Assembly: GCF_910592395.1 (NCBI RefSeq)
Contig: NC_088316.1
Span: 9,052,001 to 9,116,000 of the forward strand
Direction of reading: 5' to 3'
Length of the DNA stretch: 64,000 nt
DNA from: Lineus longissimus
Lineage: Eukaryota > Nemertea > Pilidiophora > Heteronemertea > Lineidae
Position 1 is the first letter of the stretch. Each line of letters starts with the position of its first letter. Positions 1 to 64,000 of this stretch are shown one piece after another. Below the pieces are notes generated by a model. The model saw only the letters and a list, made by a program, of their open reading frames with translations, was not told the DNA's origin and did not search any database. The position numbers and the translations under genes are program-made.

Positions 1-633
1 TCCAACAAAAATTGCATGACGTCATCAAAATGACGACTCCCATAGCATGCATCATTGCGTTGAAACCTGATGAATATGTCCATCTTTTCTAAATGGTTCC
101 GCAATGCAGATTAGGCCAAGTGATTAAATGATGTGCTGCCCTCAGTGCTGGTCTTTCTTTGTGTCATCATTATTATTCTTGTTCATTCTTTAAACGTCAT
201 TCTACTAACAAGTAACATTGGCATTGCCACATTTTTTCAATAATATATATTGTTGTATCAGTTATGCCAAGGAATAATGATGTGTGTTTTTCATTTCACT
301 TGGGAATGCCCCTCCAAACGTGGGTCGTACTCAATCTTTTCACTCTGAAGCCAGCCTCCGCATCAGGTAGAGTGTTGTACAGCTAAAGTACAGGATATCT
401 AGTTGGTGTTTTGGTCTCCCTTCATATCGTCTACAGTGGCAGAAATCCACATGTTTCACAGAAAAACATGTACAAATGAAGGATACGCATATGATAGCCG
501 TAAAACATTCAATACAAAGGGCCTCCCTGCTTTTGATGGTCTGGATCTTTTTGATTTACACAAATCAAAAAATGAAGTGGGCTGGTAGGAAACAACGAAA
601 GGCTGTGGCTTAATGGAAATGTTCTTCTTCCAG

Positions 634-717
634 TTCGAAATGAAGATTGTGAAGCATGCCCTGAGGAAGAGCAGCCAGAAGAGGTTGGCCAAGTAGAAAA
701 CCCCGAAGAAGTGCCAG
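634..717 (+). CDS. Acidic repeat exon, copy 1 (84 nt)
   Basis: Flanked by TTCTTCCAG and GTACTTG splice-like signals. With one base carried in from an upstream exon it encodes 28 residues rich in Glu and Pro, with a C-x2-C pair and the tail QVENPEEVP; the other frames contain stops. Protein identity unknown; probably a disordered acidic repeat unit. Confidence 0.55.
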
Positions 718-825
718 GTACTTGAGCGTTTTATCCTTTCTAACTAAACTGTTCGTTCTTGACTACCTTGGCAGTAGTTGTAGTCTGCTTAACTGTCTTT
801 CTACATACCTGTCTGTAAATACTGA

Positions 826-1340
826 ATGATTTCATTTCTTTTGCTCGAAAGAGTCATCCTGTCAGGTCCAGGTTATCAAGGTTCCGCCGTGTCCAACTGG
901 CACTGTCCTGAAGAAGTCCGAGTTCTAGGCTTCTGGTGCACGTTGCCAAGTCGGCAAACTGTGTTTTACCAAAAAAGTGAATCAATAAGGAATTTACAAA
1001 AGGAAGCCTGTTGGTGGGCAACCAAATGTTTCCTTGGTGTCAGGCTTGCTCATGGGTCACCACATACGTTCCCGTTCAGAGGGTTTTATGTTAGGGCGTA
1101 AGGATTTCTGTATAGTAACAGTAGTGGCAATTTGAAGCAGTATTTGGAATTTTTACCATGTGGACCAGCACAGATCAACATTGTCTGTATCTAAGGGGAC
1201 CAATCTCTTTGTTGTTTCAATTTGGAACGCCCCTCCAAACGGGGTCGTCCACAATCTTTAATGAAGTATGATGGAAGTGAAAGATTGAAATAATGAAGTG
1301 TGCTTAGAGGTACCATGAAAGGCTGTGGCTTAATGGAAAT
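826..1340 (+). repeat. Segmental duplication, copy A
   Basis: This stretch (second exon, a 91-codon spurious frame, and the spacer to the next cassette) is nearly identical to 5434-5950, with only a handful of base changes by eye. It marks a recent duplication of a whole cassette inside the array. Confidence 0.7.
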
Positions 1341-1353
1341 ATTTTTCTTCCAG

Positions 1354-1437
1354 TTTCAAATGAAGATTGTGAAGCATGCCCTGAGGAAGAGCAGCCAGAA
1401 GTGGTTGGCCAAGTAGAAAACCCCAAAGAAGTGCCAG
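1354..1437 (+). CDS. Acidic repeat exon, copy 2 (84 nt)
   Basis: Same splice signals and phase as copy 1; open in the same frame, with a few substitutions (EEVG to EVVG, NPEE to NPKE). Its following exon at 1562 has the longest open second-exon frame of the five cassettes. Confidence 0.55.
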
Positions 1438-1561
1438 GTACTTGCATGTTTTATCCTCACTAACTCTTCCTTCTTGGCTAATGTACCTTGGTAATCTGCT
1501 TTCTAACTGTCCTACTGCAGCTTGGTATTGTTACTGTATTTTCCTTTCTTTTGCTTCAAAG

Positions 1562-1670
1562 AGTCATCCCGACGGGTTCAGGTCATTCAGGTTCCCACAT
1601 TTCAAACATACTGGCACTGTCCTGAAAAGCCTGATTTTTGGGCTTCTGATCTTGAAGTATTTGTGACTAT
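1562..1670 (+). CDS. Second cassette exon, best preserved copy
   Basis: Begins after TTTTGCTTCAAAG and reads in the same phase-1 frame as the acidic exon. The frame stays open past 1700, with a conserved stretch including VQVIQVPT and WHCPEKPDFW. The equivalent exons at 852 and 5460 run into a stop after about 25 residues, and the one at 3965 after a frame change. The true 3' end of the exon is not clear. Family not recognised. Confidence 0.4.
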
Positions 1671-2267
1671 TAGAAAGGTTCAAATTGACAGATATGACAA
1701 TATAATGGTACTTGGGAATGCCCCTCCAAACAGGGCTTTCCTCAATCTTTTCACTCTGAGGCCAACCTTGGCATCATGTACAGTGACGTACAGCTAAAGT
1801 GCAGGACACCTAGTTGAGATCATCCTTGAAAATCCAGAGTCAGTTGTATCCTCCTTCCCTTGCACACGTTACTGACCCTGGATAAATCCGATGGTTATTC
1901 GGGGACGAGGCGGACCAATCTACTCCGCTCAATGAAAACGGCTCTTACATCATTCCGAGCAACTCCATCACTATCGAAAACAAGAGAGCATCTATGCGTT
2001 TTTTATACGTTTTGTAAAAGTCGCCCTCAATGGCTGAAATTTGAAATACTCGTGACGCACCTGCGGAATTCCCTGTAATTGCCCGATCTTGTGAGGAGCA
2101 ATCATCCTCCCCCCGTTATCGGAGAAAATTATTGAGAAATACCCCAAAAGAACCATAAAAGTGTCAATTGAGGCAAGCGATGTATGGAACATGAGTCGAT
2201 GACTTATTGATGAAGGAAGCAGTTTGTATTTATTCGAAATGCTGTTTTGAGACAATAAACGGTACAC

Positions 2268-2341
2268 TTTTTAGCTCACCTCTTAGCAGAGGTGAGCTTA
2301 TCCCATACCGTGGCGTCCGTCGTCCGTCGTCGTCGTCGTCT

Positions 2342-2386
<45 letters not shown>

Positions 2387-3449
2387 GCGTCGTCGTCGTC
2401 GTCGTCGTCCGTCGTCCGTTAGCAGGGCACGTTTCGTAACTGTTAGAGCTATTGAGTTGAAACTTGGTACACATGTACCCTTATGTAATGACACCTGGGA
2501 GACCAAGTTTCGGTCCGATTGGTTTCATGGTTTGGCCACCAGGGGGCCAAACGTTAAAAGTGAAAATATGCAATATCTCCCTTAATAGTAGTCGGGAAAT
2601 TTTGAAAAAAATATGGTAGGTACTTCTAGCAAAGGTGCATCATATATCCTACGGGTTTTTGATTTGACCTCCTTTTCAAGGTCACAGAGGTCAAATGGTG
2701 TAAATTGGCCGTTAGGATGTAACGATGGCACGTTTCTAAACTGCAATGACTATTGATACCAAATTTGGTACACATTTACCCCTTAGTCAGGTGATCTCAG
2801 GGACCGAAGTTTGGTCCAATATGATTCACCACTTGACCACCAGGGGGCAAAATCCAAAAACCTTAAAAATGCGATTATTCCTTAACTTCTTGCCCGATTG
2901 CCACCAATTTGATATCATGGGTACATCTAACCACCATACAGTATATGTCACACAGGTTTTTAATTTGACCTTCTTGTCAAGGTCGCAGAGGTCAAATGGC
3001 GTAAATTCGCCGTCGGGCCGTAACTATGGCACGTTTCTTAACTGCAATGACTATTGATCACAAATTGAGTACACATGTACCCCTTGGTCAGGTGATCTTA
3101 GGTACCGAAGTTTGGTGCGATCTGATTTGCCGTTTGGCCTCCAGGGAGGGGGCCAAATCCTAAATTCTTCAAAATGCCATTATTCCTAGTAATGACTTGC
3201 CCGATTGGCACCAAATTTATATCATAGGTACATCTAATTCTAACAACCATTCAATGTGTCACCCGGGTCTTCTTTGATTTGACCTACTTTTCAAGGTCAC
3301 AGAGGTCGAATGTACTGTAAATTGGCCATTTTGGGGAAATTGTAATTGCTTGGACCTACATCAAACCTAACACTACATGACACAAGACCATGCTCTTTAT
3401 CCATCTTTCCTCCACATGAGGTGAGCACAATGGCCCTGGCCATTTCATC
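2268..3449 (+). mobile_element. 1.1 kb interspersed repeat with 5' hairpin and CGT expansion, copy 1
   Basis: Starts TTTTTAGCTCACC with a perfect 11-bp stem (AGCTCACCTCT / AGAGGTGAGCT), continues into a CGT microsatellite, then three imperfect modules of about 300 bp built on GGCACGTTTC ... GGTACACATGTACCCC ... CACCAGGGGGC ... AAGGTCACAGAGGTC, and ends near GGTGAGCACAATGGCCC and CATTTCAT. A second copy lies at 20699-21826 at about 98% identity by eye. It encodes no protein; class unknown, non-autonomous. Confidence 0.75.
2308..2420 (+). repeat. CGT trinucleotide microsatellite
   Basis: About 110 bp of nearly pure CGT with a few interruptions, sitting just inside the 5' hairpin of the interspersed repeat. 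The sister copy at 20745-20800 has only about half this length, so the tract has expanded or contracted since the copies diverged. Confidence 0.9.
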
Positions 3450-3755
3450 TTTTACCATCGACCGGCGTGGGTGATGTAATGTTAGAGAACAGCCAGCAAT
3501 CCGGGTCTATTCAGGGCATAAGCTCGGTCGTTAGTGCTGAGTGTTGGCCTGAGGTCAGGATGAGTTGGGGTGTGTCGATGTGTTTCACAGTAAAAGGTGT
3601 CCAAATTAATGATAGCTAGAAAAAGAAGCAAGGGCCTCCCTGCTTTTGATTGTCTGGATTTTTTGATTAAGCCCTCAAACACAAATCAAAATTATGAAGT
3701 GTGCTTGGAGGTAACCATGTAAGGCTGTAACTTAATCGAAATATTCTTCTTCCAG

Positions 3756-3824
3756 TTCGAGATGAAGATTGTGAAGTATGCCCTGTGGAAGATGGCCAAG
3801 TAGAAAACCCCAAAGAAGTGCCAG
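3756..3824 (+). CDS. Acidic repeat exon, copy 3 (69 nt)
   Basis: Same acceptor and donor context. A 15-nt in-frame internal deletion relative to copies 1, 2 and 5 leaves 23 codons and keeps phase 1 symmetry. Confidence 0.5.
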
Positions 3825-5256
3825 GTACTTGAGCGTTTTATCCTTACTAACTCTTCCTCCTTGGCTACCTTGGTAGTCTGTGCTACTTAACTGCCCTACT
3901 CGCTTCATCATGGTCTGTTAGTGTTATTTATATTATAATTAATTTCATTTCTTTTGCTTCAAAGAGTCATCTTGTCACGCCCAGGTTACCAAGGCTTCCA
4001 CATGTCCTACTGGCTCTGTCCTGAAAAAGTCTGGGCTTCTGTTCTTTAAAGTTTCTAAGGTCTTGACAAAATGGACAATCAGAACATTTCAAATTGACAG
4101 ATATGACAAAATACTGATACATGATGGCTACAGTAAATGGAAAAACTCATTTGCTGTATAAACCTGGAGTGAAAATGGTTGGATTTGAATATACAGGGAT
4201 TCTATTTCTAAAGTACTAATAGGTTTTCCAGATGCCTAGGGCAGGCTCCAAACATGCCAAAAGGCTGATAGGCAAATCATGTATTGCAGGTGTCCCAGTT
4301 GGCAAGCTGTGTTATTCCCAATCAATAAATCAATAAAGAATTTCCAAAAGGAAACCTGTTGGTTGGCAACCTAGTGTTTTCTTGGATTCAGGGTTGCCTG
4401 TTGGTCACTGCACATGTCCTCGTTTGGAGGGTTTGGGAGGCAAATCGTGTATTGCAGGTTATGATGTTGTGACAAACGTCCTGATGGCCTTGCAGGGGCC
4501 TTGTTGTCGGCGGTGAAGGAGGGTGACCGATGCACAACGACGGTGGATTGGCATGCCAGTTGGCAAACTGTGTTTTACCAAAAAAATGAATCAATAAGGA
4601 ATTTACAAAAAGACCTGTTGGTGGGCAACCGAATGTTTCCTTGGTGTCAGGCTTGCTCATGGGTCATATATTGCCCAGTTGGCGAGCTGTGTTATTCCCA
4701 AAAAATAAATCAATAAAGAATTTGCAAAAGGAAACCTGTTGGTTGGCAACCTAATGTTTTCTTGGATTCAGGGTTGCCTGTGGGTCACTGCACATGTCCT
4801 CGTTTGGAGGGTTTTATGTTATTTGCTAGAGCGTAAGGATTTCTGTATAATATCAGTATTAGCAATTTGAGCATTATTTGGAATTTTCTTTATGTGGATC
4901 AGCACAGATTCAACATCATCTGTGTCGAATGGGACAAATCGTTTTGTTTTACTTGAAAACGTCCCTCCAAACTGAGCTGTCCTCAATCTTGTCACTCTGA
5001 GTCTGAAGCCAGCCTTCGCATCATGTAGAGTAGTGAAATGTACAGCTATAATACAGAATATCAAGTTAGGATGTTGGTCCCCTTCATGTTGTATACACAG
5101 CACAAATTGAGGTGCTTTTGATACCCATAGCCCCCAAAAATTCAATACAAAGGGCCTCCCTGCTTCTGATAATCTGGATACACAAATCAAAATAATGAAG
5201 TGTGCTGGGAGGTAACCATGTAAGGCTGTCACTTAATGGAAATATTCTTCTTCCAG

Positions 5257-5325
5257 TTCAAGATGAAGATTGTGAAGTATGCCCTGTGGAAGGTGGCCAA
5301 GTAGAAAACCCCGAAGAAGTGCCAG
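5257..5325 (+). CDS. Acidic repeat exon, copy 4 (69 nt)
   Basis: Shares the 15-nt deletion with copy 3, so 3 and 4 form one subtype and 1, 2 and 5 the other. Open in the cassette frame. Confidence 0.5.
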
Positions 5326-5433
5326 GTACTTGAGCGTTTTATCCTTACTAACTAAACTGTTCGTTCTTGACTACCTTGGCAGTAGTTGTAGTCTGCTTAA
5401 CTGTTTTTCTACATCCCTGTCTGTAAATACTGA

Positions 5434-5950
5434 ATGATTTCATTTCTTTTGCTCGAAAGAGTCATCCTGTCAGGTCCAGGTTATCAAGGTTCCGCCGTGT
5501 CCAACTGGCACTGTCCTGAAGAAGTCCGAGTTCTAGGCTTCTGGTGCACGTTGCCAAGTCGGCAAACTGTGTTTTACCAAAAAAGTGAATCAATAAGGAA
5601 TTTACAAAAGGAAGCCTGTTGGTGGGCAACCAAATGTTTCCTTGGTGTCAGGCTTGTTCATGGGTCACCACATATGTTCCCGTTCAGAGGGTTTTATGTT
5701 AGGGCGTAAGGATTTCTGTATAGTAACAGTAGTGGCAATTTGAAGCAGTATTTGGAATTTTTACCATGTGGACCAGCACAGATCAACATTGTCTGTATCT
5801 AAGGGGACCAATCTCTTTGTTGTTTCACTTGGGAACGCCCCTTCAAACGGGGTCGTCCACAATTTTTGATGAAGTATGATGGAAGTGAAAGATTGAAATA
5901 ATGAAGTGTGCTTGGAGGTACCATGAAAGGCTGTGACTTCATGGAAATAT
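5434..5950 (+). repeat. Segmental duplication, copy B
   Basis: Near-identical partner of 826-1340, in the same orientation and the same position relative to the acidic exons. Confidence 0.7.
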
Positions 5951-5961
5951 TTTTCTTCCAG

Positions 5962-6045
5962 TCCGAAATGAAGATTGTGAAGCATGCCCTGAGGAAGAGC
6001 AGCCAGAAGTGGTTGGCCAAGTAGAAAACCCCAAAGAAGTGCCAG
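5962..6045 (+). CDS. Acidic repeat exon, copy 5 (84 nt)
   Basis: Full 84-nt type, nearly identical to copy 2. Its downstream second exon (from 6157) is cut off within about 50 nt where unrelated sequence starts. Confidence 0.5.
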
Positions 6046-6295
6046 GTACTTTTATCCTTATTGACTCTTCCTTCTTGGCTACCTTGGTAGTCTGCTTCTT
6101 ATAACTATCCTACTTCATCATGGTTTGTTTCTAATTTCCTTTATTTTGTTTCAAAGAGTCATCGTGTCAGGCCCAAGTCATTCAGGTTCCCACGTATGTC
6201 CGACTGGCACTTAGCATAACCATGAATGATCAAGAAGTTTCTCCCTGAACACCTCACCCCTTAGCCAATGTTGGTCAATGAGGTATTGGCCTCCC

Positions 6296-6595
6296 GCTAG
6301 GCGGCGCTGGTCGTAACTAGGGTAAATGGTTTTTTCAAGTGATATAAGCGACTCGCTTCAATGTAAGCAGCGATGAAGACGTAAAATTTTCCTACGTTTC
6401 GCACCTTCACTGCTTGTCCAAGATGCCAATGCCGTGTATGTGATGACATTATGACAATATGGCACTGTGAAAATCAATTTCAATGACAAAAATTGGCAAG
6501 AAATCGTCTGGTCTTTTTTTTGGTTGTCGTTTTTTCTACACGTACTTCAAGCTCCATCGTCGCCGTACCCTAGTTACCACCAGTGCCACGTAGCG
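6296..6595. mobile_element. Small inverted-repeat element (about 300 bp)
   Basis: The left arm 6296-6326 and right arm 6565-6595 are about 31-bp imperfect inverted repeats with the shared core TAACTAGGGTA / TACCCTAGTTA. The interior has no ORF of note. A clear target duplication was not found. A related ACTAGGGTA end may occur at about 17745 and 18875. Confidence 0.45.
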
Positions 6596-7564
6596 GTCAA
6601 TGAAGTTGTGCCGGTACCCCATTATTTGGCTTTTGGATTAGTTAATGTGGCAAACAGTCTTAAAAAATTAAAAATCTTTGTTGGTCACAAAATTGAAGGG
6701 AACCCTTGATCATTCAGTCATTTGTAGTTTAAGAACTGAAGTTTTCTTTGCCAATTCAGAAATCAGATTCTCCTCTCGAAGATCATTGAATCTATTTGAG
6801 AGGTTTGGGTCAAAATAAAGGAACATTAGCATGAGCAAATGAATATAGCCCGATCCTTTCAAATAACTTCATTATAACAAAACATGCCACTGAATCACCC
6901 TTTCCTACCATAGTTAACATGTTATAGGCTAATTTGTATATCAGGTTTAGTAGGATAGAGGCAGCCATTGTGTAATCCGAATTATGTGCCGTATGGCATA
7001 ACTTCGGCTGCACTGCTCTACATGGAAGCATGCGATGGGCCAACATTCCGCCCAATATTCACTATCCACCTTAAAATAAGCTCTTCTTCCCCTGGAAATA
7101 TGTGGAGAGTAACACTAGGCATTTTGTTCTGGGTATTGTTAGTGGCTCCCACAGCAATACAATGTGACATCTACCACTACACAGTTTGTTATGAACGGGA
7201 AATCTTTTAATACACTGCCTCCATTAGTACTTCATGTACAATCGCGACTCCGGAGCCGATACTACAGAATACTGTTGTGAGATTTCCTTGCGAGACCTGG
7301 AATGGAAAAACACGTCTGTTGCCAGGAAAATGGCAGCAGCCACTTTGAAAAAATTGTATGATTATGTTCAGATGTGTTACAGAATTGTCTTCTGCTTTGT
7401 GTTATTAGTGCAAATGAACCATGCCAAATTTATTTACGTCATGTTTAACTGACATGATGTTCCTACAAAATAAGAGAATGTTTGCCAATGGACATGAGGC
7501 ATTTTCTTTTGATGTAGCTTACAATCATTTGATATAATTGACCTCTTCACAACCTCATTTTTAG

Positions 7565-7678
7565 ACAATGGAAGCATGGTTGAAAGCAGCCTGACGGAAA
7601 CCCACCGGCACCATCGTATGGAGAAAGATATGGAAGAGGAGGTCGACCATTCCTCTGATGAAGATTATGCCCCTGGTG
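7565..7678 (+). CDS. Phase-1 symmetric acidic exon
   Basis: Acceptor TTTTTAG, donor GTAAG; 114 nt. Encodes a Ser/Glu/His-rich segment with DNGSMVESS and MEEEVDHSSDEDYAPG. No domain recognised. Confidence 0.55.
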
Positions 7679-8146
7679 GTAAGCAAATAGAAGTTTACTA
7701 TCGATGTTTCAGATTCAATTCAAATTGTTGCATCAGAAGTCTAGGAAAAAAATATCTGAGCATCCCAAAGACTTCAAGATACATAAAAATCATCCAATCA
7801 CATTGCAGGGTTAGGCTACATGTAGTAGATGAGCTTGACAGTATCTGCAAAAGGACAGACCACTTTAGTTTTCTATCTCGCTGACTGTAAATCACTTCAC
7901 TGACACACATGAGATACTCATCCCAGATCTGCAGTCAATGTGTTTTTAGATCTCTTGTAGTTCAGTTGCATATCTCCGTTAGTGTTGTTTTCCTGGATTA
8001 TTATCATTCATATCAGATTACCAACTTCTTGATAAATTTTCGAAGGAAAGGGTAAATTTCATTTTTGAAAAATAATTGGGTTGCAGTACTTTGCCCCGGT
8101 GTGTTTTTCTATTGTTGCACCTCACTCACTAGAGTTTCTTTTCCAG

Positions 8147-8284
8147 ATGATGAACAAGTTTCGGACTCGGACGATAGTGTTGCCATTGGAAACATGGACA
8201 AGAACTTGTTTACGGACTTAAAAAGCCTCCGAAAAAAGTCCAAGACATTGGGTGAAGAGTCAGTCAGTAGCCATCATAATGCTG
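8147..8284 (+). CDS. Phase-1 symmetric Ser/Asp-rich exon
   Basis: Acceptor TTTTCCAG, donor GTGAG; 138 nt. Encodes DDEQVSDSDDS, then a Lys/Ser-rich segment. In phase with the exon at 7565. An exon or junction between this and 10766 is missing from my model, because the phases do not match. Confidence 0.5.
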
Positions 8285-10097
8285 GTGAGTCAAACTCTGC
8301 ATCATTTATTATAAGCGTGGCCATCTGATCTCTCAGCAGGCCCCTAGCTGAATGAAATAAATGGTAGAGCAGGCATGGCTGGTTAGCCCCATGGCAGTGG
8401 CAGGGTACTGTGCCCCTCTAAAAAACCCTAGTGTTGCCTGTCGTCATTAGATATTATTGGCACATTTCGTAACTACTTCTGAAGCCAAACTTGATAGATA
8501 TGTACTATTAACCAGGAAATGTTCAGGAGGACAAAAATTGGCGCAATTTTCCCCCTATTGAGAGGTGAAACTAACATTCGCAATGAGGTGGTCGCAGAAC
8601 TATTATGCCAGATGGCAATGTCACCGCAAGACACGGAAGAAACCCAAAAATGCGGCACAGCGCATGCCCTATGACGCAATGACCTTCTGTTGATGCACGG
8701 CGTCGAACTTATGACGTTACGTGCGGTAAAATGGTGTAATGCATTTAGCATTATTAAAACTTTCAATCAGAAAAAGTGCTTTATTTCCTGGATGTGCTTA
8801 TCTAGGGCAGATGTTGTCGTCTGGATGTGTACCTCTTTAGATTTGAGTCGAAAAGGTAAAGTATGGCTGAATTTGGATGAGAAGAGTTGGGTATTTATAT
8901 GGTCAGAAATAACTGGAAATGCATTAGAATTTGAGCGGAAAAGGGTCGTGCGGTTTGCGCGTCACCTATCGACGTTGTTGGAACTAAAATGTGTGCGACC
9001 ACCGCATTACATTCTATACAATTCTATTCCTAGATTGCAAAAATATATGGTCATGAAAATTTCCCAGTCTACAAATACTCCCGAATGACCGCTACTTGCA
9101 GGCCAAATTACGGTCCTTTCTGATTTTTGGTTTGGCCACCAGGGGGCTTTTGGCACCATGTGCAATAACTTCCTTAACAGCATTTTTTGTACCCGGAGCT
9201 GGATTTTTCTCTTTTTTACAGGCATGACTAGGGGGTCCAAAAAAAGAGAGAGTGAAACGCCGGCAAGCATAATTATCATAGGACATGAGCTTTTATATGC
9301 ATGCTATTTTTCTTTTGGTACTGAAGGTGTTAATAATGGTTGAAATTTGATGAATTTTTTATGGTGTGTGTTCTGCAGAGGGGACTACATCACGAGGTTA
9401 TACAGGGTTTTGATTCAAACTGGTTTTTAAGGCAATGAACTTTGACAATGGTGGTATGTTTTGGCTATATTTTAACTAAAGACTGTTGGAAAATGCAGGA
9501 ATCCTGAGCTTAAGTCAGGAAAAACTAGTTTGGTCTGGAAAAAAAAGTGAAATCCTGTGTAACATTGATAGAAAGTTGCAATATTGATTTAAAGTTTATG
9601 CATTGTCAATCAAGAATCTTCTCTCTTCACAAATCTTCCACCTCTATGTGTTTGGTGAACTGCAGTTAGAGATGGTCTGGAAGATCTTAGTTGTATTCCA
9701 GCAAAAGGTGTTCGAAACCAATAGACAGGAAAAAAACAGAGAAATGTTTTTTGCAGAAAGGGTAGGATTTTTGTAGGGCTCAATCCAGACATGTTTTGCC
9801 TGTTCACAGTTCTTACAAAAGTTTCCCAGCCTGATCCACAAATAAACAGCCAAAATTGAGTGATCACTTGGCCTTTTGGCATTTCACTCCAGTTGAGAGT
9901 TAGAAAGTGGCACTGGCTGAGCCCAATCATATAGCATACACTCAACCTTTCCCCATCCAACGAATATTATAGGCTCTATATCTGCCTTCCCTGTAAATCC
10001 CTGGTTTCCAGGGATGGCACATATAGCCAGATATTCACAGAATCGTCCATAGGTGAAGCAGTTACAAAACCTGCAACAATTGTAGAAGTTTAGTGCT

Positions 10098-10514
10098 GAT
10101 CAAAATAATGGAGCCGGGTCGACTAAGCTAGCTAAGAAAGGTCTATAATTAAATAGACTGGACAATACTAATGCCAAGATTAGTTTGGCGGTCTACTCCG
10201 TAGGTGAATGAACCCAAAAATCGTCTAGACTTGGCTGGTTGAATTTGGTTTTAAATCGAATTCACGGCAGCTTTGAAAAAACGATGTGCTTCGAAGAAGC
10301 ACAAGAGTAAAGACTGAATATGGCGGCATGAGATCGGCGCGATCTCGCGGGATCGGTCAGGGCGCCGCCTGGCGGCCGAGCTGTTAACTCAGTTCTCCCT
10401 TTAGAAAATTAAAGGGATACTCTTGTGTTTGAGCCCAAATGGAGTAACATGCAAAAGTGTTCCATAGGTAAGTATGAACTAACAAAATTGCCATTTCTTG
10501 TAAGGAAATGGGCA
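10098..10514 (+). mobile_element. Solo DIRS terminus
   Basis: This sequence matches the right end of the full DIRS element (51981-52354) almost base for base, including the ITR. Its outer tip (GTATGAACTAACAAAATTG ... GAAATGGGCA) instead matches the opposite, left end of that element (45835-45875 in reverse). It lies in an intron of the HECT gene. No DIRS ORF is present. Confidence 0.8.
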
Positions 10515-10765
10515 CTTTGTACTGGAATACACAGGGAATTAGATGCTGGTGCCTAGTTGTATTGTGGTCCAACTATTAGTTGAGCACTAGTAGAGTTGTT
10601 GTCTATTGACAGAAAGGGCGAACACAATGGCCAAACAATATTAAAATCCTGTACTGTACATGAATAGACAACAACTCAATTCTCTGCGCAGGCATCCATA
10701 ATTATTATTACTTGTTATATAATGCATTGTTTCATTTTTCACATTTTCTTGTGTTGTGCTTTCAG

Positions 10766-10813
10766 AATCAGAACAATGCAGTGCAAAGGACAAGCAGACG
10801 ATCTGTGCATAGG
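10766..10813 (+). CDS. Short basic exon (48 nt)
   Basis: Acceptor TTTCAG, donor GTAAGT. Sixteen codons in phase 0, rich in Arg and Gln (VQRTSRRSVHR). Joins in frame to the exon at 11646. Confidence 0.45.
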
Positions 10814-11645
10814 GTAAGTTAGTCAATCTAGCAAGTTTATCATTTATCATAAACCTAACCTAAGCAATCAAAGTGCTAACTACTTTTGCTCTATAATGAC
10901 ACATTGTATTTGAATTTCATAATAATTGGTTGGCAACTGGCATTTTCAGACTTAGACCCCTGTTTTTGTTTTGCACACCACAGGATAACTAGACTCCCAA
11001 GATTTCTCTTACAAATACATGTACCTAAACGGCTGAAAAATTTCATTTCATGAGAAGGACACTTCATTGGTAATTTTGCGCTTTAAAGAGTAGATGCAGA
11101 TATTGCCATAATCCCTGCGAGAAATGTATTAATCCAATCAAGGATTTAAATTCCATACTGGCACTTTTATTACATCAAGTGCCAAAATGCTGTGATGCGC
11201 CTCCCAAGTCTTCAAGCGCAACAAATTTTTAGGAAAAACTGGTCATATTTGTTTGCTCTTTGAACGAAATTGGACAGTTGATTTTCAGTCTGTGTCGTGT
11301 CTATGTATCTCATTGGGCCTACCAACTTCTCTGTTCAATTTAACATGCCATTCAGTACCTGCACAGCTGAATTACCCTAGCATGACGTTACGCCAGGGTG
11401 CGCGAGTCTGCAAAGGTTTGAACGTGCCAGGCGGTGCAAAGTGCCCATTTTTTAAATTTTTAGATTTTTTTCACTCATTTGGAATGATCAATTAGAATGA
11501 AAAAAACGTATTTGGATTGGATCTACCCTTTAGAGTTTGGCAAGTTTTGTGTCCACAAATAATATATATATACTGGTGTGCCTGTTAATGTTTTATTCTT
11601 GGTTTCATTGTTAAGTCCCTTTATTTTACATGTTTCTAATTTTAG

Positions 11646-11717
11646 CCTTCAATAAGACCCCAGAGAGCCGCTGCAACTAATGCTAGGAACTATATATCAG
11701 CGGTAGCAAGTGCATTG
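11646..11717 (+). CDS. Short Ala/Arg-rich exon (72 nt)
   Basis: Acceptor ATTTTAG, donor GTATGT; 24 codons in phase 0 (PSIRPQRAAATNARN). Likely a linker upstream of the HECT region. Confidence 0.5.
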
Positions 11718-12321
11718 GTATGTGGTTGTTTGCATCATTCATATTAATTCATTTCATTGGAGAAACTATTTAGTGCTACCTTTTTTTATTTGCTCTTTTT
11801 TTTATTATGAAATGGGTTGGGGTGGTTAGGACTGTTCTCGCTTTCAAGATGAGAGAACAGCAGACAGCAGTATGCCTCTAAGGGATTTGTGTATTTGTAG
11901 ATTTTAGAGTTGGTGTACTAGCAGGCTATATATATAGTGTTATGCATGCATATAAACCCTAACGGCCAAGTTAGAAAACACAAACGCCGACCACCAAACG
12001 ACCAACTGCACTTGAAACATGGTAGACACCCAGCGACTGGTCACACTTGACTGCACAAACGACAAGTTCATTGACGAGAAAAGTCATGGGGGACGCTCTT
12101 GTGTAAAGAAAATAATGAAAAATATTCTAGATATCATGATTGGCCTTTTGGAAGTGCCTAAATCGACTTCAAATAGTTACGCCAGAGATTCTCTGATTAA
12201 GGACAAAATTATCCCTGATTGGCCATTCCATGATAATAAAAATGGGTGATCACTTCACTGAATTTAATTGTGTGCTATTCAATTCTTACGTGTATTACAA
12301 TGTCATTAGATTAATTTGCAG

Positions 12322-12389
12322 GGTGCACCTCAAGTTCAATCTGCAAGAAGCTCAGTCGGCATCCCAGAGGAGGAGACAGCTCATGATGT
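12322..12389 (+). CDS. Linker exon (68 nt)
   Basis: Acceptor TTTGCAG, donor GTAAGT. It reads GAPQVQSARSSVGIPEEE and ends in phase 2, which fits the single base needed at 13336. Confidence 0.55.
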
Positions 12390-12519
12390 GTAAGTAACAT
12401 TGCTATAAGATAAATTTACTCAGAGTTTATAAATTGCCATTGGAAGAGTACAACTTCATTGTCATCATCTAACACTACCGGAAAGCTTGGTAACAATTTG
12501 TTTTTCCCCAGCTACTCCG

Positions 12520-12760
12520 TTCCAATTCTTGACTTGGCCACAAGTTCACAGAGGTCAAATGGCGTACAATGGTCGTTGGGCTTTAACTCTGGCACGTTTC
12601 TAAACTGCAATGACTACTGATCTCAAATTTGGTACACATGTACCCCTTGGTCAGGTGATCTCAGGTACAGAAGTACGGTCCGATCTGATTCACCATTTGG
12701 CCACCAGAAGGCAAAATTCGAAAACCTTAAAACTGCTAAAGGCCTCCAAGTCGAGCATCA
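12520..12760 (+). repeat. Fragment of the 1.1 kb interspersed repeat
   Basis: Contains the module signature: GGCACGTTTC, GGTACACATGTACCCC, TGATCTCAGG and ATTTGGCCACCAG, in the same order as 2700-2850. The hairpin and 3' end are missing. Confidence 0.7.
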
Positions 12761-13006
12761 AACTATTTCATGGATCGGGAAATGAGAGCGCGGGTCGCGA
12801 ACTTTACTGTTGTGTCTCTTCCCTGATACTCTTATCCTAACTCCCCAATGTATATATCAGGTATATTCATGCCCATTCAGAGATGAATAGTAAGGGTTGA
12901 TATGATATCTTACCAGCGAGAAGGGTTAAGGATGCTCTTCACACATGTAATGGAGAGTAAACCCCCTGGGAGTGATACTCCTAGTGGCTTAAAGCTACAG
13001 ACACCA

Positions 13007-13335
13007 GGATAGGTTCTGGCCTGATCAGCTGTTAGCTGGCTCTAGCATTTTGATGAGCTGGGACTAGGTGTAAAATAATTTGTTCCAAAGATAAATGTGA
13101 AATATCTCTAATTGACCTATTTTTGCACATCCACTTACGTCGACCATCTTTTTTCTAAATGATTATTTTAGGATAAGTTCTGGCCTGATCAGCTGTTAGC
13201 TGGCTCTAGCATTTTGATGAGCTGGGACTAGGTGTAAAATTATTTGTTCCAAAGATAAATGTGAAATATCTCTAATTGACCTATTTTTGCACATCCACTT
13301 ACGTCGACCATCTTTTTTCTAAATGATTATTTTAG
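13007..13335 (+). repeat. Tandem 164-bp duplication including a splice acceptor
   Basis: Two copies (13007-13170 and 13171-13335) of a sequence starting GGATARGTTCTGGCC and ending ATTATTTTAG. Each ends in a usable pyrimidine tract plus AG, so the 13336 exon has a decoy acceptor 164 bp upstream. Confidence 0.85.
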
Positions 13336-13628
13336 GGTGGATTACATAGAAGATGAGGATATGGTTGCAGCTCTGGCCGCCAGTATTCTTTTGCAACCGC
13401 CCAAAAAGCCAATATCCGCAGAGGACTTGATCATCAATTTCCAAATTGCCACCAGGGAACCAACTGGGGAAATTAAGACAAGTGTACTGGTCAACCGGGC
13501 AGATGTCCTGGAGAGTACAGAGGAAGCAGTAGAGGAGGATGAAAATTTCAACTTTTATGCTGTCCCTGAAGTAGAATTCGCTGGGAAGATGCCACCGATC
13601 TTGGCGGGCCGATGAGGGAATATTTTAG
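13336..13628 (+). pseudogene. Exon leading into the HECT domain, with frameshift
   Basis: Encodes VVDYIEDEDMVAALAAS and then a segment resembling the region just before HECT domains in G2E3-like proteins (ISAEDLI, VEFAG). The frame that carries GGPMREYF into the next exon differs by one base. A G appears to be lost in the run at 13583-13585, so the upstream frame stops at 13613-13615. The donor GTATGTT follows 13628. Confidence 0.6.
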
Positions 13629-13987
13629 GTATGTTGTGTTTGAATCACCAGTGTACTTCTAAACTTTAAAATATTGAACCAACAACTTCATTTCAGTTAT
13701 GGGAGAGATTGCCAAGTTTTCCCATTGTTGTTTTTGCCAATCTGAATTTGGCATAGGTCCACCACAGAATTTGGCATAGAGGGGAATGGTCTTTTTGGTG
13801 ACGCCAGGATAGGCCAAAAAACGGCCGGGATTTTCGGGATAGACACCCATATTTTATCTGGATTGTGTTAAATAGTTCTGATCTTGTTCTGGATAAGAAG
13901 GATTTCAACAAAAAATGACATAGTTGATGATATTTCAGGTTATTTGATACTTTGATTGTCCTGAAATCCATGATATTTGTTTTTCAG

Positions 13988-14246
13988 CCTCCTACTGAAC
14001 GCAATAGTTGTAGGCGATTGTTTCGATGGTGAGTCGGAGAAGCGTTCCTTCTCACTGAACATTAGCCATCTGGAGGAGAAGAGGTACTTCCAGGCTGGTC
14101 GTTTCCTGGCATGGAGCTTGCTCCATGGTGGCCCCGGTCTTAAGTACCTCAGCAACCAAGTGTGGTCACTGATGACCGGTGGAGTCATTGAAGATGAGGA
14201 TGTCAGCCATGTGCCAGATATTGATGTGCAGAATAAATTAAACAAG
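13988..14246 (+). pseudogene. HECT domain exon (N-lobe)
   Basis: The acceptor TTTTCAG supplies the third base of a split codon; the donor is GTAAATG. Encodes SLLLNAIVVGD and the conserved AGRFLAWSLLHGGPG stretch of HECT ligases of the G2E3 type. Ends in phase 0. Confidence 0.7.
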
Positions 14247-14617
14247 GTAAATGCGAATCCATTTCAAGTCTCTCATGTGTGGGGTACTTTTGAACACTTT
14301 TCAGAAGTGGTTTACTTGACTTTTAGGGATGCCATGCCGAACCCCCCCCCCCCCCCCCAACAGAGCACCAGGAGTCTGATTTTAATCTGACTTCTCGCCT
14401 TCAGCCAATCTGGCATGGTTGAACCTACCAGGAGTTTTCACCTAGCATTGCCATCCAGGTCAATGAAGCATGCAAGCTCTTACATATACACCACATCAAG
14501 GTTACAGACACAACAATAACCCATATTAAGCCAATGGAAATATGAGTGGTAGAGACAACCCCGATTGCAGATGTATTATATTATCATCATCATTTGAAAT
14601 TATTTAATTTGTTTCAG

Positions 14618-14775
14618 TTGAAGGAGTGCAAGACTGATCAGGAGTTCTGCCAGGTCTGCAGGGAACTTGCAGATTGGGGATAAGATCGCGGTTGCCCCCA
14701 GATCATTGGGATGAAGTCCCTCAATCAAAGGTCACCACTCCTGAGGCATTTAAATGCATTCTATTTGTTTTATAG
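14618..14775 (+). pseudogene. HECT domain exon with in-frame stop
   Basis: Encodes LKECKTDQEFCQVCRELADWG, then TAA at 14681-14683, then DRGCPQIIGMKSL and FYLFYR in the same frame. The residues on both sides look like one domain, so the TAA is a point nonsense change, not an exon end. Donor GTATGTG. Confidence 0.6.
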
Positions 14776-14988
14776 GTATGTGTCAGTATTATTGTTTTTC
14801 TTTGAAATGTGTGTGTGATTGTGATTGGGTTGCTGCATCTTGGTAAAATCATGAATCAAATGAATAGCTCTCGATTCCCTTTTTTTGGCTTTATCGCATG
14901 AACATTTCATGCTTCGGACTGTATGGCCTTAATCAGCTGAATGCTAATCACATGTAATACATGTTTTGAGTTTGACCCTCTATCTTAA

Positions 14989-15520
<532 letters not shown>

Positions 15521-15701
15521 TTAACTTGCGACAACATGGGGAGCGCAGTGCACGGTGGTCGAGCCAGTGCCACTCTTTACTCAAAAACTTATTAGGCTGG
15601 GGAAATAATTGTAAAGTCCTTAGAGACTTTTTTACAGTATTATGAGCTCTATATATGAACTTACATTTAAACATGTAATTGAGACCTACACTTTTTTGCA
15701 G

Positions 15702-15946
15702 AGTAAAGCCGGCCATCGATCAGTTCACCAGTGGTATGAACAGCCTTGGTGATCTGTTCACAGTAATGGGGAAGAACCCAACAGACTTTCAAAATTGCAT
15801 GTGCGGGGGTGATAAATCACTTACCCGCGAAACATTCAAATCGATGTATCGAATCCAGTACACCAAGAAAGAGGACAACAAGGCCCAGCATGAGGAGGAG
15901 AAAGTAACAATGTTAACTTTCGAAAGGTTCCTTCAGAGTTGTGAGA
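15702..15946 (+). pseudogene. HECT domain exon (middle)
   Basis: Acceptor TTTTTTGCAG, donor GTAAGT. Encodes VKPAIDQFTSGMNSLGDL and later LTFERFLQSCE. Phase 2 in, phase 1 out, matching both neighbours. Confidence 0.65.
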
Positions 15947-16262
15947 GTAAGTATCAATGATCGAGCTGCTTTGCTTAATGCTTTCACTACTGCAGGGTTT
16001 GGGGAGTGTACTGTACCCCTGGCCCACACCCGGTATAGACCGGGAGTCCTGCCATCTATTTCTTTAGGTGTGACCTACCAAAAGGTTACAGGGACTGTGG
16101 AAATTTGTTCCGCAGCAAAACACTTGCCCGGATAATTCATCCCTCGATAATTTAACCCCACCTCCAATTTTATGCAGGCAGTTACATCTTCAAGAAAATG
16201 GGAAAATAACCAACACTTAACAGGCTGCATTTTTTTAAAACTTTTATTTTATTATTTTGCAG

Positions 16263-16546
16263 ATCAAAAGAACAATATCACGATAAATGATGTTCTACAA
16301 TTTTGTACTGGACTGGCTTCACTTCCGCCTCAGGGGCTTAACCACAACGCAATTGTGGTGAAGTTTTATGACCAGGAGGAGGGCACATTACGGTTGCCGT
16401 CGGTCTCGACATGTGCGTTGTGGCTGTGGTTGCCAAGAAACCTGAAGGATAGGAAAGACAGGAACAAGAAGGTGGTGTTTGACGCGAAGGACTTTCTTGG
16501 GCAGGCAATAAAGAACGGCTTGGCATCTGGGTTCAATAAAATATGA
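16263..16546 (+). pseudogene. HECT C-lobe terminal exon
   Basis: Acceptor TTTTGCAG; ends at TGA 16544-16546. It carries ITINDVLQFCTGLASLPP, VVKFYDQEEG and LPSVSTCALWLWLPR; the Cys codon at 16412-16414 is the expected thioester cysteine. The C-terminus GFNKI is normal for the family. An AATAAA overlaps the final codons and could act as the polyadenylation signal. This exon itself has no lesion. Confidence 0.75.
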
Positions 16547-16552
16547 ATTTTT

Positions 16553-17285
16553 AGCTCACCTGGGTCATCACATTTTGTCCGTCGTCTGTCCATCAACAAT
16601 GGTGGCACGTTTGTTCACCATTAAGTCTAGAAAATTGAAACTTGGTGTGTGGATGTTTCATGACAACTTGACTTGATATACCAAAAATCATCTCAATTTG
16701 GCCTACTTTCTGGGCTCTAGGCAGCCATCTTTGAAAACCTTCTCTGTCAATATCTCATAGTCAGAATCATGACATTTTTACTGTGGTAACTTCAGACAAG
16801 AATACATGACATAATACTCGGGTTTTAGATTTGACCTACTTTTCATGGTCACAGAGGTCAAAGTAGAAAATTTCACCAAAGGTGGCACGTTTCTTCATTA
16901 TTTGTCCTGGAATTCTTAAAGAGTAAGTAGAAAGCCTTTAAAATCGTTCAAAATACAGTTTACCCGTGAGACATTAACTCGATATATCATGACCAAATTT
17001 CTGTGCCGAAATATTGCCACATGACCTATATCGGGGATTTAAATCGGCCGTGTAAGGGGCAAATATCTTGGTGCCAAAATCAGACGTCGGCCATGTATGT
17101 ACACACCTGTTGGCTATCTCTACATGTTGACAAAAATTTTAAGCTGCAGTGGAAGTAGGTCAGTGTCATAAAATTCTATGGGTCATGTCTCAAGAGGCGA
17201 ATGACCTTCACTCTCATTTCATCCATCACTGAAACATTACCAGGTGAGCACAATGTCCCCGTACATTTCATTTATAGCTCACCCA
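16553..17285 (+). repeat. Diverged relative of the AGCTCACC repeat
   Basis: Begins TTTTTAGCTCACCTGGG, contains CCGTCGTCTGTCC, GGTGGCACGTTT and TTTTCATGGTCACAGAGGTC, and ends GGTGAGCACAATGTCCCC. It has the same order of landmarks as the 1.1 kb repeat but diverged internal sequence. It starts about 6 bp after the HECT stop codon and may supply the 3' UTR. Confidence 0.6.
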
Positions 17286-19285
17286 GGCTATTTCATTCCT
17301 GAGCGTATGGATTCAGTGAGTGGTAATTGATTCCTAGTGTCATGAGGACAATGCCATTCCATGTCTCATCTTTATTGAGGATTTATTTATGTATCTTTGT
17401 GGATGGTGTTTGGTTTTTTGTGAAGAAGTACACTTTAGGGTGTCGGGTGCTACACTCCTTGCACCTTAATGGGTAGTAATCTGCAGGCAATCTCTCATTA
17501 CAAACACGGAACAAACTTATTAGGAATCTTTTTTTCTGAGATATTGTATGTAATAGGTGATGTAAACCCTTTGAGTGCCAGCCGTCCAAAAGCCAGATGG
17601 TCTACTTTTCCAGTCTGAAGTACATTGTATTGTGTATATTTTGAATTGAATCGGAATAGTCTATAACTTTTTTATGTGAGGATTTTATACTTGAAATATT
17701 TTCCTAATCACGTTGTGCTAAGGAGGCGACACTTCACCACAACATGGCCCTGGCTGCAACTAGGGTATTTGCGTTATTGTCTATTGATGTAAACGAAAAG
17801 CTGTGGCAAGTTGTGCGCAAATTTTGCAGTCATCTCGTGCTGCAGTCACTCATCGGAGATCGGCCGATTTAAAACTGTAAGTTCTAGAAGTTATTTAGTA
17901 ATAATAGGACAAATATTTTGAGTCAGTAATTCTCAGAGATTGTGTTAAGCACTCATTCAGCGCAATGAGCAAGTTATTCTCTTGAACTAAAACAACTGAC
18001 GTCATACTTCTACACACCTTATTTTGGTATTGTTACATCAAACACATAAAGTTATGTTATGAGACAAGTAGCCCGACCTGTACCTGCTGACCTGCTGAAC
18101 CCAGATTAATGTTATTTTCAGTCCACGATTGCAGGTCACCTGATCTTTGAGATTTCGCGGGAAATGAAATTGTAAACAAACGCATGTGTGAAGTTCAAAT
18201 GTAAACAAAAATGTACTTGAGTACGTTTTCCCATAGTTAGGAGCTGGGGGTGAAATTGGTTGTCTATTGTTTAATAATGGGTGCTGTGTTAGCCAGAGCT
18301 AGCCCTTGATTATGAAGGGATTTTCAAATGAAGGTGACCATTGTCTGCCTATGTGCTCACCACAGCTTTCAATACTTGATGATGTATCTGAAGAGACACT
18401 CTGATCGTGGCATGGCCTTATCAAAGAGCTGCTCATCGTGCTGAACTTCTAGCTTGCCTGTTGACTAAGTGCCTTGCCCATGACCTTGCTACATGTAGGA
18501 GGAGCACGCATTTTAAAGTAATAACAGTGATAGTGCAATTGGTTCGAGCCATTTGGAGGCCGACATGTGAAGGCCTATCTGGGTTCGCCTTCTTCTCCGT
18601 ATAAAAAGGGGCCTATTGCTGACTAAGGAATGAGGCATATTGACATTGCCTCCTCTCTATTGCACCAATTGATATACTTTTATATGCATGCATACATCAC
18701 GCCACTGGGTCCGAGTCAGTGGACAAATGGTTGGTTTAATTTGTCTCTTCGATATGGCTCCTTTGATATCCTTTGAGATTTTCAGTGCAATTCAATGTAC
18801 GGCACATGCAGTTCAAGGTATAGCCCACTTGAACCTGCCTGCGCCACGGGTATAAAACCAGTAACCATTAATACCCTAGTGACAGGGAGCGCCACCTATT
18901 AAGATGCCAGTACCTCATTAGCTATTTAGGTCATATGACACTAATTGTCATCTAATTTTCGTAATTGGTCATATTGAAAATGACATATTTTTAGTTGTCT
19001 ATATGTTTCAGAACAGTTGTCAGTTTGATCAGATGAGTGTTTTATGTTTATAATTTTGTATTAATTTTTTTGAAATAAAAATTGCCAGTCCCCAATTTTT
19101 CTTCTGCATTGAAAGGGTTAATTTGAGCTGGCTATTCGTTTTCATCGTTTCAGAAATACATACGTGTACTTACATTTGACATTTTTTAAAAAGGGCACAG
19201 TTGCAGCATTGAATAATTTTTGTTTAAATATATTCCGCATACTAATTGCAGATTATTGTGAACTAGAAGCTCTCAGAATGGTGTA
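17286..19285. other. No supported gene
   Basis: Short open frames only. ACTAGGGTA at about 17760 and its inverse near 18875, next to GCGCCA, may be ends of an element related to 6296-6595, but the arms match poorly. The motif AACCCTTTGAGTGCCAG (17567) and GAAAGGGTTAA (19108) resemble piggyBac-type ends without clean TTAA flanks. Confidence 0.4.
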
Positions 19286-20005
19286 TGGCCATTTCGCCTA
19301 CAATCATTTCGCCTACAGCCATTTTGCCTACTTGTCAATTTGCCTACTTGTCAATTCGCCTACTTGTCAATTCGCCTACTTGTCAATTCGCCTACTTGTC
19401 AATTCGCCTACTTGTCAATTCGCCTACTAACCATTTCGCCTTCTAGCCATTTTGCCTACTTTTACTGCTATTTTTGTTTTTTTATGAATTGGAAGGAAAG
19501 TATAGGACTTTCTGGATATTTGTATTGAACAGAGGTGGTTTGAGGCGAATTTTTAGCTGGCAGATAGGAGTACGGTCACTATACATTAGCAGAAAATTAG
19601 TTAGTTTGCTTGTGTTGTGTGACACACTTTATAGTGATCCAATTAATCCAGTAACCAAATTAGAGCTTCAACAACAACAAATTAGTGTATGATGATTGGG
19701 ACTCTAAAAACGAAATGGGATACAAACTGCAACAGTACGCCTACATAGGGCCAAACATATATTTTTGGCAGATACCAAATAAATGTGGTGGATTTGCAAA
19801 TCCTCTGCAACAGTAGGTATAAGGCCTGATAACTTATATTTTTTACTGTTACTGGTATCAATATGGAGGATTTAAAACAAATATATTCAGAATTATGTGA
19901 AATGGCATTTTCTGTATGTAGGCGAAATGGCGGGTAGGCAAAATGGCAGGTAGGCGAAAAGACTGTAGGCGAAATGGCATTTTTTGGTAGTCGAAATGGC
20001 GATAA
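19286..20005. mobile_element. Foldback element made of iterated TTCGCCTAC
   Basis: The left arm (19286-19462) has about a dozen copies of CA(A/T)TT(C/T)GCCTAC(TTGT) in direct array. The right arm (19898-20005) has five copies of the reverse complement, GTAGGCGAAATGG. The arms can pair over much of their length around a 430-bp loop with no ORF. Looks like a foldback-type DNA transposon; no target duplication identified. Confidence 0.6.
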
Positions 20006-20449
20006 ACCCTCAGGATTTGTTCCAACTCCAACAACTCCGAACAAACATTGACAACTGGGAACCAACCAACTATTTGATGCTAATACTTGGGTATCTGGAG
20101 ATCAAACTCAGCCTAATGAATATGTCTAAATCATTTTAGAGTAATGTTTTTCAAGTTTGCAGCTGTGTCAAAATTTTAGACACACCCTGTACTTGTTTAA
20201 TTTGTCCAGAACATCGTGATTGGTTCTGACCAAGTCTACATTTGGAATCTTTATTTGTTGAAATTGTGTCTTCGATATTGCATAAGCCCACTTCGACCTG
20301 CCAGCATGACTGATAATTTGCTAGTTGTAAATAAGGAAAGATAATAATTATATTGTGTTATGGTCATTTCATTTCGTATCATTATGCTGTATAAATAGAG
20401 AGGATAAGAGATTGTTCCGCTAACTGTTGCGGTTGTTGGTTTGACTTTG

Positions 20450-20754
20450 TTTCAAGATGGCGGTTTCAGAGCGGGTTTTTTGCAGAAGTACGGTTTCATC
20501 CATCTTATCTTTAGATGGCGGAATCGTTCCGTTGCTGAGCCAGGACGGGGACCAGCATAAATCTGACTCACAGAGATCTCTGGTGAAATTCTGCGAGTCA
20601 AAAGATCGGCGGGATTATGTTTTGTGTGGGCAGGCATCTGATGTCACCTGGGAACTGTTGAATCAAGTTCACACGGTTTTGAATATATGTTGGTAACCTT
20701 TTTAGCTCACCTCTTAGCAGAGGTGAGCTTATCCCATACCGTGGCGTCCGTCGT

Positions 20755-20786
<32 letters not shown>

Positions 20787-22110
20787 CGTCGTCCGTTAGC
20801 AGGGCACGTTTCGTAACTGTTAGAGCTATTGAGTTGAAACTTGGTACACATGTACCCTTATGTAATGACACCTTGGAGACTAAGTTTCGGTCCGATTCGT
20901 TTCATGGTTTGGCCACCAGGGGGCCAAACGTTAAAAGTGAAAATATGCAATATCTCCCTTAATAGTAGTCGGGAAATTTTGAAAAAAATATGGTAGGTAC
21001 TTCTAGCAAAGGTGCATCATATATCCTCCGGGTTTTTGATTTGACCTCCTTTTCAAGGTCACAGAGGTCAAATGGTGTAAATTGGCCGTTAGGATGTAAC
21101 AATGGCACGTTTCTAAACTACAATGACTATTGATACCAAATTTGGTACACATTTACCCCTTAGTCAGGTGATCTCAGGGACCGAAGTTTGGTCCAATATG
21201 ATTCATTACTTGACCACCAGGGGGCAAAATCCAAAAACCTTAAAAATGCGATTATTCCTTAACTTCTTGCCCGATTGCCACCAATTTGATATCATGGGTA
21301 CATCTAACCACCATACAGTATATGTCACACAGGTTTGTAATTTGACCTTCTTGTCAAGGTCACAGAGGTCAAATGGCGTAAATTCGCCGTCAGGCCGTAA
21401 CTATGGCACGTTTCTTAACAGCAATGACTATTGATCACAAATTAAGTACACATGTACCCCTTGGTCAGGTGATCTTAGGTACCGAAGTTTGGTGCAATCT
21501 GATTTGCCGTTTGGCCTCCAGGGAGGGGGCCAAATCCTAAATTCTTCAAAATGCCATTATTCCTAGCAATGACTTGCCCGATTGGCACCAATTTTATATC
21601 ATAGGTACATCTAATTCTAACAACCATTCAATGTGTCACCCGGGTCTTCTTTGATTTGACCTACTTTTCAAGGTCACAGAGGTCGAATGTACTGTAAATT
21701 GGCCATTTTGGGGAAATTGTAATTGCTTGGACCTACATCAAACCTAACACTACATGACACAATACCATGCTCTTTATCCATCTTTCCTCCACATGAGGTG
21801 AGCACAATGGCCCTGGCCATTTCATTTCAAAGTTAACCTGTTGGATGACTATCTGTGAGTCAATCCACATGACCTTTTTCTTTATGGTGAGAGTTGTTTC
21901 GCAGTGCGTTGTGTATTGCAGTATCCACACCCAGTAGTTCCATACAGAGAATTGTGGTGTCCGGGAGCAGCTTAACCCTTGTTTTAACCATGAGCAGAGA
22001 TGTGCGGTTTTCACTGACCAAACATGCAATGCTGCTATAGCATGATGGTGAAGCATTGCTATGTCTCGTATGATTTGTCTAGGAATAGAGATGGTTTGCA
22101 CTTTCTCCAA
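20450..22110 (-). pseudogene. BEL/Pao retrotransposon relic (RNase H region), split by a repeat
   Basis: Minus-strand segment 22110-21827 gives, with one frameshift, a KTRVKLLPDTTILCMELLG-like motif and then KKKVMWIDSQIVIQQ. Segment 20697-20450 gives HTKHNPADLLTRR. In BEL/Pao polyproteins these follow each other in the RNase H-like region just before the integrase. Between them sits copy 2 of the 1.1 kb repeat, so the repeat inserted into an older BEL/Pao copy. A TGA replaces the Trp expected before the PADLLTR motif. No RT or LTR was recognised. Confidence 0.65.
20699..21826 (+). mobile_element. 1.1 kb interspersed repeat, copy 2
   Basis: Near-identical to 2268-3449, with the same 5' hairpin, three internal modules and 3' end, but a CGT tract only half as long. 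It interrupts a BEL/Pao relic. Flanking GGTAACC on the left and GTTAACC on the right may be a decayed target duplication. Confidence 0.8.
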
Positions 22111-22737
22111 TATGTTACTTTATTTAGAGAGAAATTGAAAGTTAACTAAACTTAGTATCTCGAATTACGCAATTACGAAATAAAAGATATTCTGTAATGA
22201 TAATTAAAGTGTCGTTTTTACTTCTGTTTTGGCGAATGTAATCAGAAGAATTTGTGGATAAAACATGACTGAAAGGAGAGGATGTGTTCTGTTGTGTTGC
22301 TGCAAGGCCAATAGGCTAAAAAACAGTTGAAGAGTTCAGATGCAAAAGCCAATAAATTCCCTTGAGGTCATTTTGAGGAAATGCAACTTTCTGCCATGAC
22401 TTACGTAATGGTTTTTACAATAAAAGTGAATCTTTTTACATGATTTACAATGGGATCCTGCGGTTTTGCATTGAAACGTATTCCACCTAAACTGTACAGT
22501 TACTTTCTGGTGGAGGTGGATCAGGAGTCAACAAGCTAATGTGACAACAGACACCAACCCTCGCCAGTCGCGTGATGAATGAATAAAACCTACCCAGACT
22601 AAACACCTTAACAAAAGTAAATCCCCCCAGAAATTTGTTAATAACTATAAAACAACTGATCATATAGGATCATATAGGAATGTCCATTGAATGAGGGCAA
22701 TTTGAATGTCAAAAAGTATGATTTCACATGACCAACA
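22111..22737. other. No supported gene
   Basis: AT-rich sequence with no convincing coding or repeat structure; possibly more of the degraded BEL/Pao copy. Confidence 0.4.
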
Positions 22738-24358
22738 GGCTTGTTTGTGGTTTGGGCCAAAACGGACACATCTCATGGGAAGACATCAAATGATTGGGTC
22801 AAGTCACAACCAACTTACAACAGAAACGTCTAGTGGTTTGGGCCAAAATGAACACATTTCATGGGAAGACATCAAATGATTGGGTCAAGTCACAACCAAA
22901 TCAACTTACACATGAGACGTCTAGTGGTTTTGGTCAAAATGGACACATCTCATTTGAAGATAACAAACGATTGACTTCAGTCACAACCGAATCCACTTAC
23001 ACATGAGACGTCGAGTGGTTTGGGCCAAAATGGACACATCTCATGGGAAGACATCAAATGATTGGGTTAAGTCACAATCAAATCAACTTACACATGAGAC
23101 GTCTAGTGGTTTTGGTCAAAATGGACACATCTCATTTGAAGATAACAAACGATTGACTTCAGTCACAACCGAATCCACTTACACATGAGACGTCGAGTGG
23201 TTTCGGCCAAAATGGACACATCTCATGGGAAGACATCAAATGATTGGGTTAAGTCACAACCAAATCAACTTACACATGAGACGTCGAGTGGTTTGGGCCA
23301 AAATGGACACATCTCATGGGAAGACATGAAATGATTGGGTCAAGTCACAACCAACTTACAACAGAGACGTTTAGTGGTTTTGGTCAAAATGGACACATTT
23401 CATGGGAAGACATCAAATGATTGGGTCAAGTCACAACCAAATCCACTTACACATGAGACGTCTGGTGGTTTGGGCCAAAATGGACACATCTCATTCGAAG
23501 TCAACGGACGATTGACTTCAGTCACAACCAACTTACAACTGAGACGTCTAGCGGTTTTGGTCAAAATGGACACATCTCATGGGAAGACATCAAATGATTG
23601 GGTTAAGTCACAACCAAATCAACTTACACATGAGACGTCTAGTGGTCTTGGACAAAATGGACGCATCTCATTCGATGACAACAGATGATTGACTTCAGTC
23701 ACAACCAACTTACAAATGAGACGTCTGGTGGTTTGGGCCAAATGGACGCATCTCATTCGAAGACATCAAGCGATTGACTTCAGTCACAACCAAATCCCCT
23801 TACACATGAGATGTCGAGTGGTTTGGGCCAAAACGGACACATCTCATGGGAAGACATCAAATGATTGGGTCAAGTCACAATCAAATCAACTTACACATGA
23901 GACGTCGAGTGGTTTTGGTCAAAATGGACGCATCTCATGGGAAGACATCAAATGATTGGGTCAAGTCACAATCAAATCAATTTACACGAGACGTCGAGTG
24001 GTTTTGGTCAAAATGGACACATCTCATTTGAAGATAACAAACGGTTGACTTCAGTCACAACCAAATCCACTTACACATGAGACGTCGAGTGGTTTGGGCC
24101 AAAATGGACACATCTCATGGGAAGACATCAAATGATTAGGTCAAGTCACAATCAAATCAACTTACACATGAGACGTCGAGTGGTTTGGGCCAAAATGGAC
24201 ACATCTCATGGGAAGACATCAAATGATTGACTTCAGTCACAACCAAACCCTCTTACAAGAGTCAACAAGTTGTTTTAGTCTGAAGTGACATGTCGCACTT
24301 TATGACATCAAAAGACGCGACTCCAGTCACAACAGAAACCTCTTACACAAGGTGACAG
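22738..24358 (+). repeat. 91-bp satellite with two monomer types
   Basis: About 17 head-to-tail monomers of 91 bp; for example GTCGAG/GTCTAG starts at 23010, 23101 and 23192. Each contains the palindrome GACGTC, then AGTGGTTT, TGGACACATCTCAT and GTCACAACC. Type A has GGGAAGACATCAAATGATTG; type B has GAAGATAACAAACGATTGAC. Types are interspersed, with short A-B alternations suggesting higher-order units. 91 is not a multiple of 3, so the 60-117 codon open frames through it are accidental. The last two monomers (24250-24358) are degenerate. Confidence 0.9.
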
Positions 24359-25755
24359 ACCATGCTCACTAGAGACCAGTTTAAACAGGCGCGGTTTACA
24401 TGGCAGCCAGGTGTTAATGTGTTGTATCAATTATATTGTCATCTGGGTCACTGGGTCATGCTTTTCACTGTGACCATCATGATTTGATGAAAATTTTTTA
24501 TATGGTGTCAGACTAATCATTTTTGGAGCAGAAGTCCTCAAGATACTTGCTTATCCTCAGTATGACTGATTTTAAAGACTCGATCAAGGTGATAGGAACA
24601 TTGAAAGGGATTATGGTTTAACTGATATGGGTTTCCTTTAAAAGGCATTGTGAGATTGATTAGGGTTATCAACCCCATTCTACATTCACAGAACTAATTA
24701 AACATGAAGGGCAATAGTGTTGCAATAACACCACTCCGAGGTGAAAAGGGGTTATAAAATAACAATAAGGATGCAGATATCACGCAACTTTCTTTATTCA
24801 GAATAACTCATAGCAATACATGTCGATTACAGCTATTCACATGCACTCATAGGCTCATATCCTAAAGTGTTGTTTCCATCTGAACCATATTTTACCACCT
24901 TCATTACAACCCAAATTCCCGAGCCAAAGATAATGGCATAGAAAGGCTAACATTCACCATCTCTAAAATAGGATAGTTTTATGTCGACTCTACGGCTAAA
25001 GTGAGTGTCCACAGTATTTTTAAAGGCAAAGATCTACAAGGAGCAGGATGCGGAGATGATGATGATGATGATGATGACACATAGCTTTTTAACTTTTTGC
25101 ACAGCAAGGAAATATCCAACAATGCCAGATTGTTATATAGTGAAGGGCTCACTATCTTAGATGGACTGGTATGATGTTATGACACGACATAAGATGAAAA
25201 CCTTTCCTTGGGAATCTCTGTGAACATGGTGAAAGTCCGTGAATGGAATGAAGGAAGTGTCTATTAACGAAATCCGTTTATCTACTCCATTTCAGTACTC
25301 TCAGGGTTACATGTCAGCTGACATATTAGACTGTCTCACTTAAACATGTTCCAGCACTTCATACTACTAAACTAGTTCCCTACTTGGGTGACCTGAGAAA
25401 GAATCCCAGACAAGATCTTTTAGCCTTCAGAATAGATGTTACACTTTCGACTAACTTTCCTCAAGTGCCGGCCCACGGCGAAACTGGCACGCGTCATCAC
25501 TGTGACCACGTGACCAAGTTTCCTTTGTGATTCGTCACTTGAAAGTGAAACTAGTAGTTAACCAATCAAATGACAGAGATTTAATTGACTAAATTATCTC
25601 TATCAAGGTGTGGCTCGCGCGTTATTATGGCAACGAGCTAAATGGTCTCCCTGATGGAGGTTCCAGGAATATTGAGAAAGCATGGGAGATCAATGAGTGC
25701 AAACTGTCAACACATTAGATAGGTTTAGCAAATCATTATACCACAAAATCATCAA

Positions 25756-25786
<31 letters not shown>

Positions 25787-27661
25787 GTGTCTGAAACTTG
25801 ACTTTTCCGCTAACATTACCTATATCGAGGCGCAGCGACGCTAGGGGTATTGCGCTTAATCACACATCGCTATTTGATTATAGGTAGCAAAAATAAAAAC
25901 AGACAGGCAAACTTCAAACACCCTCAGACTCAAACTGTTGGTACCAATGGATGGAGAATCTTTCTGGAAGTAAAATGATACAAAAATATCTTGATTTGAT
26001 CCAGCAGTAAAGGTAAAAGACCCCTCCAAGTGAGAAACATTGTCGCTTGCGTGGACTCAACCTCTAGCTGAAGTCGGATTCACTACGCCAATAAACCCAA
26101 TTGGCGCATATCCGTAGTGTCAGGCATAAACACTCATCCCGCCTTGGAGGAGCAATACTCTCCGGAACTTGGTGTGATGATACCTTTGTGCAATATGCCA
26201 AAACTAATTTTTCGTTCCCGATTTGACATACTAATAAAGATGAAGGAAATTCAATTTAATTGTTAAGTCAGCGTCAAGTGTTTTATATTTGGAGGTAGTT
26301 TGTTGTTATTTTATAGTCACGCCTTACAAGGGTTTCCTTAGTAAATCACTGATTTATTGCAAACATGTTTATATTGAAATTGTCTGCAAAAAATAATGTA
26401 TTTTTCTAAGATGAGACAATGAATTAGGCTGATAATTTGTTTGCCCATCCTTGTATATTTATGTACCGGGGTATATAGTATTAATGTACATTTCTTGTTA
26501 GGCCACATGTTTTTAATTTGTTGGTTGGTTTACGGTTGACCATGAGGTTGACCATGATTCTGCCGGAAAAAATAAATTTGTATCAAGTGTTTATACTGTC
26601 ATACATGTGTCATGACTGTGGTGGTTATTTATTGCAATAAGCATAGCAAAACTTCTATAAGCAAAGTATTTTCTTGAGTCTTGATCTCCTGCTCAATAAT
26701 TGGCGTCATGCAACACATCATTGCTAGTTGTCTTTCTTGTTTGATCGTTCTTGTTTTCACATTAAAAAGCAAGAAGACATGTAGACAATACAACTACAAA
26801 AAAATATAAGAAATTTACTGAATACCATATCCTTGTTTTTCTTTACATCAAAGCTTTAGCTCCCATGTTGGTACAGCTAGTAGGATCCCCCCCCCCCCCC
26901 CCCCACACACACACCAAATAAATAAGGTCCCTTATTTCTTAAAAATATTTGAAAATGAAATTGAATGTGAACTTCATAACAAATTGACCGTTACTTGTAT
27001 TTGTAAGAAAGTGCCAGGGCGCCAACCTGGATCCACCCCTGAAATTAATACAGTTAGGCAACCTGTGAAAAGCCTGCTTTTGCATCATGACTCACCAAAG
27101 TCCTCTAGGCTTATTAAAGCGATACTATTGGCAGCTTAATAGGCTCATAATCAACAACAATATATCAATGATATGTGGTGACAGGATTTGAGAACTTCAC
27201 CGAGCCTACCCCAGACCAGGGGTTGGCCTTGTTCCTACCGTTCCATTAAGAGCTTTGCCAACGTTGTTCAGGTGTCTATTCCCCCACAAGTTATTCAGAT
27301 GTCTATGCCCCCCTCCCTCTTCCCCCATTCACCCACAAGTTAATATTCAGGTGCATATGCCCCAGGCCCCCCCCCCATTCACCCATAAGTTGTTCAGGTG
27401 TCTACCCCCTCTACACTTATACATTCAATTAGTCTATTTTCAAGGCTATCCGTGTTAAAGGCTGAGCTGGCTTTTCCGTGTAAGCAATTAAAACTCTCAT
27501 CATTCAGTACACGGCGTTTACAAACAGTTCATAGGAGTTATCAATACCTCGACTCTAGGCTTCAACTGAGAAATACTACAATACTTTGTACAGCACCATA
27601 AAACCATGTATATTATAGTCTCACCTCTCAGTGAGCTAAAAACTTACCCCCCTAAAATATA
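24359..27661. other. No supported gene; microsatellites and a short tandem repeat
   Basis: Contains GAT repeats at about 25055 and the complementary ATC repeats at about 25745, poly-C at 26887-26904 followed by CA repeats, and a loose 55-70 bp tandem repeat at 27250-27415 built on GTTCAGGTGTCTA and CCCCCATTCACCCA. No coding signal seen. Confidence 0.6.
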
Positions 27662-29160
27662 CAGGGTGCCCCAGAAAAAAGGTAATCCTGGCAAAAAGGG
27701 TTAATGTGATGAGATCATGCATTTTAACACTTTTGGCATTGGCAAGCCATTGCTTCATAGTAAATCAGAAGCTATGAGCTTTCCATTGATGCTACTGTGA
27801 CACCCATGCTGCTACGCATGACTGAGCACCAAGGCTTGTTCATCGAAAGAGGAGGAGGCCACGTGGAGGGTGTCGCGGCTTAAAGGCCAGGACTCCTGCT
27901 TTTATGATTGCATGACATGTACAAATCCTTAAACACTGGACTTAAAGCTCCGCATTAAATCAAGTTTGATCAAAATTGAAGAACCCAGTCCAGAGATATA
28001 GCAAATTAACGGCTTTGTTTACATGTTATGTAACAGCCTTGGTTAGGTTTCTAAGTAAAGTCAGGCGGCAGGTTTACTGACATAGATCAGGCTGACGTTG
28101 GATTTCTTACTATAAATAGTATAAATTTGTCTGTATTACCTTACCTTATTATAAGGTATATCGAAGCTTTAAATTAGAAAAACATTATGATAGTTTAAGT
28201 ATTGTATAAATTGATGTATTTGATGCAATTTTCTGTAAAAAGAATCAAATTTGAAAAATCAATTAAGTTCTATAAATGTGCCTGAATTGTCTAGAAAACC
28301 TAATTGGACCATATTTGTGGGGTCTATGTTTTTTTTGGCATTGATTTTGTTTCCCCACTTCATGAATTAGCTCAAATAACACTTTCTAGATGTGAGAGTT
28401 GACTTCTAAAATAAATATAACCGGTTTTCCCAAAAAAATAAAATATTTAATTAAAATATTTTTTGGAATACAATAAACTCATTTATTATGGGCAAAGGTA
28501 TGCTTTCATACTTGAACATTGAAAATGTCAATGAAAAACAGACTTCATATATCAATTTTAAGAGCATTAATTTATATGTGTCCTCCCAAGTAGGGCAATA
28601 GCCTGATCTACATCACAACTTTGGTGAACCCGCCGCCTGGCTCTAACAAGCCTGTTGCTAGCCTGATTAGGTGATCTAGCTGTCAAACACCTGAAAGGCT
28701 ATATCTTCAAAATGGATGGAGCAAATTGCATGGGGTTTTCTGTATTATATAAATTGTTAGGTGCACTTTTGAAAACGTCTTACAGCAGGAAATGGCAAAA
28801 TACCTGGAGTTATGGCCTTCAATCTGTAAAATTCTGGATTTATCAGGGAACAAAATGTATCTGAAAGAGGGTAAGCTGTTATTGGTTATTCAAACACGAA
28901 TGCTTTTGTGCCCACATAATCTGGCATAACATCAGGATGGAGTTTCCCAACTTGGAACAAGGTAAAATCTGCAAGTCTTTTTCAGAGCCTTGGTGCTCAG
29001 TCATGCGTAGCAGCATGGGTGTCACAGTAGCATCAATGGAAAGCTCATAGCTTCTGATTTACTAAGAAGCAATGGCTTGCCAATGCCAAAAGTGTTAAAA
29101 TGCATGATCTCATCACATTAACTCTTTTTGCCAGGATTACCTTTTTTCTGGGACACCCTG
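27662..29160. mobile_element. Mariner-like non-autonomous element with 175-bp TIRs
   Basis: Left arm 27662-27836 and right arm 28986-29160 are inverted repeats differing at about three positions. They start CAGGGTGYCCCAG and are flanked by TA on both sides. A TA duplication and a CAGGGTGTCC end fit the Tc1/mariner group. The 1.15 kb interior has no transposase frame. It does have further inverted segments, so the whole element can fold back. Confidence 0.8.
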
Positions 29161-29444
29161 TATGTTGAAAAAACACAAATATTTTCAAGAAACAAACAGT
29201 GACTCAATAAAATTCGCAAAAAATAATAGCTGCTGGGTGCAAGGAAGTGATGAAATAACTTCACTCAAGAGTCACGGGAGCTAATAAAATACAATACACT
29301 CAAATATATGCTGATACCATAGCGATCTGAGGGTTCTCCAAGAGGCGAAATGGAGTCTTGCAAATAACCAAAATGTTCTGCAGAAAGTGGACAATCAGAG
29401 TCAGCTACATGAACTGTATCAGTCTCATTTGCGGTCGGTCCTTC

Positions 29445-30042
29445 TCAATCAATACCATAATCTGGAAGATCATTTGGCTCCAAATGGTCATTACTACCAG
29501 GGTCATAAAACATATTATCGATATGAGAATGTCCTGAACCTAACAGACGTAGAATACCCTCAATATAAAGTTGGCAAGGGGTATGACCACGTTCTGAGGA
29601 AAGTCGGTGATTATTCCACTGATTTTGGAAAATGGTGATGTTTCTCTGCATGCGAGGTGTAAAAACATATTGAAGGGACCAACGATGGATATTGTTATTT
29701 ATATCAAGGATACCAGAGTCCTCCATAAAATAAAAAAGATCATAATAGACATTAGTCGAACCGTGGAAAAGGTCACGCCAAAATCTTTCAATCCTTTGAT
29801 TATGAACAGAGCGGCCACGAATCATGCTCCCTCTGTTCATCCCACGATTGACGTTCATATAGGTCTCGACTTCATTGTTTTCTGTTCCACGATCCGCCCT
29901 TACTCTTGATGGTATTCCATATGTTGAGGTGGCAGTCCGAAAAGATCTTAGCACGGTTGCTGCACGATTGTTGCACGCAATGGACAGAAAAACCATCAAA
30001 CGGCTGTACCCATCAATACCACCATGGATGACAAAGCCCCAT
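29445..30042 (-). CDS. Integrase-like gene, exon 3 (catalytic core)
   Basis: The acceptor TATTTTCAG is at 30043-30044; the stop codon is TGA at 29445-29447. Encodes WGFVIHGGIDGYSRLMVF, GIPSRVRADRGTEN, GRSVHNQRIERFWRDLF and a C-terminal tail ending LPDYGID. The second Asp and the Glu of the triad are present. Open frame further upstream of 30042 is intronic. Confidence 0.8.
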
Positions 30043-33000
30043 CTGAAAATATAAAATAAAATACATAAGTATATCAAAGTGATATTCACAGGACTAATTG
30101 TGGTCGAAACAATTTGGACAAAAAATGTGCCCCTGCTAATGGCATTCTGGCTGCCAACTACATTACAAACAGCATAACAGTGCAAGGGTGCGGGGTGGTT
30201 GTAGAAGAACCACGACAGTATGTATACATACAGGATGTCCCATGGGCTCCCGAACAAAAGGGCCGATCGACAACACTGGTCAATACGAGTATTATCCAAT
30301 GGGCTCAAGAGCCCAGGGGACATGCTGTTTGTCATGTTTTCAGCGTCGACACCTACAGACGATGGACCATTTGACACTAGTGAGTCACGTCAAAAATGCT
30401 GAGCGTCATCAACGACTGCCTGATGACCATGTTCACATTTGGCGCATATCTGTTTTCCACATAAATATCCGAAAAAAATTCTCCAGGAACAAATGTTTTT
30501 GTTTTTGTCACATGCATGCACACAACGGTCATCTTGAACAAAATGTTTATGTCATTTTGTTCGTCATGTGTGCCTTAGCTTAAACATTTTTTGGTAGCCC
30601 CATCTATTCTACATATGAATTGAGAGGTCTACTCAGCCATTTCTCTTGGGAACTCTTTTTGTCAATAAACAAAATGAGGATAATCTTAAATACCCTATGA
30701 CTATATTTATCAAAAATAAGGTACTCTTTTAAATAAAAAATATGTGTTAATTTCATTCAATTGCTCCAGTTGGTAAGGTCACACCAGGACTTTTAATGCG
30801 GAGACATCCTAGATTGTTACTTCGGCCCTTCCGGGTGAACATTTTGACCTCTGCTGATCTAAATTACTAAATAAAGGTGTGGTCAATAATCAATCTATTT
30901 CAAATCGTAGCCTAGGCCAAACCCTTTCAGACGATACCTCATCGGATGATATTCTTCAATGATTCCTATACACAAATGACGTTTTGGGTATTTTTTCGAG
31001 TCTCATAATGGTCCACAACAGGAGTTTCCAAGAGATGGCTAGGCAAACCCCTCAATTCATAGAATGGATGTACCTACCCAAAAATGTTTATAGCACTTGT
31101 AACCTAAAAACCCTTTTTTTGCACAATTCTTGCACTTGGCTCCCCTACATAGCCTTAGTTAGAACTTCTTTGCAGAAGACTATAGTTCATTTCCAGGATA
31201 AAACATTATGCAAATTGGTTTTTTAAATTATTGAGGTCGGTCACGTGACCTGATTAGCAAAATTAGTAAAAAATATATTTAGACATGTATGTATAATCTA
31301 GTTTTCCAATCGGCATCATTCTGGTCAGAAGAACAGTCTCATTATATTGCAGGAAAAAAGCAGTTTGAGAACTTTTTAGGTTTTTTTACCACACGCAGGT
31401 GTGTTTAGACTTATGGTGTGTTCACACTGGATGCGAATTGAAACCGTATTCCGTAGAGCGCTCTCCGGAATACGAATTGGTTAATCCAGTTTCAGAACGG
31501 TCGCGTCACACTGGCCCGAATACGCATTCAAATCGGTTTAAAACGCGCCACACTAATGCGTACTAACGACGCGCCATCTATTATCATTATTATTATTATT
31601 CATTAACCTCCCATATGGGAGAATAAAATTTACAAGTACAAAATATATAAGTATATAATATCACAGTATCACACAGTCATTATTAACAAGTTAAAATCGC
31701 GAAAGGTGCTTGACCATTTCCATCTCCCGGCCATGCCTATTGCCAAAGTTCGGGTCAAAGAGGAGTGTCCTCAGCGAGTCAACACCACCGTCGCTAAATG
31801 CGGAGAATCCCGGCCTCGCCCTCGAAAACGAGGCCAAAACCGGGGAAAACCCCGCCGCAACGATGTTGTTGACCAGCGTACCTTTGACCAACGAACCGGC
31901 GGCAACATACCTTGCCAGGAAATGAGAATGCAAGTCACGTGCAAGGGAGTTGATTTTTCCCTATTCTATGGCATAACAAAAACGATTTGAGTTAATGAAT
32001 TTAAATACATCAGTTAACTAGTTCGGAGCACTAGTTCCCGCGGTCAAAGGTCACTTTCCATGCGCCGGGCGCATGAGCAGTGCGATCGAAAACCTTAATT
32101 CGTATCAAGCGCGTCACACTTGAAATCTCAATACGGTTTCGTTGATTCGGATTAGCTGATTCGCATTCAATTCGGTTTAAGAACCGTGTTGGTTAAAGCG
32201 GATTGAGATCGGTATGAACCGAATTGAGTGTGACGCCCCAATACGTATCAACGTTTTAATTCGAATTCAATTCGTGTTAAAACCCCAGTGTGACCACGGC
32301 ATTAGAGGACTTTATTCATAACTGCACAATGAAAATATTTTTTATTTTGATACCACCATTGTAATATAATGTAAAGGATTACACTTTTCGATTATAGCAT
32401 GATTTATTCCAGCATAGGTCTATGAATGATGCTGTTTTGGAAATGGGGAGTGCGGGAATACAGATAAGGCGTGATGCAAATTAATAGAAACTGATTTCAA
32501 GATGGCCACCCTGGTTGTCATATCGAGAATGAGACAAGACCACTAATGAATATTCATAGGTTGGAGGGTCGAGGCCTATCAATTAGACGAGTGCATGTTT
32601 TTTACTCTCAAGTACATATTTGGAGAGGTATTGAAAAAAATATTTGCTGTGGCAAGTCTACAGATATAAAGAAATTATTTGATGAAAAAATTAATTTCGA
32701 ATTTTGCTAATTGGGTAATAGGGGGCGTGTTTTGAGTTTTTTCTGCCAGTTGGCTGAAAACAGTGGAAATATCAAAGTCTGTCTAATTTGTCGATTATAA
32801 AAAAATTTCCGTGGTCAATCACCAATTTCCATCGCACCAGTTACTCGCAAGACTAACCCGTATATCATATCCGAATTTCAGTTTCACTACTTGACGCATT
32901 CTTTGATGCGTCGCGGTCAAACATTGACAATTTAACTGCTAAAAGGCTTAAAAAATCAATTGTGGTCTTGTCTCCATTTACACTACATTTTGGGGCAATA

Positions 33001-35900
33001 TAGTGAAAAATTTGAATGTGCTCAAATCACTCTAATTCATTTAGAATATTGTATTGCTGATGATTTAAGGTCAAAACAAGCTAAAATAATGAGAAAAAAA
33101 CTTAATTTGACCCAAATAAGAGTCAACCTAACCCTGGTCTAAGTTCGGTTTCATTTTTACAAGTCTTGTTGTGTTGCCATTCATTTTGTAATTTCTTTGA
33201 AACTACCTTGGCCTTGATTCTGAAAGTTGTGCCCTAAGCAGCAAAGATATTCCTGAATCACATCCTAAATTTTCAGCTCCATAGCTTGCTTATTCTGGCC
33301 AGGGCAGGTCTTTGAATTTGGTGCTGTTGGCTGCAAAATCATGACTTTTTGTCGATTTTGTCCTCTTTTGTCGCTTTGGCACAGTTGTACCACTCTTTGA
33401 AATGTCTCTCATTTCTCCAAAAATGTCCAGATATGACTTTCCTTTGTTGGAGAGTTGTGGGATGTCACGTACATTAGTTTGAAAAAAATCTCAAAATGTT
33501 AACCCCTGAAATGTACCTTCATTGAGACAAGACCACTAATGAATATTCATAGGTTGGAGGGTCGAGGCCTATCAATTAGACGAGTGCATGTTTTTTACTC
33601 TCAAGTACATATTTGGAGAGGTATTGAAAAAATATTTGCTGTGGCAAGTCTACAGATATAAAGAAATTATTTGATGAAAAAATTAAATTTCGAATTTTGC
33701 TAATTGGGTAATAGGGGGCGTGTTTTGAGTTTTTTCTGCCAGTTGGCTGAAAACAGTGGAAATATCAAAGTCTGTCTAATTTGTCGATTATAAAAATATT
33801 TCCGTGGTCAATCACCAATTTCCATCGCACCAGTTACTCGCAAGACTAACCCGTATATCATATCCGAATTTCAGTTTCACTACTTGACGCATTCTTTGAT
33901 GCGTCGCGGTCAAACATTGACAATTTAACTGCTAAAAGGCTTAAAAAATCAATTGTGGTCTTGTCTCGAATCGAATGAGCCAATTTTCGAAAGGAACTTT
34001 CCTCTAGTCATCCCCAACATTCAGACCAAAAATTAATTTCACCTGACAAATGGTTCTACTTCAAATTGACAGAAACCGATTTCAAGGTGGCTGCCCAGGT
34101 GTTATATATCAAGAATCAAACAAGTCCCTTTTTTGAAATGAACTTTCCTCTAGTCACTCCCAAAATACATACCAAAAATGTTTTTACCAGAGTTCTCTTT
34201 TGAACGGAAATTGAAAAGTTAATGGACTTGGTGATGGTACATACCTAATCAACTTATGGTTTCCATCTATATGCCAAAGGGAATTTGGTCCCGCAACCCT
34301 GTATGAACGCCTCCTAATTGAATGACACCACCTTAATGCCACCGATGTCGGGTTTACTCGAAGCATACTATCTCTAACTCGCTGCCGAGAAACATAGATA
34401 TTCTCGCTTACAAGCCTGGCGTGAACTAATCTGTAGCCAAGATGTCGATTGAAGGAACAGATGGTGCGGACAACTGCATCAAGTTGCATATTGTTTATCC
34501 TGGTACGACGCAATCTGTATGACAAGGAATAATATCTGAAAGATATAATAATACAGAATGTTTCAGAGAATCTATCAGAATATATGTAGACCAAAACCTC
34601 GCTATGCCGCGGTTTTGGCCAATATTTTGGCTTCACCAGAGCGGTTTGGGTGAGACAATCAATACCGACAGTGAGGTATCAATTTCTATTCTAAAAACAT
34701 CTCAAATTAAATATCGACTTATGTGATGTTTTAAATGCTTTTGAAATGACTCCACATTTTGCACCAACCCAAGCGGTTTGGGTTGTCTCACCCAAACCTC
34801 AGTGGTGAAAACGAAGCTAAATATCTATTATGAAAAAAATATTCTCAGTCGGGTGTTTTTAATTTGATACCTGGCTTACTTCTATGGATTTTGCGCTCAC
34901 AAGTGGCCGTACAGATGGACGGATGGCAGGTATTTTCTCTGCGAGCGACCCGGGACAACTAAACAAAATGAGTCAACCAGGGAAACAGACAACAATAGTT
35001 TTCAATCCATCAACATCTTACAATACATTGTAAGGTGGATCGAACACCCGGCATAATACATGACCCGTTTAGGCCCAAGTAAAGGTAGAACTTTAAGGAG
35101 TATCGCAAAGCAAGAAAAATACAGATAGGAATTTCCGTTTCACAATATTAGCTGTCAGGGGTGTGGTTTTTGAAGAAGGAAAATGGAAATATCCCGCCAG
35201 ACAAGCTAATTTGGGTTTTTTGAAACATGTGCAACTGCTTAATTTTTATGTACAGTTTTAGCTATGACAATGACTATGTAATTTTTAACAACATTCAGCA
35301 GCCAATTTAATCCATGTTAATTCCCTGTGTAAATTTTCAAGACACCCGAGAATTCAAATTAGTTTTGAGATCCAAGTTCAAAACGTTTATTTTTGGCCAC
35401 CCGGTATTTCGCATTTCCAATTACCTGTATGACAAGACAAAGGACTGAAAACTTTGAGTCCAATTATCTCTAAAGAACACGAAGCTAAGATGGGATGGCC
35501 CAGTCAGGTTCTTAGGGGCTCAAATATTGATTATCAAAGGTCCACCCCACCAACTATTATCAAGTTGACTGACTGTTGACAAGTACATGTATTTTTTGTT
35601 GAATGGCCTAAAATAAGTATTAATAATATAGCCCACAGTAGCCTGCATTATTTATTGCCTCTAGGCTCTAGACATGCTATATCATGAGTTTTGAGCAAAT
35701 GACTTACCTCAACCTGCGGCGCACTGTTGATACAGAAACATGTAGCATAGCTGCAATCCTTGGAACAGTGAAATCGAGGTCAAAGAAAAATTCCAATTGT
35801 TGTTGAGAAATTGCATAGGCTGGGGGGGGGGGGGGCAACTTGACCACTCCAAGTACGTTGAGAATGAAATCCTGACCGTACACCTGCAGGTGTCTTGAAT
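29445..35900 (-). CDS. Three-exon DDE integrase-like gene
   Basis: Three minus-strand exons join without any frame conflict: 35708 upward (HTH), 34535-34245 (helical region and first Asp) and 30042-29445 (rest of the integrase core, to the stop). Both introns split an Arg codon as AG|A with GTAAGT and GTATGT donors and pyrimidine-TTTCAG acceptors. The product resembles a widespread, little-described animal family with an integrase (rve) core: HTH with VSVSTVRRRLR, then GPNSLWHIDGNHKLIR, FVIHGGIDGYSR, RADRGTEN and NQRIERFWRD. The Asp in HIDGN, the Asp in RADRG and the Glu in RIERF are the expected DDE triad, so the core is intact. It could be a transposon gene or a domesticated one; no terminal repeats were linked to it. 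The N-terminal start is unclear because of a 14-nt G run at 35822. Confidence 0.75.
31410..32310. repeat. Possible inverted-repeat element with TCACACTGG ends
   Basis: GTGTGTTCACACTGG near 31420 and CCAGTGTGACCACGGC near 32290 are inverted. Variants of GAATACG and TCACACT recur throughout both halves. The middle (31570-31930) differs: TTA repeats followed by a coding-like minus-strand frame with FSAFSDGGVDSLRTLLFD, perhaps a fragment of a nested retroelement. Confidence 0.35.
32531..33967. mobile_element. Composite with 444-bp terminal direct repeats
   Basis: Two direct copies (32531-32974, 33524-33967) of a 444-bp unit differ at about three positions. Each unit itself starts GAGACAAGACCAC and ends with its inverse GTGGTCTTGTCTC. 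Outside the pair, GAAT occurs on the left and directly on the right, fitting a 4-bp target duplication of the whole 1437-bp unit. A diverged paralogue of the flanks at about 34073-34160 (ATATCAAGAATCAAACAAG) has a single GAAT and no insert. The 549-bp centre has no ORF, primer-binding site or polypurine tract that I recognise. Confidence 0.65.
34245..34535 (-). CDS. Integrase-like gene, exon 2
   Basis: Acceptor ATCTTTCAG, donor GTATGT. Encodes YYSLSYRLRRTRINNMQLDA, the RQRVRDSMLRVNP segment, an RRRSYRV linker and WHIDGNHKLIR. The Asp is the first catalytic residue of the DDE triad. No stop or frameshift. Confidence 0.75.
35708..35850 (-). CDS. Integrase-like gene, exon 1 (HTH), 5' end uncertain
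   Basis: Encodes AYAISQQQLEFFFDLDFTVP and then RIAAMLHVSVSTVRRRLR, a helix-turn-helix as in the N-terminus of this integrase family. Donor GTAAGT at 35707. Upstream, a 14-base C run (minus strand) at 35822-35835 replaces the residues that usually precede the AYAIS segment, so the start cannot be fixed. Confidence 0.6.
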
Positions 35901-36043
35901 CTTCTGCACCTGCAGGTGTCCTGAAAAAAAGATGTTAAAGAAATTCACATTGAATTTGAATACATGTATGCCAGGTGGGTAGTGTGGCTGTGTGCTGGCC
36001 ATGCGGAGGTTCGGATTTCTCACTACTAGACCCTCTTTCAGTA

Positions 36044-37033
36044 GGCAGGCGGTATTTGCACCACGCCACCACGGGCACCACGCGACCACCACGCCACCAC
36101 GCGAACAGGCGGAGCGATCATAATGACGATATCAAAATAGCGGTCGATTCATTGGATCATGGTTTCTTGGAACAATTATAGATGGCGTTGGCTGCTATCC
36201 TAGCTTCTCTGATGCCCGTTCTTGGGATTATTGGAATAAAGGCGTACGCCAACTACTGAAATACGTACTGAATTACCGTTGAGTAACTAGACCTACTCCA
36301 ACTGACGACTGACCTGCAAAAACCATACGAGTACGAGTGGGTTATATAGTCTCCCTTTAAAGGGGTGGCCGTTCGTTTGGGTGGGGTGGGTTGGGGGGGG
36401 GAGGAGTTAGATTTATCACTCACTCGAACACATGTGCATAGTTTCAACATACTGTTGTGTGAGAGACCCTTATTGGCGACTTTGTGTAACTTTATCTTGC
36501 CTACCTAGCTGTTGCCTATAGTTTCCCATTAAAGGGGGACTATGTAGGAGCAGGGGGTAAGGGCATTAGGTCTTATTTGATTCATCACTGAATGTATCCC
36601 TGTTACAGGCGTGACTAGGTTAGGACAAATTGTGAGAGGTGAGAGACTCACTGGCTACTTTGTGTAACTTTATGTTGCCTACCAAGATGCTGCCTATAGT
36701 GCCCCTTTAATGGACATGTCTCGAATCTTATGCATTCTTTAGGGAAGGTGAATCACTAGGCTTCCCAAGCCAACAAGCTTGGGAATTCTTCTTCTTATCT
36801 TCAATATTGTGATCATTATTATACATTATTACGATACATTGTATATAATCCTTACAGGCACCAACGCAGTATACCAACATGCCATCTATAATTGGTAGGT
36901 GTAACCACAACTCTCAAGTGTCTGTGGTCTGATGGTCTGTTTTGATATCGTCATTATGATCGCTCCGCCTGTTCGCGTGGTGGCGTGGTGGTCGCGTGGT
37001 GCCCGTGGTGGCGTGGTGCAAATACCGCCTGCC
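36044..37033. mobile_element. Mutator-like element, 94-bp TIRs, 9-bp TSD
   Basis: Perfect 94-bp terminal inverted repeats (36044-36137, 36940-37033) starting GGCAGGCGGTATTTGCACC and rich in CACCACG motifs. They are flanked by an exact 9-bp duplication, CTTTCAGTA (36035-36043, 37034-37042). Long TIRs with 9-bp duplications are the hallmark of the Mutator (MULE) superfamily. The 800-bp interior has no transposase; it contains two copies of a GTGAGAGAC ... CTTTGTGTAACTTTAT segment. Confidence 0.85.
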
Positions 37034-37042
37034 CTTTCAGTA

Positions 37043-38530
37043 TGCATATTGACTAACATGGACGTGAAGTGTGCATAGGCAATGTTTCCGCTAGGACTGA
37101 ATGAAAAGGAGGTACAATGCTTTTTTAAAAAGCAATTTTGATGCAGTAAAACAACATTTCAGGCGTAAAAAAGGTCATAAAATCCTATTTTAACTTAAAA
37201 ATTACCTTACTTCAAATTAATAGACCACTTCCGCACCAGGTAGCGTACGGCAAGCGGCTGTTATAAAACGCGGATTCCGCGGAAATCCGCGGAAAAATCA
37301 CAAAGCCGCCAGTAAAAACGCGCATAATATTTAATGATAATTATATTATACAAATAACAACATAAATCATAAATCAGAGGCAAGAACTACCAGTTATCTG
37401 CACATTTCATCGGTCAGATTTTAATCCTCTGAAGCGCCATTCATGCCATTCCGATCGACTCTTTCCTCTTGCTTTTTTTCTTGGTGTTGATAAACTTTGC
37501 ATGTTATCTTCGACACCACCGTGGTTCCTTCCCTATAACGGAACACATATTACGAGGCTGCTTTCAAGTGTGACTGTTGCCCGGATTGATGTACGTTACG
37601 GTATATGCCTCCTTCAAATAATATGTAAAGAGCAAGCTCTAGTGAACTCACACAACTGTTTGACATGGGGGAGCCCCCCAAACCCCCGTCCTTCTGACAT
37701 ATTTAGCCAGAACATTGGGGGATGAGTCCCCCAAACCCCCTCCCCCGTTCTCTGAAAGTGACAGGTTTTAGTCAGTACATTGGGGGGGAAGGCCCCCCCA
37801 ACCCCCCCCATTGGACTCTAAAAATAGAATTCCTTGGAGACGCTGAACAACAAGGCCCCATAAAGAAATAGTCCCCGCCCCGGTAGCTGTCTCATATCTG
37901 CCGACAGAAGCAGCTCTTTGTGGTGAAATAATAATTGAATTTTCCACCTGCTAGCCTAGATATTTGTGTATGTTTCTTCACCAGTTAGTTAATAACGAAT
38001 TTTTGTAGCTTATAATTATATTCTTAATTGTTTTAACGCGTTTTTTTGGATTCGTTTGGCGCCAAAATCAAGAATGGCAAATTTACGACCTTGACACTAG
38101 AGGCGCTGATGTCGTTCCGGAACGGTAGATGCTAAATCGGATAGCCAGGCGGTAGGGGAACTCCTGCACCCTGACCACGTGAACTACATCAGGGAATTCC
38201 TCTATTACTTCGCAGCTCCACGGTGAAGTAAATAAATACTGAATAAAGGCCTAGTCACTTTTTCAAAATATGCGGATATAGGCCTAGTTACAAACCTTGA
38301 TTCGGTTTAACCTACAAAATAACTTGCATGTCATATGTGGTGTGTGACCATGCAGTCTTGTTTGCTGTTCCCCAGCTTGTTTGTTGGGGCCAGCATTGGT
38401 TTAGTCTACGCCCATCGCTGAGTTATGCACATGGTTGAGGAGTCTGGATATTGTGCGCCTGTATTTGCGCTAATTATTGTCAATCTTGTATGTTTATTGG
38501 CTTATTTGAGAGTCAAATAGTCATTTTTTG
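37043..38530. other. No supported gene; one G/C-run repeat
   Basis: AT-rich sequence apart from a repeat at 37615-37940 with alternating G and C runs, which is duplicated at 52750-53065. Confidence 0.5.
37615..37940 (+). repeat. G/C-run repeat, copy 1
   Basis: Starts AATAATATGTAAAGAGC and contains several CCCCCCAAACCCCC and CATTGGGGG blocks about 70 bp apart. It ends near TAGCTGTCTCATATCTG and TTTGTGGTGAAATAATAATTG. The same order appears at 52750-53065. A shorter related copy in the opposite orientation lies at about 54350-54480. Confidence 0.8.
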
Positions 38531-39650
38531 TATTCTAGGTTGAAATGGTACTCACCTACTCTCCTATCCTAAATGAAAGTATTTGCACATATAGACGCCC
38601 GGTAACTTCACAATATCAGAGTATGTACAGTTTCACCTGAAAACATAAAGGTAAGTCTTGTAATAATAATCAGTGTTTTTGGTTTGAGAATTTTTTGTTT
38701 CTAGTTGAAATATGTACTCACCACCTATCCTAAATAAAAGCATTTGCACATCTCGACGCCTGGTAACTTCACAATATCAGTATTTACAGTTTCACCTGAA
38801 AACATAAAGGTAAGTCTGATAATAATCAGTCCAGTGTTTTTGGTTTGAGAATTTATTGTTTCTAGTTGAAATATGTACTCACCACCTCTCCTAAATAAAA
38901 GCATTTGCACATCTCGACGCCTGGTAACTTCACAATATCAGTATGTACAGTTTCATCTGAAAACATAAAGGTAAGTCTTGTAATAATAATCAGTCCAGTG
39001 TTTTTGGTTTGAGAATTTATTGTTTCTAGTTGAAATATGTACTCACCACCTCTCCTAAATAAAAGCATTTGCACATCTCGACGCCTGGTAATTTCACAAT
39101 ATCAGTATGTACAGTTTCACCTGAAAACATAAAGGTAAGTCTTGTAATAATAATCAGTCCAGTGTTTTTGGTTTGAGAATTTATTGTTTCTAGTTGAAAT
39201 ATGTACTCACCACCTCTCCTAAATAAAAGCATTTGCACATCTCGACGCCTGGTAATTTCACAATATCAGTATGTGCAGTTTCACCTGAAAACATAAAGGT
39301 AAGTCTTGTAATAATAATCAGTCCAGTGTTTTTGGTTTGAGAATTTTTTGTTTCTAGTTGAAATATGTACTCACCACCTCTCCTAAATAAAAGCATTTGC
39401 ACATCTCGACGCCTGGTAACTTCACAATATCAGTATTTACAGTTTCACCTGAAAACATAAAGGTAAGTCTTGTGATAATAATCAGTCCAGTGTTTTTGGT
39501 TTGAGAATTTATTGTTTCTAGTTGAAATATGTACTCACCACCTCTCCTAAATAAAAGCATTTGCACATCTCGACGCCTGGTAACTTCACAATATCAGTAT
39601 TTACAGTTTCACCTGAAAACATAAAGGTAAGTCTTGTAATAATCAATAAT
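38530..39650 (-). repeat. 164-bp satellite containing splice-like signals
   Basis: Six near-identical 164-bp units plus a diverged first unit. On the minus strand each contains TTTATGTTTTCAG, a 74-nt segment (GETVHTDIVKLPGVEMC in one frame) and a GTGAGT donor. 74 nt is not a multiple of three, so joined copies would not stay in frame. Overlapping 70-codon ORFs recur because each spans one unit plus part of the next. Lies just downstream of the SGNH-like ORF. Confidence 0.85.
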
Positions 39651-39740
39651 AATAAAGTTTTTTAATTAAAGTGACTCTTGACACATAGAAATACTCTTAC
39701 TGGTACATTAGAAATAGAGATTTTTTTATTGATATTCACC

Positions 39741-40463
39741 TTAATAGTATCCATCGTCCACCTCTATCCAGCTTATTGTTTCCTGCCTTCTGGTATATAG
39801 GGAGGTCCAAACGTTGACGAGCCTGGTATCTGGACGGCAGCCGTCGTATAGGTGTCTGCTCGTGAATTTAGATAATCTATAGTTCCTGTGAATAGTTGTT
39901 TTGGTTGTTGTTCGATCCAATCTAATACCAAGTCGTTCATTGTTTTCATTGATAATCTTTATTTTGGCGTTTACTGATCTAATATCAGCCTGAAGAATTT
40001 CTGATTGTGATTTCATTGTAAAGTCGGAATACGTTCTATGGTCTAATCGTCCGGTCGCCACACGGTGATTATTATATTTGACAAGGTCTACTGGATATAT
40101 TGTAGCTATCTGACAGGAGCAGCTCTTTGTGGTGAAATAATAAACGAATGGATGAATGTCTTGTATGAAGTTTCCGTGCCTAGTCCCAGAAACATACTTC
40201 ACTTCAAATCCCCAACCATGGGACCTCTTTTCCATTTCAGTTAGATCACAGATGCCAGCGGACAAAACGACATGAATCTGGTCTTCTGGATGCTGCCGCT
40301 GAATTTCCCTCACCAACGATGCTCCTTCAGATTGAAGGACTGAAACTTTGCCACCTCCTATACTGATTGTATGCACTTGAATGTCGAAAGAATCCTCATT
40401 TGATTGTAAGTTATTATGAAGCTGAAAGCCTCGAGAGTCTGACAAATACACGATGTGCTTCAT
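39741..40463 (-). CDS. SGNH/GDSL-hydrolase-like ORF (240 aa)
   Basis: Starts ATG MKHIVYLSDSRGFQLHN. SDSRG fits the GDS(L) block I that carries the nucleophilic Ser. Further on are VVLSAGICDLTE (block II/III-like; usually G-x-N-D) and near the C-terminus LYDGCRPD, which resembles the final D-x-x-H-P block but has Arg where the catalytic His is expected. Similar SGNH-like ORFs are carried by some invertebrate mobile elements. It lies between the Helitron remnant and a satellite, all on the same strand, but whether it belongs to the Helitron is unknown. No stop interrupts it. Confidence 0.5.
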   Translation of the reverse strand: MKHIVYLSDSRGFQLHNNLQSNEDSFDIQVHTISIGGGKVSVLQSEGASLVREIQRQHPEDQIHVVLSAGICDLTEMEKRSHGWGFEVKYVSGTRHGNFIQDIHPFVYYFTTKSCSCQIATIYPVDLVKYNNHRVATGRLDHRTYSDFTMKSQSEILQADIRSVNAKIKIINENNERLGIRLDRTTTKTTIHRNYRLSKFTSRHLYDGCRPDTRLVNVWTSLYTRRQETISWIEVDDGYY

Positions 40464-40559
40464 TTCTGTAATAAAAAGAAGTTCGGAAGTGCGTCATTCA
40501 ATTCCTATTATCCAATAATTTAGATGGTGTCTTGGCGATATTTATCATCACCCACCAAT

Positions 40560-40975
40560 ATTGAAATCCACATGGTTAGCGATATTTGTCATCACCCACC
40601 ACACTGAACCTAAATGGTTAGCGATATTTGTCATCACCCAGCAATCCGAACCTAAATGGTTAGCGATATTTGTCATCACCCACCAATCTGAATCTACATG
40701 GTTAGCGATAATTGTCATCGACCACCAATATTGAAATCCAAATGCTTAGCGATATTTGTCATCACCCATCAAACCGAACCTAAATGGATAGCGATATTTG
40801 TCATCACCCACCACTCCGAATCTACATGGTTAGCGATATTTGTCATCGACCACCAATCCAAATCTACATGGTTAGCGATATTTGTCATCACCCACCACAC
40901 CGAATCTACATGGTTAGCGATCTATTTGTCATCACCCACCAATCCGAATATACATGGTTAACGATATTTTATTCC
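40560..40975 (+). repeat. 42-bp tandem array (about ten copies)
   Basis: Units of 42 bp with the core TGGTTAGCGATATTTGTCAT followed by CACCCACCA, e.g. at 40572 and 40614. As 42 is divisible by three, two frames stay open for 75-87 codons; these are repeats of 14 residues and unlikely to be genes. The array abuts the 3' end of the helicase fragment. Confidence 0.9.
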
Positions 40976-41655
40976 TCTGTGTATCGTTGTAGAAGACTTT
41001 CAACAAATTGAATGATACTGTCATCATTGAACAAGGAGGTGAAGTCTAGCTCTGTAGTTGTTGATAACTTTCTTATCCTTTCAATTTCCAGAGTCCTTGC
41101 TCTTTGGGTTGGTGTCCTGACAACATGACAAAGTCTGTCTTCATTTACGAACACTTTCGGGTGCCATGCAAAATCTGGATCTTGACGTGAGCAGCCAGCT
41201 GTTTTTGCTCGAGACAAGGCAACAAAGAGTGCCCCTGGATTTCGTGATTCGAAAGCTCTTGTTCCCGGATTGATGACTATGTAGCGGTTCATCTCGCCTT
41301 GACCAATTGTCATGCCCTGGCACCGGTGAATAGTGGTACCCTATCCTAGCCTGAGAGGAAGCTGGCGTCTCTTACAGTGATGGCAATGACAATCCATAGC
41401 TCTTTCTATTGGTACTATCTTAGTAGATGGAATGAATGCTGGTCCTGTGTATTTGGGAAACTCAACCATTACGACATCGACATCTGGTAAGTCAGTGGTG
41501 GGGGTTTTGTTATCTTGGTAGATTATGTCATGCACGAGTCCTATGGAACCATTGAAGAGTCCCACTGAGGTATTGATGTTGCTCGTCAGCATGACCTTGG
41601 CTCCTCGACACAAATACAGATGTCTCTCCAATCCCATTGCCTTGTCACTGGGCAA
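40969..41655 (-). pseudogene. Helitron helicase, C-terminal part
   Basis: Encodes the last motifs of a Pif1-type helicase: GAKVMLTSNINTSVGLFNGS, then LPLRLG, a TAG at 41341-41343 where Trp would fit, then GTTIHRCQGMTIGQGE and GALFVALSRAKT (motifs V and VI). The Walker A and B part is missing. In Helitrons this domain is fused C-terminal to the Rep domain and unwinds DNA during rolling-circle transfer. The frame after the stop is open to 40969. Confidence 0.75.
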
Positions 41656-41680
41656 GTTTGCGTGGGTGCCCGTGGATTAA

Positions 41681-41832
41681 GGAATTGAACCCGAGGCGGA
41701 GGACCTTGGTTGAGTTACCAAGACACTCGAGGGTGGAGCTAAAATACAGTCCAAACCTGAGCCTACGAAATTTTAGCTCCACCCAAGAGTGTCTTGGTAA
41801 CTCAACCAAGGTCTGAAGCCGAGGGTTCAATT
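41681..41832. repeat. Near-perfect long hairpin
   Basis: 41702-41745 and 41770-41813 are inverted repeats with 42 of 44 matches and a 24-nt loop. Weaker pairing extends outward to about 41681 and 41832. It lies in the gap where Rep and helicase should be continuous, so it is an insertion, probably a MITE. Confidence 0.75.
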
Positions 41833-42041
41833 TCTATTCTAAAATACCTCAAACTTAAAAAGATAAGCCACGAAAATAACTTGAATATGTGCGAATTTGG
41901 CAAATTCCATCCATCGCCGGCCCGGCCGGAGCGCCGGTAGCGCCGTTGTTTGCATTATGTTACGGCAACGTTACAGAAAATGAGACATGTACATTTTGTA
42001 CAGCGCGCATAGGAAGTCCGCATCGGCTCGCTCAAGTGATG

Positions 42042-44633
42042 CTAAAATCCGCGCAAATGGGCTATTTGGAGCGTTTTTCTCGGCAAATATGCTGGATGGA
42101 GTGCTGTCAACCTGACCTCATCTTGAGCCCAGTTTGATAGAAGTTCAGCGATTTGTTTTTCATCAATATCATCTTTAAAGGCTTGATACATGAGATTGTG
42201 TGGTTCTCTATCACCGCGCCAGCAAAGGCCATGCCAGTGAATCATCCCCCTGCCTTTGGCAAATTCTTGCCTGTACCAGTAGGCTTCCACTCCAAAGGCC
42301 GGCCTCATCACTTTTTCGAAGTAGCATTTAGTACGAAGATCAAAATAATGACCAACAATGTGAGTATGTTCCTGTAATGCGATGAAAAGTTTGCTTTTGT
42401 TTTCTAAGTCAATGGCCTTTCCTGTTGTCTGATTGATATATAGTTCTAGAAGTCTCCTCAATGGTTGAAAATAATTTTCTGCGCAACTCCCGGTAGTAAA
42501 AAGTGAAGGGAGACCCTTTCCTTTCATGATTTGGTAGTGAATGAGAGACTGGACCTCTTTCAATCTTTGCGACCAATACTGAGAGGTTCCTCTGAGGCTG
42601 GCACTGAAGTAGAGTATCTTGTTTGCAATAGATTTGTCACCATTTTGAATCTTTTCTTTCAGTTCTTCAACAGTGAGGTGTTGGTCACCTAACCTCTGAA
42701 GGATTATATACGTAGAGTTTTCAAGGGCTCTCTTCCTCATTATCATGTTGTGGAGAATGAACTTAAAATACTGGTGGCGAGCAAATCGTCCATCCTGGTA
42801 CCACATGAGGTGATCTGCCCAGTCGCCCAAAGAAGTGCAAGTTTTTTTGCGATTGGTAAAAAAGTCCCCTGTACCATTTGGAAATAAACATGGAAATGCA
42901 AAGGTAAAGAAATTCCTGGTGGTGAACTCTGACAGTGGTTTATCACCTCGGGTTGGCCATGGGATGGTGACAGTTCCCCTTTTGGTGGCTGTAACCTCTC
43001 CATGTTTTTCACCCAGCACATCCTTTACAACATTTTCGACGTTTTGCCTCAGATCAACTGCTGGATCTGGCAGGAGGACACCTGAAACAGTTTCCCCATC
43101 ATTCGTCTCTCCAGGATCTGTTTGGTCTGGGGCAGGTCCTCTGTCATCTCTATGCACTGTTGTTGAATCGTACTCTACTGTTGGCAAGTTGTCTACCTCC
43201 CCATCAATTGGCAACTGGCTAAGCCTTTCAGGACATATGGTTATATCCCCATATGCAGGGTTGTTATTCTTTAACCAATTCAAAGCCTTTTCAACAACGT
43301 TTCTCCGGACATTGAATTCATTGGTTGTTTCATTTTTGCCCTGCCTGCGAACTCTGATTATGTTGATTTCTGATGGAAGTCTAGGAAATATTTTGGCCAC
43401 CTCTCCAATGGCTTGTGGAAAGGTGACACAGTGTCCATTTGCTGCAATTCCACCATGATTAAGCATGTGGACATTAATTGATGGTGAAATTCGAGAAATT
43501 AATTGCTGCTCTATGACAGTTAAATTCTGAAGGTCTGGTGGAACGACTCCTGGATCCATGTTGTTTTGTGAGGAGAATAGTGTTATGCTGTCTTTTTCTT
43601 TGTAGCATCGTTGGCAGACTGTGGGATACTTTGAAATCTTCATTTCGAGTCTTCTTTCATTGCAAATTTTGCAGAATTTGAACTGGTAGGCCATCTGCTC
43701 TATCTCAAAATTGCGAATTGAATCTAACTTTGCTTGGTTAAAATGCTTGGATGATGTGGGTTCAGGTTCAGGTTCTGTTATATTGTCTTCATTGCAGTGC
43801 TGAATTTGTTTTTTTTGTCTTTTTGAATGCTTGTGATCTTTACTTCCTTTCTTCTTGCTGGTCTTTCTTAATTGATTTGCCCTTGTTTTTGCCTCATCAT
43901 CAGATTGTTTTCTCCTTTTTTGGGTTGGTCTGTCCCTTGTGATACTTTTATCAACTGGTGGCGGATCTTTCTTAAACTGGAGGTTAATTGTTTTGTGTTG
44001 GAAAGGTGGATTTGGTGGTGTATCATTTACCAGTAACAAGAAATACTGGTGTCTTAGTAAAAGAGTGACTGTTCTCAATGGATCATCAGTGGTGAACTCT
44101 TCAAGGTAGTATCGAATGTCACACTTGAGGATGTTGGTTGCAGTATTAACTTCACAGACAGTAGCATATCCGCTACCAGCAATCATCACTTCTCGATAGC
44201 ATTCAGGGGTAAGTTGGGGCAGCTCATGGCAAATTGATATGGCTTGTTCGAAATGATCCCAGTTTTGTTCAATGTGGCAACAAATGTGTTGGCGATACAG
44301 TCCATGATGGGAAGTGTCTCCATGGATTGCAAGGCTGAGACAATGAAAAAGGCAGTTCCCATCCCCAGGGACATTTTGCACATTGAAGACTTCCGTACCA
44401 ATGGAGAGTTTATCAGAAGGTATTGATAATCGATTGTCCTTTGTTTGAGTTTTTGTCGCTGTCTGTTCCATATGACTTTGTCTTTTTCTTACATACTGCT
44501 GGTCGCAGTGATCCAAGTTGGAACATGTTTCATGTTCAGGTGTCTTACTCTTAATTTGACAATTCGGCGATAATACTGGTGTTGGATGACAAGAATAGGA
44601 ATGATCGATCATGTTAGGATTTTTTTCGTTCAT
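42042..44633 (-). CDS. Helitron protein: OTU protease and HUH Rep region (863 aa, C-terminally broken)
   Basis: Residues about 82-202 form an OTU cysteine protease domain, with PGDGNCLFHC (Asp91, Cys94) and the terminal His in RHQYFLLLV (His195). A Lys-rich low-complexity stretch (about 225-285) and a Cys-x2-Cys zinc-binding-like region follow. The Helitron_like_N region comes next (TRNFFTFAFPCLFPNGTGDF, ASLRGTSQYW). The Rep motif GRGMIHWHGLCW at about residue 793-804 gives the HUH-type HWH metal site. Coding similarity ends near LTALHPA (about 42110); the last 20 residues are foreign sequence. The catalytic Tyr region of Rep and the first half of the helicase are lost. OTU domains are known in some animal Helitrons. 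Confidence 0.8.
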   Translation of the reverse strand: MNEKNPNMIDHSYSCHPTPVLSPNCQIKSKTPEHETCSNLDHCDQQYVRKRQSHMEQTATKTQTKDNRLSIPSDKLSIGTEVFNVQNVPGDGNCLFHCLSLAIHGDTSHHGLYRQHICCHIEQNWDHFEQAISICHELPQLTPECYREVMIAGSGYATVCEVNTATNILKCDIRYYLEEFTTDDPLRTVTLLLRHQYFLLLVNDTPPNPPFQHKTINLQFKKDPPPVDKSITRDRPTQKRRKQSDDEAKTRANQLRKTSKKKGSKDHKHSKRQKKQIQHCNEDNITEPEPEPTSSKHFNQAKLDSIRNFEIEQMAYQFKFCKICNERRLEMKISKYPTVCQRCYKEKDSITLFSSQNNMDPGVVPPDLQNLTVIEQQLISRISPSINVHMLNHGGIAANGHCVTFPQAIGEVAKIFPRLPSEINIIRVRRQGKNETTNEFNVRRNVVEKALNWLKNNNPAYGDITICPERLSQLPIDGEVDNLPTVEYDSTTVHRDDRGPAPDQTDPGETNDGETVSGVLLPDPAVDLRQNVENVVKDVLGEKHGEVTATKRGTVTIPWPTRGDKPLSEFTTRNFFTFAFPCLFPNGTGDFFTNRKKTCTSLGDWADHLMWYQDGRFARHQYFKFILHNMIMRKRALENSTYIILQRLGDQHLTVEELKEKIQNGDKSIANKILYFSASLRGTSQYWSQRLKEVQSLIHYQIMKGKGLPSLFTTGSCAENYFQPLRRLLELYINQTTGKAIDLENKSKLFIALQEHTHIVGHYFDLRTKCYFEKVMRPAFGVEAYWYRQEFAKGRGMIHWHGLCWRGDREPHNLMYQAFKDDIDEKQIAELLSNWAQDEVRLTALHPAYLPRKTLQIAHLRGF

Positions 44634-45834
44634 TATCTTGTTGTGTTGAATGAACTCTCAATCTGTTTGAATGAAAATAATAGAATTAAAAAACTCTGTT
44701 AGTGTTAGGCACTTACTAGGCCTATATAGTTTTGTTTTCATCTGTTCAAAAGTTCATTCCAATCCAACCATAACTGCTACAGTATGACTAGAATGATGAT
44801 TTTGTGCAGCATTTGATCCCCAATTATATAATTAAAATGCATTAGTAAATCGGGCCTGACCTAGGCCTACAGCCCCTTCCTGATTTAAATGACATGAAAC
44901 CCCTGGCATGCTGGGCCCTGTGCCCTCTGTGCAAATTTAAATTATGTGAGTAGTTGTGAGCAGTTGTGAGCAGTTGTGGTTGGAATACTAGTAGATTGGA
45001 ATGAATTATTTCTTCAATGATATGAAAGTTGAAAACCCTCGGAGTACAATGTCTTGACACCCAGGAGCTTCATTTCTGAAACAGTTGTGCCTTGTGGTTG
45101 GAATGTATTTCCAAATCAGTCCGTCAAAACTCTATGCAATGAAATGTCACAACTGTCTCCACCGACGTTGTCCTGTATGTCCTCCTAGCAGATGATTTTT
45201 AAATAAATGATGTGATTGATATAGGCCTACTTGTAGATTGGAATGAATTATTTCTTCAATGATATGAAAGTTGAAAACCCTCGATATAGGCCTACTTGTA
45301 GATTGGAATGAATTATTTCTTCAATGATATGAAAGTTGAAAACCCTCGAGTACGAAAATGCAGAGGCAAGACACATCATGCATGTCATGACACCCAGGAG
45401 CTTTTTCTCATTTCTGAAACAGTTGCATGGTTGGAATGAATTTCCAAATCAGTCTGTCAAATCTCTATCCAAATGGAACTTTAAGACCACTCTATATTTG
45501 TGCAGTAGTGTTAAAACTGACTTTTTGAAGTAAAGTACGTAAATCGAGAAGAAGAGGACGTTTACTTCGTCTGCAATGAAATGTCACAACTGTCTCCGCC
45601 GATGTTGTTGTCCTGTATGTTCTAGCAGACGATTTTTAGATACATGATGTCCCACACACTTCAGGACAGTGGCGCCGGTGTGAATAAATCTACTTGCGTG
45701 AATGGTCAATAGCTCATGACGTCAGGAAATAATTGCGTCACGAGGAAGGAAACAATGGGAATCATGGTAACTGTGGTTGCGGTGCGTCGTGAAAGCAGGA
45801 TCGGCAAGCGCGGCCCGTATGGAATGCAACAAAC
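44634..45834 (+). repeat. Repeat block flanking the DIRS insertion (left part)
   Basis: Contains three direct copies of a GGAATGAATTATTTCTTCAATGA-type segment (about 44997, 45238, 45302) and a region from 45370 to 45834 that matches 53065-53809. A small frame with HVMTPRSFFSFLKQLHGWN (45336-45533) corresponds to the longer one at 53310. The repeat is interrupted at 45834 by the DIRS element and resumes at 52372. Confidence 0.7.
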
Positions 45835-45875
45835 TGCCCATTTCCTTACAAGAAATGGCCATTTTGTTAGTTCAT

Positions 45876-46047
45876 ACTTACCTATGGAACACTTTTGCAT
45901 GTTACTCCATTTGGGCTCAAACACAAGAGTATCCCTTTAATTTTCTAAAGGGAGAACTGAGTTAACAGCTCGGCCGCCAGGCGGCGCCCTGACCGATCCC
46001 GCGAGATCGCGCCGATCTCATGCCGCCATATTTAGTCTTTACTCTTG
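45876..46047. repeat. DIRS left inverted terminal repeat
   Basis: 172 bp, the reverse complement of 52183-52354 with few differences. It starts ACTTACCTATGGAACAC and contains the G/C-rich palindromic stretch CCCGCGAGATCGCG. The 41 bp outside it (45835-45875) are not shared with the right end. Confidence 0.85.
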
Positions 46048-46094
46048 AGCGTTAATAAAGAGTATGTCCCGTTTGTGGGGACGGCGGGAGGGCC

Positions 46095-46192
46095 GTGTTC
46101 CATAGGTAAGTATGAACTAACAAAATGGCCATTTCTTGTAAGGAAATGGGCATTTTGTGTCATTCAAACTTACCTATGGAACACTTTTGCAT
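46095..46192. repeat. DIRS internal complementary region
   Basis: The first half is the reverse complement of the outer left end (45835-45892), the second half the reverse complement of the outer right end, joined at GGGCATTTTG with a 2-nt overlap (CA). This is the expected ICR of DIRS elements, proposed to template end restoration and circularisation. Confidence 0.85.
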
Positions 46193-46600
46193 CGAATCCC
46201 AGCAACCTATTGGAGGTGGGAAACGAGGACTTACCTAAGGCTGAGCTGTTGTTCCATCAAGGAGGCACCACCGGCATATTAGCTAAGGAGGACCGCCAGG
46301 GGAAAGAAATGGGGAAACCGGAGGACCGGTATTTTGATCTCGGTATTACAATCATATTATAGAGAGTAATAGACCCATTCTCCGGAAAACGCTAGAATTG
46401 CGAAATAAAACCATCTTCTTTCCGGCAACAGAGCTTAGAGCAAGTAAGGCATGTTGAAGGGTGTAGAATGAGTTATTGCTAAACAACAATAAGAAATTGC
46501 GTCCTTTCTAGTTTACTAGGGGTTGCCTGGATTGTTGAAGATAGGGCATATCAAAAAATGGCGCAATCGGGCTTCCCCCCCTTTTTTGATCTAGCCAGGA
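46193..46600. other. DIRS 3' untranslated region
   Basis: Between the ICR and the YR stop codon; no ORF. A run of short low-complexity segments only. Confidence 0.5.
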
Positions 46601-48424
46601 TCAAACAACATGCCCCGCAGACACAATCGGGCCGATTGTGTGCATGCCATCTACGAGGGAAGAAACGTCTCGTAGGTAGAAACGAGAGAATGTGGAGTGA
46701 TTACTCCAACATGCAGCGGAAACGACTTCTTGAAGAGCAACTCCTCGGTAGTTAGCCCAGGAGGTGACTAGTGCTCTAACTTCGTGCGCTGAGATGTTAG
46801 CTAGCGCACGAAGATCAGAGGAAGTCTTCAAGGTGTTGTAGGAAAGACGAATAGTCTCCACAATCCACCTTGAAATAGTGGCGGCCGCTATCTCTCGTTT
46901 ATTTCCCTCCTTATAGGACAAAAACAAACGCTCTCTCCCCTGGCGGATACCGGGAGGTTTTGTCCTATTTATGTAGAACTTTAGGGCCCTGACGGGACAT
47001 AAAGTTCTGTCAGGAAGATCATAAGAGATCGTTCCTGACAGAGAGGGAATAGTAACCGGGGGCCGAGAGGCGGCCGGTCCCTGGTTCTTCGCCAGAAATC
47101 CTGGTATGAAAGCCAGGATAACCTCCCCTCCCTCTCTAAAAGCCAGCTTCTTAAAAGAAAGTGCATGGAGCTCTGATCTCCGTTGGGCGGTAGCCAAGGC
47201 TACTAGAAAGACCGTTTTGAGTGTCAGATATTTCATGGATGAAATAGACATGGGTTCAAAAGGATGCCTCATGAGCACCTTAAGGACAACAGAAAGGTCC
47301 CATTTAGGGGTGTTGTGAACCGGTCTAGGACACTCTAATAACATTCCTCTGAAAAGAGGGGTTATTTGGTCCTCCCAACGAAGATCCCAGGTGCTTAAAA
47401 CACGGAGGGTAGAAGCGATGGCGGACTTGTACCCTTTTATAGCCGTGACAGATTGTTGTCTTTCCGTGAATAATTCAATAAGGAAATCAACTAATCTGTA
47501 TATAGAGGGAGAGATCGGATTAACTCCGCTCTCCCTGCACCAGGAAGTGAAGGTAGACCACTTTCCTTGATATACATCAAGGGTAGACCCCCTTTGAGGT
47601 GCGGACATGCGCTTGACAGCGATGTCCGAAAAGCCTCTCTGGTGGAGATGCAACTGGATAAGTTCCAGGCGTGAAACTTGAAAAATCCAGGGTTCTGGTG
47701 GTAGCATCTCCCCAGGGGGTGCCACAGGAGGTGCTTCCAAGTAGGAAGACTCCTGGGGTGGTCTATCAGGAGCTCCAGCAAGGCTGGGAACCAGGCCTGA
47801 TTTGGCCAGCAAGGTGCGATGAGAGTTATTCTCACCGGGTGGCTGGTCAAGATCTTGTTCAGGACTGGTTGGATGAGAGGGAGGGGTGGAAACGCATATG
47901 CGTTCAGCCCGACCCAAGAGGCTGTAAGGCTGTCGACTTCCAGGGCCTCTTCGTCCGGAAGTGGAGAGTAATAGATGGGAAGGCGATTGTTCAGCCTGGT
48001 GGCGAACAGATCTACCTTCGGAGATTGCCAAAGGCGACAAAGGTCGTCTACAATCTCCTGATGGAGTGTCCACTCTGTCTGAACTAGCTTGTTCTGACGG
48101 GACAGGGCGTCGGCAAGGATGTTGCGATTGCCCGGTATGTGTCTGGCACATATCGATACTCCAAGGTCGGCACAAAGATGGTAAAGCTCCCAAGTTAGCT
48201 GGCAAAGAATGCCGGACTTTGTGCCTCCCTGTCTCCTGACATATGCTACTACTGTAGAATTGTCGGAGAACAGGGTTACTCTCCGATTCTTCAGGCGAAG
48301 GGAAAGAGACCTCACGGCAAGAAGGACAGCCTTCATTTCCAATATATTTATTGGAAGAATGGTCTCCTCCCTTGTCCATAGACCCCTTATGGACATGTCC
48401 CCGTTGTTCAGATGTGCTCCCCAC
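46601..48424 (-). CDS. DIRS tyrosine recombinase (YR)
   Basis: The recombinase domain occupies about the last 340 residues, from SAPQRGSTLDVYQGKWSTF (near 47600) on. The catalytic set is visible: Arg in ATAQRRSELHAL, His-x-x-Arg in AHEVRALVTSW, a Trp near AACWSNHSTFSRF, and the nucleophilic Tyr in SRFYLRDV (codon 46676-46678). The first 250 residues overlap the RNase H frame and are not likely to be translated as part of YR. Domain intact. Confidence 0.8.
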   Translation of the reverse strand: MGSTSEQRGHVHKGSMDKGGDHSSNKYIGNEGCPSCREVSFPSPEESESNPVLRQFYSSSICQETGRHKVRHSLPANLGALPSLCRPWSIDMCQTHTGQSQHPCRRPVPSEQASSDRVDTPSGDCRRPLSPLAISEGRSVRHQAEQSPSHLLLSTSGRRGPGSRQPYSLLGRAERICVSTPPSHPTSPEQDLDQPPGENNSHRTLLAKSGLVPSLAGAPDRPPQESSYLEAPPVAPPGEMLPPEPWIFQVSRLELIQLHLHQRGFSDIAVKRMSAPQRGSTLDVYQGKWSTFTSWCRESGVNPISPSIYRLVDFLIELFTERQQSVTAIKGYKSAIASTLRVLSTWDLRWEDQITPLFRGMLLECPRPVHNTPKWDLSVVLKVLMRHPFEPMSISSMKYLTLKTVFLVALATAQRRSELHALSFKKLAFREGGEVILAFIPGFLAKNQGPAASRPPVTIPSLSGTISYDLPDRTLCPVRALKFYINRTKPPGIRQGRERLFLSYKEGNKREIAAATISRWIVETIRLSYNTLKTSSDLRALANISAHEVRALVTSWANYRGVALQEVVSAACWSNHSTFSRFYLRDVSSLVDGMHTIGPIVSAGHVV

Positions 48425-49657
48425 CCTAGTAGGGAATCATCTGTGAACAGGGACACTTCTGGGGGCGGTGGAGCAAGATCTACACCGCTTTGGAGATGAG
48501 TCTCCGACTCCCAGAAGTTCCAGACTTTCTTGAGTAGGTATTGAGGTATCAATACCAACTTGTCTAATGGGTCCCTGTGGGGTTTCCATAGAGACATTAG
48601 AAACATCTGGATGGGACGCATATATAGACGGCCAAGGGGGACTTGGTCTGCTGCCGAATTCAGAAGTCCCAAAAGGCTCAAGCATCGCCTTGCGGGAGCT
48701 TGAGTCCTTCCTCTGAATTCTGCGACGAGATGAAGAATTTTCTTTATCCTGTCCAGGGGGGGGGGGGCAGCATTTTCCCTATGGCCGTAAGGAACCGAAC
48801 TCCAACGTAAACGAAGTCTTGGGATGGTATGAATTCTGACTTTGTTTCGTTGATAATCCAACCTGCAGAAACTACTTTTTGCTTTAGAACCTGAAGTTGT
48901 TGCAGTAGTAGTTCCCGCGATTTGCAACGGAGTAGCTAATCGTCTAGGTAGTGATGGAGCTTGAACCCCATCACGTGAAAGGGAGCGACGAAGGCTGTGA
49001 CTATCATCGTAAAAATTAGGGGTGCCGATGCCAGACCGAACGGCAGGGCCCTGAATTGATACGTCTTTCCTTCGTAATGGAATCGAAGGAAGTGTTGATA
49101 GTCTGGATGGATCGGTACATGTAAGTACGCATCCGTTAAATCCATCGATACCGCCCAATCGTTGGGCTGTATCGCCGTTGCTATAGACCTGGTGGTTTCC
49201 ATCTTGAAATGAGGAACATTCAAGAAGGTGTTTAACCTGGAAAGGTCTATGATCAGCCTCCATGTCCCTGCTTTCTTGGGAACCAAGAAAACGTGGCAGT
49301 AAAAGCCGGGGGAGCATGGATCTTGAAGGACCTGGATAGCTTGCTTCTCCAGTAATGTCGCGACCTCTGTTTGGAGGGCAGAGGCCTTGACTGGGTCCTT
49401 CGGTGGCTGAACTGGGGTTGGATATATGGTAGTCGGGGGGTACGGTTGAAATCTAGTTTCACTCCGTACCTCAACATGTTTGGGACTGGGGACCCCTTTG
49501 GGCACCAATCGTCCCAAATGTCTGCAAATTTTTGCAGACGGCCCCCGACTACCGGAGTCGGCTCCTTTTTGCGTCCGGGAGGAGAAAGGAGGGGGGAGTC
49601 ACCTCTTCCGGCCAGCACCCCTTGGGCGAAAGGAGTGCTTAGTCGGACCGGATCCAC
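47491..49657 (-). pseudogene. DIRS reverse transcriptase-RNase H, three lesions
   Basis: The coding sense runs through three frames. The first holds VVGGRLQKFADIWDDW. The frame shifts at a G6 run (49435-49440), then the RT core follows: FLVPKKAGTWRLIIDLSRLN, MDLTDAYLHVPI, LPFGLASAPLIFT and the active site YLDD. A TAG at 48936-48938 follows YLDD directly. The frame shifts again at a G12 run (48756-48767), then come the thumb and RNase H with SLFTDDSLLGWGAH, NILEMKAV, LFSDNSTVVAYV and ILADALSRQ, giving all four acidic residues. Two of three lesions are homopolymer indels. Confidence 0.8.
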
Positions 49658-51167
49658 CCTGGTTAGAGGAAGTATTTTTCCTCTTTCCAGTCCGGCGACC
49701 CTCCGCTTCCCGTCGGAAGGATCCAGCAGGAGCAGTCTGACTAGGCGGGGTAGGCCTAGGCAGGACCTGCCTGGCGTACCGGATTGAACCCGATGCCTGC
49801 TGGGGCCTCTCTATCTTTCTAGTGTTAGGTAGAGAGGTCTTGGCCCTCTGTGTCGCAGTGGGGGCATATAATTTGTCCCAATCTTTCTGTGCTTGAGCCG
49901 CCTCTTGTACAGAATCTGCGAACAGGAAAGAACCGTCCATAGGAGCGGTTCTTAAGGCCCCTTCCAGCTGGAGGGATCTGATCACATTGAGAGAGCCCAG
50001 TGCGGCGTCTCTACGGAGTAGGACGCTATTTGCTGCGGTCTTGGCGGACAGAGCAATAGCGTGCCTAATCGAATGTGACAAGGATGTCACAAGCGATTTT
50101 GTGTCATCAGATAGTGACTCATTATCTTTTAGGGATCTGGCTAGGGCCAGGTTAGTGTGCTCTGCGTAGGAGAGCACCGCTAACGTGTTTTTGGCCAGAC
50201 CCTCTTGTGCTCTAAGGTCTCGGTAAGCCGAGGAGGAGGTCACCATAGGCACGAGTTGGTCCAGCTGTACATCGTCCTTTGATATGGAAGTCGATGCTGC
50301 AGCTGGACAGCCGGCCGAGCTGACTCGATAATAGTCAGCGCGGTACTGCCTAACGGGAGGAAGTTGTGCCGTGAACAACTTCCCCGGTTTACACCAAGCT
50401 TCCGGTCCGACTGCCGGAAGGACAGGGATGGAAGTACGTTGGTGGGCGCCTTGTGAGTCTCTGATTGTATGCTCCAAAGGTTCAGAGACTGCTACCACCG
50501 ACGGGGAGGGAGGAAGGAATTCAAGTGCCCAAGTGGAGCCTTGAGAAACCTGTGGATTGGGATCCACTTCCTGTCCCCAGAGTGAAAAGGTCGGTGTTGA
50601 CAAGGCTGGCAGTTCCGGCGGGGTAGGGCACAGATCCTGCCGGAGGTACGCTCTGATCAAGGATCTGAGTGTCCTCATATCCGACAAGATACTGGCCTCC
50701 TCTGGTGACAGCTCCTCCTGATTGGGGGAGCGGTAGCCTGGCTGAGAACTCTCGTTCTCAGAAAATTCCTCTAAAATAGAGGAGTCGGATGGTGGGTATC
50801 CGATGGGACCAGGCGCACCAGAGGAACCGGAACCCTGCTCCAGATGGCTGAGTCCATCAGTAAGACCTGCTACCATCTGGATGAGCTGGGACAGTTGCTG
50901 TCCCGACTCGGGTTCCGGACCCGACGTGCGGCTTCTCTCAACGACGGGCGGTTGAGGCGAGGGTGAGCGCATAAGCGAACCCTGGAAGCCGTATGTACGG
51001 GCGAATGGGTCTTCCGGAAGCGGAAGATGCCCATATTCTGAACCAGAGTTCAGATGTCCTCTCTGCGTAGCTCGTTCCATGGGAACGACGCCTCTGCTAC
51101 GAGGAGGGGGTGGCACTTCCGGTTGGTTCCACCCAAGAAGTTGGCCAACGTAGGAAGGTGCCTGCAT
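49599..51167 (-). CDS. DIRS gag-like protein (522 aa)
   Basis: The N-terminal 220 residues are Pro/Ser/Glu-rich. A helical part (about residues 310-430) with LVPMVTSSSAYRDLRAQEG and SIRHAIALSAKTAANSVLLR matches the usual position and style of DIRS gag-like proteins. The C-terminus is very basic (RREAEGRRTGKRKN), as expected for nucleic acid binding. Intact. The RT frame starts about 60 nt upstream of its stop. Confidence 0.7.
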   Translation of the reverse strand: MQAPSYVGQLLGWNQPEVPPPPRSRGVVPMERATQRGHLNSGSEYGHLPLPEDPFARTYGFQGSLMRSPSPQPPVVERSRTSGPEPESGQQLSQLIQMVAGLTDGLSHLEQGSGSSGAPGPIGYPPSDSSILEEFSENESSQPGYRSPNQEELSPEEASILSDMRTLRSLIRAYLRQDLCPTPPELPALSTPTFSLWGQEVDPNPQVSQGSTWALEFLPPSPSVVAVSEPLEHTIRDSQGAHQRTSIPVLPAVGPEAWCKPGKLFTAQLPPVRQYRADYYRVSSAGCPAAASTSISKDDVQLDQLVPMVTSSSAYRDLRAQEGLAKNTLAVLSYAEHTNLALARSLKDNESLSDDTKSLVTSLSHSIRHAIALSAKTAANSVLLRRDAALGSLNVIRSLQLEGALRTAPMDGSFLFADSVQEAAQAQKDWDKLYAPTATQRAKTSLPNTRKIERPQQASGSIRYARQVLPRPTPPSQTAPAGSFRREAEGRRTGKRKNTSSNQGGSGPTKHSFRPRGAGRKR

Positions 51168-51203
51168 TTCCGGTAGGACGAAGTCCGAAACCGGAAATGC
51201 CCG

Positions 51204-51887
51204 TTACTCCTTCGCCGGTATGGAGCTACCGGAAGCCCTATTAGAAGGAGGTACGGAGGGCGGAAACGATGTTACCGAAGACGCATGGCGTTTCGGAGGT
51301 GGCGTTATAAGGTCCGGCCCTACTCTACTGTGTCCGTGAGGACTGGGGTTATTTCGCAGTAAAGACTGAGAAAAACCCCCAGTAGAGTCTTCGGTTACTG
51401 AAAAACGGGAGCCCGCGTCAGTAACCGGAACTGCAATCGGCGGACCGGAAGCAGGGTGCTCCCGCGGGTACAAAGGGCTTGTACTCGGGGGAGCGGACGA
51501 CAGAGGAACCGGAAGGTTCCCTGAGGTCCGGGGTATATTAAACCCTTGGAGACTTATTGGATGTAAGTCTCCCTTGGGACCACAGACATTAATAATGTCA
51601 GATCCCGCATCCTTCGCAGCCCCGGCCGGAACCGGAACTCGGCTGACGGAAGGGGTGGTTGCGGGAGGTTTGCTAGACCTCCGGGTTATATGCCCGGAAA
51701 CGGAACCGGAAGAGGGTTTAGGCGTCTTCGCGGCCCGTTTCCCGCCACCAGACGCATTCCTTTGTGGTGAGACAAAGGATGCCGTCGGAGGGGTACGCCA
51801 TATAAAAAATGGTACCAATGACAATAAAAACACTGGGAACCCCAAGTAGGCCAGAAAGGACGCAATAATTAATGGAAAGGAAAACAT
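51204..51887 (-). CDS. DIRS 5' ORF, Pro/Ser-rich (227 aa)
   Basis: First long frame of the element. The N-terminal 30 residues are hydrophobic, the remainder Pro/Ser/Gly-rich and low in complexity. Position just inside the right ITR and upstream of the gag-like ORF suggests a leader or first gag segment. Function unknown. Confidence 0.45.
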   Translation of the reverse strand: MFSFPLIIASFLAYLGFPVFLLSLVPFFIWRTPPTASFVSPQRNASGGGKRAAKTPKPSSGSVSGHITRRSSKPPATTPSVSRVPVPAGAAKDAGSDIINVCGPKGDLHPISLQGFNIPRTSGNLPVPLSSAPPSTSPLYPREHPASGPPIAVPVTDAGSRFSVTEDSTGGFSQSLLRNNPSPHGHSRVGPDLITPPPKRHASSVTSFPPSVPPSNRASGSSIPAKE

Positions 51888-52182
51888 GCCTACTTGAATT
51901 AAACACTATTGCAATGGATCTGAGTCTTGTTCATTACAATAGATCGGAGAATAGCCTACTTAACTCTACCCTACCAAGATCAAAATAATGGAGCCGGGTC
52001 GACTAAGCTAGCTAAGAAAATGTCTATAATTAAATAGACTGGACAATACTAATGCCAAGATTAGTTTGGCGGTCTACTCCGTAGGTGAATGAACCCAAAA
52101 ATCGTCTAGACTTGGCTGGTTGAATTTGGTTTTAAATCGAATTCACAGCAGCTTTGAAAAAACGATGTGCTTCGTAGAAGCA

Positions 52183-52354
52183 CAAGAGTAAAGACTGAAT
52201 ATGGCGGCATGAGATCGGCGCGATCTCGCGGGATCGGTCAGGGCGCCGCCTGGCGGCCGAGCTGTTAACTCAGTTCTCCCTTTAGAAAATTAAAGGGATA
52301 CTCTTGTGTTTGAGCCCAAATGGAGTAACATGCAAAAGTGTTCCATAGGTAAGT
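52183..52354. repeat. DIRS right inverted terminal repeat
   Basis: Partner of 45876-46047. A unique 17-bp tip, TTGAATGACACAAAATG (52355-52371), extends beyond it. Confidence 0.85.
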
Positions 52355-52371
52355 TTGAATGACACAAAATG

Positions 52372-52750
52372 TACCGGAACCGGAATTGTCATGGGTCTGC
52401 ACAAATTTTTTCAGATTCGATGGACATGATGGATATATGAATTTTGTTTACACTTTATACACATACGTAACCATTACACTCACTACGTTGTGTGAGTTAT
52501 AAGTCGATGATGAACTGAATTTTTTTAGGACAATCAACCTAACCAACCGAACCTAACCAACCATATGCGACTGCACATTGGAGTCTATTTTAAACAATCA
52601 CAAAAACTTACTTCGCGGCCCGTCTAGAGTATAAGTTTATTTCAAACTACAAGGTGCTTGTGATTTACGGCGCATACAGCGCACCATATAACGGGGATTC
52701 CCGAAGACCTTGTCACCAGGAGTACTTCATGCGCACAACAATGCACACTA
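52372..52750 (+). repeat. Repeat block flanking the DIRS insertion (right part)
   Basis: The first 125 bp (TACCGGAACCGGAATTGTC ... GTGTGAGTTAT) match 53810-53940, the sequence continuing from the empty site. After 52500 the sequence diverges. Confidence 0.75.
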
Positions 52751-53065
52751 CTAATAATATGTAAAGAGCCATCTCTAGTGAACTCACACAACTGTTTGAC
52801 ATGGGGGAGCCCCCCAAACCCCCATCCTTCTGACATATATAGCCAGTACATTGGGGGATGAGTCCCCCAAACCCCCTCCCATCTCTGAAATTGACAGGTT
52901 TTAGTCAGTACATTGGGGGGAAGGCCCCCCCAACCCCCCCATTGGACTCTAAAAATAGAATTCCTTGGAGACGCTGAACAATAAGGCCCCATAAAGAAAT
53001 AGTCCCCGCCCCGGTAGCTGTCTCATATCTGCTGGAAGAAGCAGCTATTTGTGGTGAAATAATAA
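52750..53065 (+). repeat. G/C-run repeat, copy 2
   Basis: Near-identical to 37615-37940, including the end TTTGTGGTGAAATAATAATTG. Differences are mostly in the lengths of G and C runs. Confidence 0.8.
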
Positions 53066-53945
53066 TTGAATGCATGTCATGACACCCAGGAGCTTTTTCT
53101 CATTTCTGAAACAGTTGCATGGTTGGAATGAATTTCCAAATCAGTCCGTCAAATCTCTATGCAATGAAAATTGAAATGTCACAACTGTCTCCACTGACGT
53201 TGTCCTGTATGTCCTAGCAGACGATTTTTAAATAAATGATGTGATTGATATACTTGTAGATTGGACTGAATTATTTCTTCAATGATATGAAAATTGAAAA
53301 CCCTCAGACATGCCTGAGTACAAAAATGCAGAGGCAAGACACACCATGCATGTCATGACACCCAGGAGCTTTTTCTCATTTCTGAAACAGTTGCATGGTT
53401 GGAATGAATTTCCAAATCAGTCCGTCAAATCTCTATCCAAATGGAACATTATGACCACTCTATATTTGTGCAGTAGTGTTAAAACTGACTTTTTTGAAGT
53501 AAAGTACGTAAATCGAGAAGAAGAGGACGTCTACTTCGTCTGCAATGAAATGTCACAACTGTCTCCGCCGACGTTGTTGTCCTGTATGTTCTAGCAGACG
53601 ATTTTTAGATACATGATGTCCTACACCCGCACTTCAGGACAGTGGCGCCGGTGTGAATAAATCTACTTGCGTGAATGGTCAATGGCTCATGACATCATGA
53701 AATAATTGCGTCACGAGGAAGGAAACAATGGGAATCATGGTAACTGTGGTTGCGGTGCGTCGTGAAAGCAGGATCGGCAAGCGCGGCCCGTATGGAATTT
53801 GACAAACTGTACCGGAACCAGAATTGTCATGGGTCTGCACAAATTTTTTCAGATTCGATGGACATGATGGATATATGAATTTTGTTTACACTTTATACAC
53901 ACACGTAACCATTACACTCACTACGATGTGTGAGTTATGAAGAGG
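53065..53945 (+). repeat. Unoccupied copy of the DIRS target repeat
   Basis: Matches 45370-45834 and then, without interruption, 52372-52500. The junction at 53804-53813 is the empty insertion site. It contains a second copy of the SFFSFLKQLHGWN frame. Confidence 0.85.
53310..53594 (+). CDS. Possible coding fragment in a repeat (94 aa)
   Basis: Open frame with EARHTMHVMTPRSFFSFLKQ and EDVYFVCNEMSQLSPPTLLS. The copy at 45336 is identical in sense up to a T5/T6 difference that shifts its frame. No family recognised; could be an exon or transposon remnant. Low confidence that it is expressed. Confidence 0.3.
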   Translation: MPEYKNAEARHTMHVMTPRSFFSFLKQLHGWNEFPNQSVKSLSKWNIMTTLYLCSSVKTDFFEVKYVNREEEDVYFVCNEMSQLSPPTLLSCMF

Positions 53946-55469
53946 GTTCTATGTTCCTCAGGTTCTTTGTTCATCAGTCTGGTGTTCCTCAAGAGTCAAG
54001 TGTCTTCAAGTCTCTTGGCCAGCAAAAACCCTTTCCAACCAATTTTTTATGCATTCGGCAATATGCTGGTGGGGGAAAAACCTGATCCCTAGATCCCTGA
54101 CCCCTTGAATTGGTTGCCCAGGTACGACCACAAGCAATTGTCTCAAGGAAGCCACCAGTACGACCACTTGAGAGTCTTGCCAATATCATGCCAGTGAAAA
54201 GGAAGGGTAATGATGGTTGAGGGTTGCAGTTAGGGTACCATCAAAGGAGTACCTCTTCCTCCCTCTGGGTTAAACGTGTCAAAGGACTGCACCATCATTA
54301 AGATTTGGGGGTTCCACTTGAGCGCCCCAGGGTAAGCAGCTCCGAAGGACTTATTGAGAGGCCAATAGGGGGTTTGAGGGGCCTTCCCCCCAATGCACTG
54401 GCTGAAACATGTCAGAAGGACGGGGTTGGGGGGGGGGGCTCTCCATGGCGACAGTTGCACGAGTTCAATAGAGCTTGCACTTTACATTAGAATCTGCCAG
54501 AGTCCCAGACTACGATAGTCTGGACACCTTTCGGGGGGGGGGGGAAATTTTCCATTTCTTTGCCGGCTATTATGACGATGGAGTTGAGTTACTGCTAATG
54601 CGATACACGGAGAAAGCTGTCTATCAAAACAAAAAATTGGCGGAAGGAACTATAGCAGGGTCCCAACCAGGGGGTTTGGGGGGTTTCCCCCCAACCTAAA
54701 GGCGCTGCGCGCTTACTAGGGCACTGCACTGATAATATTAACTCTTCTTTTGGAGATTGGCACGGGGACGAGGCCGATTTACTTATTGCGCTGAAAGTGT
54801 GGAATGCCAAGGTGGGTCGCCGTGTTGCAAACAATTAACCAAATTCAATTTCCCTTAAAAATCGATCCAGACTATCAAACTACGCAAACAGAATTATTGT
54901 AATCATTATAACAGATCATGAGTATAATTATTCAGTAATATTCATTTTTATGCCATATCTTATTTTTGACTCGTTTCGTTTGACCTGTTTCTTTTGAAAC
55001 GTTTTAGTGTTTACATACTACCATTTCAATCAAGCAGCTGGCCGGACTGATGCAGTGTTGATGACGTCGCATGCGTCATGATACCATTCATATTTATTGG
55101 ATTGAATGATCTGATGATGCATTGTATTGTCATTGTCGACATTGATGCCGATGATGGGGTGGATGTGCCATGTGAATGTCATGTGCGGTGGCACCCCAGC
55201 CTGGGCCCTGCCACTGCACTGGCAGTGTCAGCAGGTCAGCATGGTCCTCTAGCTCAGTGACGAGTGTCAGTGTCGACAGTGACACTCATTGCACTGTCAC
55301 TCACTCACTGTCCACCATGTCCACTGACGGTGATGTGCACACTACATTCCGATCCTTGGACCTTGCGATCAACGCCATAAAAACGGATAGAAAACGACGT
55401 TCATCCGCAGCTCCACCTTTGCAACTAACTACTTTCCGAAAATGATCATGATTCTTTCAACATTTTTAC
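53946..55469. other. No supported gene
   Basis: Includes G runs at 54429 and 54534, a diverged inverted copy of the G/C-run repeat (54350-54480) and a CG-richer part (55050-55440) with an 89-codon frame of no recognisable content. Confidence 0.45.
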
Positions 55470-55640
55470 CTTTTTAGCTCAGCTGACAAAGCCAGCGGAG
55501 CTAGTCAAATAGCTATTCGATTGGTGTCCGTCCTTCCTTCCATCCATCCTGCCATCCTTCCATCTAGCCATCTGTAGACAAAGTTGGGCATTTTGTAATC
55601 ATACAACCGAGGCACTTCAAATCTAGTCTTGCTTATAAAC
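55470..55640 (+). repeat. Partial AGCTCA-type repeat
   Basis: TTTTTAGCTCAGCTGACAAAG followed by GTCCGTCCTTCC and CCATCC repeats. This resembles the 5' end of the AGCTCACC family in diverged form; the 3' end is not found. Confidence 0.4.
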
Positions 55641-56595
55641 ACCGCAGAAAATGTTGCTTACGGAAAAAAATTTGGGCGATTCGACTCAAATTCAGCTCCC
55701 CAGGGGGCAAAATGCGTAAATGAAAGAACAATTTTTTGACGCTCTATTCCAGCAGATAAAAGCTTGAAGTAAAGTTGAAAAGGTCTTCATGATACAGAAG
55801 TTTTGATATAAAATAGATTAGTGTCGATTTATATCACCAGTCGGCGGTAGTGAGCAAAACTGTTGTTTGACCCCGGATGACCCCGCTTTAAATTTCCCGC
55901 CGAGGTTACCTGGAGAACTATCATCAAGAAAATGGCGGCGACCTTTTTATTTCTACCGGAGCGATGATTTGTAAGTGACAAATTTTCTTATTTGAGCCTT
56001 TACGGAAATGTATTTTGGTACGAAACTTCACACGTTTATAGAAAAGATCAACGAGAATGTGTTCAAATGCCCTCATAACGATGAGTTCAACGGAATTTGG
56101 TCAAAACAACCTTCGAATGGAGTCAACTTTCTTTGCGAAATTGAAGCGACGACCTCATTATTTATCGTAATTTATGCATATCTGAGTCCAGCTGATGGGT
56201 GATGTTCTGATTTGTGTTCAAACTATTGGAAACTTCGGAAATTAGTTCTATTAATTCTACTATTCTGCAGGAGTATATTATAGCCATTGATGTTGACAGC
56301 TAAAAGCACGAAAACTTTGTTGTTGATCGTCGGGGCGGATTGATATGTGGTTGTGCGTCCAAGGCGAGAATGTAGATAATGAGGTGATAGGAATAATAGG
56401 TATTTTGAAGCCATTTTGACCAAAGCCCTTACAGGCCTTTTTGTCTCAAATTAGCTTAGAAACCCCTAAGAACCAGCCACCTCATTATCTACATTCTTAG
56501 GGAATACTACAGCTCAATGGGTTAATTCCTTAAAATAAATGGCCTTTTTACTGTCTTCATTATCCAAAATTCAAGGAAAAATTCAAGTAAATTAA
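55641..56595. other. Left flank of the virus-like block
   Basis: No ORF of note; short frames only. It contains the inverted repeat at 56367-56497. The transition from host-like sequence to the gene-dense block must lie here, but no long TIR or target duplication could be assigned because the right end is outside the window. Confidence 0.5.
56367..56497. repeat. 20-bp perfect inverted repeat near the left border
   Basis: AGAATGTAGATAATGAGGTG (56367-56386) and its exact reverse complement (56478-56497) enclose 91 bp. It may be a small nested element, or two end fragments of the virus-like element brought head to head. Confidence 0.7.
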
Positions 56596-57954
56596 ATGTA
56601 TTATCCAATAGCAAATCAACATAAAAGTAAATTCACCTATGACTTCTTTAATTTAGAAGTAACTGTTAACAGTAACAATTTCTTCAGACTACAAGAAACT
56701 AAGATAACACCTGGGTTTTTGAGCCTGAAAAATAAGAAAGACTGTCTGCGACTGGAAAAGAATCCATTATCGTTTTACCAGAACCAATTTAACATGGCTG
56801 TTTGGTTTGCTACTACCGGTTGTGGTATTTCAATAGATGATCACTTGAATCACAGTGACCCATTGATAAGGTCAATTTACAGATTTCATGTTTACTATCA
56901 AATATTGAAGATCATGAAGAATCTAGAGATACCAATTCCAGGTGAAAGTGATTTCAACGAGACAAACAATAACATTAACCGTAGGAAACTAGGAGGGTTA
57001 TTGAGTGAATTTGGTTTAAAAGACGAATATGATTTCTCAGTGTTTGAAAGTAATGAGGGGTGGACTTCCTGGAGTGTACCGGATTACAACCCGAACATAA
57101 CTGATCCCGGATATTACATCAATGATTCTAAAATCAATTTCTTTCTCATGCAAGTTCATGAAAATAGAATGCCACCAATGTTTAAATCTGATTGGGATGC
57201 TGGAATGGCTAATTTCAAATATCCAGATACCTTCATTAAGGATCATGTCAGGAGACACAAGAATGTATTTGATGTAATTACACAAAATGAATGTCAAACC
57301 TATCAACAATTCATGATATTTAAATCAAATGGTTTCTCTAATCCTGGAATAGAGAGGTTGAATGATACAATAAGAACATATGTTTACTGTATTCTGGGTG
57401 CTCAGGCGTTGACCAGAACACCAATAATTGGAGTACCGGGTACAGAATTGGATGCTCAGAAGATATTTAACAAACTATTAAAGGACTCGATTAATCAACA
57501 TCCTGATATTCCCACTTCAATTCAAAGATACCAAAAAGCAGTGAGTGACACTCATACAAGACTAGATTATGTAATAGCACCAGGATTGTATGTCATAGGG
57601 TCAAATATGGTACTCGTTATTGGTAAGCTGGATAACTACAATAATAACATTTTAATAGCACCAAAAAATGCTAAACCTGGTAAGAATGACATTAACCACA
57701 AAAAGACCTTACCACCACCACTGATGGAAGGAAATAGTTCTAAGAAAATAAGAGTTAAGAGTAGTGTTGATACTGTCAAGACCAGTCATACACCAAAGAG
57801 TAATGTTGATGCACCAAAAACAACTGAAACATCAAAGAATACTCCTACTACTAAACGGAACACCAAAGTTGAGAGGGAGGATGATACTCATGAAACAATT
57901 AAATTCACGCTTTACTCAGTTGTTGGTACATTGATTGTTTTTATGGTTAGATAA
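56596..57954 (+). CDS. Conserved virus-like element protein, C-terminal anchor (452 aa)
   Basis: Intronless. Contains FYQNQFNMAVWFATTGCGIS, LIRSIYRFHVYYQ, ERLNDTIRTYVYCILGAQA and RLDYVIAPGLYVIGSNM, in the order seen in a family of hypothetical proteins widespread in cnidarian and other invertebrate genomes. I know that family only as a pattern; no biochemical function is known to me. Residues 385-430 are Lys/Thr/Pro-rich, then FTLYSVVGTLIVFMV forms a single C-terminal membrane segment. A role in the particle is possible but unproven. The ATG at 56596 is the first in frame; the next gene starts 10 nt after the stop. Confidence 0.6.
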   Translation: MYYPIANQHKSKFTYDFFNLEVTVNSNNFFRLQETKITPGFLSLKNKKDCLRLEKNPLSFYQNQFNMAVWFATTGCGISIDDHLNHSDPLIRSIYRFHVYYQILKIMKNLEIPIPGESDFNETNNNINRRKLGGLLSEFGLKDEYDFSVFESNEGWTSWSVPDYNPNITDPGYYINDSKINFFLMQVHENRMPPMFKSDWDAGMANFKYPDTFIKDHVRRHKNVFDVITQNECQTYQQFMIFKSNGFSNPGIERLNDTIRTYVYCILGAQALTRTPIIGVPGTELDAQKIFNKLLKDSINQHPDIPTSIQRYQKAVSDTHTRLDYVIAPGLYVIGSNMVLVIGKLDNYNNNILIAPKNAKPGKNDINHKKTLPPPLMEGNSSKKIRVKSSVDTVKTSHTPKSNVDAPKTTETSKNTPTTKRNTKVEREDDTHETIKFTLYSVVGTLIVFMVR

Positions 57955-57964
57955 ATAAGTAATT

Positions 57965-59491
57965 ATGGCTGAAGGAGGTGCAGATTATGAAATGGATGAT
58001 TACGATCATAATTACATTCATAATGTGGATGATCCTAATACAGGTGAAACCAATAGAAATTTTCAAGATGACGGCACAACATACAACACAGGTAATACAA
58101 ATCTTACTACTGAAACTTCATTCACTACAACTCCAGAAAGAATAAGAGGTATTGATCCGCAACTAGAGAAAGAGAAGAGTTGGCTACTATTTAAAGAGGA
58201 TAAACTTGCAAAAGCATTGGAAGAAACAAAATGGAAATATGACCCTAACAAACTGAGTAATCTAGCATCACGTATTTATGTGCACAACAGCGATCCTTAC
58301 TTCTTACCAACAGATGAAGAACTCGCAAACTTTACAGAACCACAAAAGAAAAATATTGAACTAGTCACTAATCCTTTTAATAATCAGAAAGTCTGGATCA
58401 TTCCTTTAACTAAGGGTGATAGTAAATTCTTTACTGAAGGCACATTAAAGAATAAGTTTGGTACTAATTTTGTTAATTATTTAAAAGGTATGATTGCACC
58501 TGATGAACCAGCACATATGGAAGGACCTAGAATGGCACCTATGGAAGGCTCGGAACCAGTAAGTCAACCACAACTGATATCAACTCAAGCTGTTGAAACA
58601 CAGTCACTAATTAATGAGGTAAACAGTTCAAACCAACCAATAGATCAACTGATAGATGCTAATGATGAAGAATTAAGGGCATTTGGTTTTACAGAAAACG
58701 CTTTGAGAGAACTTAGAGCGTTAAAACAGGCTGGTGATGATCTAGCTGCAGTAAAGAGGGATAAGGACATGCAAATAGAGGAATTAGAAAATAAACTTCA
58801 TAATTTAACAAGAGACTATGTAAAGTATGTAGAAGAAGGTTCTAAAGATACGGGGGAGTTGAAAAAGCAAATAGATGAACTAAATGACAAATTGCATGAG
58901 GAAATGTCAAAGGTATGGAGGTTAGACAATGACAGGGAGTCACAAACTAGAAGAATTAAACGTTTAATTGTTGATGTTCTAAAGAAACCAGATTCAACTA
59001 TTCCTCTAAAGGACAGAATAAAGTTACTTTTTAAGACGTATGGTGTAACCATTAGCGCCATAATAACAGCTGTTGTAATGACATTTACAACTCTAGGTCT
59101 CAGTATCAGTAGTGCTTTAAGTGGTGCCACTAAATCTGTAAAACCAACTCCAGGACCAGACCCAACTCCAGGACCAGACCCAACTCCAGGACCTACACCA
59201 GAACCTGGGCCAGGACCAAAACCATCAATACCGGATAAAGTAAAAGAAGGTCTCAAGAAGTTTGCTGAATGGCTAAAAGAACTAGCCAAGAAATCAGCTG
59301 CGGCTTTACCGGGAATAATAGGGTCTTTAGTTTCATTTCTCCTGAAAACAGTTGGTGCAGTTGTTGGCTTTCTAGCTGAACTTCTGATCATAGCAGTTAT
59401 TGCTATTGTGAGCTCCATAATCTATGGTTTAATTGGGGGTGTTAAAGCCTTAAAATCACGTAAAGCCTTAATATCACGTAAAAGGTCTTAG
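57965..59491 (+). CDS. Coiled-coil protein with Pro linker and hydrophobic C-terminus (508 aa)
   Basis: Acidic N-terminus; coiled-coil heptads about residues 235-332 (LENKLHNLTRDYVKYVEEGS, LKKQIDELNDKLHEEMSKV); KDRIKLLFKTYGVTISAIIT leading into a hydrophobic segment at about 360-385; a PGPDPTPGPDPTPGP linker (about 393-419); an amphipathic helix; then AALPGIIGSLVSFLLKTVG and a second long hydrophobic stretch to about 491; basic tail. The same layout, including the ALPGIIGS motif, occurs in hypothetical proteins of related invertebrate elements. Likely membrane- or particle-associated; function unknown. Confidence 0.6.
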   Translation: MAEGGADYEMDDYDHNYIHNVDDPNTGETNRNFQDDGTTYNTGNTNLTTETSFTTTPERIRGIDPQLEKEKSWLLFKEDKLAKALEETKWKYDPNKLSNLASRIYVHNSDPYFLPTDEELANFTEPQKKNIELVTNPFNNQKVWIIPLTKGDSKFFTEGTLKNKFGTNFVNYLKGMIAPDEPAHMEGPRMAPMEGSEPVSQPQLISTQAVETQSLINEVNSSNQPIDQLIDANDEELRAFGFTENALRELRALKQAGDDLAAVKRDKDMQIEELENKLHNLTRDYVKYVEEGSKDTGELKKQIDELNDKLHEEMSKVWRLDNDRESQTRRIKRLIVDVLKKPDSTIPLKDRIKLLFKTYGVTISAIITAVVMTFTTLGLSISSALSGATKSVKPTPGPDPTPGPDPTPGPTPEPGPGPKPSIPDKVKEGLKKFAEWLKELAKKSAAALPGIIGSLVSFLLKTVGAVVGFLAELLIIAVIAIVSSIIYGLIGGVKALKSRKALISRKRS

Positions 59492-59541
59492 GTGAACTTC
59501 TATCAAAAAACAATGTTTAAAAAAATAATTATCATGTAAAT

Positions 59542-60651
59542 ATGAATAAATACATCTCATTTAAAGATTATTATTCTAGTGAGTGGAACAATGAGAATCT
59601 TAAAGGATACATTCGTCCTAGGGTCATGGATAGAAATTTTAGTGAAGAAAATGACAGCAAGAATTATGACAGTGGGAAATTTGATAAGCCTACTGAGACA
59701 CACAAAGTAGTCCTGCCAAGAATGAAAGAATATGACGTCAGTACCAACACTAATGCCCAATTCTGCCGTAATTGCAAACGTTGGACACTTTTTGAGTATC
59801 AAAAGAATTTAAATTTAGCCAGGAACGCCGCTAAAACTGTGAAGTATCAATTCTCCATTGTTTGTAATGCAACCAGTTATGATGATGATTTTAAGACTCT
59901 TGAGATCAATATTGACAACAAGATTCGTTATTTTGACATTATTCTTAGAAAGCTTGGATGGAGACGTTTGTCTGAATCGGTTCTCAAATATTTAAAGGAC
60001 TTTGTGGAAGGGTATTTACAGTGCTACTTTTCAAGTCACAGAAAATGTCTTAGTAAGCAGAGATATGAAAGTACAGTCCACTTAGCTTTAAAAATGGGTA
60101 TTAACACTCTCCCCTCTAAGTTACGGGAAAAGGGGTTACATGGCGAGGCCATACTTGTTGCATTTCACTGTGGGGAATATGACTGGTTTCTTGCCATTGA
60201 ATTTATCAACAGGGTTATTGGTAAACCCCAATTAACAGATGAGAATATCACTGACCTTAGACTAGTGTACTATGCTTTCCTTAGATTTCTGCATTACTGT
60301 GGTGTGAAGGTCACAATTAACTACAAGGTATTTTTACACCAAGCCTTTAAAACGATGAAAATTGATTATGTAATATTTAGACCTTTTTTAACCAACAAGG
60401 AGCGAGGTAATGATTTGGAGAGATTATGGTATGATTTCACTCGAAGTATTTTCTTCCAGAATTACAAGGTTGAGAAGGAATATGACCAGGATATTGACAA
60501 GCAGTTTGACGTTTTATTGAGTGCTAGTGCAGGTCGAGACATTAACTGCATCAGTAGTATTAAGTTAGCACCAGCCGGACTTTGTCCTGAGAGCATAGCT
60601 CGAGCTAGTGTTAAGTGCAATAAACTTGTGAAAACAGCATTTTGCACTTAA
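59542..60651 (+). CDS. Unknown protein (369 aa)
   Basis: Third gene of the block. Has an FCRNCKRW Cys pair at about residues 73-80 and a mainly helical, aromatic-rich middle. Near its C-terminus it reads through copy 1 of the double-hairpin motif (giving LCPESIARAS). No family recognised. The C-terminal 25 residues are probably poorly constrained, since they are dictated by the nucleotide motif. Confidence 0.5.
   Translation: MNKYISFKDYYSSEWNNENLKGYIRPRVMDRNFSEENDSKNYDSGKFDKPTETHKVVLPRMKEYDVSTNTNAQFCRNCKRWTLFEYQKNLNLARNAAKTVKYQFSIVCNATSYDDDFKTLEINIDNKIRYFDIILRKLGWRRLSESVLKYLKDFVEGYLQCYFSSHRKCLSKQRYESTVHLALKMGINTLPSKLREKGLHGEAILVAFHCGEYDWFLAIEFINRVIGKPQLTDENITDLRLVYYAFLRFLHYCGVKVTINYKVFLHQAFKTMKIDYVIFRPFLTNKERGNDLERLWYDFTRSIFFQNYKVEKEYDQDIDKQFDVLLSASAGRDINCISSIKLAPAGLCPESIARASVKCNKLVKTAFCT
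60577..60603 (+). repeat. Double-hairpin motif, copy 1
   Basis: GGAC-TTT-GTCC, TGA, GAGC-ATA-GCTC, GA. Within the C-terminal codons of the 369-aa gene. Confidence 0.85.
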
Positions 60652-60724
60652 CACTCATTTTTCTATTATTTTAAATGAACAGTCAGCAAATGAATAGTAA
60701 GACATCATCTGTAATTGAACAACA

Positions 60725-61501
60725 ATGAAACATATTGGTGTTATCAATCAAAACCCAGTCGGACGCAGTCCTGAGAGCATAGCTCGAGTCGGGGCTTCTA
60801 ACCAACAGAACACTGGTAGTTACCAACAGAACAGTACTAACTTTCAACAGAACTGCACTACAAATCAACAAGTTTCAAACAAGCAGTTGAATAGTTCAAA
60901 TTTAGTTACTCCTAGTCAAGGAATAGTCAATTCTAGTTACCAACTAGGATCAACTAGCAATCAACAAGGTTCAAGTAGCAATCAACAAAATTTGAACTAT
61001 TTGACTGATAGTGGCCTTAAAGCCAAACAAGACTTAGAAATTTTAGTTGCAACTGGGAAAAGCAAGTATTTACTTAATAAACAACTAACTTTAAATGACT
61101 TAGATAATATGACAGAAAAGGAACTCTTAAAACACCACAGAATCTACCAGACAAAGATGGCTGCCAGACTTAATGATTCTTTGGGTAAGACAGTACTTAA
61201 AGCTTACACTAAATTATCAAGGTGGTTATTACCAATAGATGACGAGGATGATCTTTACCATGACCTCAGAAATGATTACATCGTTACCAATGAACTTGAC
61301 AAATTGCTTGGATGGGTTAGTATCAAAATGGGAGCACTAACTGCACTTGCTTCAACAACACTTATTACTTTAGGCCATTGTCATGAGGAATCATCAATGA
61401 ATACATTGGGTATGAATACAGCAAATATGACTGTCTCTGAATGTGACAAAACAATAGATGAAAGTCTAGATATCACAGGTAGTGATGATAAAGAAGACTA
61501 A
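60725..61501 (+). CDS. Asn/Gln-rich protein (258 aa)
   Basis: Motif copy 2 lies at codons 13-21 (RSPESIAR). Residues about 25-95 are repeats of NQQ, SYQQN and SSNQQ, a low-complexity prion-like region. The rest is charged and helical, with a modest hydrophobic segment MGALTALASTTLITLG (about 200-215) and an acidic C-terminus. Function unknown. Motif copy 3 starts 2 nt after the stop codon. Confidence 0.45.
   Translation: MKHIGVINQNPVGRSPESIARVGASNQQNTGSYQQNSTNFQQNCTTNQQVSNKQLNSSNLVTPSQGIVNSSYQLGSTSNQQGSSSNQQNLNYLTDSGLKAKQDLEILVATGKSKYLLNKQLTLNDLDNMTEKELLKHHRIYQTKMAARLNDSLGKTVLKAYTKLSRWLLPIDDEDDLYHDLRNDYIVTNELDKLLGWVSIKMGALTALASTTLITLGHCHEESSMNTLGMNTANMTVSECDKTIDESLDITGSDDKED
60761..60787 (+). 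repeat. Double-hairpin motif, copy 2
   Basis: GGAC-GCA-GTCC, TGA, GAGC-ATA-GCTC, GA. Starts at codon 13 of the Asn/Gln-rich gene. Confidence 0.85.
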
Positions 61502-61503
61502 AT

Positions 61504-61530
61504 TAACCTGGTTATGAGAACATAGTTCGA
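61504..61530 (+). repeat. Double-hairpin motif, copy 3
   Basis: TAAC-CTG-GTTA, TGA, GAAC-ATA-GTTC, GA. Intergenic, 19 nt before the ATG of the 162-aa gene. Both stems differ from copy 1 but still pair perfectly. Confidence 0.85.
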
Positions 61531-61549
61531 ATTTATTCGGCCAAGATAA

Positions 61550-62038
61550 ATGGAACTTGAAACTGTAACTGATACTACTAAAGTTTCAGTGTCTAAGAAA
61601 CCTCGATCAGAGAAACAATTAGCATGGTCTAGAGAACTGGGTAGAAGATCTCAGGAATTTAAGAGGATAAAAAAGGATAAGACGACATTTAAAGTACAGT
61701 ACTCCTCACCAAACAACAGAGTTGTGGAAAAGGAGGAAGAAGAAGTAGAGGAAGAAGAACCACAATCTCAAAATACTAATGTATCACTGCGTGAATCTAC
61801 CAAGAATACCTATGTCTATGTAGGTTTAGGTGCAATTATTTTAGCAGCATTTATCATGTTTAAGAAACTTCCTAAAAAAGTAAGTAAAGAGCAGCGATCA
61901 GGCTTGAATCGAGCTATGCTCTCAGGACACAGTCCGAATGAAGCAGTCATGAAAGGATCACTCAGGAAGGGGTCAATTAGCCCTCTTGTTAAACCTGTAG
62001 TTAAAGAGAAGAAATGTACTATTCCTTTAATGGAATGA
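61550..62038 (+). CDS. Small single-span membrane protein (162 aa)
   Basis: Basic N-terminus, acidic run EKEEEEVEEEEP (about 61-72), a single membrane segment YVYVGLGAIILAAFIMF (about 88-104), then a basic tail. Motif copy 4, in reverse orientation, lies in the tail (RAMLSGHSPN). Overlaps the convergent gene by 20 nt at its 3' end. Function unknown. Confidence 0.5.
   Translation: MELETVTDTTKVSVSKKPRSEKQLAWSRELGRRSQEFKRIKKDKTTFKVQYSSPNNRVVEKEEEEVEEEEPQSQNTNVSLRESTKNTYVYVGLGAIILAAFIMFKKLPKKVSKEQRSGLNRAMLSGHSPNEAVMKGSLRKGSISPLVKPVVKEKKCTIPLME
61909..61935 (-). repeat. Double-hairpin motif, copy 4 (reverse)
   Basis: On the minus strand: GGAC-TGT-GTCC, TGA, GAGC-ATA-GCTC, GA. In the C-terminal codons of the 162-aa gene. 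Confidence 0.85.
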
Positions 62039-63023
62039 TCTCATCAGGTGGTCCGAGGTGCTTGTCTTCACCACAAGAGTTTAACTCTATTCTTAACTCT
62101 AAAGAAACCTCTGTTCCTCTGAAATTAACTAGCTTACCATTCTCATCAGTGATTTCGTATTTTATGTGATTAGTACACTTATTTATCGTTTTCTTACAAT
62201 TCGGTTCGTATCGCTGCATTTTTATTTGGTCACCATCTTCTACAGGTATGATGCAGAAAATGTTAGATGGTTTATTGTTGTAGAGGGTCTTAGCTTTGTC
62301 AACCAAATTAGCTTGCAGGAATAGATATTTTCTGTAAAAGTTGAGTGGTCTTGTGGAGTAGTATTTTCCTTTCTTGGTGAATTTAGTTTGCTTAAAGCCG
62401 AACCATTCATTCACCACTGTGAGCTGTTTTTTTATCAACTCTCTTATGGTTTTGCTTATTTGAAGACCTTCTGTGTTTCTCTCAATCTTGATTTTTTCAT
62501 TTTTATCTAACTTGTCTACTTTCAGAGGGTACTCTTTATCCTCTGTAAGTTCAAGGGTTATGTAATTATTGTTATCACAGTAAATTTTCACATGGCTTAT
62601 TCCAATTTCTTTTATGTATTTTTGCCATACCTCACAAAACTCACTTAAACTAAAATGTCGAGAGTATGGAAATGTGTATTTAGTAATGGTGTCTTTAGTT
62701 GTGGTAGATTCATTTTCCAAATGCCGTTCGCAAATTTTCATGACTTCCTTTTCAAGTGTATCTGTTTCAAGTCCAGGAGCAAATAATGTCCTAAATTCAT
62801 CCATACACCATAATTGTTTATCTAAGGGCTCATTTGTTGTAATTCTGGTTATTTCGACTAGAAATGAGAAAATCCTGACTCCCTCTGGTAGAAAATCACC
62901 TGTCCACCATGAATTGTAAAAGGTTATCGATTTCAAAGTAATGGATTTTATGTCTAATTGGTCTATTAAGTGGTACTCAAATTTGGCTTCATTACATTCT
63001 TGTTCACTGATTATAAAGTCCAT
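62019..63023 (-). CDS. Possible penton/minor capsid-like jelly-roll protein (334 aa)
   Basis: The only minus-strand gene in the block. N-terminal DIKSITLKSITFYNSWW resembles the start of jelly-roll minor capsid (penton) proteins of Polinton-type elements, where a similar strand-strand-YNSW pattern occurs. The C-terminus has ITDENGKLVNFRGTEVSLEL, like the last strands of that fold. In between are charged strands without further signature. The call rests on pattern memory only. It shares a 57-bp intergenic region with the divergent C2H2 gene. Confidence 0.35.
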   Translation of the reverse strand: MDFIISEQECNEAKFEYHLIDQLDIKSITLKSITFYNSWWTGDFLPEGVRIFSFLVEITRITTNEPLDKQLWCMDEFRTLFAPGLETDTLEKEVMKICERHLENESTTTKDTITKYTFPYSRHFSLSEFCEVWQKYIKEIGISHVKIYCDNNNYITLELTEDKEYPLKVDKLDKNEKIKIERNTEGLQISKTIRELIKKQLTVVNEWFGFKQTKFTKKGKYYSTRPLNFYRKYLFLQANLVDKAKTLYNNKPSNIFCIIPVEDGDQIKMQRYEPNCKKTINKCTNHIKYEITDENGKLVNFRGTEVSLELRIELNSCGEDKHLGPPDEIIPLKE

Positions 63024-63080
63024 TTCTATTTAATTCAAGAGATTTATTGAATTTAATAAATTTTAGTCTAATAAAATAGA
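63024..63080. promoter_or_regulatory. Divergent promoter region
   Basis: 57 bp, over 85% A+T, between the start codons of the minus-strand 334-aa gene and the plus-strand C2H2 gene. It must hold both 5' leaders. TTTATTGAATTTAATAAATT is near-palindromic and lies centrally. Confidence 0.4.
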
Positions 63081-63428
63081 ATGACTGATAAGAATCAGAA
63101 AATACTTTGCACTACATGTGACAAGTACATATCATACAATAATATGGCCATTCACAGGAGAACCAAAGGTCACCTGACCAAATTAAATCCGGATTATGTC
63201 CCTATTGCTCAACCCCGAGCCCAATCACTGATCACTAAAAGTATGGATAAGAAACTTGCATTTGAGGAAAATGAGCTAGATGGCATAAAGAAAGTGAGTG
63301 GAGTAGAAATAGTAAAACAATTTGGCAAGCCTGTAGTCACCATTAGTTTGAAGATTGACAGAGAAGCTAAACAAGTGTATGAATACAGAGAGAAATTAGA
63401 GGAGGTATTATTTCAACTCAATGATTAA
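63081..63428 (+). CDS. Small C2H2 zinc-finger protein (115 aa)
   Basis: A single zinc finger at residues 10-31: CTTCDKYISYNNMAIHRRTK then GH, i.e. Cys-x2-Cys-x11-His-x5-His. The rest is charged, with a beta-rich C-terminal half (KPVVTISLKIDREAKQVYEY). Probably nucleic-acid binding; lies just upstream of the polymerase-type gene. Confidence 0.6.
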   Translation: MTDKNQKILCTTCDKYISYNNMAIHRRTKGHLTKLNPDYVPIAQPRAQSLITKSMDKKLAFEENELDGIKKVSGVEIVKQFGKPVVTISLKIDREAKQVYEYREKLEEVLFQLND

Positions 63429-63493
63429 TTACCATCACAAAATAAGCATATCAGTATTTGCTCAGTTTGATCGTCAAGGTGAAAGTGTAACCC

Positions 63494-63520
63494 GGACTAC
63501 GTCCAGAGAGCACAGCTCGA
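63494..63520 (+). repeat. Double-hairpin motif, copy 5
   Basis: GGAC-TAC-GTCC, AGA, GAGC-ACA-GCTC, GA. Intergenic, 20 nt before the ATG of the polymerase-type gene. Confidence 0.85.
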
Positions 63521-63540
63521 CACACCCCATACAGTCTCCA

Positions 63541-64000
63541 ATGGAAAGCATAATTTCAAGGAACCAGGCAATTTATGCCATAACCAACCAGTTAAACTTC
63601 ATTAAGACACAGATTGAGGAAAGGTACTTTCAAGGGTCTGGACTTACACTGAACAAAATAGAGTCTTGTAACATGACCATCTGTTCTTACAAGAGGTGTA
63701 AAGGTGGTCATTACACTAAATTACCATTTAAAACAAAAGCTGTAATCAATGTGGAGTCGAATGACAATAAATGTTTTCTCTGGTCTTTATTGGCCGCTAA
63801 ATATCTAAAAGAAAATCCTGAGAGTACATTCAATATCACTACTGATATGCTAGAAATGACTTCGTCACGAGAACAGAGTTCGAAAACTACTGATATCAAA
63901 ATCGAGCTCTGCTCTCAGTACGGAGTACAAATAGACTCATTTCCTGTATGTATTCAAAAGGATATCCCTAAGATAGAGAGTGATAATAATCTCAAAATTA
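63541..64000 (+). CDS. N-terminal part of a family B DNA polymerase-type polyprotein (partial)
   Basis: ATG at 63541, open to the window edge (153 codons). It contains LNKIESCNMTICSYKRCKGG, HYTKLPFKTKAVINVESNDN, KCFLWSLLAAKYL and YGVQIDSFPVCIQKDIPKIE. This order (Lys-rich INV-x-N-x-D-x-CF-x-W-S-L-AA, then a PV-x-x-DI-x-K-x-E end) is typical of the domain found N-terminal to protein-primed DNA polymerase B in Polinton-like and related virus-like elements of invertebrates. The polymerase domain itself would lie beyond 64000. Motif copies 6 and 7 are inside this frame. Confidence 0.65.
   Translation, partial: MESIISRNQAIYAITNQLNFIKTQIEERYFQGSGLTLNKIESCNMTICSYKRCKGGHYTKLPFKTKAVINVESNDNKCFLWSLLAAKYLKENPESTFNITTDMLEMTSSREQSSKTTDIKIELCSQYGVQIDSFPVCIQKDIPKIESDNNLKI
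63857..63883 (+). repeat. Double-hairpin motif, copy 6
   Basis: TGAC-TTC-GTCA, CGA, GAAC-AGA-GTTC, GA. Inside the polymerase-type gene; both stems changed with pairing kept. Confidence 0.85.
63902..63928 (-). repeat. Double-hairpin motif, copy 7 (reverse)
   Basis: On the minus strand: GTAC-TCC-GTAC, TGA, GAGC-AGA-GCTC, GA. Lies 18 nt from copy 6 and faces it, the closest pair in the window. Confidence 0.85.

Follow-up and report, generated by a model that had tools for sequence, protein, structure and literature searches.

The kinds of mobile DNA nearest to the repeats described here are the hairpin elements of organelles and the palindromes of Rickettsia protein-coding genes. By its title, a 1996 paper by Koll reportedly deals with ultra-short invasive elements of Podospora mitochondria, which are very small and invasive like ours but organellar. 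Double-hairpin elements of Allomyces mitochondria, compared here through their description in a citing paper (Paquin 2000, in the relevant part of PMC7218506), likewise have two hairpins per unit and a mobility inferred from optional presence, but are mitochondrial, unlike the nuclear Polinton copies reported here. The GC clusters of yeast mitochondria, such as the 42-nt GC42, occur as single elements and tandem arrays according to the title of Weiller 1989, and how they spread is treated as open in the passages of PMC4478555 devoted to them; arrays are found here too, whereas our unit is about 28 nt long, lies in a nuclear virus-like element, enters coding sequence in six frames and adds 30 bp. 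The repetitive hairpin-forming elements of sponge mitochondria, as presented in the pertinent section of PMC2800124, are also very short and thought to be invasive, with apparent double hairpins arising via tandem insertion; they are mostly single hairpins with conserved stems and substituted loops, whereas stems covary between subtypes here. Short selfish palindromes in both orientations, with copies also in the nucleus, are described from Volvox (section on these repeats in PMC2670323); ours are polymorphic in Polintons.

Mobile palindromes lying in frame in protein genes are known from Rickettsia and other small bacterial repeats, where they are translated; the portion of PMC2229807 that treats them includes one enzyme whose activity has been demonstrated with the insert in place, and a comparison of empty with filled sites in Yersinia. 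These repeats are bacterial, about 100-200 bp long and mostly equipped with terminal inverted repeats, in contrast to the ~28 nt and two small hairpins found here in a virus-like element. In Magnusiomyces capitatus mitochondria, short blocks also interrupt coding genes, at 81 positions (bypass inserts, as covered in part of PMC5009743), but there the frame is broken and the block is skipped by the ribosome, whereas here the frame is kept and stops are avoided.

Among the leading matches in open-licence PubMed Central, none reports an ultra-short hairpin element from a virus or a Polinton. In this report we describe such copies in a 64-kb stretch of Lineus longissimus DNA (the window) and follow them through the 391-Mb genome.

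Seven double hairpins in a Polinton/Maverick element

Polinton/Maverick elements are marked by a family B DNA polymerase (PolB) of organellar or viral type, a retrovirus-like integrase, an A32-type packaging ATPase, a double jelly-roll major capsid protein, and terminal inverted repeats starting 5'-AG with a 6-bp target duplication. The element that holds the motif (Table 1) is a Polinton/Maverick: its inverted repeats extend over at least ~170-180 bp, terminal repeats start with 5'-AG and are accompanied by the 6-bp duplication, and a sister element (L110-L112) is flanked by CAGGAT on both sides. In this sister, PolB matches PF03175 (DNA_pol_B_2, E 4e-19, 69.3 bits against a cut-off of 25.8; L111), and the L111/L112 part holds an integrase (rve 3.6e-11 and Chromo, a chromodomain, 1.2e-7, both above cut-off), an A32 ATPase (Pox_A32 6.8e-15, 55.6 bits against 22.8) and a capsid match below the cut-off (Capsid_N, E 0.0022, 18 bits against 24). 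The gene at L111:6303-7457, likened by eye to an HNH nuclease, gained no support from Pfam, NCBIfam or PDB sequence searches, and that assignment was dropped.

Table 1. Copies of the motif in the window and the element that houses them.
Feature	Position in window	Strand	Remarks
Left 6-bp target-site duplication, AAGGCG	56361..56366	.	right copy after the element's end in L109
Housing Polinton/Maverick-type element, left part	56367..64000	+	whole element 18,691 bp, G000:C9:9108367-9127057, via L108 into L109
Copy 1	60577..60603	+	GGAC TTT GTCC TGA GAGC ATA GCTC GA; gene 3 near C-terminus, frame f1 (PESIAR)
Copy 2	60761..60787	+	gene 4, N-terminal part; flanks GTC/GTC
Copy 3	61504..61530	+	TAAC/GTTA, GAAC/GTTC; directly after gene 4 stop codon
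Copy 4	61909..61935	-	antisense inside gene 5; flanks TTC/TTC
Copy 5	63494..63520	+	PolB gene, N-terminal part; spacer AGA
Copy 6	63857..63883	+	TGAC/GTCA; flanks AAA/AAA; in PolB
Copy 7	63902..63928	-	GTAC/GTAC; flanks TTT/TTT; in PolB

The initial annotation had proposed seven 27-nt double-hairpin sites with perfect pairing, and all seven are present at the positions of Table 1, with Watson-Crick pairs in 56 of 56 stem cells. In Markov simulations of the window's last 7.5 kb, motifs with both GA dinucleotides averaged 0.0015 (never more than 1 in any of 2,000 runs), and when the sequence of the double hairpin was left free the average was 0.223, against 7 observed. When the 64-kb window was scanned for consensus plus pairing, the best further place reached 19 of 26, the copies' own reverse readings excepted. 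Folding by itself gives a modest signal: two adjacent hairpins are predicted in most, not all, of the seven copies, stem 1 is missing from the predicted structure of copy 3, and shuffled sequences fold at least as well as copies 3, 6 and 7. Loops flip between TTT and AAA and between AGA and TCT among copies, as hairpin inversion would give. Rfam gave no match at gathering in the window and one below-gathering match in L111 (E 0.18); hammerhead-like and other ribozyme cores, tRNA or Pol III boxes and kink-turns were dropped after comparison by eye.

Empty sites and target duplication

The copies are optional at orthologous places. A copy-less sister form exactly 30 bp shorter exists in 25 of 44 flank clusters and is absent, among the elements read, in 19; 11 of the 44 differ by a further 30-bp unit. 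At the place of copy 1, the sister stretch L130 has no copy and is 30 bp shorter, while other elements carry two to four tandem copies at a spacing of 30 bp. Empty counterparts 30 bp shorter also exist for copies 4 and 5, and none was found for copies 2, 3 and 6 among the elements read. Copy 3 is an old site; together with its flanks it matches the genome 181 times (up to 3 mismatches).

Direct repeats are found at the junctions: of 78 distinct flanking sites, 54 have a 2-bp repeat on either side of the insert and 24 do not, against 2-14 when the offset is shifted. In most cases the duplicated target is GT, as a rule with an A before it; position -1 holds C at 52 sites and A at 21, and A occupies -4 in 64 of the 78. 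One empty/filled pair, in which the insert carries GTC and the target reads TC, speaks against the mobile-element reading given below, as do the 24 sites lacking a repeat and the 19 clusters lacking a shorter form. The base preceding the motif (C or A) is part of the insert. The 30-bp gain and the 2-bp repeats together correct the 27 nt first given: the natural unit has about 28 nt and reaches 30 bp with the duplicated target.

We read the motif, with a probability of roughly 0.8, as an ultra-short, non-autonomous double-hairpin mobile element of ~28 nt living inside a Polinton/Maverick family. To our knowledge, a unit of this length is among the smallest mobile elements known. Classification as a MITE was rejected: the ends [C/A]GGAC... 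and ...CTCGA are not mutual inverted repeats, and each hairpin is a separate palindrome.

A possible though far from favoured form of this reading is RNA-mediated, with reverse transcription of a small structured RNA into breaks with a 2-nt stagger. Copies of the GGAC/GAGC subtype are more stable as RNA than as DNA (-7.6 to -8.1 against -4.3 to -4.6 kcal/mol), and the same idea has been raised for yeast GC clusters in the part of PMC4478555 concerned with them; against it, a Pfam scan of 16 element ORFs returned no reverse transcriptase family.

Copies could also have multiplied without a dedicated transposition step, through template switching, slippage or gene conversion between hairpins. 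The 30-bp tandem arrays, the loop flips and 14 subtype swaps at the same site would all fit such events, and the swaps, 11 of them with a paired change, indicate gene conversion or repeated insertion as a possible source of part of the spread. As a full account we consider this unlikely, since gains of 30 bp with a 2-bp repeat at many unrelated flanks require a defined insertion step.

Distribution in the genome

The layout matched the genome 4,192 times (up to 3 mismatches) against 1 match for the reversed control, and a subtype with the other stem 2 gave 499 exact matches against 0. In the stretches read, all 230 copies lie inside one Polinton/Maverick family, carried by multi-megabase contigs and not by organelle DNA, and none lies in 118 kb read outside it; as the stretches were chosen for holding or adjoining matches, this contrast carries a bias, but the window's 56 kb of host DNA were not picked as motif-free. 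Seven further places that seemed isolated or nearly so were all inside the Polinton family or a diverged relative. Within this scope, the motif was found only in these virus-like elements, in keeping with the initial annotation. Copies stand alone, in tandem arrays spaced at 30 bp or head to head with a neighbour, and 60 of the 230 are in the DNA polymerase gene. Other double-hairpin families in the Polintons reach 8 copies at the largest, the remainder at most 4. Because they are borne by Polintons and not by organelles, the copies are a variant of the ultra-short hairpin elements and not a member of that group.

In viral contigs we found no close relatives of two window genes and no match to the full GGAC/GAGC pattern. 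Stem 2 alone matched 99 stretches, of which 98 could be tested for stem 1; none showed complete pairing there (3 of 4 pairs at best), so the matches look like chance. Homologues numbered 48 for gene 1 and at least 96 for PolB, the latter among the 7,992 candidates scored, and none was found for gene 3. Strict peptide patterns for the two main subtypes found a motif-encoded peptide in 1 of these 144 homologues (P0001). A looser 5-residue match over the 48 gene 1 relatives returned the same P0001 block and four scattered single matches (P0001 again, P0010, P0029, P0047), which look like chance. The element therefore looks lineage-specific, with the proviso that differently sequenced forms would be missed.

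Compensatory changes lie between subtypes

Three pairs covary among the seven copies, two in stem 1 and one in stem 2. The covariation score is 0.369 against 0.117 in shuffles (reached in 0 of 500) and falls to at most 0.071 when the partner column is slid by 1 to 3. Two measures are weaker with seven rows: 3 pairs are altered on both sides against 1.3 in shuffles (37 of 500), and there are 4 further pair types against 3.1 (160 of 500). The stem covariation proposed at first is upheld between copies; within sites, none of 33 small variants shows a paired change. Single stem changes within sites break a pair in 17 cases, produce G-U in 3 and restore a pair in 2. Among 14 larger subtype swaps, by contrast with the small variants, 11 include a paired change, together with other marks of the subtype. 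Since paired changes come only with whole-subtype swaps, pairing would matter for moving and not for resident function; a requirement for pairing in mobility would place covariation between subtypes, which is where it lies. Per position, loops change more than stems (21 changes over 6 loop positions against 22 over 16 stem positions), so that resident stems may be under some constraint.

These data bear on the view that the copies are functional cis-acting sites of the Polinton, for protein binding, packaging, replication or RNA processing, with hairpins kept by selection. Stems that covary between copies, confinement to the Polinton within the stretches read, high copy number and the lower rate of change in resident stems would agree with it. 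Sister elements nevertheless differ in presence or absence, both orientations and all six frames are used, and no small variant is paired while 17 single changes break pairs, so that we judge this view improbable. For the same reasons (variable presence, free orientation, 0 of 33 paired variants), fixed binding, packaging or RNA-processing sites, put forward in the initial annotation, are not upheld; of its list of roles, a recombination-type one comes nearest to the observations.

Copies keep the reading frame open

The motif is a feature of the nucleic acid and not of the protein, as the initial annotation indicated. Copies occupy all six frames in both orientations and do not close the reading frame, the 30-bp gain corresponding to ten codons. 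In-frame stops occur in 16 of 169 copies against 50.5 in shuffles, and after deduplication in 9 of 101 against 24.4 expected, with none of 5,000 shuffles as low. Subtypes look matched to the frame: where a TGA spacer would be a stop codon, it gives way to CGA, AGA or GGA, as in copy 5, whose AGA avoids an in-frame TGA, and the loop ATA is avoided where TAG would result. Hairpin inserts within coding regions recall the Magnusiomyces blocks, but skipping by the ribosome is very hard to reconcile with a gain divisible by three and with avoided stops, by which copies behave as translated sequence, or with P0001, a predicted (not observed) protein that includes the ten extra residues.

Proposed mechanism

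For the mobile double-hairpin element, we propose that movement would take place while Polinton DNA is extrachromosomal or replicating, as no copy was found in adjoining host DNA. The hairpin pair, which may fold from single-stranded DNA or from an RNA copy, would be recognised by a putative nuclease from the Polinton or the host; a break staggered by 2 nt would then receive a copy of the unit, and filling of the gaps would leave the 2-bp repeat. The endonuclease-VII-like stretch of PolB is a tentative candidate for this nuclease and no more. Once inserted, a copy would need no function and would be tolerated for adding ten codons without shifting the frame, while stop-creating copies would be purged. 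We see about an even chance that the ~28-nt transposing unit parasitises the virus-like element and not its host, adding ten codons per jump in all frames through frame-matched subtypes, and is mobilised by the Polinton's replication or nuclease machinery.

Significance

Ultra-short hairpin elements are a long-standing puzzle of mitochondria, and here about 4,000 copies are found on a nuclear virus-like host. The case carries a warning for the analysis of structured repeats, in that covariation among them can come from constraints on mobility and not from the function of the site. With a net gain divisible by three, a mobile unit can enter coding DNA whatever the frame, and viral proteins repeatedly acquire inserts of ten residues. 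About 180 sister elements are available for comparison, so that this family allows measurement of how copies insert, choose their targets, evolve into subtypes and come under selection.

Seven copies in a Polinton-type element

All seven 27-nt copies of the double hairpin were found where the initial annotation had placed them, within the final 7.5 kb of the window, with both stems perfectly paired in each; a motif scan of the preceding 56 kb of the window found none. Simulation of the same region gives an expectation of 0.0015 for the layout with both GA dinucleotides, and the stem pairs that vary among the seven copies are three, each changed on both sides.

The housing element is of the Polinton/Maverick type, 18,691 bp long and flanked by AAGGCG at both sides; its left part is the last part of the window, and its ends are inverted and begin with 5'-AG. 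A sister element (L110-L112), flanked at both sides by CAGGAT, has the same build, and its proteins match a family B DNA polymerase, an rve integrase with a chromodomain and an A32 ATPase above the Pfam cut-offs, together with a capsid match below the cut-off. P0056, a PolB relative with 52% identity across 80% of the query, is catalogued under the bacterial genus Sulfurimonas, where it is probably a contaminant. An inverted repeat across the end of gene 3, AGTGTTAAGTGCAA ... TTGCACTTAACACT, is possibly a transcript-end signal.

Features of the window and of the further genome stretches (L numbers)
Feature	Sequence	Position	Strand	Remarks
Satellite-like tandem arrays	window	22747-24247 and 38523-39643		91-bp and 164-bp units
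Helitron-like ORF	window	42042-44633	-	Helitron_like_N 6.5e-24, DUF6570 3.9e-30
Overlapping ORFs, tyrosine-recombinase (DIRS-type) retrotransposon-like	window	46601-51887	-	by eye
Long inverted repeat	window	60607-60655		by eye
Zinc-finger-like gene	L111	6300-7446		read by eye; 14 of 230 copies
Tandem arrays	L110	8609-8725		
Tandem arrays	L114	407-493		
Head-to-head pairs	L111	219-337		
Compound site	L129	~7575	-	
Compound site, simpler form	L122	5049		
Hairpin-1 repeats	L122	~9637		same place in L129

Distribution of the copies

Across the genome (391 Mb, 30 contigs), the GGAC/GAGC pattern with at most three mismatches occurs at no fewer than 2,106 + 2,086 places (reversed control, 0 + 1), and the GAAC/GTTC subtype without mismatches, a partly overlapping set, at no fewer than 246 + 253 (control, 0 + 0). 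Copy 3 with its flanks, an old fixed site just after the gene 4 stop codon, is present at at least 92 + 89 places (control, 0 + 0), so that about 181 elements carry it, which puts the motif load at roughly 23 copies per carrier element.

Relaxing the rule slightly (no fewer than 6 of the 8 pairs and 12 of the 14 fixed bases) yielded 230 copies from 24 fetched 10-kb stretches and the window, which sample one genome with roughly twelve stretches at most for any element position. Every copy lies inside Polinton sequence (186 kb, delimited by BLAST to the sister element with gaps of up to 800 bp closed and 200 bp of edge slack), and none was found in the 118 kb outside it, which agrees with the earlier assignment of the motif to these elements, with a contrast biased because the stretches were chosen for holding or adjoining matches. 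Seven extra places, taken from the GAAC/GTTC matches listed (six seemingly isolated, one a close pair), all fall in the Polinton family (three at ~95-96%) or in a relative with 73-87% similarity across its longer matches. In a diverged subfamily (L132-L135, 73-87% over longer matches), one copy occupies the equivalent site of the same gene, the result of either an insertion predating the subfamily split or repeated insertion.

By approximate mapping on the sister element, where upstream inserts shift positions, PolB holds 60 of the 230 copies, gene 3 holds 44, intergenic sequence 34, gene 5 32, gene 4 16, gene 1 nine, gene 6 eight, the integrase seven, a 219-aa gene four and the ATPase two (zinc-finger-like gene, see table). 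Gene 2, a 152-aa gene, the penton-like gene (by eye) and the capsid gene hold none of the 230; coverage of the penton-like and capsid genes is only ~4 to 8 stretches, compared with 7 to 12 over most of the rest of the element.

Filled and empty sites

Copies without a neighbour within ~60 bp (134 of 230) form 44 flank clusters, a few of which represent a single place separated because its flanks have diverged. For 25 of the 44, the flanks recur in a sister stretch at a distance exactly 30 bp shorter, and for 11 they recur in another stretch at a distance 30 bp longer; fewer clusters show other spacings, and the examples examined among these reflect indels in the flanks, partial deletion of a copy or compound sites. 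One empty site reads CACTGAAACTTTA-GT-AGTATCAG and its filled counterpart CACTGAAACTTTA-GT-C[27]-GT-AGTATCAG, the insert bringing an extra C.

Across 78 distinct flanking sites, array copies included, the pair of bases preceding the unit matches the pair following it at 54 (2 to 14 in shifted comparisons), the repeated pair being GT at 29, TT at 8, CT at 7, GC at 4, GA at 3, AT at 2 and AA at 1. C or A stands before the motif at 73/78 sites; the base following the right repeat is more variable (C 32, A 26, T 11, G 9), and the two are equal at 38/78. These observations and the extra C brought by the insert thus define a unit of about 28 nt, [C/A]GGACnnnGTCC-nGA-GArC-AnA-GyTC-GA, with a 2-bp target duplication. 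An A directly precedes the target pair at 64/78 sites and, because the unit ends in A, a 27-nt unit with a 3-bp duplication A-X-Y is not fully separable from 28 + 2. Mutation, conversion or neighbouring insertions may account for the 24 of 78 sites that lack the 2-bp repeat.

Tandem arrays of up to four units at exactly 30-bp spacing, as well as head-to-head pairs with a 5-nt gap, are readable as insertion beside an earlier copy. At a compound site, the stem 2 arm of one resident copy is apparently interrupted by insertion of a different double-hairpin unit. Tandem 19-bp repeats made up solely of hairpin 1 (TGATC GGAC ACA GTCC, one to three units) lie near the element's ATPase end; they adjoin full copies in some elements and are a possible half-unit or slippage product.

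Reading frame

The coding frame was set for 169 of the 230 copies by open reading on both sides, the copy itself not being read; the remaining 61 were set aside. Copies occur in each of the six frames. In-frame stops occur within 16 of the 169 copies, against 50.5 on shuffling sequences among frames, and after deduplication within 9 of 101, against 24.4 (0 of 5,000 shuffles as low); with junction-straddling codons the count is 20 of 169. Eleven of the 16 stop-bearing copies are copy-3-type sites, just past a stop codon. A TGA spacer would terminate translation in frame f0, and there 33 of 34 copies carry CGA, AGA or GGA. Stop avoidance and this spacer choice make it most likely that the inserts are translated and add ten residues. 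Such a block is present in P0001, a predicted protein 94% like that of window gene 1, which is without it.

Pairing between and within places

Among 78 distinct 27-mers, chosen by a rule that favours paired ones, G-C occupies pair 17-23 in 55 and A-T in 20; at pair 1-11, 55 have G-C, 8 T-A, 5 A-T and 10 another combination. Variation within places was taken from 35 flank clusters with at least three copies (165 copies). No paired change was seen among 33 small within-place variants (up to three differences), where 17 single stem changes broke a pair, 3 produced G-U and 2 restored a pair, and where loops had 21 further changes and spacers 5; per position, loops are more changeable than stems. 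Fourteen larger variants were excluded from this count; 11 of them carry a paired stem change, always accompanied by other subtype marks (spacer, loop), and they thus look like one subtype replaced by another, not stepwise compensation. The compensatory changes claimed in the initial annotation stand between copies, and paired changes within a place occur only in these apparent subtype swaps.

In the simplest reading, pairing sets founders apart since mobility requires it, and resident copies are little maintained, although some constraint on them is possible. Hairpin inversion is suggested by loop flips (TTT to AAA, AGA to TCT), and correction templated by a hairpin could on its own produce matching arms, so that selection is not the sole possible cause.

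Discussion

The unit would move in replicating Polinton DNA, its hairpins being the recognised form, by insertion into a 2-nt staggered break. Endonuclease-VII-type enzymes act on branched DNA. From its sequence, an endonuclease-VII-like stretch of PolB (PF02945, E 0.00029, 21.1 bits, below the cut-off of 23.6) is a candidate only for the mobilising nuclease; since the domain also occurs in PolB relatives without the motif, it cannot be the full explanation.

Mitochondrial mobile GC clusters and double-hairpin elements work in a like manner (PMC4478555, PMC2800124, PMC7218506), whereas the Polinton unit is non-organellar, shorter than GC42 (PMC4478555), and lies in coding sequence, in frame. 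Rickettsia has in-frame, translated palindromic mobile repeats of 105-146 bp (PMC2229807). No ultra-short hairpin element in a virus or Polinton was found in open-licence literature, among the matches listed. The copies described here are optional in presence, defined in size, flanked by a target repeat, free in orientation and neutral to frame, and, among the sequence read, they are confined to Polintons.
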